Positions 1 through 64,000 of a stretch of 64,000 bases of DNA are shown piece by piece. Each line of letters starts with the position of its first letter. Positions within the stretch are counted from its first letter, which is position 1. Source of the stretch: Bacteroidales bacterium (lineage in GTDB: Bacteria; Bacteroidota; Bacteroidia; Bacteroidales; UBA12077); the NCBI GenBank assembly GCA_030637515.1, contig DAOWGM010000155.1:44633-108632 (forward strand), written 5' to 3'. A model generated the notes under the pieces. That model did no database searches and was not told the origin of the DNA. It worked only from the letters and a program-made list of their open reading frames with translations. A program made the translations under genes and the position numbers.

Positions 1-1
1 T

Positions 2-610
2 CCTGTTAAGGAAAATCTTCCTGAGTATTCTGTTTTAAATTACGGTGCAGAGTATTTCATTGAACGAATAGATAGCCTATCAAATAATGGAACCGGAGAA
101 AATTATGGTTTAGAACTTACTCTGGAAAGATTTTTGCAAAATAATTTCTACTTTTTAATTACTGCATCTCTTTACGAATCAACTTATAAAGGATACGACG
201 GAGTTAAAAGGAATACCGCGTTCAATGGAAATTTTGCAATAAATGCATTAGGAGGTTATGAAATTCCTATTAGAAAAACCAAAGCAATTTCGATTGGTCT
301 TAGAACAACATATGCTGGAGGAAGACCATATGTTCCCTATGATGTAAATGCTACTATAAATCATCAATCCGAAGTACTCGATTGGGATAATGCGTATGAT
401 ACACAACAAGATAATTATTTCAGAATAAACCTAAGAATTGGATTTAAACGAAATAAGCCCAAATTTAATGTTGAGCTTGCGATGGATTTACAATACAGAA
501 CAAATTACACCAGTGTTTATGAATACAGAATAGATCCATTAACAGGCAAAATATATCATAATTACGAAATGGCATTGTATCCAATGGCAAGTTATCGAAT
601 CCAATTTTAA
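2..610 (+). CDS. TonB-dependent outer-membrane receptor, C-terminal part
   Basis: The frame is open from base 2, so this is the 3' end of a larger gene. The ORF track starts it at an internal TTG (134), which is not a real start. The roughly 200 residues alternate polar and aromatic residues as beta-strands do, with short turns. They include the stretch ENYGLELTLERF and end in Phe (YRIQF), the usual C-terminal signal of outer-membrane barrels. This pattern is typical of the last strands of TonB-dependent receptors of Bacteroidota. Substrate and plug domain lie outside the window. No link to the downstream pigment cluster is evident. Confidence 0.8.
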   Translation, partial: PVKENLPEYSVLNYGAEYFIERIDSLSNNGTGENYGLELTLERFLQNNFYFLITASLYESTYKGYDGVKRNTAFNGNFAINALGGYEIPIRKTKAISIGLRTTYAGGRPYVPYDVNATINHQSEVLDWDNAYDTQQDNYFRINLRIGFKRNKPKFNVELAMDLQYRTNYTSVYEYRIDPLTGKIYHNYEMALYPMASYRIQF

Positions 611-744
611 GAGATTCTTATACTTTTAATCATTTAAAAATACATTTTACGAGCCACTCAGTAATACGAGCGATTTTCTTTTTCTTAATAAATCCGAAAC
701 TTTTTATATCTTCGCAAACATTAGAATTTGTATAGGTTTAATAT

Positions 745-2082
745 ATGAAAATACTCCTGATAAATACTCCCCGCTCACCACATAACATGATTCTTAAATC
801 GGCTCCAGAAGAAGCTAAAAAATATATTCATAAAAGACTCATTGGACCTCCATTAGGATTATTAACTGTTGCAAAAGCTGTTGAAGATCATGATGTTGTT
901 GTATTTGACACAAAAGGAGAATATGATTTACATCCTGACACACCACCTCTCGACAAACTGGTATTAAAATTGTTAAAAGAACATAAACCTGATGTTGTTG
1001 GAACAACTATAATTGCATCAGAATTTGATTATGCTATTGAAATATTACAGACGGTAAAATCATATAATCCGGAGATTTTAACAGTGGCAGGAGGATTGCA
1101 TGCAACAATTTCACCACATGACTTTACTGATAATGCTGTTGATCTTATTTTACCGGGACAATCGGCACATATTTTCCGAAATGTAATTGAAGCAAAAGAA
1201 AAAGGGGTCGCCTTTGAAAAAGTAAATGGAATTATTATTAATAATGATGGTGTACTAAATAAAACATCTCCCGCAACTGAATATGATTCAGCAGCCGACA
1301 GCTTTCTAATGCCTGACAGAAAACATCTCGAGAGATGGATTGAAACCTACAAAGTTGGAGGAAATCCTTTTCCATCTACTTATTTATTTACATCCTTAGG
1401 CTGCCCTTACAAATGTACTTTTTGCTCAATATGGTGCCAGTTTAACGGACAATACCTTAAACGAAATATTGAAAGCATTATTGATGAATTAAAACAGGTA
1501 GATGAATATCCTGTTGTACGTTTTGCCGATGCAAATACTATTGTTGATATAAACATGATCGACAAACTCTTTGATAGAATTAATGAGGAAAAAATTAATA
1601 AAACCTATGTAATGGATATCAGAACCGATACTGCGGTTAAATATCCAAAGCTCATAGAAAAACTTGCAAAAGCAGGATTAAAAGTTGTAATCTGTGGTTT
1701 TGAATCGTTCCGCGAAGAAGAACTTAAAAGATACAATAAGAGTTCTGATGCAAAATTAATACATGAGGCTATAAATATCTTTCATCAAAACGGAATTATG
1801 CTCCGTGGTAATTATGTTATTCCAAACGATTATGATGAAGATGATTTTAAAGCACTTTCAGATTATACATCATCACACAAAGTTAGCTACGCCGGATATA
1901 CTATCCTCACTCCTATGCCCGGAACTCCTTTTTATAAAGAAGTTGAAGATCAGATTATCGATTTCGATCTTACAAAATATAACTTCTTTAACAGTGTCTT
2001 GAAAACAAAATTACCACTGGAAAAGTTCTATGAGAATGTGGGTAAATTATGGCTCATAAAAAAAGGAACTGACGTAATTTAG
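745..2082 (+). CDS. Cobalamin-binding radical SAM protein (BchE-like)
   Basis: The 445-residue protein has an N-terminal B12-binding Rossmann half (about residues 1-150, with DVVGTTI and VAGGLHATISP) followed by a radical SAM core. The [4Fe-4S] cysteines are in GCPYKCTFC (CxxxCxxC, about residue 220). The C-terminal GTPFYKEV-type motif fits the Elp3/MiaB-like barrel. Such enzymes methylate, cyclise or rearrange unactivated carbons; the substrate cannot be read from sequence. It stands alone, about 2 kb from the minus-strand arm of the pigment cluster, which holds a second enzyme of this class. A functional tie is possible but unproven. ATG chosen; no clear ribosome binding site. A hairpin terminator follows. 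Confidence 0.85.
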   Translation: MKILLINTPRSPHNMILKSAPEEAKKYIHKRLIGPPLGLLTVAKAVEDHDVVVFDTKGEYDLHPDTPPLDKLVLKLLKEHKPDVVGTTIIASEFDYAIEILQTVKSYNPEILTVAGGLHATISPHDFTDNAVDLILPGQSAHIFRNVIEAKEKGVAFEKVNGIIINNDGVLNKTSPATEYDSAADSFLMPDRKHLERWIETYKVGGNPFPSTYLFTSLGCPYKCTFCSIWCQFNGQYLKRNIESIIDELKQVDEYPVVRFADANTIVDINMIDKLFDRINEEKINKTYVMDIRTDTAVKYPKLIEKLAKAGLKVVICGFESFREEELKRYNKSSDAKLIHEAINIFHQNGIMLRGNYVIPNDYDEDDFKALSDYTSSHKVSYAGYTILTPMPGTPFYKEVEDQIIDFDLTKYNFFNSVLKTKLPLEKFYENVGKLWLIKKGTDVI

Positions 2083-2098
2083 TTTCAGCTCCTTTTTC
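2058..2098. terminator. Bidirectional hairpin terminator
   Basis: AAAAAGGAxCTGA pairs with TCAGxTCCTTTTT around a 12-base loop. The stem is flanked by A and T runs, so it can act for the plus-strand radical SAM gene and the minus-strand lipoprotein gene that converge here. Confidence 0.6.
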
Positions 2099-2121
2099 CA
2101 ATATTTTTCTTTACTTAATTA

Positions 2122-2709
2122 TTAGTAAGCGTCCATTACATGGTCAATTTCACCTTTGTAAGAGCCAGTTACTTCTTTGCCATTATCTAATTGAAAAGTG
2201 TATTCAATTGTGTAAACTAAACCTGTTTTTGTAACATTCAATTCACCTCCGGTAACTTCCAGATAAGTTCCTATGTCTTCGTCGGAATCCATATCCACAT
2301 CAATCTCAACTGATGCATCGTAAAAATAATCTGAATCACCATCAAATGAATATTTATGTTCAGGAAGACTATCTGTTACCATATTTGCTTCAAGATATAT
2401 TTGCAACAAGTCTCCTTTCCCTGATATAATAGGGTCGCCATCATTTGCAACGTAAGTAATTGAAGAAGAATAAAATGACACTTCAAACTCTGTTACATTA
2501 TCTTCCATTTCCCCATAATTTAAGATCAATGCTTCAGGAGTTTCATATTCGTTTCCGTTATATATAAATAAGTTTTCTATGATCTCTTCTTCTACAATTT
2601 CTTCTTCAATTTCTTTAACTTCATCGACTTTTTCGCAAGACACATTTATTAAAGCTAAACCCAACAATATCATTAATAAAAGCTTGTTAAACTCAGTAAT
2701 TTTTCTCAT
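2122..2709 (-). CDS. Acidic lipoprotein of unknown function
   Basis: This is a 195-residue protein with a Lys/Arg-containing N-terminus, a hydrophobic stretch (LLLMILLGLALI) and a lipobox-like NVSC at about residue 25. It is therefore probably an outer-membrane or periplasmic lipoprotein. A Glu-rich linker (EIEEEIVEEEIIE) follows. The rest is acidic and beta-rich with a SFDGDSDYFYD stretch. I do not recognise the family. It converges with the radical SAM gene and shares its terminator. A possible -7 box (TATTTTTG on the minus strand, 2803-2810) lies 94 bases upstream of the ATG. Confidence 0.7.
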   Translation of the reverse strand: MRKITEFNKLLLMILLGLALINVSCEKVDEVKEIEEEIVEEEIIENLFIYNGNEYETPEALILNYGEMEDNVTEFEVSFYSSSITYVANDGDPIISGKGDLLQIYLEANMVTDSLPEHKYSFDGDSDYFYDASVEIDVDMDSDEDIGTYLEVTGGELNVTKTGLVYTIEYTFQLDNGKEVTGSYKGEIDHVMDAY

Positions 2710-2890
2710 TCTTTTTTTTTAATTTAGTAATGAATAATTAAGATTAAATTCTCAAAATAATTCTTTCACAAGCAATTTAATCCTGTTTTTAAAATTATTT
2801 GCCAAAAATATACTTTATATTCAAAGATTATAAAATCAATATCTCTTTTTTTATTAAATTAGCTTAATCAATAAAAAATGGAGGTATAAA

Positions 2891-3271
2891 ATGAAAAGTA
2901 AATTCAGAATTACAAGTACAATTACATTAGTATTCTTTCTTTTTCTTTCTCTTGGTAGTTTTGCCAATAAAACATCAGTAAAAATAGTTGCACCCGAAAC
3001 AGTAGATGCAGGAACAGAAGTAACAGTTAAAATTGAAGTTACACATATTGGAAATACAAAAGCTCATTATACCGATTGGGTTGTTGTAAAAGTAAATGGT
3101 GAAGAGTATAAAAAGTGGGAATACACAAAAGACAATTTACCAGACAATCAAAACTTTACATTAGAATTTAAAATTACAGCAAAAACTAATCTTGAAATTA
3201 TTGTAGAAGGAAATTGCAACAAGCATGGCTCAAAAGGAGAAGATAAAGTGAGTATTAAAGTTGAACAATAA
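2891..3271 (+). CDS. Exported superoxide reductase-like (desulfoferrodoxin family) protein
   Basis: The 126-residue protein has a signal peptide ending near SFAN and then one neelaredoxin/superoxide-reductase-like domain. Visible iron-site motifs are VTHIGNTKAHY (cf. the HPM...HY motif) and CNKHG near the C-terminus, giving two His from the middle, one Cys and one C-terminal His. The first His of the canonical N-terminal EKH motif is absent: the matching position reads NKTSVKI. It may therefore bind iron with fewer ligands or do something other than reduce superoxide. A good GGAGG precedes the ATG. It is followed at 50 bases by another exported protein, perhaps in one transcript. Confidence 0.75.
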   Translation: MKSKFRITSTITLVFFLFLSLGSFANKTSVKIVAPETVDAGTEVTVKIEVTHIGNTKAHYTDWVVVKVNGEEYKKWEYTKDNLPDNQNFTLEFKITAKTNLEIIVEGNCNKHGSKGEDKVSIKVEQ

Positions 3272-3323
3272 CACGATAATAATTAATTATATTTAAATAA
3301 AACCAACTATTAAAATTTAAATT

Positions 3324-3935
3324 ATGAAAATTATTAAAACTGTATTTGTTGCACTATTAGTGATGAGTATAACTGCTACGCAGGCTCAAAAAATCAAAGT
3401 TACTAAAGGTGATTTAGCATTTCTAAAAGGTCAGACTGAAGTATTATTAGAATATGATTACAGTAATATGGCTGTTGGTAAATTCGATAAAGAAGCTGAT
3501 TATGTTGCTAAAAAAACAGCTGAATATAATAAGAAGAATGCAGGTACTGGTGATGAGTGGGCTGTAAAATGGGAAGCAGACAGAGAAGGTCGATTCCACC
3601 CTAAATTTGAAGAATTATTGAATAATTACACTAAAAAAGCTGATTGTAATTTCGATCAAACAAATATTAAAGCTAAATACACATTAATTGTAAAAACAAC
3701 TTTTACTGAACCAGGATTCAATATTGGTATTGTGAAAAAAGATGCCATGATTAATCTTGAAGTAAAATTTGTTGAAACTGAGAATAAAGAAAATGTTTTA
3801 GCTGTTATTACACTGATAAACGTTCCAGGTCGTGGTATGGGAAATGATTATGATACTGGATACAGAATTCAAGAAGCATATGCAAAAGGGGGAAAATCTC
3901 TTGGAGCATACTTGGTTAAAAAAGCTTTTAAATAA
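3324..3935 (+). CDS. Exported protein of unknown function
   Basis: The 203-residue protein has a signal peptide (MKIIKTVFVALLVMSITATQAQ) with a typical AxA-Q cleavage site. The mature part is Lys-rich, has few cysteines and contains a DEWAVKWEADREGRFHP stretch followed by beta-rich sequence. It resembles conserved periplasmic or outer-membrane-associated proteins of Bacteroidota, but I cannot name a function. It probably shares a transcript with the superoxide-reductase-like gene 52 bases upstream and ends at a strong hairpin terminator. Confidence 0.7.
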   Translation: MKIIKTVFVALLVMSITATQAQKIKVTKGDLAFLKGQTEVLLEYDYSNMAVGKFDKEADYVAKKTAEYNKKNAGTGDEWAVKWEADREGRFHPKFEELLNNYTKKADCNFDQTNIKAKYTLIVKTTFTEPGFNIGIVKKDAMINLEVKFVETENKENVLAVITLINVPGRGMGNDYDTGYRIQEAYAKGGKSLGAYLVKKAFK

Positions 3936-3954
3936 TAATTTATAGCTTACATAA

Positions 3955-3988
3955 TAAAAAAGGGATCTTTTAAAGATTCCTTTTTCTA
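3955..3988 (+). terminator. Rho-independent terminator
   Basis: AAAAAGGGATCTTT and AAAGATTCCTTTTT form a near-perfect stem with a three-base loop, followed by T-rich DNA. It lies about 20 bases after the stop of the exported-protein gene. Confidence 0.75.
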
Positions 3989-4047
3989 TTTTATTTTATT
4001 TGTTTTCAGATCTACGAATATTTTTTCATTTTAAAATACTCCTGGAA

Positions 4048-4164
4048 TTATTGCCCGTTTAGCAGCCAGATAATCAGAAATTTACTCTTATACCATTTAT
4101 GATGATCTACTGCACAAGGAACTAAATTTATAAATGTCCAAACAAAGAAAGCTAAAAAAACCAC
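4048..4164 (-). CDS. Possible small membrane protein (38 aa) after the AT gene
   Basis: Too short for the ORF track. Just after the acyltransferase stop, one minus-strand frame stays open and encodes a hydrophobic peptide (VVFLAFFVWTFINL), a polar middle (VDHHKWYKSK) and a second hydrophobic end (FLIIWLLNGQ). Only a GTG is available as a start in frame, and no ribosome binding site is visible. The gap 3990-4193 otherwise holds nothing I recognise. It could be a real small membrane protein or the remnant of a longer gene. Confidence 0.25.
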   Translation of the reverse strand: MVFLAFFVWTFINLVPCAVDHHKWYKSKFLIIWLLNGQ

Positions 4165-4193
4165 TCTTAAATTATAACTTTTATACTTTTCAC

Positions 4194-5090
4194 TTATATT
4201 TTATGTACTAATTTCAGTTGATAATTACCGCAAATAAAACGAGATATTTTTTTCAAATCCTTTCCTGCCCCACATTCATAAAATTCAGTTACATTCTTTT
4301 CAATTATTATTTGCATCGTTCCAAACCAGTTAATTTTTCTTGTTAAGTTAAAAACCAACTCTTTTTTTAACTCAGCAGCTTCTGTAATTTCTCTTTGATC
4401 AAATGTTGAGATTATTGGACAACGTGGAGTTTTTATCTGTAAAGAATCTACAAATGAGGCAAATTCATCAGAATATTTCAACATATATTCAGAATGATAA
4501 GGTGTATTTACGGTTAATTCTGTCGTAGAAAGTGCTCCTTCATTCTTAGCTTCTCTTAGTATTTTTTTGATCTCCCTTTTTTTACCTGCAACAACTAAAG
4601 AATACTCATTATTGATATTAATTATTTCTGTTGTATGGTTCGTATTATTAATTAGAATATTAACATCATCTATTGATAATCCTATAATTGATCCCATTCC
4701 ATAATCTTCAGACACTCTTAATTCTTCGGTCAGATCAAATGCGGACTTAATAATTCTTATGCCATCAGAAAAAGAAATAGCTCCAGTAGAATATAAAGCA
4801 GCGTAAATACCCATGCTGTATCCAGCAACAAAATTTGGTTTTAGGTCCTTTAATAAAAGAATATCACTTATTGAACAACTAAAAATATAAGCAAGTAGCT
4901 GAGATAGAAATTCATTATTCTGGTATTCGTTGTTTTCGTAGGCAAATTCGGGTAAGTTATAGCCAATAAGCTCAGAAGCTTTATTAATATAGCTTGATAA
5001 ACTGAGATTATTTCTTTGTATAAAATCAAGCTCTTTACCGGTAAATTCAGTAATAAATGCAGGAAATACGAATGCTGTTTTATTACTCAT
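4194..5090 (-). CDS. Divergent FabD-like acyltransferase (discrete AT)
   Basis: This 298-residue protein has the FabD fold. The nucleophile elbow is AGYSMG (Ser about 92) and the catalytic His lies in NTPYHS (about 199), matching E. coli FabD Ser92 and His201. Two substrate residues differ. The N-terminal GQGSQ loop that supplies the oxyanion-hole Gln reads AFITE, and the malonate-binding Arg (FabD Arg117) aligns with Ala in KSAFDL. A non-malonyl substrate or acyl hydrolysis is therefore likely. ATG at 5090 is preferred to the GTG in the track. The gene overlaps the upstream phosphopantetheinyl transferase by 8 bases and follows an ACP, so the three form a translation-coupled set. Confidence 0.8.
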   Translation of the reverse strand: MSNKTAFVFPAFITEFTGKELDFIQRNNLSLSSYINKASELIGYNLPEFAYENNEYQNNEFLSQLLAYIFSCSISDILLLKDLKPNFVAGYSMGIYAALYSTGAISFSDGIRIIKSAFDLTEELRVSEDYGMGSIIGLSIDDVNILINNTNHTTEIININNEYSLVVAGKKREIKKILREAKNEGALSTTELTVNTPYHSEYMLKYSDEFASFVDSLQIKTPRCPIISTFDQREITEAAELKKELVFNLTRKINWFGTMQIIIEKNVTEFYECGAGKDLKKISRFICGNYQLKLVHKI

Positions 5091-5466
5091 CACCGTTCTT
5101 TTTTATTAACAAAACGCAGACAACTGCATATTTATCAGCTTGTTGAATATCAGCTTTAATATCTATTATTTTCAAATCATTAAATATGCCATCGATTTTT
5201 TTTGATGTATATATTTTAAAATCAGTTGGTCCTTCAAAAATGATTTCAACATCTTTAAAATCAAAATCGGAATTATTAAGTGCTTTATAAAAAGCTTCTT
5301 TAAAACAAAAGCCTTTTAAAAAGGCTTCTTTACCAAAAACTGAAAAATTTTCAATTTCTTTCGATGTAAAAAGATCATAAATAAGATCCGATAATATTCC
5401 GTTTTCGAAGTAATGCTTATCGAAACGATGAATTTCTTCAATATCGATTCCGCAACCGAATATCAT
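5083..5466 (-). CDS. AcpS-type 4'-phosphopantetheinyl transferase
   Basis: The enzyme transfers phosphopantetheine from CoA to the active Ser of ACPs. The 127-residue length fits AcpS. GCGIDIEEI carries the metal-binding Asp (residue 8), FTSKEI follows, and FKEAFYKAL carries the conserved Lys-Glu (56-57), so both metal ligands are present. It lies between an ACP gene upstream and the AT gene downstream, and probably primes the cluster's four ACPs. A second, degenerate homologue lies at 50050-50406. Confidence 0.88.
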   Translation of the reverse strand: MIFGCGIDIEEIHRFDKHYFENGILSDLIYDLFTSKEIENFSVFGKEAFLKGFCFKEAFYKALNNSDFDFKDVEIIFEGPTDFKIYTSKKIDGIFNDLKIIDIKADIQQADKYAVVCVLLIKKNGDE

Positions 5467-5477
5467 TTAAATCTATT

Positions 5478-5780
5478 TTATAAGTCTAAAATACTATTCT
5501 CATGTTCAATTATAAGCAATTGCATTTTAATTAATTCACCAATAGTTTTTACCGGATTTTTAACTGCATATTTGCCTATTGTTTTTAGTTCAATATTGAG
5601 ACTGTATTTCTTTTTAAAAATTTCTATTAGTTCAAGAAACATTAATGAATCGCCATCTAAATCACCAATAATATTAGAATTCTCCGATATTTCATCAATC
5701 TCCATTTCACATTCTTCAGCAAAAAATTCAAGAATCACTTCTTTTACTTCTTCGCGCATTTTATCAGTAATCTGAGCCAT
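5478..5780 (-). CDS. Acyl carrier protein
   Basis: The 100-residue protein is slightly longer than a typical ACP. The phosphopantetheine site is GDLDGDSLMFLELIE, with the Ser in DSL, in a four-helix pattern. It has a C-terminal extension (IEHENSILDL). Twelve bases separate it from the AcpS gene downstream. Its neighbours suggest it is the carrier loaded by the discrete AT. Confidence 0.88.
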   Translation of the reverse strand: MAQITDKMREEVKEVILEFFAEECEMEIDEISENSNIIGDLDGDSLMFLELIEIFKKKYSLNIELKTIGKYAVKNPVKTIGELIKMQLLIIEHENSILDL

Positions 5781-5789
5781 ATAATTTAT

Positions 5790-6167
5790 TTATTCTGTTA
5801 TCAATTTATTAACTTCTTCTTTTGAAATTTCCTTCCATTTCGGATTTTCAAACTTATCATTGTCAATGTCAAACTCAACTATATAGAACGACTCTTGATT
5901 AAAGGATAGTTTCGTTTTCTTATTAGGTGTATGCTCAATATAAATTAAACGTTTATAGTCTATTTCATATTTATCACAAAGTTCTTTAGCAAGTTTTGTG
6001 TTCCATTCTGTAATTGATGTACCTGGATTTTCATCAAATAAATCAGTTGCAATTACAATGGTTTCATCTTGTTTCTTTACAATTTTCAAACCACAAATTG
6101 ATGGAACATCCCACAAACCATTGAAATTATATATCTGATCCTGATATTTACTAATTTTTGATTCCAT
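5790..6167 (-). CDS. Conserved-looking small protein of unknown function
   Basis: The 125-residue soluble protein has no signal peptide or membrane segment. Features include GLWDVPSICGLKI near residue 20, an EWNTKLAKELCDKYEI helix and a charged C-terminus. I do not recognise a family. It sits between the radical SAM gene (13 bases) and the ACP gene (9 bases), so it is almost certainly co-expressed with them and may be an accessory of the radical SAM enzyme or the ACP. Confidence 0.65.
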   Translation of the reverse strand: MESKISKYQDQIYNFNGLWDVPSICGLKIVKKQDETIVIATDLFDENPGTSITEWNTKLAKELCDKYEIDYKRLIYIEHTPNKKTKLSFNQESFYIVEFDIDNDKFENPKWKEISKEEVNKLITE

Positions 6168-6180
6168 TTTTAAATATCAA

Positions 6181-7455
6181 TTAAGCAATTTTACTTTTTA
6201 CACTTTTACCAAAACTCATTTTTGATAAATCTTTTACTGGTTTTCTGAAAGTACCATCGTCAATCTCACGAGAAACTACTTTTTTCAAAAGCTTAAACAT
6301 TTTTTCTTCCTGTGTTTCATCTTTATAGAAAGTATCCCATGCATATTGATACATTTCTTGCAATCTTTCAGGGCTCATATGCTTTGGTTGATACACAACC
6401 TGACCGGCATTATAATCGTCCCAATTTTTATTAAAAATTCGGTCTTGTTTTATTAAATCATTATAAGCCTTAGTATGTGGGAATGGAGCCAATACTGTAA
6501 ACTCAGCTAAGTCAAGATCAATCTCTAATAAGAAATCTATTAATCTCTTAATATCATCTTCTGTCTGATTATCAAGACCTAACAAAATAGTTCCTTCAAC
6601 ACCAATACCATAATCATGATATCTTTTTACTCTTTCTCTTATATAATCAGAAGTATCGAATACTGCTTGATAAACATACCAAGCACCAGCCTGAGCAGCT
6701 AAATCCAGAACTTCCGGTTTATCTTCAATTGTATGACTACACCATTTCTTTTTTAACGGGATCATTGCCTTAAATAAATCTTTTTCCCATTGTGTATCTT
6801 GAGCTAAGGAGTTATCAACTATAAACAGTCTGTTATTATCGATGGTTTCTAGCTCTTCGATAGCCTTATCAATTGGTCTTGGACGAAAATTCCTACCTCC
6901 CAAATATGATACAGCACAAGGATAACAACTATATTTACAACCGCGCGAAGCATGAAATAAATCAACCATCTGCACTCCTTTATGATAGTATAGATCACGG
7001 TTGTAAATTTCTCTACGTGCCGGACCAACTATTTCAATCGGTGGTAAATCATTCATATGATTGTACACTTTTTTCAATTGACCATTTCTAAAATCTTGAA
7101 AAACCTGTTCTATATGCCCTTCAGCCTCACCAAGAAATACAGAATCAGCGTGAAGTATAGTTTCTTCGGCATGCAACATAGTAGAAATACCTCCAAAAAT
7201 TACTTTTTTACCTCTTTTTCTATACTCGTCTGCAATTGCCCAACCACTTTTAATCTGAGTAGTTAACAACATAGAGATACCTACAAAATCCACGTCATCA
7301 TCATAACGCATTTCTTCAAGATTCTGATCTATAAACTCTACCTCTACATCATCAGGAATAGTTGCTGCAAATACTGCTGCTCCGTGAGGTGGCAAATTAA
7401 AAGTTGTTTGCCCTTCCAGCTTTCTCCACTTTGGAAATATTAATTGAAATTTCAT
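6181..7455 (-). CDS. B12-binding radical SAM enzyme in the cluster's left arm
   Basis: The 424-residue protein begins with a B12-binding-like domain (LPPHGAAVFAATIP, VDFVGISMLL, VIFGGISTMLH). A radical SAM core follows, with cluster motif RGCKYSCYPC (CxxxCxxC, about residue 170). The later PFPHTKAY motif is typical of B12-dependent class B-like methylases and cyclases. It could methylate or ring-close the acyl chain; the exact reaction is unknown. It is within the minus-strand operon with ACPs, AT and sulfotransferase. A gap of about 50 bases separates it from the upstream sulfotransferase gene. Confidence 0.85.
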   Translation of the reverse strand: MKFQLIFPKWRKLEGQTTFNLPPHGAAVFAATIPDDVEVEFIDQNLEEMRYDDDVDFVGISMLLTTQIKSGWAIADEYRKRGKKVIFGGISTMLHAEETILHADSVFLGEAEGHIEQVFQDFRNGQLKKVYNHMNDLPPIEIVGPARREIYNRDLYYHKGVQMVDLFHASRGCKYSCYPCAVSYLGGRNFRPRPIDKAIEELETIDNNRLFIVDNSLAQDTQWEKDLFKAMIPLKKKWCSHTIEDKPEVLDLAAQAGAWYVYQAVFDTSDYIRERVKRYHDYGIGVEGTILLGLDNQTEDDIKRLIDFLLEIDLDLAEFTVLAPFPHTKAYNDLIKQDRIFNKNWDDYNAGQVVYQPKHMSPERLQEMYQYAWDTFYKDETQEEKMFKLLKKVVSREIDDGTFRKPVKDLSKMSFGKSVKSKIA

Positions 7456-7506
7456 ATGTTTTGTTTTGTCTGCTGTACAAGCTGATAAAATTATTAAAAA
7501 AAAATA

Positions 7507-8595
7507 CTAATGCAAACTATATTCCTTCTCTGTCATCCACGACTTTAGGATGTTATTGATTTCCAGCTTGTCGCTTTCTGGCATTGTATATTTATTTTTT
7601 TGGTATTCCTTTACCGAAATCAAAAAATCACTTATTTGTTTCTCAAATCCTTCCAAAAATTCAACATTCAACTGCTTGTATATTGATTTAATTTCTTTTG
7701 TAGGATTCTTTTCTAAATCCTCAAATTTTAATTCGTAGAATCTTTCCTTAGGAAGCTTCTTTACATCTTCATCAATTTTTTTAAGCATTTTAAATAACAA
7801 AGAACTAGTGTCCTGAATATTAGGTTTTACCCATTTTCCATTCATTGCATTTTGCTTACCAACAATATCCCACATTCTTATTGTTGAAGGAACAACCTTG
7901 TGTGGATGTCGCATAATATGAATATACCTCGCTTTTGGAAAGATTTCATTTAAAATATCAATACGAAAAGAATGAAACGGACTCTTTATCAGTATAGTAT
8001 TATTATTCTCGAGAGTCAATTTTTTGTAAAAATATTTTACAGCTTCTTTCCATTCTTCTAATTTCTTTCCTTCAGGTAAAAAATCAGGAAATTGATCTAA
8101 GAAATATTCTTTTGATTTTGGAAAAATTAAGCGCTCCAATGGTGAATAACTACACAATCTAAAAAGTGCGTATTCATCTTCCAAAGGCTCATCCATACTG
8201 AGTTTCACCTGATCCATTGGTCGAGTTCCCTTTAATGCTCGACCCATAATAGGTTCATATGACTTTCGGGAAGTTAGAAAACTATCGGGTATTGATCCTT
8301 GAAATACATTAGTAGTTACCAAATTAGCGTCAAGAGCCAACAGTTGATGTAAAAATGTACTTCCTGTTCTCCAGTGTCCAATAATTATTATTGGATCTTC
8401 AGGTAATTTATGAGTTTTAATTTTATTGGCATAAACCGACTTTTCTTTTCTGTAAAATATAGAAGCCCACACTCCATTTTGAAAAAGAAATAAGAACCTT
8501 ACCAGATATTTTGGATACAACGACATTCCATTTTTCATAATAAGTTTTATGAACCTGGATAGTCTCATCCCTGCTATCAGGTAAGCACTCTTCAT
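7507..8595 (-). CDS. Sulfotransferase family protein
   Basis: The 362-residue protein carries both PAPS-binding signatures. The 5'-phosphosulfate loop is GHWRTGSTFLHQLL (about residue 73), and the 3'-phosphate motif is RHPHKVVPSTIRMW (about residue 230). This places it in the Sulfotransfer_3 type, which moves sulfate from PAPS to hydroxyl groups of small molecules or lipids. It starts with an amphipathic, hydrophobic N-terminus (FIKLIMKNG, FLFLFQNG) that may contact membrane. Its position beside ACP and BtrH genes points to sulfation of the cluster product or an ACP-bound intermediate. PAPS synthesis genes are not in the window. Confidence 0.88.
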   Translation of the reverse strand: MKSAYLIAGMRLSRFIKLIMKNGMSLYPKYLVRFLFLFQNGVWASIFYRKEKSVYANKIKTHKLPEDPIIIIGHWRTGSTFLHQLLALDANLVTTNVFQGSIPDSFLTSRKSYEPIMGRALKGTRPMDQVKLSMDEPLEDEYALFRLCSYSPLERLIFPKSKEYFLDQFPDFLPEGKKLEEWKEAVKYFYKKLTLENNNTILIKSPFHSFRIDILNEIFPKARYIHIMRHPHKVVPSTIRMWDIVGKQNAMNGKWVKPNIQDTSSLLFKMLKKIDEDVKKLPKERFYELKFEDLEKNPTKEIKSIYKQLNVEFLEGFEKQISDFLISVKEYQKNKYTMPESDKLEINNILKSWMTEKEYSLH

Positions 8596-8632
8596 ATTCA
8601 GTTTGATTTGAATTAATTACTTAAAAGAGATT

Positions 8633-8908
8633 TTATTCCGATTTGCTTTTAATAAAATCAGCAATCGAATTTACATCTTTTAGTACCTCACGAGCCAAAT
8701 TTTGATCATCAATGCGTACTTTAAAATCTCTCTGAATTGCCATAACAAGTTCTATTGCATCGATTGAATCTAATCCTAAAGTATTGTCTCCTCCGAAAAG
8801 TGGTAGGTCATCTTCAATATCCTGCGGAGTTATATCCTGTATATTTAATGTATCAATAATCATTTTTTTAATATCCGCCTTCAAATCTGTTCCAATATTT
8901 TCTCCCAT
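8633..8908 (-). CDS. Acyl carrier protein
   Basis: The 91-residue ACP has the attachment site GLDSIDAIEL preceded by PLFGGDNTL. It resembles the ACP at 23281-23535 (PLFGDGLGLDSIDALEL), suggesting two related carriers for one pathway. It lies 13 bases downstream of the BtrH-like gene, as expected if the BtrH protein takes its acyl group from this carrier. Confidence 0.9.
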   Translation of the reverse strand: MGENIGTDLKADIKKMIIDTLNIQDITPQDIEDDLPLFGGDNTLGLDSIDAIELVMAIQRDFKVRIDDQNLAREVLKDVNSIADFIKSKSE

Positions 8909-8921
8909 TCTATCTTAAATA

Positions 8922-9935
8922 TTAAATATTACTAACTACTGTTTTTAATTCATTATAAAAAGCTTCCTCAGAATCAGCTCTTTCATTAATCATTTGACCT
9001 AGTTCCTGAAGTTTTTCAGGTCCAAGATCTCTGTTTTTTCCAATTTTGGCTGCAAAGTAAGAAATATTTCTCCAACCATCTCCTATTTCCATCATCTTTT
9101 TTGACATATCTTCTAATTCTTTATTCTGTAGAATTTCAGATGCTTGACGAAGAAATGTGGCATATAAAAAACGGAATCCACCCCCACCTGTTCCTTGATC
9201 TTCAAGAAAAACATTTATTTTCATCACCTCATGCGATAAATGATCAATATCTCTTGTTAATTTTGGCCATCCTTGTAGTTTCTTAGCAAAAGTTCGAATA
9301 CCTCGCACACCAATAAACGGAGGTTGAACACCCACCATATTATTAACAGTATTTTTTATTGCAACAGGAATTAGCTTCTTATAATCAACTGTTTCAGGCA
9401 CAGATTCTATATAATATCTAAATCCTTTTGGAGCTAAATATCCACCAGCAAAACGAGCCTTTCTTAAATTATCTTTATGAATTCGAGCAAATTTGGGGTA
9501 ATAGCTATCACTAACAATATATTCATCACCTTCTTTTCCAACTATAGTAATAAAGTGAATATTAGCATGAACTCTTTCCCATTGAGGAATATAATCCATA
9601 TAATAAAAGTCTACTTGACAAGCAACAGGTATGTTATTCTCTAAAAGACTGTCAAGTTCTTGCTCAGCTTCATCTTGATTTTTAAATCGTTGAGTATTAA
9701 ATTTAATATCAGTTCTCTTTGCAATTTTCTTTCTTAATTTCCCTGGTTTTGTTCTTAAAATAAACATAGGAAAATTAAGATTTGGTGTTCGGCTTAAATA
9801 GCCAAAATATAAACCACTACCCAAACCAAAAATCATTGGTTCAGTAATTTCCAGACCCTGATGTTTTAGTAATGCTGTTAATGAGCCAGACTCACAATGA
9901 GCTGCCATATTGTGTTTAAAAGATTCTATTATCAT
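8922..9935 (-). CDS. BtrH N-terminal domain / DUF4872 acyltransferase-like protein
   Basis: This 337-residue protein is the BtrH_N plus DUF4872 type. The N-terminal HCESGSL motif supplies the papain-like nucleophilic Cys (about residue 14). A downstream His near HANIHFITI and Asp in VSDSYYP can complete the triad. BtrH itself moves an acyl group from an ACP to an amine in butirosin synthesis. The C-terminal half has the GTGGGGFRFLYA motif shared with the second copy at 17835-18839. It starts in an ATGA overlap with its HTH-like partner, so translation is coupled. It probably offloads an ACP-bound acyl chain or ring. Confidence 0.82.
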   Translation of the reverse strand: MIIESFKHNMAAHCESGSLTALLKHQGLEITEPMIFGLGSGLYFGYLSRTPNLNFPMFILRTKPGKLRKKIAKRTDIKFNTQRFKNQDEAEQELDSLLENNIPVACQVDFYYMDYIPQWERVHANIHFITIVGKEGDEYIVSDSYYPKFARIHKDNLRKARFAGGYLAPKGFRYYIESVPETVDYKKLIPVAIKNTVNNMVGVQPPFIGVRGIRTFAKKLQGWPKLTRDIDHLSHEVMKINVFLEDQGTGGGGFRFLYATFLRQASEILQNKELEDMSKKMMEIGDGWRNISYFAAKIGKNRDLGPEKLQELGQMINERADSEEAFYNELKTVVSNI

Positions 9936-10432
9936 TTTTTGTTTAATTCTATTTTTGTGATAACTACGAAAGGATTTTCTGTTCTTGTTTGTTTAACCAG
10001 TATTGGTTGCTTCTGTTTATCTGACTCCGCTTTGGTCTCATTATCTTCAACTACAATAGCTTGAAATAAATTAGAAACCGGTATGTCAAAAGCATATGCA
10101 TATTTATATAAGTCTGCCAATTTTGCTTTTCTGAATGATTTTACTTTTTGATGTTGTTTCACCTTAAATACAGGAATCCCGGTTCTTCGAGATAATTCAA
10201 CATCATTAAAATCATGAATTAGCTTATAAAAATAAACTGGGGTAATTTCATTTTTTTTGAGTTTCTCTAGTAATGAATTTCTTAATTTCATCATTTTCTC
10301 CCAGAAATCGTCAAGATAATTTTTGGTTATATACGAGCCTGTCTGAATCGGACCAAATGTTCCATCTTCCTTTTCAACATACATTATAAGTTGTTGAGGT
10401 TCGTAATCAATATAAGCATCTTTTTCTTTCAT
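9932..10432 (-). CDS. Small HTH-like partner of BtrH protein
   Basis: The 166-residue protein contains a Cro/CI-like helix-turn-helix pattern at about residues 75-125 (VELSRRTGIPVFKVKQH and LADLYKYAYAFDIPVSNLF). The corresponding part of the 134-residue protein at 17428-17832 (YIELPKWKVKRHLKP, IEKYAKIFEINVDELV) is clearly related. Each copy sits directly upstream of a BtrH-like gene. It is the first gene of the minus-strand operon, facing the lyase gene across the divergent promoter region. It could be a local regulator or a BtrH-dedicated adaptor. Confidence 0.6.
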   Translation of the reverse strand: MKEKDAYIDYEPQQLIMYVEKEDGTFGPIQTGSYITKNYLDDFWEKMMKLRNSLLEKLKKNEITPVYFYKLIHDFNDVELSRRTGIPVFKVKQHQKVKSFRKAKLADLYKYAYAFDIPVSNLFQAIVVEDNETKAESDKQKQPILVKQTRTENPFVVITKIELNKK

Positions 10433-10557
10433 GTAAATTATATTTCAATCCGATTCAAAAATTATGTTTTCGGCCGATGATTTAGATTCTTACAGCAATG
10501 TAGTAAAAACTATGCCATTTTTTTGGTCTACTAAATTAATTCAAATTAAATTATTGC

Positions 10558-10565
10558 CAAAATTA
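10558..10565 (-). promoter_or_regulatory. Candidate -7 box for the minus-strand arm
   Basis: CAAAATTA on the plus strand reads TAATTTTG on the minus strand, matching TAnnTTTG. It is about 126 bases from the ATG of the HTH-like gene. No clean -33 TTTG is seen at the right distance. Confidence 0.3.
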
Positions 10566-10737
10566 ATACAAACAAACAATTTGAAATTTAAATGATTTAA
10601 CCACTATTTATAAGCATTATAGAAGTATTTACAAATTAATATTTCATAAAATAATCTGTTCATGTAACCATATTGATATTTGATAAAAAATATTGACTAA
10701 AAGGATTCGTAATCTAAGGAATATTAAAAGTATTTAT

Positions 10738-10745
10738 TAAATTTG
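10738..10745 (+). promoter_or_regulatory. Candidate -7 box of the lyase operon
   Basis: TAAATTTG followed by C matches the Bacteroidota TAnnTTTG consensus and lies 72 bases before the lyase ATG. No good -33 match was found. Confidence 0.4.
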
Positions 10746-10816
10746 CATACTTACAAAATGACAGATGAACTAAACGGCTAATTATTAGCTACTTTAACGT
10801 ATAACGAAGAATAAAA

Positions 10817-12358
10817 ATGATAATTATAGGGGGTGAGAATCTTAATCTTAATGATTTTTACAAAATTCTTTTTGAAAGTGAAAAGATTGATTTAGATAAA
10901 AACGCACTAAAAAAAGTACAAGAAAGTTACAATTTTTTAGATGATTTTTCGAAGAACAAAGTAATATATGGCATAAATACGTGCTTTGGTCCAATGGCAC
11001 AATATAAGATTAGCGACGACGACCAAAAAACACTTCAATACAACCTCATTCGCAGTCACGCTGCTGGTTCAGGAAATACCTTACCAAACATTTATGTGAA
11101 AGCATTAATGATTGGTCGTTTAAATACTTTCATGAAAGGGTTTTCAGGAGTACATGAAGAAGCTATTTTTCTATTAAAAGAATTTATTAATAAAGATATT
11201 TATCCTAAAATATTTGAACACGGTGGTGTTGGAGCAAGTGGAGATTTAGTTCAATTAGCACATTTAGCTCTTAATCTTATTGGTGAAGGAGAAATATGCT
11301 TCGATGGTGAATTTAGACCTGCACAAGAAGTTTTTAAAGCAAATAACTTAGAACCTTTAAAAGTTCATTTAAGAGAAGGCTTAGCTTTAATAAACGGAAC
11401 TTCATGCATGACAGGTATAAGCATTATCAATCTAATTCATGCAAAGAATCTATTAAACTGGTCTTTAATTTCTTCCAGTTTAATTAACGAAGTTGTTGAA
11501 TCTGCCGACGATCATTTTTCAGAAGAACTAAATCAGGTTAAACTGCACGAAGGACAAAACCTTATTGCTGAAGAAATACGAAAAATAGTTGACTCAAGTA
11601 AGCTCATTAAGAAAAGATCGGACTTATTTTATAACAACCATCACGATGTTGGAGTAATCAAAGTTAAAGTTCAGGAATATTATTCGCTTCGTTGTGTACC
11701 TCAAGTATTAGGTCCTATATACGAAACTATAGCAAATGCTGAAAAGGTTATTATAAATGAAGTAAATTCTGTTAATGATAATCCTATAATTGATAAAGAG
11801 AATGGTGATGTGCTTCATGGTGGTAATTTCCATGGAGATTATATTTCTCTTGAAATGGACAAACTAAAAATTGTAACAACGAAGTTGTCTATGTTGGTTG
11901 AACGCCAAATTAACTATTTGTTCAATGAAAAGATAAACGAGAAATTCCCTCCATTTGCAAACCTTGGAACAATTGGTTTAGATTTAGGATTACAAGCAGC
12001 ACAGTTTACAGCAACATCAACAACTGCAGAAAATCAGACCTTATCTAATCCAATGTATGTTCATAGCATTCCTAACAATGGCGATAATCAAGACATTGTG
12101 AGTATGGGTACTAATTCTGCATTAATCACAAAGAAAGTAATTGAAAACTCGTTTGAAATATTATCAATCAAATACATGAGTTTACTTCAGGTAATCGATT
12201 ATATGGAATTCCAAGAAAGATTATCGGATATAGGAAAGAAACTTTATAAGGAAATGAGAGCAATTGTTCCTAAAATTGTAAAAGACGTTCCATTGTATCC
12301 ACATATTGAAAACATCAAACAATATTTAATAAAAACCAGACCAAATCTAATAAACTAA
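10817..12358 (+). CDS. Tyrosine ammonia-lyase (aromatic amino acid lyase, MIO enzyme)
   Basis: This enzyme removes ammonia from L-tyrosine to give p-coumarate, the usual aryl starter of flexirubin-type polyenes. The 513-residue protein has the Ala-Ser-Gly triad that forms the MIO electrophile (VGASGDL, residues 140-142). The catalytic-loop motif is YGINTCFGP. The substrate-selecting segment NLIRSHAAG is like that of the Flavobacterium flexirubin-cluster tyrosine lyase as I remember it, rather than a PAL-type FL pair. YVHSIPNNGDNQD and GGNFHGDYIS are also conserved in that enzyme. Histidine cannot be excluded as substrate from sequence, but the context strongly favours tyrosine. It is the first gene of the plus-strand operon, six bases from the reductase. 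Confidence 0.9.
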   Translation: MIIIGGENLNLNDFYKILFESEKIDLDKNALKKVQESYNFLDDFSKNKVIYGINTCFGPMAQYKISDDDQKTLQYNLIRSHAAGSGNTLPNIYVKALMIGRLNTFMKGFSGVHEEAIFLLKEFINKDIYPKIFEHGGVGASGDLVQLAHLALNLIGEGEICFDGEFRPAQEVFKANNLEPLKVHLREGLALINGTSCMTGISIINLIHAKNLLNWSLISSSLINEVVESADDHFSEELNQVKLHEGQNLIAEEIRKIVDSSKLIKKRSDLFYNNHHDVGVIKVKVQEYYSLRCVPQVLGPIYETIANAEKVIINEVNSVNDNPIIDKENGDVLHGGNFHGDYISLEMDKLKIVTTKLSMLVERQINYLFNEKINEKFPPFANLGTIGLDLGLQAAQFTATSTTAENQTLSNPMYVHSIPNNGDNQDIVSMGTNSALITKKVIENSFEILSIKYMSLLQVIDYMEFQERLSDIGKKLYKEMRAIVPKIVKDVPLYPHIENIKQYLIKTRPNLIN

Positions 12359-12363
12359 TTAAA

Positions 12364-13092
12364 ATGAAATTTGCTTTAGTAACAGGAGGTTCAAGAGGAA
12401 TTGGAAAAGCAATATGTTTAAAAATTGCTGAATTAGGATATCATATTTTAGTTAATTACAGAAGTAATAATCAAGAAGCAGAAGATACACTAAATCAGAT
12501 TAAAACATTAGGAGGTTCAGGTGAACTGATGAAATTTGATGTTTCTAATTCTGATGAAATTAGAGCTTCATTAGACAAATGGAAAGAGAACAATCCTGAA
12601 TCAGTTATTGAAGTGTTAATTAATAACGCTGGCATAAGAAAAGATGCCTTAATTGTGTGGATGAAAGACGAAGATTGGAAGGATGTTTTAAACACAAATC
12701 TGGATAGTTTTTATTATATTACAAAACATTTAGTACAAGATATGATTGTTAACAGATATGGGAGAATTGTTAACGTTGTTTCATTATCTGGTATTAAAGG
12801 TTTGCCCGGACAAACAAATTATTCGGCAGCTAAAGGTGGCGTAATTGCTGCAAGCAAAGCTTTAGCTCAAGAAATTGCAAAAAAGAACGTAACTGTAAAT
12901 TGTGTTGCTCCTGGTTTTATTAAAACAGATATGACACAAGAATTGGAAGAGAAAGATTTAAAACGTCTTATTCCAATGAGTCGATTTGGTAATGCTGAAG
13001 AAGTTGCTGATGTTGTTGCTTTTCTTGCTTCACCGAAAGCATCTTATGTAACAGGAGAAGTAGTTTCTATAAACGGAGGACTTTATACATAA
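12364..13092 (+). CDS. 3-oxoacyl-ACP reductase (FabG-like SDR)
   Basis: The 242-residue short-chain dehydrogenase has nucleotide-binding TGGSRGIGK at the N-terminus, NNAG at about residue 83, catalytic Ser in VSLSGIKG and YSAAK (Tyr-x-x-x-Lys). The C-terminus TGEVVSINGGLYT is FabG-like. It would reduce each beta-keto intermediate before dehydration. It lies between the lyase and a ketosynthase, so it is very probably dedicated to the polyene chain rather than to primary fatty acid synthesis. Confidence 0.9.
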   Translation: MKFALVTGGSRGIGKAICLKIAELGYHILVNYRSNNQEAEDTLNQIKTLGGSGELMKFDVSNSDEIRASLDKWKENNPESVIEVLINNAGIRKDALIVWMKDEDWKDVLNTNLDSFYYITKHLVQDMIVNRYGRIVNVVSLSGIKGLPGQTNYSAAKGGVIAASKALAQEIAKKNVTVNCVAPGFIKTDMTQELEEKDLKRLIPMSRFGNAEEVADVVAFLASPKASYVTGEVVSINGGLYT

Positions 13093-13118
13093 TTATAAAA
13101 ACGCTGTAATACGAGCCT

Positions 13119-14342
13119 ATGAATAGAGTGGTGATAACAGGTATGGGAATTTATTCCACTATTGGTAAAAATATTGAAGAAGTAAACAATTCACTTTATG
13201 CCGGAAAATCAGGAATTGGTTTTGAGCAAATAAGAAAAGATTTTGGATTTCGCTCTGCATTAACTGGAATTTTAGAACAACCAAGCTTAAAAGGTCAATT
13301 AAAAAGAAGACAACGAGTTGGATTGGCAGAAGAAGGCGAATATGCCTATGTTGCAACGGTTGAAGCTTTAAAACAAGCTGAAATTGATGAAGATTTCTTA
13401 GATAATAATGAAATTGGAATATTATATGGGAATGACAGTTCTGCAAGATCTGTTGTGGAATCTTATGATGTGCTTAAAGAAAAAAAGGATACTGCGCTAT
13501 TAGGCTCAGGAGCTATATTTCAATCGATGAATTCTACAATAACCATGAATTTATCGACTATATTCAGATTAAAAGGAATAAACTTAACTATAAGTGCAGC
13601 TTGTGCGAGTGGATCACATTCGATAGGAATGGGTTATTATCTTATTCGCAGTGGTTTGCAAAATATGATTGTTTGTGGTGGTGGTCAAGAAATTAACTAC
13701 CATTCAATGGGAAGTTTCGATGGATTAGGCGCTTTCTCAGTACGTGAAAATGAACCTCAAAAAGCTAGTCGTCCTTTTGATCGCGATCGTGATGGATTAG
13801 TTCCAAGTGGTGGTGCTGCAACGGTAATTTTGGAAAGCTATGAATCAGCAAAAAAGCGTGGTGCTAATATTATTGCAGAAGTAATTGGTTATGGGTTTTC
13901 ATCAAACGGTGATCATATCTCAGTTCCTAACGTAGAAGGTCCGGCAAGATCTCTTGAAATGGCAATAAAAGATGCTAATTTACAAGCATCTCAAATTGAT
14001 TATATTAACGCTCATGCAACAGCAACACCCGTTGGAGATTTAAATGAGGCTCAGGCAATTAGCAAGGTTTTTGGCGCAAAAACCCCATATGTTAGTTCAA
14101 CCAAATCAATGACAGGACATGAAATGTGGATGGGTGGTGCCAGCGAAATTATTTATTCTGTATTAATGATGCAAAATTCGTATGTTGCTCCTAATATTAA
14201 TTTCGAAAACCCTGATGAACACTCAGCAAAATTAAATATTGCTGTAGAAACTATTAAAAATCATAATATTGATATATTTTTGTCAAACTCATTTGGATTT
14301 GGAGGAACAAATTCCTCTTTAATTGTGAAAAAGATAAAATAA
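13119..14342 (+). CDS. Beta-ketoacyl-ACP synthase (FabF-like)
   Basis: The 407-residue ketosynthase has a complete catalytic set: Cys in SAACASGS, His in NAHATATPVGD and Lys/His in STKSMTGHEMW. The GFGGTNSS end is standard. One of four complete ketosynthases in the window. It precedes an ACP, so it may start chains (condensing the coumaroyl starter) or extend them. It is 26 bases downstream of the reductase. Confidence 0.9.
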   Translation: MNRVVITGMGIYSTIGKNIEEVNNSLYAGKSGIGFEQIRKDFGFRSALTGILEQPSLKGQLKRRQRVGLAEEGEYAYVATVEALKQAEIDEDFLDNNEIGILYGNDSSARSVVESYDVLKEKKDTALLGSGAIFQSMNSTITMNLSTIFRLKGINLTISAACASGSHSIGMGYYLIRSGLQNMIVCGGGQEINYHSMGSFDGLGAFSVRENEPQKASRPFDRDRDGLVPSGGAATVILESYESAKKRGANIIAEVIGYGFSSNGDHISVPNVEGPARSLEMAIKDANLQASQIDYINAHATATPVGDLNEAQAISKVFGAKTPYVSSTKSMTGHEMWMGGASEIIYSVLMMQNSYVAPNINFENPDEHSAKLNIAVETIKNHNIDIFLSNSFGFGGTNSSLIVKKIK

Positions 14343-14370
14343 ATTTATTAACCGGGAGACATTATAAGAC

Positions 14371-14619
14371 ATGGAGAATAAGGAAATTATTAGTAAGGTA
14401 AATGATTTTCTAATTGATGAGTTTGAGATTGAAGAAGATCAGTTGATCCCTACAGCCAGCTTAAAGGAAACACTTGAGATTGATAGTTTAGACTATGTTG
14501 ATCTTGTTGTAATTATTGAAAGAAATTTTGGATTTAAAGTAAAAGGTGAAGATTTTGCTACTATAAAAACTCTTCAGGATTTTTATGATTATATCATAAG
14601 CCGGGTTAATTCTAACTAA
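14371..14619 (+). CDS. Acyl carrier protein
   Basis: An 82-residue ACP with the modified Ser in LEIDSLDYVDLVV. It has a GGGAG ribosome binding site. Located between a ketosynthase and an LPLAT, it could carry the finished chain to the acyltransferase downstream. Confidence 0.9.
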   Translation: MENKEIISKVNDFLIDEFEIEEDQLIPTASLKETLEIDSLDYVDLVVIIERNFGFKVKGEDFATIKTLQDFYDYIISRVNSN

Positions 14620-14651
14620 TCCCGGGATAGAAAGAAATTGGAGGTTTTTAG

Positions 14652-15548
14652 ATGCCATCATGGAAAGGACAATCCCGCGGAAATGTATTAGGCTATAAAA
14701 TATTTGTATTTACGCTTAAATATTTAGGACTTTATTTCGCATATTTCATTCTACTCTTTGTTGCTTTCTATTTTTTCCTTTTTTCACGTAAAAGTTCAAA
14801 ATTCACTTACCATTATTTTCGCCATATTTTAAAGTATTCTTGGCTAAAGACCAAATGGAATATTTACAGAAACTATTTTACATTTGGACAAGTACTGCTC
14901 GATAAGTTTGCAATTCTCGGTGGCTTAAAAGGCAAATTCAGTTACAATTTTGATGGTGAACATCATCTTCGCAGTATGGTTGAAAATAAAACCGGAGGAA
15001 TCATTGTAAATGCTCACATTGGAAATTTTGAGATTGCAGGACAACTGCTGGAACGATTAAATTCCAGAATAAATGTTCTGATGTTAGATGCAGAACATCA
15101 AAGAATAAAAAATTTAGTATCAGATGTTTTAGTTAACAAGGATGTGAATATTATTCCCATTCAAAGCGATTATTCTCATATTATACCAATTAGTGATGCT
15201 TTAATAAATAAAGAATTAATTGCAATGGCTGGTGATCGTTTTATTCAGGAAAGCAAAGTTTTCGAAGTTGATTTCATGGGAGAAAAAGCATTATTTCCTT
15301 CAGGACCATTTTACTTAGCTGCCCGTTTTGGAGTTCCTGTTACTTTCGCATTTGCAATGAAAGAATCAAAAACACATTATCATTTCTATGCTACGGCTCC
15401 AGAAATGGTGAAAAGATATAAGAATCCTGAAGAGCAGGAACAGGAACTTAATAAGTTTGTTATAAAATATGTAAAGGAATTTGAGCGAATTTTAAAAATG
15501 TATCCATTGCAATGGTTTAATTACTACCAGTTTTGGAAAGCAGAATAA
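14652..15548 (+). CDS. Lysophospholipid acyltransferase family protein (LpxL/HtrB-like)
   Basis: The 298-residue protein has N-terminal membrane segments (about residues 15-45) and the catalytic HX4E motif NAHIGNFE. AGDRFIQES and PSGPFYLAARFG match the later LpxL-type blocks. It should transfer an acyl chain from ACP to a lipid or hydroxyl acceptor at the inner membrane. In aryl polyene clusters such enzymes are thought to attach the polyene to a lipid anchor. A GGAGG site lies upstream of the ATG. Confidence 0.85.
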   Translation: MPSWKGQSRGNVLGYKIFVFTLKYLGLYFAYFILLFVAFYFFLFSRKSSKFTYHYFRHILKYSWLKTKWNIYRNYFTFGQVLLDKFAILGGLKGKFSYNFDGEHHLRSMVENKTGGIIVNAHIGNFEIAGQLLERLNSRINVLMLDAEHQRIKNLVSDVLVNKDVNIIPIQSDYSHIIPISDALINKELIAMAGDRFIQESKVFEVDFMGEKALFPSGPFYLAARFGVPVTFAFAMKESKTHYHFYATAPEMVKRYKNPEEQEQELNKFVIKYVKEFERILKMYPLQWFNYYQFWKAE

Positions 15549-15553
15549 TTCAT

Positions 15554-16912
15554 ATGAAAGAAAATAAAATATTATTCATATCAGCAAATCAACATAAAGT
15601 TCCATATCCGGTTTATCCTATCGGACTTTCCTATATTACAACTTATTTGCAGGAAAATATACCAGAATACGATTCAATGATGGTGGATTTAAATTTCAGC
15701 ACCATTGAAGAATTAAAAGAAATTACAACAAAATACAATCCTAAATTTATAGGAATATCATTCCGAAATATTGACGATGTTAACTCTTACAACAGAGAAG
15801 AATTTGTTACACATTATAAAAATGTTATCGATAATCTTCGCACAGTTTCAGATGCAAAAATAATTGTTGGAGGTTCGGGATTCTCAATCTTTCCTGAATT
15901 GATGTTTAAAAGATTAAATCCTGATTTTGGCGTTTACGGAGAAGGTGAAGAAACAATTCTAAAGCTTATCAATAGTATTGACAATAATGAAGATTATACA
16001 GGATTAAGCCGCCTTATTTATAATAAGAATGGACAATGTGTTTTTAATAAAAATGAAAGTTATTTCAGTGATTTAAACTTAGATTTCGATAAAGATCTAA
16101 TAGATTTTTATTGGGAAAAAAGTGGAATGCTAAATATACAAACTAAGCGAGGTTGTCCTTACAATTGCATCTATTGTACATATCCATTAATTGAAGGAAG
16201 CAAGGTTCGTACCTTAAATACAGATAAAATAGTTGATACTTTAAAGAAACTATACTATCAAAAAGGAATTGATTATGTTTTCTTTACCGACTCAGTTTTT
16301 AATATTAATAATGCATATAATTATGAACTTGCTGAGAAAATCATAGCAAGTGGTATAAAAATTCACTGGGGAGGTTATTTTACATTTAAAAATCTTGATG
16401 AAAATCTTTTAAAAGTATTAAAGAAATCAGGTTTGCAACATGTGGAATTTGGAACTGAAGCAATATCTGAGAAATGTTTAAAAACTTACGGTAAAAACTT
16501 TACTGTTAATGATGTTTTAGAAAAATCAGCACTTTGTAACAAACTTGATATTCCTTTTGCACATTTTCTTATTACCGGAGGATATGGAGAAACTGATTCA
16601 ACTGTTGATGAAACTTTTGCAAACTCAAAACTAATTGATAATACAGTTTTCTTTACTTTTGTAGGAATGCGTATTTATCCTGGAACAAAATTACAGGAAT
16701 ACGCTATAAAAGAAGGTGTAATTGATAAAAATGACGATTTACTTGAACCTAAGTATTATCTTTCAAAAGATGTAAATTACGATACATTAAAAGAAAGGGC
16801 ACTTAAGACTAGAAAACGTTGGATTTTCCCTGATGAAGACACAGCAACAATTACAAATAAATTAAGACAAAGAAATAAAAAAGGTCCGTTATGGGAATAT
16901 ATGACAATGTAA
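15554..16912 (+). CDS. B12-binding radical SAM enzyme in the core operon
   Basis: This has a B12-binding-like domain (VGGSGFSIFPELM, GVYGEGEETI) followed by a radical SAM domain with KRGCPYNCIYC (CxxxCxxC, about residue 205). The C-terminal part has RIYPGTKLQEYA. The track starts at a TTG (15533) inside the previous gene. ATG at 15554, five bases after the upstream stop, is preferred, giving 453 residues. It belongs to the BchE/HpnJ-like group, and the target carbon is unknown. Its place between LPLAT and dehydratase implies action on the chain or its lipid ester. It overlaps the next gene by 22 bases. Confidence 0.85.
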   Translation: MKENKILFISANQHKVPYPVYPIGLSYITTYLQENIPEYDSMMVDLNFSTIEELKEITTKYNPKFIGISFRNIDDVNSYNREEFVTHYKNVIDNLRTVSDAKIIVGGSGFSIFPELMFKRLNPDFGVYGEGEETILKLINSIDNNEDYTGLSRLIYNKNGQCVFNKNESYFSDLNLDFDKDLIDFYWEKSGMLNIQTKRGCPYNCIYCTYPLIEGSKVRTLNTDKIVDTLKKLYYQKGIDYVFFTDSVFNINNAYNYELAEKIIASGIKIHWGGYFTFKNLDENLLKVLKKSGLQHVEFGTEAISEKCLKTYGKNFTVNDVLEKSALCNKLDIPFAHFLITGGYGETDSTVDETFANSKLIDNTVFFTFVGMRIYPGTKLQEYAIKEGVIDKNDDLLEPKYYLSKDVNYDTLKERALKTRKRWIFPDEDTATITNKLRQRNKKGPLWEYMTM

Positions 16913-17337
16913 TTGCAGACGGAAAAACTATATTGCAGTTTATTCCTCAAAGAGAACCAATGGTTATGGTCGAAAAACTTCATAAAGCTGAAGGAGGGCA
17001 AACCATAGGAAGTTTACAAATAAACGAAAGCAATATTTTTTGTAAAGATGGATTTTTACAAGAACCGGGCTTAATTGAAAACATAGCACAAACAGCAGCT
17101 GTTGGAGTTGGATTTGAATATAGAAATGAGAATAAGGATGTGCCAACAGGTTATATTGGAGCGGTTCAGAAACTTACCATTCATAGTTTACCCGAAATAG
17201 GTAAAACAATATTTACAGAAATAAATGTTGAACATAAAGTATTTAATACAACATTAATTAATGGTAAGATTTCCTGCGATGGTAATATAATCGCAGAATG
17301 CTCAATGAAAATCTTTTTAGACGAAAAAGGAAATTAG
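16891..17337 (+). CDS. Hotdog-fold 3-hydroxyacyl-ACP dehydratase, ApeP-like
   Basis: The 148-residue hotdog protein has the N-terminal FIPQREPMVMVEKL strand and the central helix PGLIENIAQTAA. The Glu (63) aligns with the catalytic Glu of FabZ. The FabZ GHFPG loop that carries the catalytic His is missing; the sequence runs FCKDGFLQEPG instead. It resembles the ApeP-type dehydratases of aryl polyene clusters. The other hotdog dehydratase (28073-28447) has the His but not the Glu, so the two may work as a heterodimer. Confidence 0.75.
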   Translation: MGIYDNVIADGKTILQFIPQREPMVMVEKLHKAEGGQTIGSLQINESNIFCKDGFLQEPGLIENIAQTAAVGVGFEYRNENKDVPTGYIGAVQKLTIHSLPEIGKTIFTEINVEHKVFNTTLINGKISCDGNIIAECSMKIFLDEKGN

Positions 17338-17427
17338 TATTTAGTAATAAGATATAAGTATTAAGACATTGGAATTAAATTATTGATTTTAACTTTGAAC
17401 TTGAAACATTAAACCTGAAACTAAATT
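17338..17427. other. Short AT-rich spacer
   Basis: The 90 bases contain low-complexity text such as TTAGTAATAAGATATAAGTATTAAG and CTTTGAACTTGAAAC, which looks like decayed dispersed repeat. It separates the dehydratase from the second HTH/BtrH pair and may hold a minor promoter. No gene is visible. Confidence 0.35.
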
Positions 17428-17832
17428 ATGGAAAAAGACAAAGTACCACAAGATGAAGGAATAACAGGAGGTGTATCACGTGAAGTGCAATATGCAATTG
17501 ACGAAAATGGAAAATACGTAAAAGTAATGAGCACCGGATGGGAGCCTAAGAATATTGTTAACGATCTTGCGTGGGAAGATATTCAAGAAATGGTTGAAAT
17601 TGCCAATGAAAAAATAAAATCAGGAAAAGCAAGTCCAATTATGCACTTTATGGCAAAAACCCAAATGGATGTTACTTTACTTTCTGATTATATTGAATTA
17701 CCCAAATGGAAAGTAAAAAGGCATCTAAAACCCAAATGTTTTAAAAAATTGAAACAAGAACAAATAGAAAAATACGCCAAAATATTTGAAATCAACGTAG
17801 ACGAATTAGTAAATTTTAATCCTGAAAAATAA
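17428..17832 (+). CDS. Small HTH-like partner of BtrH protein, second copy
   Basis: The 134-residue soluble protein's C-terminal half (about residues 85-130: LLSDYIELPKWKVKRHLKP, IEKYAKIFEINVDELV) aligns with the 166-residue protein at 9932-10432 and looks like a Cro/CI-type helix-turn-helix. The N-terminal part is unrelated in detail. It ends two bases before the second BtrH-like gene. Occurring twice beside BtrH, it is likely a functional partner, but DNA binding is only an inference. Confidence 0.6.
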   Translation: MEKDKVPQDEGITGGVSREVQYAIDENGKYVKVMSTGWEPKNIVNDLAWEDIQEMVEIANEKIKSGKASPIMHFMAKTQMDVTLLSDYIELPKWKVKRHLKPKCFKKLKQEQIEKYAKIFEINVDELVNFNPEK

Positions 17833-17834
17833 AT

Positions 17835-18839
17835 ATGAAATTAGATTTCGAACATATACCTGCCGGACATTGTGAAAATGGAGTAATTTCCAGTTTATTA
17901 AAATATCACGGTTTAAATTTAAGCGAAGCTATGATCTTTGGTATCGGTAGCGGATACTTTTTTGCATACATGCCATTTGTAAAAGTGAATGGAATTCCAT
18001 TAGCATCATTCAGACCAGTTCCCGGAATGATATTCACAAAAGCAGCGAAACGATTAGGAATAAAAATGAAAAAACAAACTTTTAGGAAACAACCTAAAAG
18101 AGCAATGGATGAACTTGATAAAGTATTAGAAAAGAAATTACCCGTTGGAATTCAATCAGGAGTTTATCATTTATCATACTTCCCTCCTGCATATCGTTTT
18201 CATTTCAACGCTCATAATCTTACTGTTTACGGAAAAGAAAATGACACTTACCTTATTAGTGATCCGGTTATGGAATATCCAACAACCCTCACTTATAATG
18301 AATTAAAGAAATCGAGGTTTGCTAAAGGTCCTTTAAGTCCAAATGGCAAAATGTATTATCCAATAAACATTCCTGAGAAGATTGATTTAAAACCAGCTAT
18401 CATCAAAGGAATTAAACAAACAGCTGATTGGATGTTAACAATACCTGTTCCTTTGTTTGGTGTTAAAGGAATTCGTTATTTATCAAAAAGAGTAAGAAAT
18501 TGGCCTGATAAACTTGGTCCTAAAAAAGCGGCATCTTATTTGGCACAATTAGTGCGTATGCTTGAAGAAATCGGAACCGGAGGTGCAGGATTTAGATTTA
18601 TTTATGCAGCATTTTTGCAGGAAGTAGCAGAAGTAATGCAAGACGACAGATACAATGAGATGTCAAAAGAAATGACGAAAATTGGCGATAAATGGAGAAA
18701 TTTTTCTTCTAAAGCTGCTCAGACTTGTAAAGGTCGATCCGCTGATCCTGACGGATACAATACTGTTGCAAATCTAATGCTTGAAATTGCCGATGATGAA
18801 GAAAAGTTTTTTACTGAATTAAAGAAACTAATAAAATAA
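17835..18839 (+). CDS. BtrH N-terminal domain / DUF4872 acyltransferase-like protein, second copy
   Basis: The 334-residue paralogue of 8922-9935 has HCENGVI with the putative nucleophilic Cys (about residue 13), FNAHNLTVYG for the His and LISDPVMEY for the Asp. GTGGAGFRFIYAAFLQ is shared at the C-terminal domain. It probably transfers an acyl group from an ACP to an acceptor. Its stop overlaps the ABC ATPase start (TAATG), coupling it to export genes, whereas the other copy is coupled to an ACP. Confidence 0.82.
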   Translation: MKLDFEHIPAGHCENGVISSLLKYHGLNLSEAMIFGIGSGYFFAYMPFVKVNGIPLASFRPVPGMIFTKAAKRLGIKMKKQTFRKQPKRAMDELDKVLEKKLPVGIQSGVYHLSYFPPAYRFHFNAHNLTVYGKENDTYLISDPVMEYPTTLTYNELKKSRFAKGPLSPNGKMYYPINIPEKIDLKPAIIKGIKQTADWMLTIPVPLFGVKGIRYLSKRVRNWPDKLGPKKAASYLAQLVRMLEEIGTGGAGFRFIYAAFLQEVAEVMQDDRYNEMSKEMTKIGDKWRNFSSKAAQTCKGRSADPDGYNTVANLMLEIADDEEKFFTELKKLIK

Positions 18840-19597
18840 TGCAGGAAAATAATCATATTATTGAATTAAAATATTTAACCAAATATTATAAAGGTTTAAA
18901 TGTTCCTGCCATCGATAATATTAGTCTGAATATAAATAGAGGCGAAATTTATGGTTTGCTTGGTCCAAATGGTGCAGGAAAAACAACCACAATTTCTATC
19001 CTATGTGGTTTATTCGGACCAACTTCAGGAAATGTATTTATTGATGGAATGGAATACCAGCATTCAGCTGAAAAAATAAAAAACATTATTGGCGTAGTTC
19101 CTCAAGATATAGCACTTTACCCATCGCTTACAGCCAAAGAAAATCTCACTTTCTTTGGCCGCATGTATGGACTTAAGGGTAAGCACTTAAAAACCCGAAT
19201 CGAGGAATGCCTTGAACTATTTGGTTTAGAGAAGAATGCTAACCGACGTATCAAAACCTTTTCAGGAGGTATGAAACGCAGGATTAATTTAATAGCTGGA
19301 ATTCTTCATAAACCAAAAATCATTTATCTTGATGAACCAACCGTAGGTATTGATGTTCAATCCAGAAATGTAATTCTTGATCACCTTCGAAATATTAATA
19401 AAGAAGGAACAACGATAATTTACACTTCTCATTATATGGAAGAAGCAGAAAATTTCTGCTCGAAAGTTGCTATTATTGATAAAGGGCATATTTTAATAGA
19501 AGGTAAGCCTAAAGATCTTATAAATAGTAAGGAAGAATACACTGATTTAGAAAGCATTTTCTTAAACATTACAGGTAGAGCTTTACGCGACGAATAA
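18839..19597 (+). CDS. ABC transporter ATP-binding protein
   Basis: The 252-residue ATPase has Walker A GPNGAGKTT, Q-loop VVPQDI, signature FSGGMKRR and Walker B IIYLDEP, followed by the switch His in TSHYMEE. It is the DrrA/CcmA-like exporter type that pairs with ABC-2 permeases. The permease gene follows after 11 bases. It likely drives export of the polyene lipid or its precursor across the inner membrane. Confidence 0.92.
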   Translation: MQENNHIIELKYLTKYYKGLNVPAIDNISLNINRGEIYGLLGPNGAGKTTTISILCGLFGPTSGNVFIDGMEYQHSAEKIKNIIGVVPQDIALYPSLTAKENLTFFGRMYGLKGKHLKTRIEECLELFGLEKNANRRIKTFSGGMKRRINLIAGILHKPKIIYLDEPTVGIDVQSRNVILDHLRNINKEGTTIIYTSHYMEEAENFCSKVAIIDKGHILIEGKPKDLINSKEEYTDLESIFLNITGRALRDE

Positions 19598-19608
19598 ATT
19601 AGATTAAT

Positions 19609-20892
19609 ATGCATAGATTATTATCATCGATATATAAAGAATTATTAGTACTTATAAGAGACAAAGCCGGTCTGGCAATATTATTTATAATGCCTTTGGC
19701 TCTAATCCTTATTATGACAGTAATTCAGGATGCAACTTTCAGAACCGTTAAGGAAGTTAACATTTCAATGATTCTTGTAAATAATGACAAGGATAGCTTA
19801 GGAGAAGCAATTAGCGAAGGATTATATGCTTCAGAATTTTTTCAGATTGTTGAAGAAATAGATGGCAAAGAAATCACTAAAGAAATGGCTAAGGAATTAG
19901 TTGCAACAGGAAATTATAAAATCGGAATTATTATTCCTGAAAGAGCAACCGATGCAATACGCGGAAATGTTAATGCCTTGATTAATAAGTCTTTTAAATC
20001 ATTCAATATTGCAGGAGTTAAAAAAAGAACTAAAAAAAGCACTATTGATATAACCATCTTTATTGATCCGGCAACAAGCCAATCTTTTAAAAATATGGTG
20101 ATGAGCTCTTTAAAAGAGTTTACATCACAACTGGAGATAGAAATGTTCTTTAAGAATTTTTCCGAAGCTATTGCACAAATAATGCCTAGCCAAAAACCAA
20201 TCAAGTTTGAAAGTTTCGAAACAATAAAATACAAGGAAGTTTATGCTTCAACAACTGAAAATGAGATACTTCCGAACTCAGTTCAACATAATGTCCCGGC
20301 ATGGACTATGTTTGCCATGTTTTTTATTGTACTTCCACTTGCCGGAAATATTATTAAAGAACGTGACGACGGTAGCGCATTCAGGTTGAAAACGATGCCA
20401 GGATCATTTATAACAGTTATGTTTAGTAAAATTTTTGTTTTTCTGAGTGTTTCATTCCTGCACTTTATTTTAATGTTATTGGTAGGAGTTTACATTATGC
20501 CTACTCTTGGATTGCCTCAACTGGAAATTGGACCACATAAGATAGCATTAGGTGTAATGGCTATCGCTTCAGGATTAGCTGCAACTGGATATGGTGTAGC
20601 AATTGGAACTATTGCAACAACACATGAGCAAGCAGCAACCTTTGGAGCAGTATCAATAATTATTTTTGCTGCATTAGGTGGCATCTGGGTTCCGGTTTAT
20701 GTTATGCCGCATGCAGTAAAAATTATTAGTCAATTCTCTCCATTACATTGGGGATTAAATGGCTTCTATGATATTTTTCTTCGAGGTGGTGATTTATGGG
20801 TAATTGCAGCGGAAGCAGGAAAGCTTCTTATTTTCTTTGTCTTAATGCTATTTATAGCAGTAGTTTATAACAACTATAACAAAACAAAATAA
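19609..20892 (+). CDS. ABC-2 type transporter permease
   Basis: The 427-residue protein has an N-terminal membrane segment (LAILFIMPLALILIMTVI), a large extracytoplasmic domain (about residues 45-220) and five or more C-terminal segments, including MFAMFFIVLPLAGNIIKERDDGS. This is the ABC2_membrane_3 layout. It partners the ATPase immediately upstream. The signature NIIKERDDG is the usual loop contacting the ATPase. Confidence 0.88.
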   Translation: MHRLLSSIYKELLVLIRDKAGLAILFIMPLALILIMTVIQDATFRTVKEVNISMILVNNDKDSLGEAISEGLYASEFFQIVEEIDGKEITKEMAKELVATGNYKIGIIIPERATDAIRGNVNALINKSFKSFNIAGVKKRTKKSTIDITIFIDPATSQSFKNMVMSSLKEFTSQLEIEMFFKNFSEAIAQIMPSQKPIKFESFETIKYKEVYASTTENEILPNSVQHNVPAWTMFAMFFIVLPLAGNIIKERDDGSAFRLKTMPGSFITVMFSKIFVFLSVSFLHFILMLLVGVYIMPTLGLPQLEIGPHKIALGVMAIASGLAATGYGVAIGTIATTHEQAATFGAVSIIIFAALGGIWVPVYVMPHAVKIISQFSPLHWGLNGFYDIFLRGGDLWVIAAEAGKLLIFFVLMLFIAVVYNNYNKTK

Positions 20893-20910
20893 TTTAATAC
20901 TGGGAATTGG

Positions 20911-20937
20911 TAATTGATAATTGTTAATTGATAATTG
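20911..20937. repeat. Short tandem repeat before the thioesterase
   Basis: TAATTGATAATTG occurs twice, separated by one base, in the 55-base gap after the permease gene. It may be slippage-derived filler. It lies just ahead of a gene that starts with TTG. Confidence 0.5.
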
Positions 20938-20947
20938 AAAAATAAAA

Positions 20948-21376
20948 TTGGAAACAAAACCTCTCATTCATAGAACAGAAATTATTGTAAGATTTAGTGA
21001 AGTAGATTCAATGGGAATCGTTTGGCACGGAAATTATGCAAAATATTTTGAAGACGGACGCGAAGCATTTGGTAAAGCTTTAGGTTTAAGTTATCTTGTT
21101 GTATATGCTAATAAGTATTTAACTCCACTTGTTAAATTGAATTTCGAATACAAGACTCCACTTGAATACGGCGATTCTGCAATAATTGAGACAAAATATA
21201 TTGACCACGATGCTGCAAAAATTCATTTTAAATATACCATTTACAATAAGAAGAATAATCAAGTAGCTGCTACAGGTGAAAGTATTCAGGTATTTTTAAA
21301 TCTCGATCGTGAATTAGAACTTTTTTGTCCTGATTTCTTTCTTGATTGGAAAAGAAAAATGGGATTAATAAAGTAA
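20948..21376 (+). CDS. Hotdog thioesterase (4HBT / YbgC-like)
   Basis: The 142-residue protein has VRFSEVDSMGIVWHGNYAKYFED, the 4HBT signature with the catalytic Asp and HGNY. It would hydrolyse an acyl-thioester, either releasing the polyene acid or clearing stalled chains. The start is TTG: an in-frame stop (TGA at 20936) rules out an upstream start, and the next ATG would remove the active-site Asp. It has no clear ribosome binding site. It is followed by a ketosynthase. Confidence 0.85.
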   Translation: METKPLIHRTEIIVRFSEVDSMGIVWHGNYAKYFEDGREAFGKALGLSYLVVYANKYLTPLVKLNFEYKTPLEYGDSAIIETKYIDHDAAKIHFKYTIYNKKNNQVAATGESIQVFLNLDRELELFCPDFFLDWKRKMGLIK

Positions 21377-21393
21377 AAAAAACATTCTCATTT

Positions 21394-22554
21394 ATGGACT
21401 ATATATATGCAATTGCAGACAATATTATAACATCATTAGGTTTTACAAGTAAGGAAAACTTTGATAATTTAAAGCTTGGCAAATCCGGAATTAAGCAAAC
21501 AGTTGATCCTAAAATCACTCAGGTTCCAATGTATTGCTCACAGGTTGACTCAGAAAGATTAAATGCTGAATTTAAGAAACATGGTAATCCTGATGACTAT
21601 ACTCGTCTTGAAAAGATGATGATTTTATCAATCTATGATTCATTACAGCAAACTAATATTGATCCTTCAAACCCAGATACTTTATTTGTTTTTTCATCAG
21701 TAAAAGGAAATATTGATTTAATTGAAGATGAAAATCATCCTTTTGATAAAGAGAGAATGAATCTTTGGGCAATTTCTGATCAGGTATGTAAGTTCTTCAA
21801 TTCCACTGCAAAACCAGTCTTTGTTTCAAATGCCTGTATTTCAGGATTAACTTCAATAATTGTTGGTGCTGAATATTTGAAAAAGGGGAAATATAAAAAT
21901 GTAATTGTTTGTGGCGGAGATGTAGTTTCTGAATTTACGCCATCAGGTTTTCAATCATTCAAAGCAGTAAGTGACCAACCTTGCAAACCATTTGATGCAA
22001 ACAGAACAGGTATTACTTTAGGCGAAGGAGTTGGGACAATCATCCTATCTTCAGATAAAGATTTGGTTCAGGAAGAAAATCCAGTAGTTTTTCGAGGTGG
22101 TGCAAATACAAATGATGCGAATCATATTTCAGGACCCTCACGTACTGGAGACGGATTATATTATGCTATCAGAAATACATTAATCGAAGCAGGTAAAACA
22201 AACACTGAAATTGATTATATATCTGGTCACGGAACAGCTACTCCATACAACGATGAAATGGAATCAAAAGCAATAAAATGGGCTGAACTTGATCATGTTC
22301 CGGTAAATAGCTTAAAATCTTATTGGGGACATACACTTGGTGCTGCTGGTATTATTGAGTGTATTGCAGGTGTACATTCCATTATAGAAAACTGTTTAAT
22401 AGAAACATTGGGGTATGCAGAACACGGTGTTAGCGAACCAATTAATGTTATAAAAGAATTTAAGGAAACAGAAGTTAAAAACTTTTTAAAAACAGCATCA
22501 GGTTTTGGAGGTAGTAATGCTGCTGCTTACTTTTCTGAATTAAATGCAGACTAA
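21394..22554 (+). CDS. Beta-ketoacyl synthase, divergent but catalytically complete
   Basis: The ketosynthase keeps Cys in NACISGLTS, His in GHGTATPYND and Lys/His in NSLKSYWGHTLGAAG. The track start (21346) lies inside the thioesterase gene. ATG at 21394 (MDYIYAIADNI) is preferred, giving 386 residues. The N-terminus is unlike normal FabF (no VVVTG start), as in polyene-cluster ketosynthases. It may catalyse a specific early or late condensation. A fragment-like homologue follows 91 bases later. Confidence 0.82.
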   Translation: MDYIYAIADNIITSLGFTSKENFDNLKLGKSGIKQTVDPKITQVPMYCSQVDSERLNAEFKKHGNPDDYTRLEKMMILSIYDSLQQTNIDPSNPDTLFVFSSVKGNIDLIEDENHPFDKERMNLWAISDQVCKFFNSTAKPVFVSNACISGLTSIIVGAEYLKKGKYKNVIVCGGDVVSEFTPSGFQSFKAVSDQPCKPFDANRTGITLGEGVGTIILSSDKDLVQEENPVVFRGGANTNDANHISGPSRTGDGLYYAIRNTLIEAGKTNTEIDYISGHGTATPYNDEMESKAIKWAELDHVPVNSLKSYWGHTLGAAGIIECIAGVHSIIENCLIETLGYAEHGVSEPINVIKEFKETEVKNFLKTASGFGGSNAAAYFSELNAD

Positions 22555-22645
22555 CAGTCAATGACTGAAATAAATATTGAGAAACTCCTGAATATATTGC
22601 ATATTTAGTAGCACAATATTAAAGTCAGTTGAAATAAGATAAGCA

Positions 22646-23278
22646 ATGGAAAATAGTATATCAAAATATTGTATCATAAAACCTCACGAAGTTATTGTTG
22701 ACGGTAAATCTGAATTTATCGATCAAGAAAAAAATGATTTCGGCCCTTTTATGAAATCTGTATACAAACATTACGAAGTAAAATATCCAAAATATTTCAA
22801 AATGGATAATCTTTGTAAAGTAGCTTTTTTAGCATCTGAAATTGTTTTAAAAGGAAACGAACACATTAAGGAAATTGATCCTGTAAAAGTTGGTGTTATT
22901 CTGCAAAATTCACATTCCTCATTAGACACAGATACAAAGTACAACGATACAATAAAAGATAAATCGAATTATTTTCCAAGTCCTGCTGTTTTTGTTTATA
23001 CATTACCGAATGTAATGATTGGTGAAATATGCATTCGTAATAAATTTCAAGGAGAAAACACCTGCTTTATTGCTAAAGAATTTGATGTAGATTTTATCTC
23101 TGATCATGTTAACGAACTGTTAGATTCTGGAAAGTTAGATGCCTGCATTACAGGTTGGGCAGATTACATTGATGGTGAATATAGCGCAATCATGTTTTTA
23201 GTTGAAAAAAACAAGGAAAATAAAAAAGATAATATTAGTTTTAAACCCGAATTCATAAATCGATTAATAAGTAAATAG
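22646..23278 (+). CDS. Short ketosynthase-like protein without complete active site
   Basis: The 210-residue protein covers roughly the first half of a thiolase-fold ketosynthase. VGVILQNSHSSL matches the early strand, and PSPAVFVYTLPNVMIGEICIRNKFQG matches the segment before the active Cys. No His-containing NAHGT or KS-GH motifs exist, so it cannot condense alone. It sits between a ketosynthase and an ACP with a one-base-level gap to the latter. It is probably a structural or scaffolding partner rather than a broken gene, because the frame is clean and has its own ATG. Precise family uncertain. Confidence 0.6.
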   Translation: MENSISKYCIIKPHEVIVDGKSEFIDQEKNDFGPFMKSVYKHYEVKYPKYFKMDNLCKVAFLASEIVLKGNEHIKEIDPVKVGVILQNSHSSLDTDTKYNDTIKDKSNYFPSPAVFVYTLPNVMIGEICIRNKFQGENTCFIAKEFDVDFISDHVNELLDSGKLDACITGWADYIDGEYSAIMFLVEKNKENKKDNISFKPEFINRLISK

Positions 23279-23280
23279 AA

Positions 23281-23535
23281 ATGGAAGAGTTAATAATAAA
23301 AATCAAGCAACAGGTAATTGAGGTTTTAAATTTAGAAGATGTTGAACCTGCTGATATAGATACAGATTCACCTCTTTTTGGTGATGGTTTGGGACTTGAT
23401 TCGATTGATGCATTAGAGTTAATAGTTTTGTTAGAAAAACAATATGGAATAAAAATTGAAGATCCAAAAGATGGTAAAAAGATTTTCTATTCAATAAGAA
23501 CCATAGCAGAATATATCGAAGAAAAAAAGAAGTAA
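23281..23535 (+). CDS. Acyl carrier protein
   Basis: The 84-residue ACP has GLGLDSIDALELIVLLE. Related to the ACP at 8633-8908. It starts two bases after the short ketosynthase-like gene and precedes the ketosynthase/chain-length-factor pair, so it is the likely carrier during chain extension. Confidence 0.92.
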   Translation: MEELIIKIKQQVIEVLNLEDVEPADIDTDSPLFGDGLGLDSIDALELIVLLEKQYGIKIEDPKDGKKIFYSIRTIAEYIEEKKK

Positions 23536-23560
23536 CACAATTTAGTTGAAGGGTTAGTAG

Positions 23561-24760
23561 ATGTCACAAAGGATTTTTGTAACCGGCATAGGTATAATAA
23601 CAGGTATTGGAAATAACATTGACGAAACACTTGAGTCAATAAAGCAGAAGAAGTCGGGAGTTGCTGAAATAAAATATCTTAAGACAAATCATAAAGGGTC
23701 TATTCCTGTATCCGAAGTTAAACTTTCGGAAGATGAATTAATTGAAAGAGCAGGACTGGATAAAAACGAACCTTTTACCAGATCAACTTTAATTGGCATA
23801 ATTGCAGCTGACGAAGCTGTTAAAAATGCAGGAATTGAAGATATCAAAGAATACCGAACTGGATTGATTTCAGGCACTACAGTTGGTGGAATGGACAAAA
23901 GTGAACTTTACTACCGAGATCTTTTAGAAACAACAAACCATATTGAATACATCGAAACACATGATTGCGGAGATAGTACAGAACGTATTGCTGATTACGT
24001 TGGTGTAAAAGATTTTGTTTCAACAACGAGCACAGCTTGTTCTTCTGCAGCTAATTCAATGATTTTAGGAGCACGAATGATAAAAAATGGACTTCTTGAT
24101 CGCGTTGTTGCCGGAGGAATTGAATCATTAACAAAATACCATATGAATGGTTTCAATACCCTTATGATTCTTGATAAGGAGCAATGTAAACCATTTGATG
24201 ATAACCGCATGGGATTAAATTTAGGTGAAGGAGCAGCATTTCTTGTTCTTGAATCTGAAGAATTGGTTAAAAAAACAGGCAAAAAAGTACTTGCAGAATT
24301 AACAGGTTATGGAAATTCATGTGAGGCTTTCCATCAAACAGCATCAACACCGGAAGGTAAAGGTGCATTTAGGGCTATGAAAGAAGCTTTAGACAGAAGT
24401 GGTTTAAAACCTGAACAAATTGATTACATCAATGCTCACGGAACAGGAACAGACAATAATGATCTTTCTGAAGGCAGAGCAATTGAAACTCTTTTCGGAA
24501 CTAATCCACCAAAAGTAAGTTCAACCAAGGCGTATACAGGACACACAACAAGCGCTGCAGGTGGTGTTGAAGCCGTACTCTCAATTTTAGCTATTCAGAA
24601 TAATATGATTTTCCCGAACCTGAATTTTAAAACACAAATGAAAGAGTTGAGTTTTAGTCCTGTTACTGAACTTTTAGAAAATGTGAAGGTTGATCATGTA
24701 TTATCAAACTCATTTGGTTTCGGTGGAAATAACTCTGCGTTAATTTTTTCAAGATATTAG
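23561..24760 (+). CDS. Beta-ketoacyl-ACP synthase, KS of the KS-CLF pair
   Basis: The 399-residue FabF-like enzyme has the full set: Cys in TSTACSSAANS, His in NAHGTGTDNND, Lys in SSTKAY and His in TGHTTSAAGG. It ends one base before the next gene (a ketosynthase relative without the active Cys). This is the arrangement of type II polyketide and aryl polyene KS-CLF heterodimers. It would perform the repeated malonyl extensions. AAGGG precedes the ATG. Confidence 0.9.
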   Translation: MSQRIFVTGIGIITGIGNNIDETLESIKQKKSGVAEIKYLKTNHKGSIPVSEVKLSEDELIERAGLDKNEPFTRSTLIGIIAADEAVKNAGIEDIKEYRTGLISGTTVGGMDKSELYYRDLLETTNHIEYIETHDCGDSTERIADYVGVKDFVSTTSTACSSAANSMILGARMIKNGLLDRVVAGGIESLTKYHMNGFNTLMILDKEQCKPFDDNRMGLNLGEGAAFLVLESEELVKKTGKKVLAELTGYGNSCEAFHQTASTPEGKGAFRAMKEALDRSGLKPEQIDYINAHGTGTDNNDLSEGRAIETLFGTNPPKVSSTKAYTGHTTSAAGGVEAVLSILAIQNNMIFPNLNFKTQMKELSFSPVTELLENVKVDHVLSNSFGFGGNNSALIFSRY

Positions 24761-24761
24761 T

Positions 24762-25826
24762 ATGGAAGTTTATATACAAGGTATAGGTAATATATCTCCT
24801 CAAAATACTGTGGACAGTAACATTTTTTTAGATGATGTTGTTAGTCACGAAACAGAATTTATTTTATCTATTGCTCCTAATTACAAAGAATTTATAAATC
24901 CTATTCAACTTCGCCGTATGAGTAAGTTGATAAAAATGGGAATAAGTGCCTCAAAAATTTGTTTAGCTGATGCTGGAATTGAAAACCCGGGAGCAATTAT
25001 TACAGGAACCGGTTTAGGTCTTGTTGGCGATACAGAGAAGTTCCTGAATATGGTAATTGATAATGACGAAGAGCTTCTTGCTCCTACTGCATTTATTCAA
25101 TCTACTCATAATACAATTAGTGGACAGGTAGCAATTGCACTTAAATGTTTTAACTATAACAATACCTATTCTCATCGTGGATTTTCTTTTGAAAGTGCTC
25201 TACTTGACGGAATGCTTTTAATAAATGATAAAGATGCTGAAAATGTATTAGTTGGTGGTTTTGACGAGATTACACCTGAGCATCATCAAATTATTAAAAA
25301 AACGCGTTGGGTAAAAAATGAGACAATTAAAAGTTTAGAACTTTTAGATCATAAAACTCAGGGTACAGTTGTTGGCGAAGGTGTTGGATTCTTTTCTTTA
25401 ACTGGAAAAAAAGATGAAAACACGTATGCCAGGTTAAAAAATATAAAAACCATATATAAGCCTGAAAGTAAAGAAGAAATTGAAACTAAAATAGATCAGT
25501 TTCTTACTGAAAATGGTTTATCAAAAGATGATATTGATTTAGTTGTATTAGGATTAAATGGAAATGTTGATACAGATGATATTTATTATCATTTAGCTGA
25601 TAATTATTTTAACACCAATTATGCTTATTTCAAGCATCTTTCTGGTGATTATCATACAGTTGGAACATTTGCTTTGTGGTTTGCTGCAAATACTATAAAA
25701 CATCAGAAAGTACCTGAAGTTGCTCGTTTCAGAAAAGAAAACTTTACTGAAAAGCCAATAAAAAATGTATTGGTATATAATCATTTTAGAGAAGTTGATC
25801 ACTCCATATTTTTATTAGCTCAATGA
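24762..25826 (+). CDS. Chain-length-factor-like ketosynthase partner
   Basis: The 354-residue protein has the thiolase fold outline (IITGTGLGLVGDT, VLVGGFDEITPEHH, VVGEGVGFFSL). The nucleophile segment lacks Cys (TYSHRGFSFESALLD), and the NAHGTGT motif is replaced by VVLGLNGNVDTDD. A late His remains in GDYHTVG. It is therefore a non-condensing partner of the KS directly upstream, expected to set chain length. It overlaps the deacetylase start by four bases. Confidence 0.82.
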   Translation: MEVYIQGIGNISPQNTVDSNIFLDDVVSHETEFILSIAPNYKEFINPIQLRRMSKLIKMGISASKICLADAGIENPGAIITGTGLGLVGDTEKFLNMVIDNDEELLAPTAFIQSTHNTISGQVAIALKCFNYNNTYSHRGFSFESALLDGMLLINDKDAENVLVGGFDEITPEHHQIIKKTRWVKNETIKSLELLDHKTQGTVVGEGVGFFSLTGKKDENTYARLKNIKTIYKPESKEEIETKIDQFLTENGLSKDDIDLVVLGLNGNVDTDDIYYHLADNYFNTNYAYFKHLSGDYHTVGTFALWFAANTIKHQKVPEVARFRKENFTEKPIKNVLVYNHFREVDHSIFLLAQ

Positions 25827-26584
25827 TAAAACCAGGAACAACATTCGTTCTTTACATCGTTGTTTTAATCCAAGTTTATCTCTTTCTTCCTTGGAAAGGG
25901 ATATTTTTTATTATAATAAGCCTGCTATTTCTAATTTATTTAATTAGCTGCTCTGCAAATATTTGCTCTCAGGCATATATAAAAACTCTTTGCAAAGCAG
26001 ATACAAATCAAAAGAAAATAGCTATTACTTTTGATGATGGACCTGATCCAAAAATCACTCCGCAAGTACTCAGCATTCTTGATAAATACAATGCTAAAGC
26101 AACATTCTTCTGCATTGGAAAGCACATAGAAGATAATAAAGAACTATTAAAAGAGATTGATAAAAAAGGTCACATTATTGGTAATCATACTTGGTCGCAC
26201 GATCTATGGTTTGATTTATTCTCATATAAAAGAATGCAAGCGGATATTGAAAAAACAAATGGTCTGATATTTGAAATAATCAATAAAAAGGCAAAACTGT
26301 TTCGTCCACCTTATGGAGTTACGAATCCTGCTTTAAAAAGAGCTCTGAAAAGATTAAATTTTCAGACAATTGGATGGAGCATTCGTTCTTTAGATACTAT
26401 TAAAAGTACTGAAAAAACGCTGAAAAGAATAAAGAAAGGATTATCAACGGGCGATATTATTTTATTTCATGATAATCGAGAGCATATTGTTGATATTTTA
26501 GAATCATTTTTAGAATATGCAAAGAGCGAAAATTATGAGATTGTTACTCTTGATGAACTATTAAATATAAAAGCATATGAGTAA
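25823..26584 (+). CDS. NodB-type polysaccharide deacetylase family protein
   Basis: The 253-residue protein has two N-terminal membrane segments (residues 5-55) and then the NodB domain: TFDDGPDP (catalytic Asp and metal Asp), HTWSH (metal His pair), RPPYG and a late DIILFHDN. Metal-dependent removal of N-acetyl groups from a sugar or similar amide at the membrane is the family role. Such genes recur in flexirubin-type clusters, where the substrate is unknown. The start overlaps the CLF-like gene (ATGA). Confidence 0.85.
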   Translation: MIKPGTTFVLYIVVLIQVYLFLPWKGIFFIIISLLFLIYLISCSANICSQAYIKTLCKADTNQKKIAITFDDGPDPKITPQVLSILDKYNAKATFFCIGKHIEDNKELLKEIDKKGHIIGNHTWSHDLWFDLFSYKRMQADIEKTNGLIFEIINKKAKLFRPPYGVTNPALKRALKRLNFQTIGWSIRSLDTIKSTEKTLKRIKKGLSTGDIILFHDNREHIVDILESFLEYAKSENYEIVTLDELLNIKAYE

Positions 26585-26600
26585 AATATATAAAACGGAT

Positions 26601-26700
26601 TGTCATCCTGAGTTTATCGAAGGGTGGCAAGAAAGGTTTGGCAAAAAAAATAACAATGTTTATGCTTCGCATGAGAAAAGTTCGACAAGGCTCAACATGA
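26601..26700. repeat. MITE-like inverted repeat at the LolA-like gene start
   Basis: TCATCCTGAGTTTATCGAA on the left matches, inverted and imperfectly, TTCGACAAGGCTCAACATGA on the right, around a 60-base centre. The same ends occur at 33587-33646 and 39556-39638. The right end supplies the ATG of the LolA-like gene. Confidence 0.75.
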
Positions 26701-27350
26701 AAGTTATTTTTTTTAGCAAAATTTTATTAATGGTTATTTTCTTTTTTAGTGCTGGAATATTACATGCACAGGAAACCGGTTTTAAGCAAGTTCAGGATAT
26801 TACCAAAGCACAAACTGAATTAGCTAAACTATCAGAGAACACGCAATCAATTCAGAGTAAGTTTGTACAAGAAAAGCATTTAAGCTTTTTAACCGAAAAT
26901 ATTATATCTAAAGGAGAATTTTCTTTTAAAAGTCCAAATCAATTACGATGGGAATATTCAGAACCATTTGAATATATTATCGTTTTTAATGATAAAAATA
27001 TTTACATAAAAGATGAAGATAAGATTAGTACATTCGATACTGAATCAAATAAAATGTTCGCCGAAATAAATAACATGATGATTGGATCCATACAAGGAGA
27101 TTTATTTACTGATACGGAGCGGTTTTCAGTACAATATTTTGAAAGCTCTACGCAATACTTATTAGAGCTTGATCCTAAGTTGCCGGAAATGAAAAGCATG
27201 CTTAAAACCATTAAAATCTATATTGATAAATCGGATATCTCTGTTTCAAAAATTAAAATGATCGAAAGCTCCGATGATTATACCAGCATCGATTTCATAA
27301 ATAAAAAATTGAATCAGCCAATTGATAATGAGAAATTTAATCTCAAATAA
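26697..27350 (+). CDS. LolA-like outer-membrane lipoprotein carrier protein
   Basis: The mature domain (GEFSFKSPNQLRWEYSEPFEYIIVFNDKN) has the LolA half-barrel pattern, preceded by a signal peptide ending ILHAQ. The protein is 217 residues from ATG 26697. The longer track ORF adds 40 residues that translate a dispersed repeat and would bury the signal peptide, so I reject it. In aryl polyene clusters a LolA-like protein is thought to carry the lipid product across the periplasm. The start codon lies at the very edge of the repeat. Confidence 0.82.
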   Translation: MKVIFFSKILLMVIFFFSAGILHAQETGFKQVQDITKAQTELAKLSENTQSIQSKFVQEKHLSFLTENIISKGEFSFKSPNQLRWEYSEPFEYIIVFNDKNIYIKDEDKISTFDTESNKMFAEINNMMIGSIQGDLFTDTERFSVQYFESSTQYLLELDPKLPEMKSMLKTIKIYIDKSDISVSKIKMIESSDDYTSIDFINKKLNQPIDNEKFNLK

Positions 27351-28068
27351 AATCCACATCAATATAATTTCCCCTTGGAGAAGGGGATTAAGGGGATCGA
27401 TAAATAGCTTTCAAACAAATCCCCCTAACCCCCTTTTAATAAAAGGGGGAATATTATTATTGGCAATTGTGATTTTCATTTCCAGTTGTTCTGCTCCCTA
27501 TAAAAACTTAAATAAAATTGAGTATTCTCCCGATCACATAAAAAATATACCTTATGCTCTTCCCTTTTCTGAAAAAACCTTAATTTATAAAACTGACATC
27601 AGCTTTTATAAGAATGATATCAGTGGATTGTTAATCATTAAGAAAATGGATGAAAGCATTTATCGCATTGCTTTAACTACACAGTTTGGATTAAAGATTT
27701 TTGATTTTGAGCTGAATCATGGCATTCTCAATGTAAAATACTGTGTCGAATATTTAAATAAACAGCTTATCATAAATACCTTCCAGAATGATTTCAATTT
27801 GCTTTTAATGCAAAATAAATCAGAAGCTCAGTATTTGATCGATAATTCGATACAAAATCAAAAAATATGGCAATTTACATCAGGTAAATTAAACTATAAT
27901 TACATTCAAAACACTGATTCAGAAAAGATTGAAATCATTAATCTTAAAAAACGAAATTCTGAAAAAATATCTGTAGGTTTGCAAAATTACACTGATGATA
28001 TTCCCAGAAATATTACTTTGGAACATCATAATATTAAATTGAAAATGAATTTAAAATTGATACAATAA
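27322..28068 (+). CDS. Cluster lipoprotein with a repeat-derived N-terminus
   Basis: The 248-residue ORF has a hydrophobic segment (GGILLLAIVIFISSC) ending in a lipobox Cys at about residue 56. A beta-rich domain of unknown family follows. The first 45 residues (for example NPPNPLLIKGG) are the translation of a C/G-rich dispersed repeat at 27369-27450. The true start is uncertain: ATG 27322 or 27328, both inside the LolA-like gene, read through the repeat. Otherwise only a TTG just before the hydrophobic core exists. It probably acts with the LolA-like carrier at the outer membrane. Confidence 0.6.
   Translation: MIMRNLISNKIHINIISPWRRGLRGSINSFQTNPPNPLLIKGGILLLAIVIFISSCSAPYKNLNKIEYSPDHIKNIPYALPFSEKTLIYKTDISFYKNDISGLLIIKKMDESIYRIALTTQFGLKIFDFELNHGILNVKYCVEYLNKQLIINTFQNDFNLLLMQNKSEAQYLIDNSIQNQKIWQFTSGKLNYNYIQNTDSEKIEIINLKKRNSEKISVGLQNYTDDIPRNITLEHHNIKLKMNLKLIQ
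27369..27450. repeat. C/G-run palindromic dispersed repeat within a lipoprotein gene
   Basis: TTCCCCTTGGAGAAGGGGATTAAGGGGAT on the left faces AAATCCCCCTAACCCCC with TTTTAATAAAAGGGGGA on the right, giving nested inverted repeats. This element is common in Bacteroidota intergenic DNA. Here it is read as protein (PPNPLLIKGG). Confidence 0.7.
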
Positions 28069-28072
28069 GACC

Positions 28073-28447
28073 ATGCTTTTAAAAAATTTCTATACCATAG
28101 TTGAATTAGATTATAGCGATAAGGAAAATGTAAAAGCAATTATCGACTTAAATAAAGAACATGAGGTTTATGAAGGTCACTTCCCAGGGAATCCTGTAGT
28201 TCCAGGAGTTTGCCTTACTCAATTAATCAAGGAAGTAATGGAAAACGTCGAAGGCATGGATCTTAGTTTAGTTTATGCAAGTAATATTAAATTTATGGCT
28301 GTTGTTAATCCTGAAATTAATAGCCGACTTCAAATTGATCTTAAAGTTAAATATGATACTGAGCAAAACATTATAAAAGTTGATAGTATTACACATTTTA
28401 ACGATCAGGTTTTTTACAAATTTAAGGGTAACTTTAAGGCAAAATAA
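28073..28447 (+). CDS. Hotdog-fold dehydratase, FabZ/ApeI-like
   Basis: The 124-residue protein has EGHFPGNPVVPGV, the FabZ loop with the catalytic His (36). The helix position of the catalytic Glu carries Gln (CLTQLIKEV, residue 50). It is shorter than FabZ at the N-terminus, as in ApeI-like proteins. It probably pairs with the Glu-bearing dehydratase at 16891-17337 to form the polyene double bonds. It lies four bases after the lipoprotein stop. Confidence 0.78.
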   Translation: MLLKNFYTIVELDYSDKENVKAIIDLNKEHEVYEGHFPGNPVVPGVCLTQLIKEVMENVEGMDLSLVYASNIKFMAVVNPEINSRLQIDLKVKYDTEQNIIKVDSITHFNDQVFYKFKGNFKAK

Positions 28448-28459
28448 ATAACCGGAAAA

Positions 28460-29674
28460 ATGGCTGCGGATAAATACAAAGAATTATTCAGGGAGAAAAA
28501 GTGTTGTGTAATTATTCCAACTTATAATAATCATCAAACCATTGAGCAGGTTATTAATGATGTATTAGAATACACCGATCAAGTTGTTGTAGTTAACGAC
28601 GGATCAACAGATAATACAACTGAAATACTTAGGAAATTCACTCAGATTGATATTGTTAGCTATGCAAAGAATAAAGGAAAAGGGTACGCTCTAAGACAAG
28701 GATTCAAGTTCGCATGGTCAAAAGATTATCAATATGCCATTACAATTGACTCTGACGGTCAACACTTTGCCACAGATTTGCCAAACTTTGTTGAAGCGAT
28801 TGAAAAGAATCCTAATGCGATAATTATTGGAAATCGAAATATGGAGCAGGAAGGGATTCCCGGAAAGAGTAGTTTCGGAAATCGTTTTTCCAATTTTTGG
28901 TTTAAGTTCGAGACAGGGATAAAAATGCCCGACACGCAATCTGGTTATAGGTTATATCCACTCAAGCCACTAAGTAAAATGTTCTTTTTTACTCGTAAAT
29001 ATGAGTTTGAAATTGAAGTAATAGTTCGTGCTGCATGGAAAGGTGTTGATGTTACAGATGTTCCAATTCAAATATATTATGCGCCCATTGAAACTCGTGT
29101 TTCTCATTTCAGACCATTTCGTGATTTCTCAAGAGTAAGTATTCTAAACACAATTCTGGTTATTTATGCTTTGCTTATTGTAAAGCCATTTGAGTTTATA
29201 CGCAAACTGAATAAAAAAAATATTCAGGCATTTTTTCGCGATCAGATTCTTCAAAACAAAGAACCCAATATTAAAATCACTTTAGCAGTAATGCTTGGTT
29301 TATTTATGGGAGTTGCTCCTGTGTGGGGTTATCAGATGCTAATTGCATTTGCTTTGGCTCATCTTTTAAAACTGAATAAAATTATTGTTTTGGTAACTTC
29401 AAATATTAGTATTCCTCCAATGATTCCTGTTATCATATTTGCCAGTTTCAGAATTGGCGGATTATTTATTGAATCAAATAGGCTTAATGTAATATTTGAC
29501 AGAGGATTAAGTCTTGATTTAATTAAAGACAATATAGTTCAATACCTTGTAGGAAGCCTTGTATTTGGTATTATTTTAGCTGTTGTATTTGGTATTATAA
29601 CGTATATTCTACTTCTGATTTTCAGAAAAAAACCTGTACTTCAGAAAGAATTTGCAAAATCTTATCAGGATTAA
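28460..29674 (+). CDS. Family 2 glycosyltransferase with C-terminal DUF2062 membrane domain
   Basis: The 404-residue protein has a GT2 domain (IIPTYNNHQTIEQVI, VVNDGSTDNT, TIDSDGQH as the DxD-like motif) over residues 15-230. A DUF2062-type domain with several membrane helices (about 270-390, GLFMGVAPVWGYQ) follows. It resembles dolichol-phosphate-mannose-synthase-like enzymes and could add a sugar or act on a polyprenyl carrier. This fusion recurs in flexirubin-type clusters. It is adjacent to the MMPL fusion gene. Confidence 0.85.
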   Translation: MAADKYKELFREKKCCVIIPTYNNHQTIEQVINDVLEYTDQVVVVNDGSTDNTTEILRKFTQIDIVSYAKNKGKGYALRQGFKFAWSKDYQYAITIDSDGQHFATDLPNFVEAIEKNPNAIIIGNRNMEQEGIPGKSSFGNRFSNFWFKFETGIKMPDTQSGYRLYPLKPLSKMFFFTRKYEFEIEVIVRAAWKGVDVTDVPIQIYYAPIETRVSHFRPFRDFSRVSILNTILVIYALLIVKPFEFIRKLNKKNIQAFFRDQILQNKEPNIKITLAVMLGLFMGVAPVWGYQMLIAFALAHLLKLNKIIVLVTSNISIPPMIPVIIFASFRIGGLFIESNRLNVIFDRGLSLDLIKDNIVQYLVGSLVFGIILAVVFGIITYILLLIFRKKPVLQKEFAKSYQD

Positions 29675-29685
29675 TCTAAAAAAGA

Positions 29686-32600
29686 ATGTCTAATTTATTT
29701 AATGCTCTATACGAACTCTTTCAAAAATTTAGAATCTCATTCATATTTCTGATCCTGATTATTTTTGGATCTTCAGCATACCTTGTTACAAAAATCAAGT
29801 TCGAAGAAGATATTACCAGAATGCTTCCTTCGGATGAGAATATTCAGAGAATAAGTATGGTTTCACAGAATATCAACTTTATGGATAAGTTGATAATAAA
29901 CATTGCTTTAAGCGATACTACTCTGAATTCTGATCCACAAAAATTAATTGATTTTGCCGATCAGTTAAATGCTAAAATTTCGATTTATCAACCAGAATTA
30001 ATTAAAGATATAAACTATCAGGTTTCAGATAAAATCATGTACGATGTATATGATACTTTCTTTGAAAATTTGCCTGTATTTCTTGAAGATAAGGATTACA
30101 AAAGAATTGATAGTTTAATTCTACAATCTGCAGTTGAAAGCTCTGTAAGAAACAATTTCAAAACGCTTATTTCTCCCGCAAGTATGGTAATGAAGCAGTT
30201 CATTATGAAAGATCCGCTTCACTTTACTCCTATTATATTAGATAAGTTGAATACTTTTCAAATTGGCGATAATTATGAAATTTATAATAGCAGGATCTTT
30301 ACTAAGGATAAAAAGAACCTGAGCATTTTTATTACATCAGCATTCCCATCAGGAGAAACTCAGAAAAACGGAAAACTAATTGAAATTCTTGATCAAACCA
30401 TTGATAGCCTCGAAATACAGTTTAATCAGGAAATAAACGCACAATATTATGGTGCTGCTGCAGTAGCTGTTGGAAATGCAAATCGCATTAAAAAAGACAT
30501 AAAACTTACAGTTACCATTGCATTAATTGTGCTTTTGGTATTTATGAGTTTGTTTTTCAGGAAGAAAAGCATTTTTCTTATTCTATTTCTTCCTGCAATT
30601 TTTGGAGGGAGCTTATCTCTCGCAATTCTTTATTTGATAAAGGGTTCCATTTCAGCAATATCGCTGGGAATAGGATCTGTACTTCTTGGAATTACGGTTG
30701 ATTATTCTTTACACCTATTCACACATTACCGAAGTGTAGGCGATGTAAAGAAAGTAATGAAAGATATTGCAACTCCTGTCTTAATGAGCACCTTAACAAC
30801 AGCTTCTGCATTCTTATGTTTGCTATTTGTTAGCTCAAAAGCATTGCAAGATTTAGGAATGTTTGCAGCAATTAGTGTAGTTGTGGCTGCTCTTTTTTCA
30901 TTAATTGTGCTTCCTCACTTTCTTAAGAAAAGAGATTTTGATAAAGCTCAAAAAGACAACAGGAAATCAATCATCGAAAAAATCACATCTTACCCTTACG
31001 AAAAAAATAAATATTTAATTCTTGGAATTGTAGCATTTACAATTGTTTCCATGTTTTTCTCTGGAAAAACGTCATTTGATGGTGATATGGATAAAATGAG
31101 CTATTTGTCCGAAGATTTAAAAGCAGCTGAAAATAATCTGAATAAAATAGCTAATGTCACACTTAAATCAGTTTATCTTATAAGTACTGGAGATAATCTG
31201 CAAGAGGCATTAATGAATAACGAAAAAGCTATTCCTGAGCTTGAGAAGTTAAAGCAAGAAAACATCATTAATCAATATACTTCGGTAAGTAAAATTCTAA
31301 TTTCAGATTCACTTCAAGAAGAAAGAATCAAGAAGTGGAATTCTTTCTGGACTACCGAAAAAGTAAATAAATTGAAATTAAATCTTCAGAATGTAGGAGG
31401 AAAGTATAAGTTCAAGCCAGAAGCTTTTTCATCGTTTTATCAGTTATTAGAAAAAGACTTTGAGACTATCAATCAAGAAGACTTAGGTGAATTAAGAAAA
31501 ATGTTTTTAAATGAATATATAACCGAACATGATGATATCACTACAGTTGTGAGCATATTAAAAGCAGATGAGAAAAATAAACCAATCATATACGAATCAT
31601 TTAAAAATAATGAAAGCTTAGTTGTTTTTGATAAGAAATATATGACCGATAATTTGGTGCGTGTTCTGAAAGATGATTTCAATTTACTAGTAAAACTTTC
31701 GTTGGGAATTGTTTTCTTAATCCTGCTGTTATCATTTGGAAGAATTGAATTAGCATTATTAACTTTTATTCCTATGGCTATTTCGTGGATTTGGACTTTA
31801 GGTTTAATGGGAATATTCGGAATAAAGTTCACAATCTTTAACATCATTATTTCGACTTTCATATTTGGATTAGGAATCGATTACTCGATTTTCATTATGC
31901 GAGGAATGCTTCAAGAATATAAATACGGAGTTAAACATCTTAACTCTTATAAAACATCCATCTTACTATCAGCAGTAACAACAATAACCGGAATCGGAGT
32001 TTTAATTTTCGCTCAACATCCTGCCTTGAAATCAATGGCACTGTTAACAATTATAGGAATACTTTCAGTGATTATTATTTCGTATACAATAGAACCTGCA
32101 TTATTTAAGCTGTTTATTTTAAATCGCAAGAAAAAAGGGAAAATTGCTTTTTCATTTCAAGAGTTAATAAACTCAATTATTGCATGGAGTATATTTGTTT
32201 TAGGATCAGTAGTGAATTCAATTATAGGAATAATTATTTTTAAAGTATTTCGCTTAAAAAATGCTCGGGTAAAACTCTTCTATAATTACCTGATTAATTA
32301 TACCACAAAGGCATTATATCATGTAATGTTTAATATTAAGAAAAGATATATAAATCCAAATAATGAAGATTTCAAAAAACCATCTGTAATTATTTGTAAT
32401 CACCAGTCGCACTTAGATTTAATCTATAATTTATCGATGCATCCAAAACTCATTATTCTCACAAATGATTGGGTTCAGAATAGTAAAATATATGGAAGCG
32501 TTGTTCAAATGGCTGAATTCTTTTCGGTTACAGAAGGATACGAAGCATTATTACCTAAACTTCAAGAGAAAGTTAACAATGGATATTCAATTTTAGTTTA

Positions 32601-33549
32601 TCCGGAAGGAACACGATCCGTTAATTATAAAATGAAACGTTTTCATAAAGGTGCTTTTTATATTGCCGAAAAACTAAATTTAGATATATTACCAATTATA
32701 TTGCATAGTACAGGTTACTGCATAACAAAAGGTGATGATTTACTTGTAAAAAACACGACTGTTACGGTTCGTTTTTTGGATCGAATTACTCCTAAAAATA
32801 ATGATTATGGAGAAAATTACTCTGAACGTGCTAAGAAAATCGGGCGATATTTCAGGGAAGAATATAATCAAATGAGAATAGACTTGGAAGGTCCAAAATA
32901 TTACCGAAGTCAACTTCTAAAGAATTATTTATATAAAGGACCAGTTTTAGAATGGTACCTGAAAGTAAAACTCAGACTGGAAAAAAACTACGAATTATTT
33001 AATTCGCTGGTTCCTCGAGAAGGAAAAATATATGATATTGGATGTGGTTACGGTTATCTTTCCTATATGCTTCATTTCGTTTCTGAAGATAGAATAGTTA
33101 CCGGAATAGATCACGACTCAGAAAAAATATTGGTTGCAAATAACTGTCCATCGAAGAATGAAAAGATAAATTTTGAAAGTGCTGATATCACAAAATACAA
33201 TTTTGAACCTGCCGATGTTTTCTTATTAAGTGATGTACTACATTATATACCAAAAGTAGATCAGGAAAAAGTAATTTCAAACTGTATTAATAATCTGAAT
33301 GATAATGGAATGATTATTATTCGTGATGCTAATACAAAACTGAAAGAAAGACATAAAGGAACTCGTTTTACAGAGATATTCTCGACTAAAATATTTGGTT
33401 TTAATAAAACCATAAGTAAATCAAAAGAACTATATTTTGTATCTTCAGATGATATTTTCGAGATATTTAAAAAGCACAATATGCAAGTTGAAATTGTTGA
33501 TCAAACAAAATTGACTTCTAATGTGGTTTATATAATTAAGAAGAAATAA
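29686..33549 (+). CDS. Three-domain fusion: MMPL exporter, PlsC acyltransferase, methyltransferase
   Basis: The 1287-residue protein begins with a MMPL/RND transporter (about 1-820) with two sets of membrane helices and two periplasmic loops. The first loop carries EEDITRMLPSDE. A PlsC-like domain follows with NHQSHLD (about 905) and PEGTRS (about 973). A class I SAM methyltransferase domain (about 1100-1287) has DIGCGYGYLSYML (about 1117) and a LLSDVLHYIP motif IV. One chain can thus acylate, methylate and move the product. The frame is uninterrupted through all three parts. Related MMPL proteins occur in aryl polyene clusters, usually with fewer domains as far as I know. Confidence 0.9.
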   Translation: MSNLFNALYELFQKFRISFIFLILIIFGSSAYLVTKIKFEEDITRMLPSDENIQRISMVSQNINFMDKLIINIALSDTTLNSDPQKLIDFADQLNAKISIYQPELIKDINYQVSDKIMYDVYDTFFENLPVFLEDKDYKRIDSLILQSAVESSVRNNFKTLISPASMVMKQFIMKDPLHFTPIILDKLNTFQIGDNYEIYNSRIFTKDKKNLSIFITSAFPSGETQKNGKLIEILDQTIDSLEIQFNQEINAQYYGAAAVAVGNANRIKKDIKLTVTIALIVLLVFMSLFFRKKSIFLILFLPAIFGGSLSLAILYLIKGSISAISLGIGSVLLGITVDYSLHLFTHYRSVGDVKKVMKDIATPVLMSTLTTASAFLCLLFVSSKALQDLGMFAAISVVVAALFSLIVLPHFLKKRDFDKAQKDNRKSIIEKITSYPYEKNKYLILGIVAFTIVSMFFSGKTSFDGDMDKMSYLSEDLKAAENNLNKIANVTLKSVYLISTGDNLQEALMNNEKAIPELEKLKQENIINQYTSVSKILISDSLQEERIKKWNSFWTTEKVNKLKLNLQNVGGKYKFKPEAFSSFYQLLEKDFETINQEDLGELRKMFLNEYITEHDDITTVVSILKADEKNKPIIYESFKNNESLVVFDKKYMTDNLVRVLKDDFNLLVKLSLGIVFLILLLSFGRIELALLTFIPMAISWIWTLGLMGIFGIKFTIFNIIISTFIFGLGIDYSIFIMRGMLQEYKYGVKHLNSYKTSILLSAVTTITGIGVLIFAQHPALKSMALLTIIGILSVIIISYTIEPALFKLFILNRKKKGKIAFSFQELINSIIAWSIFVLGSVVNSIIGIIIFKVFRLKNARVKLFYNYLINYTTKALYHVMFNIKKRYINPNNEDFKKPSVIICNHQSHLDLIYNLSMHPKLIILTNDWVQNSKIYGSVVQMAEFFSVTEGYEALLPKLQEKVNNGYSILVYPEGTRSVNYKMKRFHKGAFYIAEKLNLDILPIILHSTGYCITKGDDLLVKNTTVTVRFLDRITPKNNDYGENYSERAKKIGRYFREEYNQMRIDLEGPKYYRSQLLKNYLYKGPVLEWYLKVKLRLEKNYELFNSLVPREGKIYDIGCGYGYLSYMLHFVSEDRIVTGIDHDSEKILVANNCPSKNEKINFESADITKYNFEPADVFLLSDVLHYIPKVDQEKVISNCINNLNDNGMIIIRDANTKLKERHKGTRFTEIFSTKIFGFNKTISKSKELYFVSSDDIFEIFKKHNMQVEIVDQTKLTSNVVYIIKKK

Positions 33550-33586
33550 ATAAAGTGTTAAGTAATATTGGAATAGTTGTTTATCT

Positions 33587-33646
33587 TTCGACAAGCTCAA
33601 GATGACAACTAACCTAAATTAGGGCTGTCACACTGAGCCTGTCGAA
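33587..33646. repeat. MITE-like inverted repeat between MMPL fusion and CrtI-like gene
   Basis: TTCGACAAGCTCAAGATGACA faces TGTCACACTGAGCCTGTCGAA across about 18 bases. It is the same family as 26601-26700 and 39556-39638. Confidence 0.8.
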
Positions 33647-33694
33647 GTGTGTTTTATGCTTCTATAAATTTATAAATTAAGTACCGGTTTAAAA

Positions 33695-35185
33695 ATGCCA
33701 AAATACGATGTAGTCATAATAGGAAGTGGATTAGGCGGTTTGCTGTGTGGTAATATCCTTAGCAAGGAAGGAATGAATGTTTGTATTTTGGAAAAGCAAA
33801 ATCAGTTTGGGGGGAACTTGCAAACCTTTAAGCGTGATGGAAAAACTTTTGATACAGGGATTCATTATGTTGGTGGATTAGGCAAAGGCCAAAATCTACA
33901 TCAGTATCTTAAATATGTCGGAATTATTGATGATCTAAAAATTCAACAATTAGATCAGAACGCTTTTGATAAAATAAATTTCGAAGGAAAAACATATTCA
34001 TATGCCCAAGGCTTCGACAATTTTATAGATACTCTTGCTACTGATTTTCCAAATGAAAGAGAAGCACTAAAAGAATACGTAAAGAAAATAAAGGAAATAT
34101 GTAATGAATTCCCATTGTTTAATATTAGACCAAATTTGGGATTAGATAATGAAGAAATGTATTTTGAAGAAAGCGTTGGTAGTTTTCTTCAATCAATTAC
34201 AAAAAATAAAACTTTGCAAAATGTTTTAGCTGGAAACAATATGCTCTATGCAGGAGATCCTTTTAAAACACCTGTTGCCCTACATGCTTTAATTACATAT
34301 TCATTAATTGAAGGCGCTTATCGTTTTGAAAATGGGAGTCAACAATTTGCTGATTTACTTATAGAAACCATTCAGAATAATGGTGGAACATTAATGAATA
34401 ATAGCGAAGTCCAAGAACTAAAAGTAACCGACAGAAAAATTGAATCTGCAGTTTTGAGTAATGGAAAAATAATTGAAGCAGATAACTTTATTTCAGCTAT
34501 CCATCCATCCGTTACGCTTGATATGACAGACACAAAGTTGTTACGTAAATCATATCGTTCCAGAATCAATGACCTGGAAGAAACCATTTCTGTATTTACT
34601 GTTTATATCTCGCTAAAACCAGATAGTTTTCCGTATTTAAATCATAATTACTATCATTTTAACGAAGATAATGTTTGGAGCATTCCAAATTATAATCTTG
34701 AGAAATGGCCACAAGAATATTTGTTTTTCACATTACCTAAAGCTAACTCAACAAAATATGCTGAAACAGCAACTGTAATAACTTATATGAAGTACGATGA
34801 AGTTAAGCAATGGGAAAATTCACAAGTTGGTAATCGAGGTAAAGATTATGAAGAATTTAAAAGACAAAAGGCTGAAATATTGATTGATCAAGTTGAAAAA
34901 CAATACCCAGGCTTTAAAGCAAGTATAAATAATTATTACACCTCCTCTCCTCTTACAATGAAAAATTATACAGGAACTAAAAACGGTTCCATGTATGGAA
35001 TAGTACACGACAGTAATGATGCATTAAGAACACGAATATCACCAAAAACAAAAATCCCTAATTTATTGTTAAGTGGACAGAATGTTAATATTCATGGTGT
35101 TTTAGGAGTGACAATTGGTTCCGTTCTAACATGCACTGAATTACTTGGAATGGAATATTTATTAGAAAAAATTAAAAATGCATAG
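33695..35185 (+). CDS. CrtI/phytoene-desaturase-like FAD oxidoreductase
   Basis: The 496-residue flavoprotein has the N-terminal dinucleotide-binding motif VVIIGSGLGGLLCGNIL and FGGNLQTFKRDGKTFDTGIHY, typical of CrtI/CrtN-like enzymes and carotene isomerases. The C-terminal FAD segment LLLSGQNVNIHGVLG is present. It could oxidise, desaturate or isomerise the polyene. It overlaps the C45 gene by eight bases, implying coupled translation. Confidence 0.88.
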   Translation: MPKYDVVIIGSGLGGLLCGNILSKEGMNVCILEKQNQFGGNLQTFKRDGKTFDTGIHYVGGLGKGQNLHQYLKYVGIIDDLKIQQLDQNAFDKINFEGKTYSYAQGFDNFIDTLATDFPNEREALKEYVKKIKEICNEFPLFNIRPNLGLDNEEMYFEESVGSFLQSITKNKTLQNVLAGNNMLYAGDPFKTPVALHALITYSLIEGAYRFENGSQQFADLLIETIQNNGGTLMNNSEVQELKVTDRKIESAVLSNGKIIEADNFISAIHPSVTLDMTDTKLLRKSYRSRINDLEETISVFTVYISLKPDSFPYLNHNYYHFNEDNVWSIPNYNLEKWPQEYLFFTLPKANSTKYAETATVITYMKYDEVKQWENSQVGNRGKDYEEFKRQKAEILIDQVEKQYPGFKASINNYYTSSPLTMKNYTGTKNGSMYGIVHDSNDALRTRISPKTKIPNLLLSGQNVNIHGVLGVTIGSVLTCTELLGMEYLLEKIKNA

Positions 35186-36866
35186 ATTAAAGAAAATATT
35201 AAAAGCACTGTTAAAAACCATAGCTATACTGGTAATTCTCGTATTGATTTTAGTTGTTATTTTCAAAATAACAACTAAACTTAATCCACCTGAAATACAG
35301 AATTCAATAGTTGAAAATTTAGAAAGAACAACAATTGATTCTAACTTTTATTCTATTAATAAAAACTGGCTTCAAAAGAATGATCATGGATTATGGGAAA
35401 TGTATATTGAAGGTGCTGCATATGAGCGTGGAATAATTAATGGTAAACTTTCGAAAGAACTCATTTACAAACAAGAAAATGCTTTTGTAAACCAAATTAA
35501 GGTGATGATTCCATCAGAGCGTTATCTTAAATTTCTCAAAAGCTTTATTGCATTCTTTAATCGTAATATTGATGAACACATTATTGAAGAATATCAGCAG
35601 GAAATTTACGGTATTTCACAATCTGCTTCTAACCAATTTGATTTTATTGCTCCCAATTATCATCGTATTTTAAATTATCATGCGGCTCATGATATTGGCC
35701 ATGCTTTGCAAAATATGAATTTAGTAGCATGTACAGCCTTTTCAGGTTGGGATTCACGATCAGCCGATAGTTCATTAATTATAGGTCGAAACTTTGATTT
35801 TTATGTTGGTGATGAATTTGCTGAAGATAAAATAGTCCTATTTTGTGATCCGGAAGAAGGACACAATTTTATGATTGTTACTTGGGGCGGAATGATTGGT
35901 GCTACATCTGGCATGAACGATCAGGGATTAACTGTAACATTAAATGCAGCAAAATCTGATATTCCTTATAGCGCGGCAACTCCGGTTTCACTGGTGGCAA
36001 GGGAAATTCTACAATATGCTTCTACCATTGAAGAAGCATATGAGATTGCTAAAAAAAGAAAAATGTTTGTATCGGAATCTTTATTTATTGGATCTGCAAA
36101 AGATGGCAGAACAACAATCATAGAAAAATCACCAGACAATCAAGCATTATTTAAAACCGATAAGGATTTTATTATTTGCAGCAATCATTTTCAGAGTGAA
36201 GAATTGAAAAAGGAAGAATTTGCCAACGCAAAAATATGTGATTACGCTACAACTTATCGATATAAAAGAGTTGAAGAACTTTTAGATCAGAATTCCCAAC
36301 TGAATATTAAAAATGTTGCTGAAATATTACGTGATCAAAAAGGCTTGAAAAATGAAAATATCGGAATGGGAAATGAAAAAGCGGTAAACCAATTAATAGC
36401 ACATCATTCCATTATTTTTAAACCAGAAGAATTAAAAGCTTGGGTTTCAACTTCTCCTTTTCAATTGGGTGAATATGTTTGTTATGATCTGAACGAAGTT
36501 TTTGCGGAAGCTAAAGAGATTAAAGAATCAACAATTATTTATAATGATGAACTAACTATAACGGCAGATTTATTCTTATCTTCCTCTGATTATAAAAACT
36601 TTATTCGTTTTAAAGATATTAGATCAGAAATTAAAAATGCTATAAAAACAGATAATCGAATTCCTGACGAAGCTTTTATTTTCAATGAAATGATTGCATT
36701 GAACCGCGAATTCTTTGAAACATTTGTATACATTGGCGATTATTTTAATCATTTTAAAATTAAGGATAAAGCGGTTTTAGCATACAAAAAAGCATTAACA
36801 AAAGAAATCCCTAATATTTATCAAAAAGAGAATATTCAGGAAAAAATAAACGACCTGGAAAACTAA
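35178..36866 (+). CDS. C45-family autoproteolytic acyltransferase/hydrolase
   Basis: The 562-residue protein has an N-terminal membrane anchor (residues 8-33). An acyl-CoA:6-aminopenicillanate acyltransferase-type (C45) domain follows. VACTAFSGW supplies the Cys expected to become the N-terminal nucleophile after self-cleavage (about residue 190). GRNFDFYVGDE and GMNDQGLTVTLNA are conserved family blocks. The C-terminus is TPR-like. It would form or cleave an amide or ester in the periplasm. It lies between two CrtI-like genes. Confidence 0.8.
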   Translation: MHRLKKILKALLKTIAILVILVLILVVIFKITTKLNPPEIQNSIVENLERTTIDSNFYSINKNWLQKNDHGLWEMYIEGAAYERGIINGKLSKELIYKQENAFVNQIKVMIPSERYLKFLKSFIAFFNRNIDEHIIEEYQQEIYGISQSASNQFDFIAPNYHRILNYHAAHDIGHALQNMNLVACTAFSGWDSRSADSSLIIGRNFDFYVGDEFAEDKIVLFCDPEEGHNFMIVTWGGMIGATSGMNDQGLTVTLNAAKSDIPYSAATPVSLVAREILQYASTIEEAYEIAKKRKMFVSESLFIGSAKDGRTTIIEKSPDNQALFKTDKDFIICSNHFQSEELKKEEFANAKICDYATTYRYKRVEELLDQNSQLNIKNVAEILRDQKGLKNENIGMGNEKAVNQLIAHHSIIFKPEELKAWVSTSPFQLGEYVCYDLNEVFAEAKEIKESTIIYNDELTITADLFLSSSDYKNFIRFKDIRSEIKNAIKTDNRIPDEAFIFNEMIALNREFFETFVYIGDYFNHFKIKDKAVLAYKKALTKEIPNIYQKENIQEKINDLEN

Positions 36867-36898
36867 AATAGAATTATTAACATTCTAAATAAACCTAA

Positions 36899-38563
36899 AT
36901 GCCTGAACAATTTAACCAAACAGATTACGACATTGCCATTATCGGAGCAGGAATTAGTGGATTAACCGCTGCAGCTATTGCCGGTAAATTTGGATTAAAA
37001 TGTTGTATTCTTGAAAAAGAACCAAAAGCAGGAGGTTATTTAGCAGGATTCAGCAAAGATGGATTTCATTTCGATACTGCTATTCATTGGCTGAATCAGT
37101 GCAACAAAGACGAAATGGCAGGGCGAATTTTCAATATGATTGGCACTGATGGTCCGAAAATAAAAACCATGAAGAAAATTCACCGCTTTAAAGGTGAAAC
37201 ATACGATTATCTGCTTACGAACAATCCTGATGAACTAAAAGAAAAACTAATTTCAGATTTTCCACATGAAGAAAAAGGCATCAGAAAATTCTTTTATGCA
37301 GCAAAAAAAATTGGAAAAGGCTCTTTAAAATATGCCAATCTTTTTAGAACAGAAGAAAGCATGTCGGCTTTTGAAAAACCTCTTTTTAAGCTTAAGCTTT
37401 TAAAATTCGTTCTTCCGCTTATTAAATATGTTTTTTATAATGGCGAAAAAGGTGTTCCTAAAGGATTAAACAAATTCTTTAAAGATAAAGACTTACATAA
37501 ACTATACAGTTCTGAAAAAGATCTACTTTCATGCCTATTCCCAATTGCATGGGCGTATAATAATGGTTATCAGATAATAGAAAAAGGTGGTGCAAGAGTT
37601 TTTATTCAGTGGCTTACGCATATAAATAAAAAACTGAGAAATGATTTGATTCTGAATGCTGAAGTTAAAAAGCTTGAAGTCAACAACAAAATCTGTGAAA
37701 GCATTATATATCAGCAAAAAGGAAAAGAATATAAAATAAAAAGCAAATATGTAGTTTCTACCAATGATATTGAAACTTTGTACACAAAAATGCTACAAGC
37801 AGATGTCGCTTCTCCTAAATTTAAATCAAAATTAAACGATGCTATTTTATACAGTTCGGCGGTTACTGTTTCTATTGCCATAGATTGCCCTGCTGAAGAC
37901 TTAGGAATTAATCAGGAATTAATCAGCTTGACAAAAGAAGGTATAAAACGAGATGATCATAATGGTGGAGATCCTTTACTAAGTGATATAAGTATAATTG
38001 CACCATCTGCAAGGGACAAATCACTTACCCCTGAAGGGAAAGGATTAATTACATTGTTAATTCCCGCATATATTGATTATAATGATTATTGGCAAACGGA
38101 AAAAGATGAAAATGGAAAATTTATCCGTGGGAAAAAGTATAAAGAACTTAAAAATAAAGTTGCAGAAACGCTAATTCAACGGGTTGAAAAAGAATTATCC
38201 ATTGATTTAAAGAATCATATTCTATTTTATGATGTTTCCACACCAATAACTTATTACCGATACACAGGAAATAAAAACGGTACCATGATGGGTGCACGAC
38301 CCGGAAAAGAAAATATGCAGGCTGGAATAGCCCATCATCAAACTCCTGTAAAAAACCTGATATTAGGCGGTCACTGGGCTGAATTAGGCGGTGGCGTTCC
38401 AATTTGTGCAAAAACAGCCATAAATTCCATACTACTGATTCTTAAAAAAGAAAATAAAGAGTCCTTCAAACTGCTGGCAAATTATATGGATGGGGAAATG
38501 GGTATTGAAGAATTAAACAGCTCATCTCTTGTTACGAATTATGATAATTCTTGGACAAATTAA
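36899..38563 (+). CDS. Second CrtI-like FAD-dependent oxidoreductase
   Basis: The 554-residue flavoprotein has IAIIGAGISGLTAAAIAGKF at the N-terminus and AGGYLAGFSKDGFHFDTAIHW. A C-terminal GGHWAELGGGVP FAD-contact segment is also visible. It is longer than and clearly diverged from 33695-35185. The pair may act on the two ends or the two configurations of the polyene. A candidate promoter follows, so the main operon probably ends here. Confidence 0.87.
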   Translation: MPEQFNQTDYDIAIIGAGISGLTAAAIAGKFGLKCCILEKEPKAGGYLAGFSKDGFHFDTAIHWLNQCNKDEMAGRIFNMIGTDGPKIKTMKKIHRFKGETYDYLLTNNPDELKEKLISDFPHEEKGIRKFFYAAKKIGKGSLKYANLFRTEESMSAFEKPLFKLKLLKFVLPLIKYVFYNGEKGVPKGLNKFFKDKDLHKLYSSEKDLLSCLFPIAWAYNNGYQIIEKGGARVFIQWLTHINKKLRNDLILNAEVKKLEVNNKICESIIYQQKGKEYKIKSKYVVSTNDIETLYTKMLQADVASPKFKSKLNDAILYSSAVTVSIAIDCPAEDLGINQELISLTKEGIKRDDHNGGDPLLSDISIIAPSARDKSLTPEGKGLITLLIPAYIDYNDYWQTEKDENGKFIRGKKYKELKNKVAETLIQRVEKELSIDLKNHILFYDVSTPITYYRYTGNKNGTMMGARPGKENMQAGIAHHQTPVKNLILGGHWAELGGGVPICAKTAINSILLILKKENKESFKLLANYMDGEMGIEELNSSSLVTNYDNSWTN

Positions 38564-38597
38564 GAGTTTCTTAATTTAAAAGAATAAAAATTTATCC

Positions 38598-38605
38598 TAT
38601 TTTTG
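38598..38605 (+). promoter_or_regulatory. Candidate -7 box for the TPR lipoprotein gene
   Basis: TATTTTTG matches TAnnTTTG, with TTTA 19 bases upstream in the place of the -33 element. It is 25 bases before the ATG. Confidence 0.45.
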
Positions 38606-38630
38606 CCCACCTTATAAAACTTATACAAAC

Positions 38631-39506
38631 ATGAAATTTTCTAAATTAATTCTATTAATAATTTCAATTATTATATTTCATTCTTGCTCAATAACAAAGC
38701 TTGCAGATGAGGGACAATTAGCATACCAAGAAGAAAACTATGAAGCAGCACTTGCAAGTTGGGACCAAATTATTGAAAGTGCCGAAAGTAAGGGCAAAAA
38801 AGCAAAAGCACCGATTTATTATAAAAGTGGAATCTCTGCATATAAATTAGAACAAACAGATAAAGCCCAAAAATATCTTGAGTCAGCAAAAGGATTGGGT
38901 TATTCATCACCGGAATTGTATGCATCTTTAGCCAAAATATACAAAAACATTGATAACTTATCAAAGGAAATAACTGTACTTGAGATTTATCGCGAAAAAT
39001 ATCCGCAAGGGAATGAAATTAACAACATTAGTGCTCGTTTGCTTGAAACATATGCAGAAAGTGAAAACTGGGATTTGGGAGTTGGTTTATGGTCAGAAAT
39101 TGAAGAACAAGCTCAATCAGATGCAGGAATGCTCGCGAGTTACTTAATCATAAATAAGAATTTAAATAATACCTCAACAAGCGACAAACTTGCACAACAA
39201 ATTATAAAACTGGAAGCAAATAATATTACAGCATTGGAATATTATGCAGAAAAATATTTCTGGAAGGCTGAAAACCTTTATGTTACAGAAATGAAAGCTT
39301 ATAAAAATAAGAAAACTTCAAGTCAGTATAAAAAACTGCTAAAAGCATTAGATAAAGTTTGGCCTAACTTTAAAAAATCGCGTAATTATTTCCTAAAGCT
39401 TTATAAAATAGATCCGAAACCTGAATATGCTAAATACCTCGGAAATATTTATACCCGCTATGATGACAAGAAAAAAGCGGCATATTATTATAAAAGAGCT
39501 AAATAA
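38631..39506 (+). CDS. TPR-repeat lipoprotein
   Basis: The 291-residue protein starts with a lipoprotein signal (LILLIISIIIFHSC, lipobox Cys at about 19). Tetratricopeptide-like helical pairs follow (GQLAYQEENYEAALASWDQI; YKSGISAYKLEQTDKAQKYLESAK; a last one KYLGNIYTRYDDKKKAAYYYKRAK). It is a likely periplasm-facing scaffold. It has its own promoter-like box. Whether it belongs to the pigment pathway or is a housekeeping gene is unclear. Confidence 0.8.
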   Translation: MKFSKLILLIISIIIFHSCSITKLADEGQLAYQEENYEAALASWDQIIESAESKGKKAKAPIYYKSGISAYKLEQTDKAQKYLESAKGLGYSSPELYASLAKIYKNIDNLSKEITVLEIYREKYPQGNEINNISARLLETYAESENWDLGVGLWSEIEEQAQSDAGMLASYLIINKNLNNTSTSDKLAQQIIKLEANNITALEYYAEKYFWKAENLYVTEMKAYKNKKTSSQYKKLLKALDKVWPNFKKSRNYFLKLYKIDPKPEYAKYLGNIYTRYDDKKKAAYYYKRAK

Positions 39507-39555
39507 ATTAATCTTCTAAGATAAAAGATGGTATCCAAAGGTTTTCACACTTCAA

Positions 39556-39638
39556 CATCCTTCGACAAGCTCAGGATGACATTGCTTAGTGTGACAATGC
39601 ATATAGCAAAAGGTATCATCTTGAGCCTGTCGAAAAAT
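39556..39638. repeat. MITE-like inverted repeat after the TPR gene
   Basis: CATCCTTCGACAAGCTCAGGATGACA faces ATCATCTTGAGCCTGTCGAA. It is the third clear copy of the family. The rest of the 269-base gap 39507-39775 is AT-rich DNA with the next gene's -7 box. Confidence 0.8.
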
Positions 39639-39746
39639 AGACACCATAATCTTCATTCTTTTTAAAATCTCTATTTATTCAAAAAAAATACATAAAAATT
39701 TAATAAATAAATTCTTCGTTTTTTCCTTCGTTTAAGCTAAAGATGT

Positions 39747-39754
39747 TAAATTTG
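39747..39754 (+). promoter_or_regulatory. Candidate -7 box for the PaaK-like ligase gene
   Basis: TAAATTTG matches TAnnTTTG and lies 21 bases before the ATG. No clean -33 element at the standard distance. Confidence 0.4.
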
Positions 39755-39775
39755 GGTTTTATATAAAAAATCAAC

Positions 39776-41080
39776 ATGAATATATTCCCCGAAGATATCG
39801 ATCACAAATCAACCGATGAAATTAGAACATATCAGGAAGAGCAATTAAAAGTTCTACTTCAATATGTAAATAAAAATTCAAAGTTTTATTCTGATCTTTT
39901 TAAAGAGAACAATGTTGATATTAAAGATATAAAGACACTTGAAGATCTTCAAAAAATACCTTTTACAACCAAAGATGATCTTTACGAACAAAACGATGAT
40001 TTTATTTGCGTTGATAGTCGTAAGATAGTTGATTATATAACTACTTCGGGAACTTTAGGTGATCCTGTAACTTTTGCAATGACCGATGCTGATCTGGAAC
40101 GATTAGCTTACAATGAATATATTTCGTTTTTGTGTTCTGATGGAAGTCCTGATGATATTTACCAATTAATGGTAACCTTAGACCGCCGATTTATGGCCGG
40201 ATTAGCTTATTTCTTAGGAATTAAGAAAATGGGTGCTGGAATGGTTCGTGTTGGTAATGGTATGATTGAATTACAATGGGATACCATTCAAAGAATAAAA
40301 CCCAATGCTCTGATTGCTGTTCCTTCATTCATTCTAAAACTAATTGAATATGCAGAAGCAAACGGTATTGATTATAAAAACTCAAGCATAAAAAAAGCAA
40401 TTTGTATTGGTGAATCATTACGAAATTCTGATTTTACTTTAAATACATTGGGTCAACGAATAAAAGACAAGTGGGATATTAAATTATATTCTACTTATGC
40501 TTCAACAGAAATGGGTGCTGCATTTGCTGAGTGTGGACAAAGTATTGGAGGACATCATCGTCCAGAATTGCTAATTGTTGAATTTGTTGATGAATATAAC
40601 AATCCTGTTTCTGAAGACGAAGCTGGTGAGCTTGTTATCACTACTCTTGGTGTTGAAGGAATGCCTTTAATCCGTTTCAAAACCGGCGATGTAGTACAAC
40701 ACTTTACTGAAGCTTGTGCCTGTGGACGAAGTTCAATGCGTTTAGGTCCTGTAATTGGTCGTAAAAACGAAATGATAAAGTATAAAGGAACAACACTTTA
40801 TCCTCCTGCATTGTACGATATTCTAAATGATATGGAATATGTAGAGAATTATATTATTGAAGTTTCTACAAACCAAATTGGAACCGACGATATTTTAATT
40901 CGTATTGCTACCAACGGAAACAAACCCGAAAACTTCGAGAAGTTTATTAAAGACCATTTTAGAGCAAAACTACGAGTTGCTCCTACCATTCAGTTCGAAT
41001 CCAAAGAAGAAATTAACAAAGTTAAATTCCCGGAATTAAAGCGTAAACCAGTTGTGTTTATTGATAAAAGAAGGAAGTAG
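39776..41080 (+). CDS. Phenylacetate-CoA ligase-like adenylate-forming enzyme
   Basis: The 434-residue AMP-binding protein is of the PaaK type: TTSGTLGDPVTFA (phosphate-binding loop), YASTEMG (adenine site), IRFKTGDVV with TGD, and a C-terminal domain with KFPELKRKP carrying a Lys. A CACG segment is in the usual PaaK zinc-like position. It would activate an aromatic acid; in this context p-coumarate from the lyase is the best candidate. It is transcribed from its own promoter downstream of the main operon. Confidence 0.85.
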   Translation: MNIFPEDIDHKSTDEIRTYQEEQLKVLLQYVNKNSKFYSDLFKENNVDIKDIKTLEDLQKIPFTTKDDLYEQNDDFICVDSRKIVDYITTSGTLGDPVTFAMTDADLERLAYNEYISFLCSDGSPDDIYQLMVTLDRRFMAGLAYFLGIKKMGAGMVRVGNGMIELQWDTIQRIKPNALIAVPSFILKLIEYAEANGIDYKNSSIKKAICIGESLRNSDFTLNTLGQRIKDKWDIKLYSTYASTEMGAAFAECGQSIGGHHRPELLIVEFVDEYNNPVSEDEAGELVITTLGVEGMPLIRFKTGDVVQHFTEACACGRSSMRLGPVIGRKNEMIKYKGTTLYPPALYDILNDMEYVENYIIEVSTNQIGTDDILIRIATNGNKPENFEKFIKDHFRAKLRVAPTIQFESKEEINKVKFPELKRKPVVFIDKRRK

Positions 41081-41577
41081 TTTTGATCTTAGCCATTAGC
41101 TTTTGGCTTTTTGCTGTTAGAAGTGAGTAATCAAAAAACGAATGTCATTCTGAACGAGACTGCCGGGAGGCAGATGAAGTGAAAGAATCTTAAAGACACA
41201 ACACGCATCTACAAATACTTTTTTTGGTTAGAATTCAGAAGTCGGAATTATAAGTAAGGAATTCATATTAATTATTAATACTTCTGTTCTCAAAAACATA
41301 GATTCCCGTCTTTACGGGAATGATAACAGAACAAAAAAACCTTTGTCATTCTGAACGAGTCTGCCGACAGGCAGGTAAAGTGAAAGAATCTTTAAAGCAC
41401 AACAAACATTTCTAAAGATTACCTGCCTTCAGCAGGCAGGCTACTTCATCCCTAAAGGACTCATCGTAATGACTCTTATGTTTTTCTTTCTCTGTCATCT
41501 TCCACTTGATCGAAGATCTAATAATAGATTGAATTACTTTCTAATATGAGATTCCCGCTTTTGCGGGAATGACAAAA
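41081..41577. repeat. Repeat-rich intergenic block
   Basis: Within about 500 bases there are two copies of a TGTCATTCTGAACGAG...GTGAAAGAATCTT element (41143-41190 and 41344-41399). An inverted element follows (GATTACCTGCCTTCAGCAGGCAGGCT...CTCATCGTAATGA, 41416-41473). Two small hairpins GATTCCCG-n-CGGGAATGA lie at 41301-41327 and 41550-41577. No gene is visible. A weak hairpin (AGCCA/TGGCT with T-run, about 41089-41115) may end the ligase transcript. Confidence 0.75.
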
Positions 41578-41580
41578 ACA

Positions 41581-41611
41581 AAAAAGCCTGACAAATTTTG
41601 CCAGGCTTTTT
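41581..41611. terminator. Strong hairpin terminator (A/T-flanked)
   Basis: AAAAAGCCTG pairs perfectly with CAGGCTTTTT over an 11-base loop. It lies just beyond the stop of the minus-strand T9SS protein gene and can serve both strands. Confidence 0.8.
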
Positions 41612-41627
41612 ATGTATGTAAAGTTTT

Positions 41628-43115
41628 CTATTCCTTTATAATCTTAGAAGAATAATTTCCTTCTTCTGTTTCTACTATTATGATGTACATTCCATTAACA
41701 AAACCCGATAAATCAATCGTTTCATTTTGTTGCACATTCGTTTTCTCGAATACAATTTTACCAGTTATATCAGAAACTTTTAGTTTTTGAATATGGTTTT
41801 CTGCAAAAAAAAGTTTTACAATACCCTCTGTTGGATTTGGGAAAATTAAAATACCTGCTTCTTCTATGTCTTTAATCCCAACATTACTGTGTAAGCTAAA
41901 TACTCTTACATGACCAACATCAGCATTATTACTTATTGCTCCTATAGCAATAAATGACCCATCAGAACTTAAACTTACTGAAAAACCTGATCCATCTCCT
42001 ACTGCTTCTCCATCAATATCTGAAATTATTTTTGTCCAGTATCCATCAATATTTTGGTATACTCTTACATGACCAGATTTTGTACCAATTCCATAATTAT
42101 CTTTAGCCCCAATTGCCACTATTGAACCATCGGAACTTAAGGTTACTGAAGTACCTGAATGATCCCAATTAGCTTCCCCATCAATATCTGAGCCTATTTG
42201 TGTCCAGGCTCCTGCATTATTTTGGTATATTCTTACATGTCCTGCGTAAGATCCATTTCCATCATTATTAAGTGCTCCAATAGCTACAACAGTACCATCT
42301 GAACTTAAACTTACTGAATGACCAGAATAATCATTTTCTGCTTCACCGTCAATATCAGCTCCTATTTGTGTCCAGTTGCCTGCAATATTTTCATAAATCC
42401 TCACATGACCACACAAAGAGCCGTTTACATCATTTCCAATTGCTCCAATAGCTACTATTGATCCATCAGAACTCAAACTTACAGAGCAACCTGACTTATC
42501 CTCTTCTGATTCACCATCAATATCTGCTCCGATCTGTGTCCAAGTTCCGGAAATATTTTTATAAATTCTTACATGACCAGAATTATGACCATTTCCATCA
42601 TTCTCATGAGCGCCAATAGCTAATATGGTTCCATTGGAATTCAAACATAACGACGCACCAGAAAAATCATTCTCTGCCTCCCCTTCAATATCTAAACCTA
42701 TTTGAGTCCACGTTCCTGATATGTTTTGATAAACTCTGACATGACCTGATTGAATACCATTTCCATCATTCCATGATCCGCCAATTGCAACTATAGAACC
42801 GTCAGAACTTAAACTTACCGAAGTACCAAAATAATCTTCTGACGCCTCCCCGTCAATATCTTCTCCAATCTGTGTCCAGATTCCGGAGATATATTGGTAT
42901 ATTCTTACATGACCAGCATTATAACCATTCCCATCATTTCTACATGCTCCAATAGCCACAACGATACCATCGGAACTTAAACTTACTGAACAGCCTGATT
43001 TGTCACCTTCTGCCTCTCCATCAATATCTACACCCACTTGTGTAAATGTTTGCGCATTTAATGTTGTTGTTATTCCAATGAATAACAGAAATACTAAAAA
43101 GTAATTTTTTCTCAT
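41628..43115 (-). CDS. T9SS-secreted repeat protein (FG-GAP/WD-like repeats)
   Basis: The 495-residue protein has a signal peptide ending TTLNAQ. Seven near-identical units of about 52 residues follow, each with WTQIGxDIDGEA, DxSGxSVSLSSDG, VAIGA and GHVRIYQN motifs. This is probably a seven-bladed beta-propeller. The C-terminal 75 residues (ILIFPNPTEGIVKL, SGFVNGMYIIIVETEEG, SSKIIKE) are a type A sorting domain for type IX secretion. The final protein is on the cell surface or released. The high identity between units suggests recent internal duplication. It is unlikely to be part of the pigment pathway. Confidence 0.85.
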   Translation of the reverse strand: MRKNYFLVFLLFIGITTTLNAQTFTQVGVDIDGEAEGDKSGCSVSLSSDGIVVAIGACRNDGNGYNAGHVRIYQYISGIWTQIGEDIDGEASEDYFGTSVSLSSDGSIVAIGGSWNDGNGIQSGHVRVYQNISGTWTQIGLDIEGEAENDFSGASLCLNSNGTILAIGAHENDGNGHNSGHVRIYKNISGTWTQIGADIDGESEEDKSGCSVSLSSDGSIVAIGAIGNDVNGSLCGHVRIYENIAGNWTQIGADIDGEAENDYSGHSVSLSSDGTVVAIGALNNDGNGSYAGHVRIYQNNAGAWTQIGSDIDGEANWDHSGTSVTLSSDGSIVAIGAKDNYGIGTKSGHVRVYQNIDGYWTKIISDIDGEAVGDGSGFSVSLSSDGSFIAIGAISNNADVGHVRVFSLHSNVGIKDIEEAGILIFPNPTEGIVKLFFAENHIQKLKVSDITGKIVFEKTNVQQNETIDLSGFVNGMYIIIVETEEGNYSSKIIKE

Positions 43116-43255
43116 AATAATATATTATAGTGACTAAATAATTTTCTCATTTTGAATGAAGTACACGAAGTTAATTATATTAATTTCATTTGCAAATGCT
43201 TTTTATTAACAGAATTAAGAATGCAGAATGAAGGAGTCAGAATTAAGAAGACAGA

Positions 43256-43315
43256 AGATTACCTGCCTGCAGTAGGCAGGCTTCTTCGTCCCAAAGGGAC
43301 TCATCGTAATGACAC
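43256..43315. repeat. Dispersed repeat in the 43116-43376 gap
   Basis: GATTACCTGCCTGCAGTAGGCAGGCTTCTTCGTCCCAAAGGGACTCATCGTAATGACA is a second copy of the element at 41416-41473. The palindrome CCTGCCTGCAGTAGGCAGG is its core. The remainder of the 261-base gap is AT-rich with no gene. Confidence 0.75.
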
Positions 43316-43376
43316 TTGTATTTAACATTAATTAATTTTACTACTTCATAAATACCAGCTTAGCATTACGTCCAAC

Positions 43377-43829
43377 CTATTCTTCAAATAAATTGTTAGA
43401 CTGTTTTTTGAATTCTTCGATAAAAGATTCAAGAATATCTTTGTCTTTTAATGAAAGCCTTACCCAACTTAAAGCTGCTTCCACCGTACTAAAGACTTTA
43501 ATTTTTACTGGCAGCTCTTTATTTAGTGTATCGAACTTGGTTCCAGCTACAACTTGTTTCGGTGTTTTTGTTATATGTGCTGCGTATCTTGTCCCAAAAA
43601 GTTTTGGATTATTTTTATGAAATTGCACCAGTTCCAGTACATCTTTTTTACTAAGACGTATATCTGCATCTCTGAAATCTATTAGTAAATTATAGTTTGG
43701 GTTGAAATCTTTATCGTTACTTTTTCGTTTATGAATTCTAATAAAATCTTCTATCTGTATTATGCCATAATAATATTCTAAGATTAGTTTCTTATCCTTA
43801 AGTATAATAAAATCTATATAATTCTTCAT
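43377..43829 (-). CDS. Small cytosolic protein, STAS/SpoIIAA-like in outline
   Basis: From the preferred ATG (43829, with AAAAAGG seven bases upstream) the protein is about 150 residues. YNLLIDFRDADIRLSKKDVLELVQFH and KQVVAGTKFDTLNKELPVKIKVFSTVEAALSWV have the alternating strand/helix pattern of small STAS-like proteins common in Bacteroidota. The family call is tentative. The track start at 43859 adds ten residues without a ribosome binding site. No tie to the cluster is visible. Confidence 0.6.
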   Translation of the reverse strand: MKNYIDFIILKDKKLILEYYYGIIQIEDFIRIHKRKSNDKDFNPNYNLLIDFRDADIRLSKKDVLELVQFHKNNPKLFGTRYAAHITKTPKQVVAGTKFDTLNKELPVKIKVFSTVEAALSWVRLSLKDKDILESFIEEFKKQSNNLFEE

Positions 43830-43906
43830 ATTGCCTTTTTGCATATAATTGAAATACAATAGCTATTAAATAACAAAAATTTAAATAAGGTGTTCAAAAC
43901 AGTTTA

Positions 43907-45127
43907 CTATCCGTTGTGCTTTTTGAAGACTAATGTAGCATTATGGCCTCCAAAAGCAAATGAGTTGCTTAAAACTACATTTAAATCTTGTTTTCGGGCT
44001 TTGTTTGGTACATAATCTAAATCCAATTCAGGATCTGGCTCGTCGTAGTTCATAGTTGGTGGAACAATTCCATCTTTAATTGCCAAAACACTAATCACAC
44101 CTTCAATTGCTCCAGCTGCACCTATGGTATGTCCGGTCATAGATTTTGTAGATGAAACCGGAATTTTGTATGCTTTATCGCCAAAAACTTTTTTAATTGC
44201 CTGCGTTTCGTATATATCATTTAACATGGTTGAAGTTCCATGCGCATTAATATAAGAAACTTCATTTTTTGAGATACCAGCATTTGTAAGTGCTAATTCC
44301 ATCGTATCTGCCATTCCTTCACCATCTGGTTTGGGAGCCATAATATTATACGATTCGTTGGTAAAAGCATAATCAACTAATTCAGCATAAATCTTTGCTC
44401 CACGTACTTTTGCCGATTCTTCCGATTCTAAAATCATGATTCCTGCTCCTTCTCCTATTACAAAACCATCACGGTTTTTTGAAAACGGACAACTTGCTTT
44501 TTCTGGATTTTCATTTTTAACTGCAAGGGCATAAATCCCATTAAACCCTTCGATTTCTTCTTTATTTATAATGGAATCGGCACCACCCACAATCATCATA
44601 TCGGCACGACCTGCTTTAATAGTATCGTAACCCAAAGCAATAGCAAAAGCCGAAGATGAACATGCTGATGAAGTTGTAAAGTTTGGACCTTCAATATTGT
44701 AACGCATTCCAATCCAAGCAGACATGGCATTATTCATTCGCTTTAAAATCAAGTTTTTAGAACTAGTTCCTTGTTCCGTACTTGAATCACCGGTATTAAC
44801 AACTCCAAGAATAACACCAACGCGTTTTTTGTTTAACTGATCAAAATTGATGTTGTGTTTTTCAACCGCCTCAATAGCACAAACGTATGACATTTGCGTA
44901 ACACGAGTCATTTGTTTTGAAAGTCGCTTTTTAATTAAAGAAGCCGATTTTTCTGCGAATTCAGCATGAAGTTCTGCTGCAATCTGAGTTTGATTTTCTG
45001 AAGCATCAAATAATGATATTTTCTTAATACCACTTTTTCCTGCCTGTATATTTTTCCAGGTTTCTTCCCAATCAAGACCCAATGCTGTAAGCATATTAAA
45101 CCCGGTTACAACTACCTTCTTATTCAT
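43907..45127 (-). CDS. Beta-ketoacyl-ACP synthase (FabF-like), remote from the core
   Basis: The 406-residue ketosynthase is complete: Cys in TSSACSSSAFA, His in NAHGTSTMLND, Lys/His in SSTKSMTGHTIGAAG. It starts with the standard VVVTGFNMLTALG. It is the window's fourth complete ketosynthase and sits alone on the minus strand behind repeats. It could add a condensation for the right-arm genes or be a spare fatty-acid enzyme; the cluster context favours the first. Confidence 0.88.
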   Translation of the reverse strand: MNKKVVVTGFNMLTALGLDWEETWKNIQAGKSGIKKISLFDASENQTQIAAELHAEFAEKSASLIKKRLSKQMTRVTQMSYVCAIEAVEKHNINFDQLNKKRVGVILGVVNTGDSSTEQGTSSKNLILKRMNNAMSAWIGMRYNIEGPNFTTSSACSSSAFAIALGYDTIKAGRADMMIVGGADSIINKEEIEGFNGIYALAVKNENPEKASCPFSKNRDGFVIGEGAGIMILESEESAKVRGAKIYAELVDYAFTNESYNIMAPKPDGEGMADTMELALTNAGISKNEVSYINAHGTSTMLNDIYETQAIKKVFGDKAYKIPVSSTKSMTGHTIGAAGAIEGVISVLAIKDGIVPPTMNYDEPDPELDLDYVPNKARKQDLNVVLSNSFAFGGHNATLVFKKHNG

Positions 45128-45242
45128 TTATTCTTAATCGTTTACAAATTAAGTATTTCAGAGCTCAAAAGTAACAAAATAAATGATAAAATCGATATAG
45201 AGTCTGTCTATTAAGTGATACAAACAAGCTGAAAATGAAATT

Positions 45243-45420
45243 CCAAATACCAAACACCAAATTACAAATAATATACAATATCCAAATCCTAATGATTCAA
45301 ACATCTAACTTTCAACTAAATATTTACAAGGTTTGAGATTTTGGACATTGGGTTTTGAGATTTACTTGCCTGCTGCAAGAAGGTTTATTATTTGCTTTTT
45401 TGTTATTTGGTGCTTTAATT
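45243..45420. repeat. Imperfect long inverted repeat
   Basis: CCAAATACCAAACACCAAATTACAAATAATA (45243 on) is roughly the reverse complement of TATTATTTGCTTTTTTGTTATTTGGTGCTTT (45387 on). The centre contains further CAAATCC/GGTTTGAG-like pairs. It looks like an old MITE or repeat remnant. The 528-base gap 45128-45655 holds no gene. Confidence 0.55.
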
Positions 45421-45508
45421 AGCTGCGCTGAGTACTTTGTGGTTCAAAAATCATTTCACTTTATGGACTGGACAAGCTATATATAGTCATTGTACACAAA
45501 GTCAGTTT

Positions 45509-45577
45509 TATACCGTTTATTATTCAATATGCCATATTTGTTTTTAACAAATTATGGATTGAATATATAACGGCATT
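45509..45577. repeat. Inverted repeat with nine-base hinge
   Basis: TACCGTTTATTATTCAATATGCCATA is imperfectly inverted as TATGGATTGAATATATAACGGCAT around TTTGTTTTTAACAAAT, which itself can pair. It may be the end of a small mobile element or a structured RNA; neither is established. Confidence 0.5.
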
Positions 45578-45655
45578 TGGTTACATCCCGTGTTTCGGGG
45601 AACCATTCTAAATTTCAAAATATAAGCAATGCTACATTTTGAAAAAGAATTGGTT

Positions 45656-46657
45656 TTACAACATAATTCCACAAAATTCTACCAGAGCTTTCTTAAGGCT
45701 AAATAAGTTAATCTGATAATTTTCTGAATACTCTTTAATATATTTATTGGCCATAAATCTTAGTGTTTCCTGAATGTAGTTTTCCATTTCACCGGATACT
45801 TCGAACATCTCAGTTTCGGAATCATAGAACTTGTATGTTGATTTTTTTTCTGATAAGGTTCGGTGTTGAAGTTCTTTAAGCAAAGGCTCATACTTTCTCT
45901 TATCTGGATCTTTTCTTGAGTAATTCATTATTGCGTTGTGCATGGTATTGTGTCCAACCTGATCCATCATTTCAAACAAACCAAATTCAGTTACAGTCTT
46001 TTTAGCAATAGTATCAAGTTGACTATATTTTAAGCCAATTTCTTTGATAAAACCAAACGCTACTAACTGAAGTTGCAATAATATTCTATTTAAAATAAAT
46101 GCACTTTGCTCCTTTTGTTCAATATAAAATCTTTTAATATCATCTAAAAACAACTTGGCTTTTTCAAGTGAAATTTCGTCGGTATATTCCGATGATATTA
46201 TTTCCACAACATTCTTAAAAGCTAACGGATAAAAGAAATGCAGTCCAAGAATTCTGTTTTTTCTTTGAACGTTTTCGCATAATTCAGAAGGCAAAATAGA
46301 AGATGAATTAGAAGCAAGAACACATGAAGGCTTTATAATTTTATCAAGCTCATGAAATAATTCTGATTTTACATCCAACTCTTCAATAACTGATTCGAGA
46401 ATTAAATCACAATCTGAAAGTTCAATCAGATCATTTGTAATTCTATATTTATTCCTAAAATCGAATATTTCCTGATTAATTATACCATGTTTAAGTTGTC
46501 TCTTTATCTTTTTCTGATATGTATTGCGAAGAACCACTTTATGATCTGGGTTTCGTGTAAACCAGATAAGATTAAAACTAAAATCAGACAAATAATTAAA
46601 AATATCCGATCCCATTTTACCACTACCTATAATACCTATGTTTTTAATTTCATTCAT
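45656..46657 (-). CDS. 3-hydroxyacyl-CoA dehydrogenase
   Basis: The 333-residue enzyme has the NAD-binding motif IGIIGSGKMGSDIF at the N-terminus. SNSSSILPSEL and GLHFFYPLAFKNVVEII follow, the latter with the catalytic-type His. A helical C-terminal dimerisation domain completes it. It would interconvert 3-hydroxyacyl- and 3-ketoacyl-thioesters. A terminator upstream separates it from the barrel genes. With the crotonases and thioesterase nearby it suggests CoA-linked handling of a short or branched acyl unit. Confidence 0.85.
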   Translation of the reverse strand: MNEIKNIGIIGSGKMGSDIFNYLSDFSFNLIWFTRNPDHKVVLRNTYQKKIKRQLKHGIINQEIFDFRNKYRITNDLIELSDCDLILESVIEELDVKSELFHELDKIIKPSCVLASNSSSILPSELCENVQRKNRILGLHFFYPLAFKNVVEIISSEYTDEISLEKAKLFLDDIKRFYIEQKEQSAFILNRILLQLQLVAFGFIKEIGLKYSQLDTIAKKTVTEFGLFEMMDQVGHNTMHNAIMNYSRKDPDKRKYEPLLKELQHRTLSEKKSTYKFYDSETEMFEVSGEMENYIQETLRFMANKYIKEYSENYQINLFSLKKALVEFCGIML

Positions 46658-46703
46658 CGGTATAATTTTAAGATTTCGATATATAAATTTAAGCGTTCTT
46701 TTT

Positions 46704-46740
46704 TAATAAAAAAAGCCACTCATATTTGAGCAGCTTTCAT
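46704..46740 (-). terminator. Terminator after the outer-membrane barrel genes
   Basis: On the minus strand AAAGCTGCTCA and TGAGTGGCTTT form a stem around four to five bases, followed by a run of T. It lies just after the stop of the gene at 46763 and before the dehydrogenase start. Confidence 0.7.
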
Positions 46741-46762
46741 ATTTTGTATTTATATCCTCAGA

Positions 46763-47404
46763 TTAAAAGAATCCAAATTTAAATCCAACGTTAAATGATA
46801 AATCAGAAAGATCTTCATCTTCTAAACTATAAAGCGCTGTTCCTTCTATTAATCTATAAGATGCTCCTAAATCAATCCTGAAAAATTTGAATAAATTAAG
46901 TTCAATATTAACACCTGGTTCAACAACAAATGCTGCGCTGTTTTCAATTTCGTTAAACTGATCAGAAAAGAAATCGCCATCGTCCTCGTAAACATAAATT
47001 CCGGCAGCACCAAGCACAACAGGAATTGTAAAGTGAATTTTTTTATTACTAAAAAATGTGTATTCCAGGTTCAACCCACCATAGCCCATTCCAATTCTTG
47101 CAGGATCTAAAGGATTATCATTAATATCAAAATTACTGTTATTGGTTAAACCAAAACCAGCTATTCCAATTGTAAAATGGTCATTAAAGGTAAAACCCAT
47201 TTTCCCACCTATGATAAGAGAAATATCCTCGTGTACATTACTTACTTTAACCTCAGGAGCAAGATAACCTCCGGTAAATTTTAAATTATCTTTATTAAAA
47301 AGCGTCTGCATTGAATCTTCTTCTTTGACCTTTTCATCTTTTTCCTGTGCAAAAGATACTTGTACAATTAAAGCCAGAAATAATAAAGTAATAATTTTTT
47401 TCAT
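46763..47404 (-). CDS. Outer-membrane beta-barrel protein (copy 1)
   Basis: The 213-residue protein has a signal peptide (LLFLALIVQVSFAQ) and an acidic linker. The barrel-like remainder has alternating strands (GGYLAPEVKVSNVHED, GGLNLEYTFFSNKKIHFTIPVVLG) and ends GFKFGFF with a terminal Phe. It is clearly paralogous to 47570-48217. Its place in the right arm suggests a role at the outer membrane, possibly with the product, but barrels of this kind are common. Confidence 0.78.
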   Translation of the reverse strand: MKKIITLLFLALIVQVSFAQEKDEKVKEEDSMQTLFNKDNLKFTGGYLAPEVKVSNVHEDISLIIGGKMGFTFNDHFTIGIAGFGLTNNSNFDINDNPLDPARIGMGYGGLNLEYTFFSNKKIHFTIPVVLGAAGIYVYEDDGDFFSDQFNEIENSAAFVVEPGVNIELNLFKFFRIDLGASYRLIEGTALYSLEDEDLSDLSFNVGFKFGFF

Positions 47405-47569
47405 AACCCTAAGTATTAAATTAATAATTGTTTATAGTTAATAAATATTTTAATTTTTCATGGTTCAATAATCATAAATTGTGCCAAACTAATAATATTT
47501 TAGCATATCCGATCTGCATAAATATTTCAACACACAATTACACAGTTAAACTACTAACTATCAAAACTT

Positions 47570-48217
47570 TTATCGTTTAAAAAAAGCAAATTTTAATGTT
47601 AGATTATATGAAAGATCAGATAAATCTTTATCATCTAAAGATTCTAAGGTTGATCCATTTACATATCTGTATGATGCTCCTACATCAACTTTAAAAAATC
47701 TAAATAAGTTAAACTCTAATGCGAGCCCTGGTTCAATAACAAAAACTGATGATTTTTCAAGTCTTTCCAGAAATATATCTTTTTCTCCTTTAAGGGAAAC
47801 TTTTCCAGGTCCTACAACAACAGGAATATTAAAATGAACAACTTTATTACTAAAGAATGAATATTCTAATGCTAATCCTCCATAAATAAATTTTATAGAA
47901 GCTAACTCTTGTGTTGGATCAAATCCAGACCAATCAGAAGGTCTTTCAGCTATTAGATCACTATTGTTTATTAATCCAAAAAATCCTATTCCGAGCGAAA
48001 ATTGATTATTAAATGACACTCCCATTTTCCCCCCTGCAAATAAACCATTATCCTCATGAACATTTCCTAATTTGACTTCTGGAGATATATAACTTCCTGA
48101 AAATTTAATGCTGCCTCTTTTAAATACTGTTTCTGTATCTTTTTTAGTTTCTTCTTTCTGTGCAAAACATACCTGAGTTATCAATAATAAAAGTAATGAT
48201 GTAAAAAAGAGTCTCAT
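47570..48217 (-). CDS. Outer-membrane beta-barrel protein (copy 2)
   Basis: The 215-residue paralogue shares NVHEDNGLFAGGKMG, YGGLALEYSFFSNK, HFNIPVVVGPG and DLSDLSYN with copy 1. It has a signal peptide ending VCFAQ. The 165-base gap between the copies has no gene. It lies 50 bases downstream of the KASIII-like gene and could be in the same transcript. Confidence 0.78.
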   Translation of the reverse strand: MRLFFTSLLLLLITQVCFAQKEETKKDTETVFKRGSIKFSGSYISPEVKLGNVHEDNGLFAGGKMGVSFNNQFSLGIGFFGLINNSDLIAERPSDWSGFDPTQELASIKFIYGGLALEYSFFSNKVVHFNIPVVVGPGKVSLKGEKDIFLERLEKSSVFVIEPGLALEFNLFRFFKVDVGASYRYVNGSTLESLDDKDLSDLSYNLTLKFAFFKR

Positions 48218-48267
48218 AATCTAATCAATTAGTTTTTGTTTTTATTATCATATTGTAATTTGCCTAA

Positions 48268-49395
48268 CTAATAATATCTTAAAATATATCCTGCCTGCAT
48301 AAATTTACTAACTTCTGTAACAAAACTCAAAATTATATCACCTGCATATAATTTTTCTTCTTTACGTATCTTATCAATAGAAATAAGAGCCATTGGTGGT
48401 CCTGCATAACCCATTGTAGACATTTTGGTATATAAAGTATTTCTGTTAATTCCAAGTTCATCGCATTCATCCATTATTAATTCTGAAATATGCTTTGAAG
48501 GAAAGTTTACCTGAAAATATTTTAATTCATTTAAATTAATTGGATATTTATTCAACATTCTTTTTAATCCTTTCAAAAACACACTTCCGTCCTCATCATG
48601 AAAATGGGTTCTTAGTTGATCGTTAAACATTTGAGCCAAATGATGATAGCCAAGTTCAAACTCTTCTTTAGGATTCATCCAATATGCAGGTCGTTTATTC
48701 ATCATTGCCGAAGGTTTTTTACCTCCAATTGATTCCATATATGTTTCTTCGACAAATAAGCCGTTTTCTTTTTTATCTGTAGCTTGTAAAACCAAAGCTC
48801 CTGCTCCATCGCTTAAAAAATAACGCAAAAACAATTCTTCCTTTTTTACAATTGCTTGATTATAATATTCGGCTCTTAACTCAGATGATGACATTCCCGA
48901 GGAAATTACTAATGCATTTTTATATCTTCCTAATTTTAAGAAATCACTTGCTACCAACAATGCTTTGTAGGCAGATGTACAATTTGCATGAATAGATATC
49001 TCACCACATTGTTCAATTCCTAATGCTTCCTGTATACGAACAGAAGCTGTTGGCATCTGATCCTGATGTGCACTTCCGTATACTATCAAGTCAATATCTG
49101 TAGCTTTCAATCCTGCCTCTTCTAAAGCACTATTGGCGGCTTTCACAGACATTGTGATATTATCTTCAGTAAATTCTCTGGTTTCCGGATCAATAGCAAA
49201 ATGATAATACTCTACCTCAAGCATCTCGTTCATAAGGCTTTTCATTCTATGAAGCCATTTCTGGATTTTTTTTGGTGCTTCGGTTAATTCTCCCAGATAA
49301 TTATCAACTTCATGTATAGTTATAGGTTTTCCGGGTAAGAATGAGCCCGTTCCTATCAATTTTATATATTTTTCAACTAATTTATTCTGATTCAT
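48268..49395 (-). CDS. KASIII-like protein (DarB-like outline) with altered active site
   Basis: The 375-residue thiolase-fold protein keeps the nucleophile Cys (HANCTSAY, residue 139) and SDGAGALVL. The catalytic His motif of KASIII is replaced: YFQVNFPSKH puts Asn (297) at the His place. The GNTSAAS motif reads GYAGPP, putting Tyr (330) at the Asn place. The overall layout (FLP start, STMGYAG near the end) resembles DarB-type synthases. Without the decarboxylation pair it more likely transfers an acyl group than condenses. It is nine bases from the crotonase gene upstream, in one operon with two crotonases and a PPTase. Confidence 0.75.
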   Translation of the reverse strand: MNQNKLVEKYIKLIGTGSFLPGKPITIHEVDNYLGELTEAPKKIQKWLHRMKSLMNEMLEVEYYHFAIDPETREFTEDNITMSVKAANSALEEAGLKATDIDLIVYGSAHQDQMPTASVRIQEALGIEQCGEISIHANCTSAYKALLVASDFLKLGRYKNALVISSGMSSSELRAEYYNQAIVKKEELFLRYFLSDGAGALVLQATDKKENGLFVEETYMESIGGKKPSAMMNKRPAYWMNPKEEFELGYHHLAQMFNDQLRTHFHDEDGSVFLKGLKRMLNKYPINLNELKYFQVNFPSKHISELIMDECDELGINRNTLYTKMSTMGYAGPPMALISIDKIRKEEKLYAGDIILSFVTEVSKFMQAGYILRYY

Positions 49396-49403
49396 TACAC
49401 GAA

Positions 49404-50057
49404 TTATCTTAATTTCTTGAATTCAGGATCAAAATTTTCACTTACTTTCTTTGCAATATCTGTTGCCAAATTTAAAACTTCTTTTGATGGTGCAATTTTA
49501 TGTATTAAATCCCACTTTAATGCTTCCTGAGGATTAAATGTTTCTCCACTCAGAATCAATTCAATTGCAAGAGATTTTTTTATGAGATTTGGCAATATAT
49601 ATGTTCCTGTACAGCCAGGGATGAGTCCGAAAGTTGTTTCGGGTAATCCCAAAACTGCCTTTTCACCGCATACAATATAATCTGTACACAAAGCCAGTTC
49701 AAAAGCAGAGCCAAAGCAAACTCCTCTGACAGCAGCAATTACCGGTATTTTCAATTCTTTAAGCGAAAAAAATATCCTGCTATTTTTATTTAAAAATTTA
49801 CTAATCTTTTCAGTATGTCCGTCTTCGACATGACTTCTCTCAATTATTCCAAGCAAATCATTTAAAACTGCTCCAGAAGAAAAGTGACGACCCTTTCCGT
49901 GAATAATAATTGCCTTTATTTCTGCTCTCTCAACGATTTCTTTTCTCCACCAATAAAACTCTTCAAAAAAAGTAGAATCCATAGGATTAGAAGGCGGATT
50001 ATTTATCTCTAAATATCCGATTTCATCTTTTATATGCCAGTTTAGTACTTTAAACAT
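49404..50057 (-). CDS. Crotonase-family protein (enoyl-CoA hydratase/isomerase-like), 1
   Basis: The 217-residue protein has RHFSSGAVLNDLL for the oxyanion region, FGSAFELALCTDY and LPETTFGLIPGCTG. Both Glu positions of classical hydratases (FE and PE) are kept. It is shorter than usual (about 260) at the C-terminus. ATG at 50057 is preferred to the TTG in the track. It overlaps the PPTase stop by eight bases. It may hydrate, isomerise or decarboxylate an acyl-thioester. Confidence 0.82.
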   Translation of the reverse strand: MFKVLNWHIKDEIGYLEINNPPSNPMDSTFFEEFYWWRKEIVERAEIKAIIIHGKGRHFSSGAVLNDLLGIIERSHVEDGHTEKISKFLNKNSRIFFSLKELKIPVIAAVRGVCFGSAFELALCTDYIVCGEKAVLGLPETTFGLIPGCTGTYILPNLIKKSLAIELILSGETFNPQEALKWDLIHKIAPSKEVLNLATDIAKKVSENFDPEFKKLR

Positions 50058-50406
50058 TTTCTTCAATCACTACTAATGTCGATATATAATTTTCTGAATG
50101 AGAAATTGAAATATTTATGTCAGTAATATTCATTTCTACTGCTTTCTTCAAAACTTCTCCTGTATAAGTTAAAACAGGTTTCCCATCTTCCTCATTTTTA
50201 ATTTCGATGTCGTGATATTTATTATCTAATTTTAAATAATTCAAAATTGATCTTTTTATCAGATATCTTGCACCAAGACTTTTAATCTTATTTTTATCTT
50301 CAACGGATTTTAATTCTCTATCACTAAAATAATTATCATCTAAATTTTTTGATAAAATTGCTTTGATTTCTTCAAAAGACTCTACTTGTACAATTTCTTT
50401 ATACAT
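50050..50406 (-). CDS. AcpS-like phosphopantetheinyl transferase, degenerate
   Basis: The 118-residue protein (ATG 50406, AGGA five bases upstream) has the AcpS outline: FSDRELKSV, GARYLIKRSIL and ISHSENYISTLVV. The metal ligands are not preserved: the N-terminal GIDIVEI segment reads IVQVESFEE, and the KEA motif reads KRS (Arg 52 for Glu). It may be inactive, metal-independent, or specialised for one carrier. A complete AcpS-type enzyme exists at 5083-5466. It lies between, and overlaps or abuts, the two crotonase genes. Confidence 0.68.
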   Translation of the reverse strand: MYKEIVQVESFEEIKAILSKNLDDNYFSDRELKSVEDKNKIKSLGARYLIKRSILNYLKLDNKYHDIEIKNEEDGKPVLTYTGEVLKKAVEMNITDINISISHSENYISTLVVIEENV

Positions 50407-50413
50407 AATAATC

Positions 50414-51148
50414 CTACTGATCTTTTTTAACATTCACTGCCAACTTGCAAAACAATTCTGTTTCGATTTTTAATGCCTCATCTTTTTCAAGTAATGTGGC
50501 ATTATGAATGGCTTGCATTGCGGAATGAATTAGCTCTATTGTACGATCTGCGGTCAAGCTTTTTAACTTATTTAAGGCAAATTCAAAAGAATCCTTTTGT
50601 TCTGAAATATGATCAACTATTCCTATTTCATAAGCTTTTTCTGCGTTAATCATATCTCCGTTTAATAGAATTTCTTTAGCTTTATTTCCAAGTAATTGTA
50701 TTATTCTATAACTTCCACCCAAACCAGGAATAAAGCCATGATTTGTTTCAGGGAATGCAAATAAAGCGGTTTTCGAAGCAATACGAATATGACATGCCAA
50801 AGCAATCTCTAAACCCCCACCAAAACACACTCCATTTATTGCAGCAATTACAGGAATATTCAAATCTTCAATAAAATCAAGGATATTTTTTCCTTCATTC
50901 ATTTTATCTTGTAAAAGAACCGGATCTTTAGCTAATTCAACAAGTTTTTCGATATCGGCTCCAGCAGAAAAATTACGTCCAACTCCTCTAATTATTATTC
51001 CTTTCAATCCCTTTTCTGATGTCCATTTCTTTAATTTATCAAGACTCACAAAATCAGGATTATTCAAATAATTCTCTCGACCGTTGGAAATAGATAAAAT
51101 CCCCAGTTCTCCTTGCCTTTCCCAAATAGTGATATTCGATTGTTCCAT
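50414..51148 (-). CDS. Crotonase-family protein (enoyl-CoA hydratase/isomerase-like), 2
   Basis: The 244-residue protein has GRNFSAGADIEKL, FGGGLEIALACH and FPETNHGFIPGLGGSYRI. Both hydratase Glu residues are present. It is closer to typical enoyl-CoA hydratases than its neighbour. It ends eight bases before the PPTase ATG and starts 11 bases after the thioesterase stop, as part of a tight five-gene operon. Confidence 0.87.
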   Translation of the reverse strand: MEQSNITIWERQGELGILSISNGRENYLNNPDFVSLDKLKKWTSEKGLKGIIIRGVGRNFSAGADIEKLVELAKDPVLLQDKMNEGKNILDFIEDLNIPVIAAINGVCFGGGLEIALACHIRIASKTALFAFPETNHGFIPGLGGSYRIIQLLGNKAKEILLNGDMINAEKAYEIGIVDHISEQKDSFEFALNKLKSLTADRTIELIHSAMQAIHNATLLEKDEALKIETELFCKLAVNVKKDQ

Positions 51149-51159
51149 TTAATATTTCT

Positions 51160-51546
51160 CTATTTTACTATTGATTTCAATTCTTCCGGAATATCCTGAG
51201 GAATGCGGTCTTTATCAATCAGTATTGTTTTAACTTCAGCTTTTGCAGCTTTAGTTTTTTCAGTCAAATTCAATATATCATGATAAAAAACCAGATACGG
51301 AGCCTCAATCTTAATTGTTGTTGAAATCTCTATTTCATCAAACAGCTTTAATTCACGCATATATCTAATATTGGTTTCTGTTACTACCAATAATAAATTC
51401 TTATCAAGGAATGAATTTAAAAGTCCAGCATTACGTAGAATCTCCCATCTGGCTTGCTCCGTATAATTTAAATAAACAGCATTATTTACGTGTCCGTATG
51501 AATCGAGTTCGTATCCTCGTACTTCTGTTTTATAACTGTATTTCAT
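51160..51546 (-). CDS. Acyl-CoA thioesterase (4HBT hotdog)
   Basis: The 128-residue protein has VRGYELDSYGHVNNAVYLNYTEQAR, the FatA/YbgC-like signature with catalytic Asp and HVNN. It is the first gene of the right-arm minus operon and faces the O-methyltransferase across 126 bases. It could release the product formed by the crotonase/dehydrogenase enzymes. Confidence 0.87.
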   Translation of the reverse strand: MKYSYKTEVRGYELDSYGHVNNAVYLNYTEQARWEILRNAGLLNSFLDKNLLLVVTETNIRYMRELKLFDEIEISTTIKIEAPYLVFYHDILNLTEKTKAAKAEVKTILIDKDRIPQDIPEELKSIVK

Positions 51547-51672
51547 TTTACTCTGCGAATTAAGAGCTTAAAAATAATCAGAAAAAAGGAGTTTTTTTAA
51601 TTTTCGTCAATTCACAGGCAGTTTTTATCTAAAAAAGTTTTCTATTTTTATAAATTCATAGGAAACCATAAA

Positions 51673-52770
51673 ATGCAAGAAAAAATACAAATCCAAAAAT
51701 ATCCACCTGCAAAAATACTTAAGATTTTTGAGCACTTCAGATATTTTTTAGTACGACTATCAAAAAAATTAACTCCAGCTAATGTGGCTATTATTGAAAT
51801 GGTGCAAGGGTTTTATGTTACTCGTGCGATTGGAGTTGCTGCAGATTTAAATTTAGCTGAACATCTTAAAAAAAGCGAAAAATCAATTTCTGAATTAGCC
51901 ATATTAACTGATTCGCATGAAGATGCTCTGTATCGTATGATGCGAATGCTTGCCAGCCAGGGTGTTTTTATTGAGAAAAAGAATAAAGTATTTGCTAATA
52001 ACAGATTATCCAAAACTCTGCTTGATCAACAGGACTCAATGAAGCATATGGTTATTCATCAGGTTAATGGAATAAACTGGAAAATGTTTGAAGAATTAGA
52101 TTATGTAGTTAAAACCGGGAAAAATGCTGCTCAGAAAGTTTTAGGTATGGATGTGTTCGAATATCTTGAAAAGAATCCTGATAAAAACGAACTGTACAAT
52201 AAAGCCATGACTAACTCCTCACTTATGTTGAGTTATGCGATTCTTTCCAAATATAATTTTAGTAAAGCAAAAACTATTATTGATATTGGTGGTGGGCAAG
52301 GCATTTTGCTTGCTATGATTTTACATAAACACCAGTTAATTAAAGGGAAAATATTTGATTTACCTCATGTAGTTGAAGGTGTTAAAAAAATTGCAGATCA
52401 GTTTAACGTAAGCGGTAGATTAGAAACTATTTCTGGGAACTTTTTTGAATCAATACCTAAAGGTGGTGATATGTACTTTCTTAAAAGCATCATTCATAAT
52501 CTATCTGATAATCAATGCATACATTTATTAAAAGACATAAAAAAGGTATTGCCTGAAAATGGTAAAATTCTAATTTTCGAACCTATTATCGAAAATGATA
52601 ACAGGTATTCTTTTGCAAAACTATACGATATTCAAATGTTGGTTGGTAGAAGCGGTGGAAAAGAGCGAACCAAAGAAGAATTCTCAGAAATTATTAATCA
52701 ATCAGGTTTAAAGCTTAATAGAATTATTCAAACTGCCGCCCCTTTTTCAATTATTGAAATAAAGAAATAA
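51673..52770 (+). CDS. SAM-dependent O-methyltransferase (COMT-like)
   Basis: The 365-residue protein has an N-terminal winged-helix dimerisation domain (residues 40-120, MVQGFYVTRAIGVAADLNLAEHL) and a methyltransferase domain with IDIGGGQGILLAMIL. MYFLKSIIHNLSD (with the catalytic-type His) and ENGKILIFEPI follow. This is the O-methyltransferase family that methylates phenols and other hydroxyls of natural products. The p-hydroxyphenyl head of an aryl polyene is a plausible target. Confidence 0.85.
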   Translation: MQEKIQIQKYPPAKILKIFEHFRYFLVRLSKKLTPANVAIIEMVQGFYVTRAIGVAADLNLAEHLKKSEKSISELAILTDSHEDALYRMMRMLASQGVFIEKKNKVFANNRLSKTLLDQQDSMKHMVIHQVNGINWKMFEELDYVVKTGKNAAQKVLGMDVFEYLEKNPDKNELYNKAMTNSSLMLSYAILSKYNFSKAKTIIDIGGGQGILLAMILHKHQLIKGKIFDLPHVVEGVKKIADQFNVSGRLETISGNFFESIPKGGDMYFLKSIIHNLSDNQCIHLLKDIKKVLPENGKILIFEPIIENDNRYSFAKLYDIQMLVGRSGGKERTKEEFSEIINQSGLKLNRIIQTAAPFSIIEIKK

Positions 52771-52790
52771 TACAATTCATAAAAATTTGA

Positions 52791-53327
52791 TCAGTTTTTA
52801 TACTTTAAAAACTTAATATTTCTGAAACTATACTTTAAGCTATCATTTGGGCAAACTTGAACACATTGTAAACATTTTGAGCAGCTAAACTGTTTTGCCG
52901 GATCTTTCTTCCCTTCTTTATGTATGCTAAAATCATTATTAAAGGTCGAAATATAACAAGCTTTATCGCAAGCTCCACAATGAGTGCAATCACTATCATC
53001 AAATTGTACTTTAAAAATACTTATCTTATTTAGCACACCTGAAATCCATGCAATTGGGCATCCTAACTTGTGATATTGATATGTTTGTTTAAATTTTTCT
53101 TCAGGATTTATATTCATAAAAACTTCCATAATAAATCCTAATGGACACATCCACCTGCAAAACACTTTTCCAAAAATCAAGCCTGTAATAACTCCTGCTA
53201 ATAACGCGTACCACAAACTTATATGATAAAACTGAATTGCAATAAAAACTATAATACCAATTACAGCCTGAATTATTCTTCTGTTAGAAATAACAATACT
53301 TTTTTTAACTTTCACTTGATCTTTCAT
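52791..53327 (-). CDS. Membrane-bound 4Fe-4S ferredoxin-type protein (NapH/RdxA-like)
   Basis: The 178-residue protein has two membrane segments, then CRWMCPLG. Two ferredoxin clusters follow: CTHCGACDKAC and CSKCLQCVQVCP. ATG at 53327 is chosen over the TTG of the track. It should pass electrons between the membrane and a soluble partner. It converges with the methyltransferase gene and has no clear role in the cluster, though radical SAM enzymes need reductants. Confidence 0.83.
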   Translation of the reverse strand: MKDQVKVKKSIVISNRRIIQAVIGIIVFIAIQFYHISLWYALLAGVITGLIFGKVFCRWMCPLGFIMEVFMNINPEEKFKQTYQYHKLGCPIAWISGVLNKISIFKVQFDDSDCTHCGACDKACYISTFNNDFSIHKEGKKDPAKQFSCSKCLQCVQVCPNDSLKYSFRNIKFLKYKN

Positions 53328-53410
53328 CACCAATTAAAATTTGAGTTGCAAATATATATTAATTTCATATATCTACATATCTATATTTATAATTTTGTGA
53401 TTAGGTATCA

Positions 53411-53446
53411 AAAAAAGTCCTGCCAAATATTACTTCAGCAGGACTA
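53411..53446 (-). terminator. Terminator of the sortilin-like gene
   Basis: On the minus strand AGTCCTGC and GCAGGACT form a perfect eight-base stem around 14 bases, followed by a T run. It is 25 bases beyond the stop of the gene at 53471. Confidence 0.8.
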
Positions 53447-53470
53447 AATAAATTTAGTTTCTAATTAAAA

Positions 53471-56400
53471 TTAAGGTAATTGCTGTCCTTCAAACCAAGG
53501 AGCTCCCGCTGATACCAATTCTTTTTCTATTTCAGGAATCTTATTTGTAATAATATCCTCAATTTTATTCTTTATTGGCAAAAATTGTTTCTTAGCAATT
53601 TCCAAACTTCTTATATGTGTTGGCGTAGGACCATATGTAGAACTCATTGTTCCCATTTGAGCTGCACTCATACGATTATAAACAGTTGGATTACCTCTTT
53701 CTCCCACTTTACCTTTAGCTTGGCTACCATAAAATTCTATTTGAATACTAATTATTTCTTGTTTTAAATTATAAAGTTTAGTTTCCAAACTTCCAGGAAT
53801 GTTATGTGCGCGTCCGGCAGCTTTAATCATTATTTCAACTTTTTTCTGTGCATTTTGCAATGACATAGATGCTGCACTTGTCGCTCCTTGCATTTCAGCA
53901 ATCTCTTTCCAGAATGCCACTGTTTTATCAGGTGTAGATCCTTCTAATGATCCTTTTCTTAACTGCTCAACTTCAAATTCCATAGGTTCTGATAAATCAG
54001 TTATAACACCATCAATTTGTTTAGAAAGTATTACCGTGTACTTACCTGGTGCTACCATTGCACCTTCAGGTAACCATCCTGAATTTTCGCTTTTATTTGA
54101 AACTGCTCTTGTTGATGGATATTTTAAATCCCATGCTGTTCTATGAATTCCTTTACTTGTAGATCCTTCTAACTTCCGGACAACATTTCCATCAAAATCC
54201 TTAACAGTTAGCAATATTTTTGGTTTATCCTGATTGAGTTCTTTATCTAAAGTATCCCATCCCGGAAATGGAATATTTTGTTTTTGTTCTTTCAGTTTTT
54301 TCTCTTTTTTAGTTCTTAACTCTTTTTGAGTTTTGTAATCAGCTCCAATATAGTATGTAAACTCTGCTCCAAAAGGAGGATTTGGTGCTGTAAACAAAGA
54401 TGCTCCCATTGATCCTTTTTCTTCGAATCCAAGTGGTGATCGCTGTATATACCACCATGCTTTTCGCGATGGAAACAATGTTGCTTCGTTGCTTAACTGA
54501 GCCTCAGAAATGTTACGTAATGAAGAATAATCGTCTAAAACAAAAAAACCTCTTCCAAATGAAGCTCCAACAAGATCATTCTCGCGACGCTGAATTGCTA
54601 AATCCCTAAACGAAATGGTAGGTATTCCTCCTGTTAGTTTTGTCCATTTAGAACCACCATCAATTGTAAAATAAATTCCAAACTCAGTTGCTGCAAACAA
54701 TAATTCTGGTTTTACATGATCCTGAACCAATCTCCAAACAAGTGTTTTTTCAGGTATATTCCCTTTTATTGATTTCCAGTTTCTTCCTTTATCCGTACTT
54801 TTTAATAAGTAAGGATTAAAATCCCCGAATTTATGATTATCCAAAGCAACATAAACTATATTTTCATTAAATAAGTCAGCTTTAATATCATTAACAAACG
54901 CCGTTTCTGGCACTCCTGGCAAGTTTCCAACCTCTATTTTCCTCCAATTGGCACCACCATCCTCAGTTACTTGTATATAGCCATCATCGGTACCTGCATA
55001 AATTAATCCTTCTTTAACAGGTGATTCAGCCAATGATGTTATTGTATTGTAATTAGACATGGCATCCATATCCCATGGAGAATTAAAACTCCAGGTTTTA
55101 TCCATTATTGGTAATGTAATACGTTCCTGATTTTTTGTAAGATCACCAGAAATTGCAGTCCAACTATCACCTCTGTTTTCAGATTTCCACACTCGGTGAG
55201 AAGCAAAATATAATCTTGTTGGTTTATGCGGACTAACTAAAATTGGAGCATCCCAATTAAAACGTTCAGAAACTTCACCTTCTTCAGGTTGAGGTTGAAT
55301 ATATACAATCTCTCCAGTTGTTCTGTCTGCTCTTACCAAATTACCTTGTTGCCATTCCGCATAAACAATATCAGGGTTTCCAGGTTCTGTTGCTGGTTGG
55401 TGACCATCGGCAAATAAAACAATTTCCCAATCGGCGTTTCTTATTCCACTAAGATTGTCAGTTCTTGAAGGACCTCCCTGAGTATTGTTATCCTGTGTAC
55501 CACCGTATATATTATAAAAAGGTTCAGTATCGTCAACAGCAACTTTATAATATTGAGTAATCGGTAAATTAGAAATATATTTCCAATTCTTAGTCAAATC
55601 AAAAGTTTCGTAAATCCCTCCATCTGTTCCAACCAACAAATAATTCGGATCATTTTTCCTAAATGCAATAGAGTGATTATCAGAATGTTTAAACTCCTCT
55701 TTCATTCTATTAAATGTTTTTCCACCATCTTTTGATATCTGCATCCTAACATCTACCAAATATATTTTATCAAATTGGTGAGGACATGCATATAATTCCT
55801 GATAATAGTGAGGCCCAGTAGCTCCAGATACAGCATCAGAACGCTTCTCCCATGATGCACCTCTGTTTTCAGAACGATAAACAGCACCAGTGCGTTGTTC
55901 CAATTCAATAGCAACATATACAACATCTGGCTTTTGAGGTGAAATTGCTAATCCAATTTTTCCCATATCTGAATTTGGCAAACCTTCACTTAACTTCTCC
56001 CATGTTTCGCCACCATTAACCGATTTATGAATACCTGAATTTGGACCTCCACCCATATACGTAGCTATAGTTCTATGTCTTTGCCATGTTGCAGCATAAA
56101 TAATATCTGGATTACGGGAATCTATAACTATATCTGTCACACCAGTCCATTCACTATCGCCAAGTGTTTTCTTCCATGTTTTTCCTCCATCAATAGACTT
56201 GTATAATCCGCGATCACCACCTTTTGACCATAATGGTCCTTGCGCTGCAACCCAAATAATATCTGAATTTTCAGGATGAACTACTATTTTTGAAATATGT
56301 TGAGATTCTTTTAAACCTACATTTTCCCAACTACTTCCTCCATCAGAGCTTTTATAAATTCCATCTCCAAATCCTACGTGACGACCACCAATATTTTCAC

Positions 56401-56737
56401 CTGTTCCTACCCAAATAATATTTGGATTCTGAGGATCAATTGTAATACATCCGATAGAATAAACACTTTGACTATCGAAAATAGGTTTCCAGGTTGTACC
56501 GGAATTTGTAGTTTTCCAAACTCCTCCGGAACCAACTGCTACATACCATATATTATCATTCTCAGGATGAATAGCAATATCTGCAATTCGTCCTGACATA
56601 AATCCTGGACCTATATTTCGAAATTTTAAACCAGAAAAAGTAGATTCAGAAAAAAGTTTGTCTGTTTCTTTATCCTGAGAAAATCCTGAAAAGGAAAAAG
56701 TCAGTAATAAAACGAATAAAAAAATTATCTTTCTCAT
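53471..56737 (-). CDS. Exported VPS10/sortilin-like BNR-repeat protein
   Basis: The protein is about 1088 residues from ATG 56737. A signal peptide ends GFSQ. Many Asp-box/BNR motifs follow (SSDGGSSWENV, SIDGGKTWKK, SVNGGETWEK, SKDGGKTFNR), typical of a ten-bladed sortilin-type propeller, then a C-terminal domain with helical segments. It is a widespread family of exported, often uncharacterised proteins in Bacteroidota. The 206-base gap upstream holds no gene. It appears unrelated to the pigment cluster. Confidence 0.85.
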   Translation of the reverse strand: MRKIIFLFVLLLTFSFSGFSQDKETDKLFSESTFSGLKFRNIGPGFMSGRIADIAIHPENDNIWYVAVGSGGVWKTTNSGTTWKPIFDSQSVYSIGCITIDPQNPNIIWVGTGENIGGRHVGFGDGIYKSSDGGSSWENVGLKESQHISKIVVHPENSDIIWVAAQGPLWSKGGDRGLYKSIDGGKTWKKTLGDSEWTGVTDIVIDSRNPDIIYAATWQRHRTIATYMGGGPNSGIHKSVNGGETWEKLSEGLPNSDMGKIGLAISPQKPDVVYVAIELEQRTGAVYRSENRGASWEKRSDAVSGATGPHYYQELYACPHQFDKIYLVDVRMQISKDGGKTFNRMKEEFKHSDNHSIAFRKNDPNYLLVGTDGGIYETFDLTKNWKYISNLPITQYYKVAVDDTEPFYNIYGGTQDNNTQGGPSRTDNLSGIRNADWEIVLFADGHQPATEPGNPDIVYAEWQQGNLVRADRTTGEIVYIQPQPEEGEVSERFNWDAPILVSPHKPTRLYFASHRVWKSENRGDSWTAISGDLTKNQERITLPIMDKTWSFNSPWDMDAMSNYNTITSLAESPVKEGLIYAGTDDGYIQVTEDGGANWRKIEVGNLPGVPETAFVNDIKADLFNENIVYVALDNHKFGDFNPYLLKSTDKGRNWKSIKGNIPEKTLVWRLVQDHVKPELLFAATEFGIYFTIDGGSKWTKLTGGIPTISFRDLAIQRRENDLVGASFGRGFFVLDDYSSLRNISEAQLSNEATLFPSRKAWWYIQRSPLGFEEKGSMGASLFTAPNPPFGAEFTYYIGADYKTQKELRTKKEKKLKEQKQNIPFPGWDTLDKELNQDKPKILLTVKDFDGNVVRKLEGSTSKGIHRTAWDLKYPSTRAVSNKSENSGWLPEGAMVAPGKYTVILSKQIDGVITDLSEPMEFEVEQLRKGSLEGSTPDKTVAFWKEIAEMQGATSAASMSLQNAQKKVEIMIKAAGRAHNIPGSLETKLYNLKQEIISIQIEFYGSQAKGKVGERGNPTVYNRMSAAQMGTMSSTYGPTPTHIRSLEIAKKQFLPIKNKIEDIITNKIPEIEKELVSAGAPWFEGQQLP

Positions 56738-56952
56738 ATTAAACAAGTTATTTAATTATAATTTAATAATTAGTTTAGTTTTTCAATTTATTAGACTTTA
56801 ATATATAGATAAAAGTTTAATCTATAACCTAATGATATCTGGAACTTATTGTAATAGAGTTGATACTATATTCGAATTTTCTATGCGCCAGAATTGTCAA
56901 TTTAAATGAGGTTTTAAATCGTCAATGAACTTAACCTCAGTTAGGCAACAGA

Positions 56953-58734
56953 TCAATACATTTTTTCAATTAACTCGTTATATTGCTGAGCTATTATCTT
57001 TCTTCGAATCTTTAGTGTATTCGTTAAAGTTTGATTATTAATATTAAATGTTTCTGGTAACAAAGTAAACTTTACAACTTTTTCATAAGAAGTAATATTT
57101 GCTTGACATAAATCAATCCTCTTCTGCATCAAATCCTTAATCTCATTATTTGACACAATCAATTCATTATTATTAGGGTTTAATCCAAATTTCTCAGCAA
57201 ACTCTTTTAAATATGCAAATGAAGGAACTATTAAAGCGGTGATATATTTTTTGTTATCACCTAAAATAACTATTTGTTCAATAAATTTATCCTGACCAAT
57301 TAATAACTCAAGTTTTTGTGGAGAAATATATTTCCCTCCGGAAGTCTTTATCAAATCCTTTATACGATCTGTCATAACCAAATATTCATTTTCAACAATG
57401 AAACCCTCATCTCCTGTTTGGTACCATCCTTCATTTAATACCTTTGCTGTTTCTTCAGGCTTATGATAATAACCTTTAAAAATCGTTTTCCCTTTTACAA
57501 ATATTTCTTGATTCTCGCCAATTCTAATAGATACTTCTGGCATAATGCTTCCACAATAATCAAAATTATAAACGCCAGATTTGAAGCAAGATACAGTTGC
57601 AGTAGTTTCTGTTGCTCCATAGCCGTAATTTACAAATATTCCTGTTGCGTGGAAAAACCTAATTAATTTTGGATCAATTGCAGCTCCTGAGCATGGCATC
57701 ACTTTTATTTTCCCACCAAAAATTGATCTTAGTTTCTTCAACACTAGCTTATCAGCAATTGAATTTTTAAGTTCAAGTATAGCAGGTGCTTTTTTTGACT
57801 TTTTTAAGTATTCTATATATTTATGTCCAATTGAAATTGACCAGTTAAAAATTTGTTTCTTTAATGATGGCCATTTCTCTGATTCTTGCTGAATTCCATC
57901 ATAAGTTTTTTCAAAAAATCGAGGAACGGTACACATTGCAGTTGGCTTAACCACAGGAAGTTCTGCAATAACATCTTTGGGATTTTCCAGAAATACATTT
58001 GTTGCTCCGCAATACAGTATAAATAATGTCCAGGTACGTTCAAACACATGACTTAAGGGCAAAAAACATAATGAAATATCAGATTCATCGATATTTAATC
58101 TCTCATCGTTTATTTTAAAGGCATTCATAAAATTATCATGTCCCAGCATTGCTCCCTTTGGCACACCCGTTGTTCCAGAAGTATAAATAATTGTAGCTAA
58201 ATCATCAGGCTGAACCTCTTCAGTAATCTGATCCAGTTTTTCATTTAAGTGATCATCGAATGATAAATCAAGAAAAGCTGACCATTCAATAAATCTATCA
58301 TCATTTACAGGAATACTCCCTTCAAAAGCTACAATTTTCTCAAGAGTTTCACAGTTTTCCAATAACCAAGAAGCCTTTTCGATTTGTTCATTACATCCAA
58401 CAAACAGTAATTTCATTTTGGTTTCATCAACAATATATTTAATATCATTTTTTGAAGCTGTTGCATAAAAAGGTACCACAACACCACGAATACCTAAAAT
58501 CCCCAAATCAGTTATAGTCCATTTTGGCTTATTACTACTAAGGATACCAATCTTATCATTATGTCCAAAACCAAGATAAATAAGAGATTTTGAAACCTTA
58601 AAAGTCAAATCAAGCAAATTATTCCAGCTAATTGATTTGTACTTTCCGTTTGTTTTATTTTTATATTGAAAAACCTGGCGATTTCCGTAATTCGAAACGC
58701 GCTCTCTAAGCATGAGAGAAATGTGTTGTTTCAT
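56953..58734 (-). CDS. Long-chain acyl-CoA synthetase (AMP-forming)
   Basis: The 593-residue adenylate-forming enzyme has TIIYTSGTTGVPKGAM (phosphate loop), GYGATETTATVS, GWYQTGDEG and the hinge DRIKDLIKTSGGKYI with a catalytic-type Lys near the C-terminus. The length and N-terminus fit FadD/FAA-type enzymes. It activates fatty acids for lipid synthesis or oxidation. It could feed the CoA-linked enzymes of the right arm but is most simply a housekeeping gene. Confidence 0.88.
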   Translation of the reverse strand: MKQHISLMLRERVSNYGNRQVFQYKNKTNGKYKSISWNNLLDLTFKVSKSLIYLGFGHNDKIGILSSNKPKWTITDLGILGIRGVVVPFYATASKNDIKYIVDETKMKLLFVGCNEQIEKASWLLENCETLEKIVAFEGSIPVNDDRFIEWSAFLDLSFDDHLNEKLDQITEEVQPDDLATIIYTSGTTGVPKGAMLGHDNFMNAFKINDERLNIDESDISLCFLPLSHVFERTWTLFILYCGATNVFLENPKDVIAELPVVKPTAMCTVPRFFEKTYDGIQQESEKWPSLKKQIFNWSISIGHKYIEYLKKSKKAPAILELKNSIADKLVLKKLRSIFGGKIKVMPCSGAAIDPKLIRFFHATGIFVNYGYGATETTATVSCFKSGVYNFDYCGSIMPEVSIRIGENQEIFVKGKTIFKGYYHKPEETAKVLNEGWYQTGDEGFIVENEYLVMTDRIKDLIKTSGGKYISPQKLELLIGQDKFIEQIVILGDNKKYITALIVPSFAYLKEFAEKFGLNPNNNELIVSNNEIKDLMQKRIDLCQANITSYEKVVKFTLLPETFNINNQTLTNTLKIRRKIIAQQYNELIEKMY

Positions 58735-58894
58735 TTAAGAATGCTATTTATGAATGTTCCCTATTTACTTGAGTAATGTAATGATTTTTTTTGATATCAT
58801 AAAATCATCTAAACGTTATAATTTAAAATCAAACAAAATCCTGCAGCAGAATTTTAAAATTGTCGTCTTTTGTTAAATCATTAAAAAGTAAATT

Positions 58895-59902
58895 ATGAAA
58901 AATTTGAAAAACTCCTTGATTATTGCATCAATGTTATTATCATTGAGTTTTGCTTCAATAGCTCAAAAAGAGGTAAATAAGACATTTGATGCGAAAGAAA
59001 TACTAAAAATTTCAACTGTAAGTGGTGATTGTATTATCAAAAAAGGTACTACTGATAATATAATTGTTAACTTAAAATACACATACTCTGATGACTGTTT
59101 TGAGTATGATTTTAAAGAAGGAGATAATTATTTAAGTATTAAAGAAGATTTTCATGGTAGAAATTGCGATGGAAAGTCAGAATGGATCATTACAATTCCT
59201 TCAAATATTAGTGTTAAGTTCAATTCTGCTTCTGGTAATTTAGAATTAAATGATGTAGATAATAACTTAAATGCAAATACAGCATCAGGAGATATTGAAA
59301 TTAAAAATGTTGGAAAAAAAATTAAGATCACAACTGCAAGTGGCGAAATTATACTTGAAAACATTAATGGGGAATCTGAAATAAGCTCTGCTTCAGGAGA
59401 TATTTCTGTCCGCGATTGTAAAGATGGTGTAAAAATATCAACAGCAAGTGGAAACATAGATGCTTATAATATTACAGGTGAAACAATTCTTAAAACAGCC
59501 TCTGGAGATATAAAACTAATTGGTGCTAAAGGTGATTTTTTGTTAAGAGCTGCAAGTGGAAATGTTGATGTAGAAAACATTGAAATAATTGGTGAAAGCA
59601 ATTTCAAAACAGCTTCGGGAAATGTTAAAGTTGTTTTGGCAAATACACCAGCTTATGACATGGTAATATCATCTGCATCAGGAAATTCTATTCTGGATTT
59701 TAATGGAAAGGAAATTAAAGGAACTTTTGAATTTTCAGCCAGAGTCGATAAAGGTGAAATTATATCTCCAATAAAATTTGATAAGGAAGAGATTATTGAT
59801 AAAAACGGAAAAGATTATAATTTTAAAACCTTTACTAAAGGTGATAGTTCTCCAATAATTAAAATAAAAACTGCTTCAGGCAAAGCTAAATTAATAAAAT
59901 AA
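58895..59902 (+). CDS. Exported adhesin-like protein (DUF4097-type beta repeats)
   Basis: The 335-residue protein has a signal peptide ending SIAQ. A repeated beta motif follows, with TASGD or SASGN about every 18-20 residues (for example NTASGDIEIKNVG, ISTASGNIDAYNI, KTASGDIKLIG). This is a stacked beta-solenoid typical of DUF4097 putative adhesins. The repeats span about residues 105-250. No enzymatic residues are seen. Function unknown, probably at the periplasm or surface. A hairpin terminator follows. Confidence 0.8.
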   Translation: MKNLKNSLIIASMLLSLSFASIAQKEVNKTFDAKEILKISTVSGDCIIKKGTTDNIIVNLKYTYSDDCFEYDFKEGDNYLSIKEDFHGRNCDGKSEWIITIPSNISVKFNSASGNLELNDVDNNLNANTASGDIEIKNVGKKIKITTASGEIILENINGESEISSASGDISVRDCKDGVKISTASGNIDAYNITGETILKTASGDIKLIGAKGDFLLRAASGNVDVENIEIIGESNFKTASGNVKVVLANTPAYDMVISSASGNSILDFNGKEIKGTFEFSARVDKGEIISPIKFDKEEIIDKNGKDYNFKTFTKGDSSPIIKIKTASGKAKLIK

Positions 59903-59923
59903 TCAATATTTGAAATTTAAAAT

Positions 59924-59956
59924 AAACCCTGATGATATTACATCGGGGTTTAATTT
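59924..59956. terminator. Hairpin terminator between convergent genes
   Basis: AAACCCTGATG pairs with CATCGGGGTTT (one G-T) around six bases, followed by AATTTT. It serves the adhesin-like gene and possibly the convergent MATE gene. Confidence 0.7.
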
Positions 59957-61290
59957 TATATACTTTTTTCTTTCCAGTTTCCAAATTTCAAATATACCCA
60001 TGAAAATAGACCAATAATTATTCCATAAAATATTTCGATAAGCCAAACTAATTCAATACGTGGATTCTGAATATTAACAAGCAAATATGTTCCGGAAATA
60101 TAGAGAACAATAACTACCAGCTCTATTAAGAAAGAAATCTTTGTCATACCAGTTCCTGAAACTCCATTAAAAAGCACGAATCCCATTGTAAGAAAAACAG
60201 CAGCTATACTAACTACATAAAGAGAAGGTAGAGAATCCTGAATTAACACTAAATTGTTGGTGTAAATTGACAAAACCTTATCAGGAATAATTATATTTAT
60301 TAATACAATTGCCAATACTGCAGGAATACAAAGCTTTAATATTTTTAAGATAACCGGAATTACTTCATTTTTTCGATCACGTCCAATAACAAAACTTACC
60401 AAAGTGTTTGTAGCTGATGTAAAACCCCAGATTGGAATAAGCATTACAACATAAATACTTCTTATTACATTTGATATTGCAAGTGAATGCTCACCCATCT
60501 TTTCTACAAAAAGAAAAAAGAAAAACCAGCCTATAAATGAAATAAAATTTTGAAGCATCATAGGTAATGATACCGTTAAAATTCTTTTGAATAAATCAAA
60601 ACTAAACTTTTGAAAAGTAAATAATCCGTAAAACCTGAAATCTACAAATTTAAGGGTATAAAATATGAAATAAATACATGCAAATATTTCTGCAATAACA
60701 GAAGCAATTGCGGCGCCTGCAATGCCATATTTCTGAAATCCAAAATTACCGAAGATCAATGCATAATCAAGAAAGACATTGGTAATTGCCATAAAAACAG
60801 TGGTATAAGTAATTACCTTTGTTTTTGCAATTCCTATATAAAAAGCTCTGAAACCAAAATTAATGCAGGCAAAAAACAACCCAATAATTCGATAGTTTAG
60901 ATATTCCTGAGTTGCAATCCTTATTTCATTAGATTCTAATACTTTGCTAAAGATAAAAGGCATTGCACCTTTCATTGTTGTAATCAAAACAATAGCTAAT
61001 ACAATTAAAAAGTAATGCGAATGCTCAATGGTTGTACCTATCTCTCTAAACTTTTTTTCACCATGTCTTCGAGCAACAATTATCTGAGTTCCAATTGAAA
61101 ATCCAAAACCCAACATCACCAAAGTAAGATAAAATACTCCTCCAATAGCTGCAGCACCTAACTCTGTTTCTCCAACTCTTCCTAAAAAAGCTGTGTCAGT
61201 TACGCTTATTATATTTTGCACAACACTTCCAAGAATAATAGGATAAGCTATTTTCCAGATTTCTTTATATGTTACTGAGGTTTTTAACAT
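59956..61290 (-). CDS. MATE family efflux transporter
   Basis: The 444-residue protein has twelve predicted membrane helices. The MATE-typical start is IAYPIILGSVVQNIISVTDTAFLGRVG, with GFGFSIGTQIIVARRHGE and the second-half repeat SLPMMLQNFISFIGWFFFF. It exports cations or drugs against Na+ or H+. It is not obviously tied to the cluster. The 233-base upstream gap contains the divergent promoter. Confidence 0.88.
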   Translation of the reverse strand: MLKTSVTYKEIWKIAYPIILGSVVQNIISVTDTAFLGRVGETELGAAAIGGVFYLTLVMLGFGFSIGTQIIVARRHGEKKFREIGTTIEHSHYFLIVLAIVLITTMKGAMPFIFSKVLESNEIRIATQEYLNYRIIGLFFACINFGFRAFYIGIAKTKVITYTTVFMAITNVFLDYALIFGNFGFQKYGIAGAAIASVIAEIFACIYFIFYTLKFVDFRFYGLFTFQKFSFDLFKRILTVSLPMMLQNFISFIGWFFFFLFVEKMGEHSLAISNVIRSIYVVMLIPIWGFTSATNTLVSFVIGRDRKNEVIPVILKILKLCIPAVLAIVLINIIIPDKVLSIYTNNLVLIQDSLPSLYVVSIAAVFLTMGFVLFNGVSGTGMTKISFLIELVVIVLYISGTYLLVNIQNPRIELVWLIEIFYGIIIGLFSWVYLKFGNWKEKSI

Positions 61291-61489
61291 AATCTAAAAT
61301 TGGTCCAAAAATATATCAATTTTTATTCTTATCAATAAAACATAAATAATATGAATTCTCTTTCATAAATTTGAAAGTAGCTTTTTCATTAAATTCTGAA
61401 TTATCTATATTATTGTTGATTTCGTCAGTAAAAAAACTACATTAAACAAAATATATGTACATAACATAAGTCCAAAACATTAATCTTTG

Positions 61490-61497
61490 TATATTTG
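61490..61497 (+). promoter_or_regulatory. Candidate -7 box for the lipoprotein gene at 61554
   Basis: TATATTTG matches TAnnTTTG and lies 56 bases before the ATG. Surrounding DNA is AT-rich, so chance matches are likely. Confidence 0.35.
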
Positions 61498-61553
61498 ATA
61501 TTTGACCATAAATTAATATTGTATTGAACTTTTTTAAATCGTATATTACATAT

Positions 61554-62459
61554 ATGTTTCGTAATTACATAAATACCAGAATCTTATATATAGTTTTATT
61601 TACAGGACTTACTATTTTCTCTTGTAAAAATCTTACCGAAAAAGAAAACGTAGAAACAAAAAATTCACATCGGGAAATTGATACATCAACCGTATTGTTA
61701 AAATTTAATAATACAATTTTCACCTTACCATCTCCCTATCAGGCTACTTATTCAGTTAAAAAAAGTAATCTTGAATTCAAAAAATCAATACTAAACCCTC
61801 CTGATAATGTTTCAAACTATACAACAAATTTTCAGCAATCACTAAACATTGGTATTTATGGAACAGATCTGGGATATTTAAATATATATGATCAAATTCC
61901 CGAAGTTATTTCATATTTTACAGTTATTAAAAAGTTAAGTTTTGAGTTAGGAATTCAGAATGCGCTCCAAACAGATATTATTGATAAAATAGAAGATAAT
62001 ATCGACAACCAAGACTCACTACTCACCTATCTTACAAATACATACAAGCAATTCGATTCGTATTTAAAAAGTAATAATCGAAAAGAAATTGGAACATTGA
62101 TTGTTGCAGGAGGTTGGATCGAAAGTTTATATATATTATCTCAAGGAGCTGTTGATAGTAAAAACAGACAGATTATTAACAGAATTGGTGAACAGAAACA
62201 TCCGCTTGATAATTTAATTGAAATTCTTTCACCATATTATTACAAATCAAAAGAGTTTTCAGATCTTGTAGATTCACTTGTTGATCTTGCATATGAATTT
62301 GATGGAATAATATATAGTTATACTTATGAAGAACCAGAAATTGAAATAAATAAAAAACACACATTAGTTAGAAGCACGTCAAATGTTATTATATCAGAAT
62401 ATCATTTAAAAACAATAGCTAATAAAATATCATCAATCAGAAACAAAATAATTTATTAA
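61554..62459 (+). CDS. Lipoprotein of unknown function
   Basis: From ATG 61554 the protein is 301 residues. The N-terminal hydrophobic stretch YIVLFTGLTIFSC ends in a lipobox-like Cys. The body is mostly helical (FQQSLNIGIYGTDLGYL, LVDSLVDLAYEFDGIIY). The ORF-track TTG start adds ten residues without support. I do not recognise the family. It is 11 bases from the next exported protein and in line with the FHA/ABC-type gene, so the three may form one operon. Confidence 0.68.
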   Translation: MFRNYINTRILYIVLFTGLTIFSCKNLTEKENVETKNSHREIDTSTVLLKFNNTIFTLPSPYQATYSVKKSNLEFKKSILNPPDNVSNYTTNFQQSLNIGIYGTDLGYLNIYDQIPEVISYFTVIKKLSFELGIQNALQTDIIDKIEDNIDNQDSLLTYLTNTYKQFDSYLKSNNRKEIGTLIVAGGWIESLYILSQGAVDSKNRQIINRIGEQKHPLDNLIEILSPYYYKSKEFSDLVDSLVDLAYEFDGIIYSYTYEEPEIEINKKHTLVRSTSNVIISEYHLKTIANKISSIRNKIIY

Positions 62460-62470
62460 TTTACCTAAGG

Positions 62471-62893
62471 ATGTCTCAAATTCTGAAAAATATAGCACTC
62501 ATTACTATTACCTTACTTATTGCTTGGAGTGCAAAATCACAAGAAAATTCTATTAAATCATGTGATAACTTCTTAAACTCTGGATATGTATCCGATGGAC
62601 AAGAATATATAGCCAAGCCTGATGAGAATAATAAAGCAAAATTTCATACAACTTTTTTTGGAGGTAGCCAATACCGGATTGTTGCCTGTTCTGATGTAGA
62701 AGAGATTCCTTTGATTTTATCTGTTTTTGATACCGAGAAAAACCTTCTTTTCTGTAATAAGTCTTATGATTATACTCCATACTGGAACTTTACGTTTACT
62801 TCAACAATAGACTGTATAATTGAAATTGAGTTTGACAACGAAATTTTAATACAGAATGAAGTTATGCTGTTAATTGGTTTTAAAGAAAAATAA
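62471..62893 (+). CDS. Small exported protein of unknown function
   Basis: The 140-residue protein has a signal peptide ending AKSQ. Four cysteines in the mature part (KSCDNF, VACSD, LFCNKS, DCIIE) could form two disulfides. The beta-rich remainder is reminiscent of small lectin-like or PPC-like domains, which is a guess. It lies between a lipoprotein gene and the ABC gene that runs off the window. Confidence 0.65.
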   Translation: MSQILKNIALITITLLIAWSAKSQENSIKSCDNFLNSGYVSDGQEYIAKPDENNKAKFHTTFFGGSQYRIVACSDVEEIPLILSVFDTEKNLLFCNKSYDYTPYWNFTFTSTIDCIIEIEFDNEILIQNEVMLLIGFKEK

Positions 62894-62944
62894 TCGTATT
62901 TTCGTTTATCGACCTGATGGTCAGTCACAACATAATAAAATTCT

Positions 62945-64000
62945 ATGAGTGAGCAGATTTTAAAAGCTTTAATGCAATTATTTGCGATTATAGCTCATCC
63001 AACAAGTGATGCTAAAGACAGAAAATCTATCGTTGAATCTTTCCTTAAGCGACAATTAAATCAAGAAACCGTTAAAGTTTATCTGAAAGTTTTTAGTGAT
63101 TACTATTCTATACATCAAGAAAAACTCAGTGAAAAAAGCAAACATAAAAAAAGATTCTCTTCGAGTTCAGTACGTGTACTTAAAATTTGTACTCAGATTA
63201 ACGAAGAACTTACTCAACGACAAAAAAATGTTGTTGTTACTCAACTTTTAGAATTTGTAAAATCAGGTGGCGAAATTACTGAACAGGAAATGGCTTTTGT
63301 AACCACTGTTGCAGATAGTTTTTACATTGAACAATTTGAATATCAAGAATTAGAAGATTTTGTTTTTTATGGTGGCGACAAATTACCTGATACAAAAAAG
63401 CTTCTAATAATTGATAATGATGATAGCTTTGAGCACGAGAATATATTTCATATGACGAATCCGTTACTTTACGGACAGTTAAGAGTACTCGAAGTTAGTT
63501 CTGCAAACATGTATTATATAAAATACATAGGCAAAAGTGAATTATACTTAAGCGGGCAGTTGCTTGAACAAGAGAAAGTATACGTTTTAAATAATGGTGC
63601 TTCAATAAGAAATCCAAAAATAAGGCCAATTTATTATGGTGATATTATTAGTCAATATAATGTTGACAGAATTAAATCAAAAATTGTATTTGATGTAAGA
63701 GAAATTGGGCACAAGTTTAAATCCGGAGCCATTGGTCTCCAGACTATGAGCTTTACTGAAGAATCGGGCAAATTGTTAGGAATTATGGGTGCCAGTGGTG
63801 CCGGAAAATCTACTTTGCTCAATGTTTTAAATGGGAGTTCTGCTCCTACTTCCGGGGGAGTTTTTATAAACGGAATTAATATACATACTGAAAAAGATAA
63901 AATAAAAGGTTTAATCGGGCATGTTTCTCAAGACGATATTCTTATCGAAGAGCTTACTGTATATCAGAACCTCTACTACAATGCAAAGCTCTGCTTTGAT
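62945..64000 (+). CDS. ABC-type ATPase with N-terminal helical and FHA-like regions, 3' end missing
   Basis: This is open from ATG 62945 to the window edge (352 codons) and not in the ORF track. The first part (residues 1-130) is helical and TerB-like. Residues about 155-235 are beta-rich and FHA-like (LRVLEVSSANMYYIKYIG, LYLSGQLLEQEKVYVLNNGASI). An ABC ATPase domain follows with Walker A GASGAGKST (about residue 282) and Q-loop VSQDDI. The signature, Walker B and any membrane domain lie beyond 64000. It resembles ABCG-like FHA-ABC fusions. Confidence 0.8.
   Translation, partial: MSEQILKALMQLFAIIAHPTSDAKDRKSIVESFLKRQLNQETVKVYLKVFSDYYSIHQEKLSEKSKHKKRFSSSSVRVLKICTQINEELTQRQKNVVVTQLLEFVKSGGEITEQEMAFVTTVADSFYIEQFEYQELEDFVFYGGDKLPDTKKLLIIDNDDSFEHENIFHMTNPLLYGQLRVLEVSSANMYYIKYIGKSELYLSGQLLEQEKVYVLNNGASIRNPKIRPIYYGDIISQYNVDRIKSKIVFDVREIGHKFKSGAIGLQTMSFTEESGKLLGIMGASGAGKSTLLNVLNGSSAPTSGGVFINGINIHTEKDKIKGLIGHVSQDDILIEELTVYQNLYYNAKLCFD

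Follow-up and report, generated by a model that had tools for sequence, protein, structure and literature searches.

A clade of discrete Bacteroidales acyltransferases that lacks the malonate-binding arginine and belongs to a flexirubin-type accessory module

The window, by which we mean the whole 64,000-nucleotide stretch of Bacteroidales DNA that was analysed, encodes a discrete acyltransferase (AT) of 298 amino acids at 4194..5090 on the minus strand (ATG at 5090 and stop at 4194; the strand was absent from the earlier note on this gene). The AT closes an operon on that strand, and its first 8 bp are also the last 8 bp of the AcpS gene. The operon begins with a DarG-like protein (9932..10432; NF053536, under the cut-off) and continues with DarH, a BtrH-related acyltransferase (8922..9935; NF053550, 326 bits, above the cut-off), ACP1 (8633..8908; PF00550), a sulfotransferase-family protein (7507..8595; PF13469), a B12-binding radical SAM protein (6181..7455; 88-93% identical within the genus), a 125-aa protein that has no family match and adjoins the radical SAM gene (5790..6167), the dedicated carrier protein ACP2 (5478..5780; PF00550, above the cut-off), and an AcpS-type phosphopantetheinyl transferase (5083..5466; PF01648, 40.9 bits, above the cut-off). 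This order is retained in the same-genus genomes where the contig is long enough. Across families, the 125-aa protein remains beside the B12-radical SAM gene. Two further AcpS-type genes of this genome lie outside the window.

The AT operon is divergent from a flexirubin-type operon that starts with the tyrosine ammonia-lyase FlxA and the reductase FlxB (10817..13092, plus strand; NF053541, 820 bits, and NF053542, 408 bits, both above the cut-off). The acyl-CoA ligase FlxY is also encoded on the plus strand (39776..41080; NF053551, 711 bits, above the cut-off). Thus, FlxA, FlxB, FlxY, and DarH all pass their curated cut-offs for flexirubin-type families, and the window has these families in common with the flx/dar clusters of Chitinophaga pinensis and Flavobacterium johnsoniae. 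A StlD/DarB-family ketosynthase III (KSIII) is encoded elsewhere in the genome (G000:C5:53539-54666; NF005293, 597 bits, cut-off 450), just after a flavodoxin-type gene that is DarA-like as judged by eye only, so the usual flexirubin parts exist besides the AT module, and it is this module of AT, ACP2, another KSIII, and radical SAM protein that distinguishes the window from the flx/dar clusters. (This one cluster has two DarG-DarH pairs, one per operon, at 9932-10432 with 8922-9935 and at 17428-17832 with 17835-18839. Also, an MMPL/RND exporter, a lysophospholipid acyltransferase domain, and a UbiG-like methyltransferase seem to be fused in a single open reading frame at 29686-33549.)

The AT matches Pfam Acyl_transf_1 and scores 156.1 bits against the FabD equivalog model (NCBIfam TIGR00128), which is under the cut-off of 260.9. 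The structure prediction that the earlier note had called for gave a FabD fold: the solved structures closest to the AlphaFold model (pLDDT 93.9, pTM 0.91) are FabD enzymes (6u0j, 1mla; TM 0.90, rmsd 2.5), and the model and the alignments together indicate the alpha/beta-hydrolase and ferredoxin-like AT fold with its Ser/His dyad. Like FabD, the AT has a stand-alone format and retains Ser92 (codon 4817-4815), His199 (4496-4494), Gln64, Met132, and the Asn pair. However, it is only 22-25% identical to FabD and differs at Arg117 (Ala), Gly118 (aromatic), GQGSQ (AFITE), GHSLGE (GYSMGI), and Gln250 (Asn). Arg117, GQGSQ, and GHSLGE, any of which would speak for membership in FabD, are all absent.

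The reading of Ala at the malonate-binding position does not depend on the choice of alignment. Counting without gaps from the catalytic Ser, Arg117 of FabD (Ser+25) corresponds to Ala117 (gca, 4742-4740). HMMER alignments to five FabD/PksC structures and a MAFFT alignment concur with this pairing. The MAFFT alignment took in the genome's own FabD and an E. coli FabD sequence that we presume to be right, as it was checked only by the numbering of Ser92, Arg117, and His201. A BLASTP alignment of the AT to the genome's own FabD introduces a one-residue gap, and Ser116 then faces the Arg, so there is no Arg at the substrate site either way. In the AT model, helix 107-120 is continuous. The five structure alignments, the MAFFT alignment, and the unbroken helix rule out misalignment as the cause of the Arg loss, and with the gapped BLASTP likewise placing no Arg there, the earlier note was right on this point. 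We also considered whether a Lys or Arg two residues upstream might replace the missing Arg, but Lys115 is variable among relatives (K, Y, F, H, V, and others), which rules this out.

The motif GQGSQ does read A11-F-I-T-E15 (PAFITE is residues 10-15), as the earlier note had claimed, but its description of this change as the loss of the oxyanion motif stands only in part. The Gln side chain is gone. In the AT fold, however, the oxyanion hole consists of backbone NH groups (those of Gln12 and Leu100 in PksD; PMC11775670), so the loss of the side chain does not alone remove the hole. For the same reason, the change alters the pocket wall but need not abolish catalysis.

To see how general these changes are, we aligned 28 AT family members from 11 genera of Bacteroidales, in which the relatives are 30-63% identical to the AT of the window. 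Position 117 is Ala in 26 sequences and Val in 2, and position 118 is aromatic (Tyr, Phe, or Trp) in all 28. Position 12 is always Phe, and position 15 is Glu or Asp in 26/28. The site of FabD His91, just before the catalytic Ser, is Tyr in 26 sequences, Leu in 1, and Met in 1; position 95 is Ile or Leu (28/28), position 198 is Tyr (27/28), and position 248 is Asn (28/28). Ser92, Met93, Gly94, Gln64, and His199 are invariant, and Met132, Asn158, and Asn160 of FabD are retained as well. No conserved basic substitute for the Arg was found across the 28 sequences, as the only strongly conserved basic residues are His199, K281, and R284. (The last two lie near the C-terminus and could form a contact with the ACP.) The clade can be recognized by the signature FPAF, GYSMG[IL]Y, A-[FYW] at 117-118, and PYH. 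Judging from the alignments and the model, the pocket positions have been remodelled and are more hydrophobic.

When 393 genomes of the order were searched with a profile, the AT turned up in 19, spread over 11 genera. It was present in 18 of 20 genomes of the same genus, where the other copies are 50-79% identical to that of the window, but was not found in the other genus of the same family. A tree separated the 28 ATs from nine FabD-like rows by a branch with 100/100 support, which rules out a recent duplicate of FabD as the origin of the AT. Comparison with the closest relative (79% identical) gave dN of 0.12 and dS of 0.60 (dN/dS of about 0.2), which indicates purifying selection. Given the family-wide conservation, the well-supported branch, and the low dN/dS, the signature is old and has been maintained, and the residue changes are neither chance nor the peculiarity of a single aberrant gene. 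As they hold for the whole clade, the observation is stronger than was first stated.

Beyond the order, 95 genomes of the phylum (excluding the window's own) matched the AT profile at E<=1e-40, but the best 11 of the 95, which we inspected, were FabD, all with GQGSQ and the Arg. The best score outside the order (166 bits) was below that of the weakest member within it (210 bits). An ordinary FabD with GQGAQ and the Arg is encoded at a separate locus of the genome, so the AT cannot be the sole source of malonyl groups. One same-genus genome (G016) encodes two additional ATs, both with the Arg, and genome G020 has, besides its full AT, a C-terminal AT fragment on the same strand (L032:5808-6089) that is 61% identical over 94 residues.

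The earlier note had linked the AT to an ACP and an AcpS as a dedicated unit. The link to the ACP is borne out: ACP2 adjoins the AT in nearly all loci and was present in all 15 AT-positive genomes tested, even where it does not adjoin the AT (61-73% identity in the 14 of them outside the genus), and it was not found in five AT-negative relatives. The link to AcpS holds within the genus, where its position is conserved, but it is not general, as several other families showed no AcpS match next to the AT. For example, in two families (f100 and f28), the AT comes after ACP2 and no AcpS match separates them. Other families likewise have the AT after ACP2, often accompanied by a FabF-type ketosynthase (KS) and a dehydrogenase, and by a block of KSIII, two enoyl-CoA hydratase (ECH)-family proteins, and a thioesterase. 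In one genus, the AT instead lies directly after a PF02621 (MqnA/MqnD-like) gene, apart from ACP2 and the flexirubin genes (L067:9799-11478, L073:1037-2719, and L074:9004-10854).

Counterparts of these partners lie in the window, at some distance from the AT: a FabF-type KS (43907..45127, minus strand), which is beside ACP2 and the AT in other genera and whose Cys-His-His triad reads as intact; a 3-hydroxyacyl-CoA dehydrogenase-like protein (45656..46657, minus strand), which adjoins KS, ACP2, and AT in other genera; a StlD/DarB-type KSIII (48268..49395, minus strand); and an ECH-family protein, a second AcpS-like protein, a second ECH-family protein, and a thioesterase (49404..51546, minus strand), which travel with the KSIII. 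Another B12-binding radical SAM protein is encoded at 745..2082 on the plus strand. This last gene has the same distribution as the AT (19/19 genomes, among the 393 of the order), and the KSIII is in 18 of the 19 and none elsewhere among the 393. Fisher tests across genomes gave P of about 1e-32 for the radical SAM protein and 1e-30 for the KSIII, but the genus-level figures (about 1e-18 and 1e-16) are fairer because genomes are not independent. The co-inheritance of these two genes with the AT is an addition to what had been noticed before.

The KSIII of the module is closest in fold to StlD/DarB (5gk0), although its model is weaker (pLDDT 81) and it scores under the family cut-off. It shares the catalytic Cys (Cys139), but Asn297 occupies the site of StlD His302, and Tyr330 occupies the Asn site. 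All 16 aligned sequences keep the Cys, and none of them has the His or the Asn of StlD and FabH. In KSIII enzymes such as FabH, this His/Asn pair supports the decarboxylation of malonyl-ACP. Thus, the AT and the KSIII of one module each lack a set of malonate-handling residues. The module is not wholly malonate-free, because the Cys and both His of the FabF-type KS are retained. We also considered an HMG-type beta-branching cassette, given the combination of KSIII, two ECH, ACP, KS, and AT. As the Cys of the KS is intact and the KSIII resembles StlD, we did not class the module there; an analogy is possible.

The family-wide loss of the Arg, the lack of a conserved basic substitute, and the normal FabD elsewhere in the genome favor a neutral acyl group or hydrolysis over malonyl transfer, as had been suggested for the single gene. 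From the sequences and the model, we propose that the AT carries a neutral acyl group on Ser92 and transfers it to ACP2 or away from it, and we give this a probability of roughly 0.55. The direction of transfer, the donor, and the identity of the acyl group are what we infer within this proposal. A FabD-derived Ser/His acyltransferase would have given up malonate recognition; Ser92 would take a neutral (non-carboxylated) acyl group from CoA or another ACP; and the group would be handed to the phosphopantetheine of ACP2, or removed from it. The charged ACP2 would feed the KSIII, the FabF-type KS, the B12-radical SAM protein, and the ECH and dehydrogenase proteins, and the accessory module would add or modify part of a flexirubin-type aryl polyene pigment, while the housekeeping FabD would supply malonyl groups for elongation. 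The presence of two ACP genes in the operon (5478-5780 and 8633-8908) makes ACP-to-ACP transfer a possibility.

There are precedents for parts of this proposal. One is VinK, which transfers a neutral dipeptidyl group from one ACP to another (PMC6164871, PMC11284099). Like VinK (5czc/5czd), the AT would be a stand-alone AT that, paired with a stand-alone ACP, handles a neutral acyl group (predicted here), and the folds are related (TM 0.80). However, VinK loads the vicenistatin modular PKS, and at 24.8 bits and 15-16% identity, the likeness is at the level of the fold only. Also, a mutant of the malonyl-AT PedD in which the Arg is replaced by Gln was acylated by ACP-borne acetyl groups and did not hydrolyze them (PMC11775670). 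Some observations fit less well. The R606A mutant of the MAT of murine FAS is far poorer than the wild type at octanoyl transfer (PMC6954729), so losing the Arg does not alone make a good neutral-acyl transferase. The FabF-type KS probably needs malonyl-ACP, which may mean that ACP2 has to bear a malonyl group at some point. The genus in which the AT lies away from ACP2, beside an MqnA/MqnD-like gene, also counts against the proposal.

An alternative that we consider possible, if rather improbable, is that the AT is an editing enzyme like PksD or PedC, which would hydrolyze short acyl groups misloaded on ACP2, such as acetyl-phosphopantetheine placed there by AcpS. The fold is related to that of these acyl hydrolases of trans-AT PKSs (8avz), the loss of the malonate Arg is described as diagnostic for them, and misloading by phosphopantetheinyl transferases is the type of error that they clear (PMC11775670). 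Furthermore, the genes for AcpS, ACP2, and AT are coupled in the window and in the genus. However, acyl hydrolases usually have Gln or His at the Arg site, keep the oxyanion Gln12 as Gln or His, and have Ala, Ser, or Val before the Ser (PMC11775670), whereas the AT family has Ala or Val, Phe (28/28), and Tyr, Leu, or Met (26, 1, and 1 of 28). As the motifs of acyl hydrolases are not matched, hydrolysis is less likely than transfer, and the editing role put forward in the earlier note is weakened, although the Arg loss it rested on is indeed shared. Also, the AT profile scores PksD at 61 bits as compared to up to 147 bits for FabD, several families keep ACP2 and AT without an adjoining AcpS, and this is a type II setting with no trans-AT megasynthase or modular PKS in the window.

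A second alternative, which we think is quite unlikely, is that the AT is the malonyltransferase of ACP2 after all, with malonate held by another residue or by backbone contacts. The AT is clearly related to FabD, it retains Gln64, Met132, Asn158, and Asn160, and the FabF-type KS that is its neighbor in other genera would need malonyl-ACP. However, the strongly conserved Arg, Lys, and His residues are limited to the catalytic His and two C-terminal positions, so malonyl transfer would need an unconserved or unusual contact. The genome's own FabD is available, and the AT falls far short of the equivalog cut-off. Finally, it is very unlikely that the AT is catalytically dead and merely binds ACP2 or scaffolds the KSIII: it is among the fastest-evolving genes of the operon (50-63% identity in the genus, against 60-93% for most neighbors) and has lost His91 and Glu95 of the GHSxGE motif, but Ser92, His199, and Gln64 are invariant in 28/28 sequences and the coding sequence is under purifying selection.

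Returning to transfer of a neutral acyl group, a bolder version, which we offer as doubtful speculation, is that the AT, ACP2, and the KSIII without His and Asn form a malonate-free acyl core. The AT would load a finished neutral chain, and the Cys of the KSIII would pass it on or join it, without decarboxylation, to a second chain, which would give an extra, undescribed building block of the pigment.

Of the 393 genomes of the order, 86 have FlxA, and 15 of the 19 with the AT are among these. (Among the other four, one has FlxA-like pieces on two contigs and three have no FlxA above the cut-off.) As the AT module is absent from 71 of those 86 genomes, it is an addition that a minority of flexirubin-type pathways have. 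In the literature that we searched, no earlier description of this AT without the malonate Arg was found; the enzyme varies a type that is already known and sits inside a flexirubin-type accessory module for which we likewise found no description. Annotation routinely calls discrete ATs malonyl transferases, from which this clade can be separated by its signature. The clade comes with an ACP of its own and is co-inherited with two enzymes, of which one lacks the matching malonate-decarboxylating residues, and it offers a natural test of how ATs shift from malonyl to neutral acyl groups. Among flexirubin-type pathways, the module picks out a subgroup that has an accessory step. If the malonate-free core is real, it would give an extra building block to the flexirubin-type pigments of about one-sixth of the FlxA-bearing Bacteroidales.
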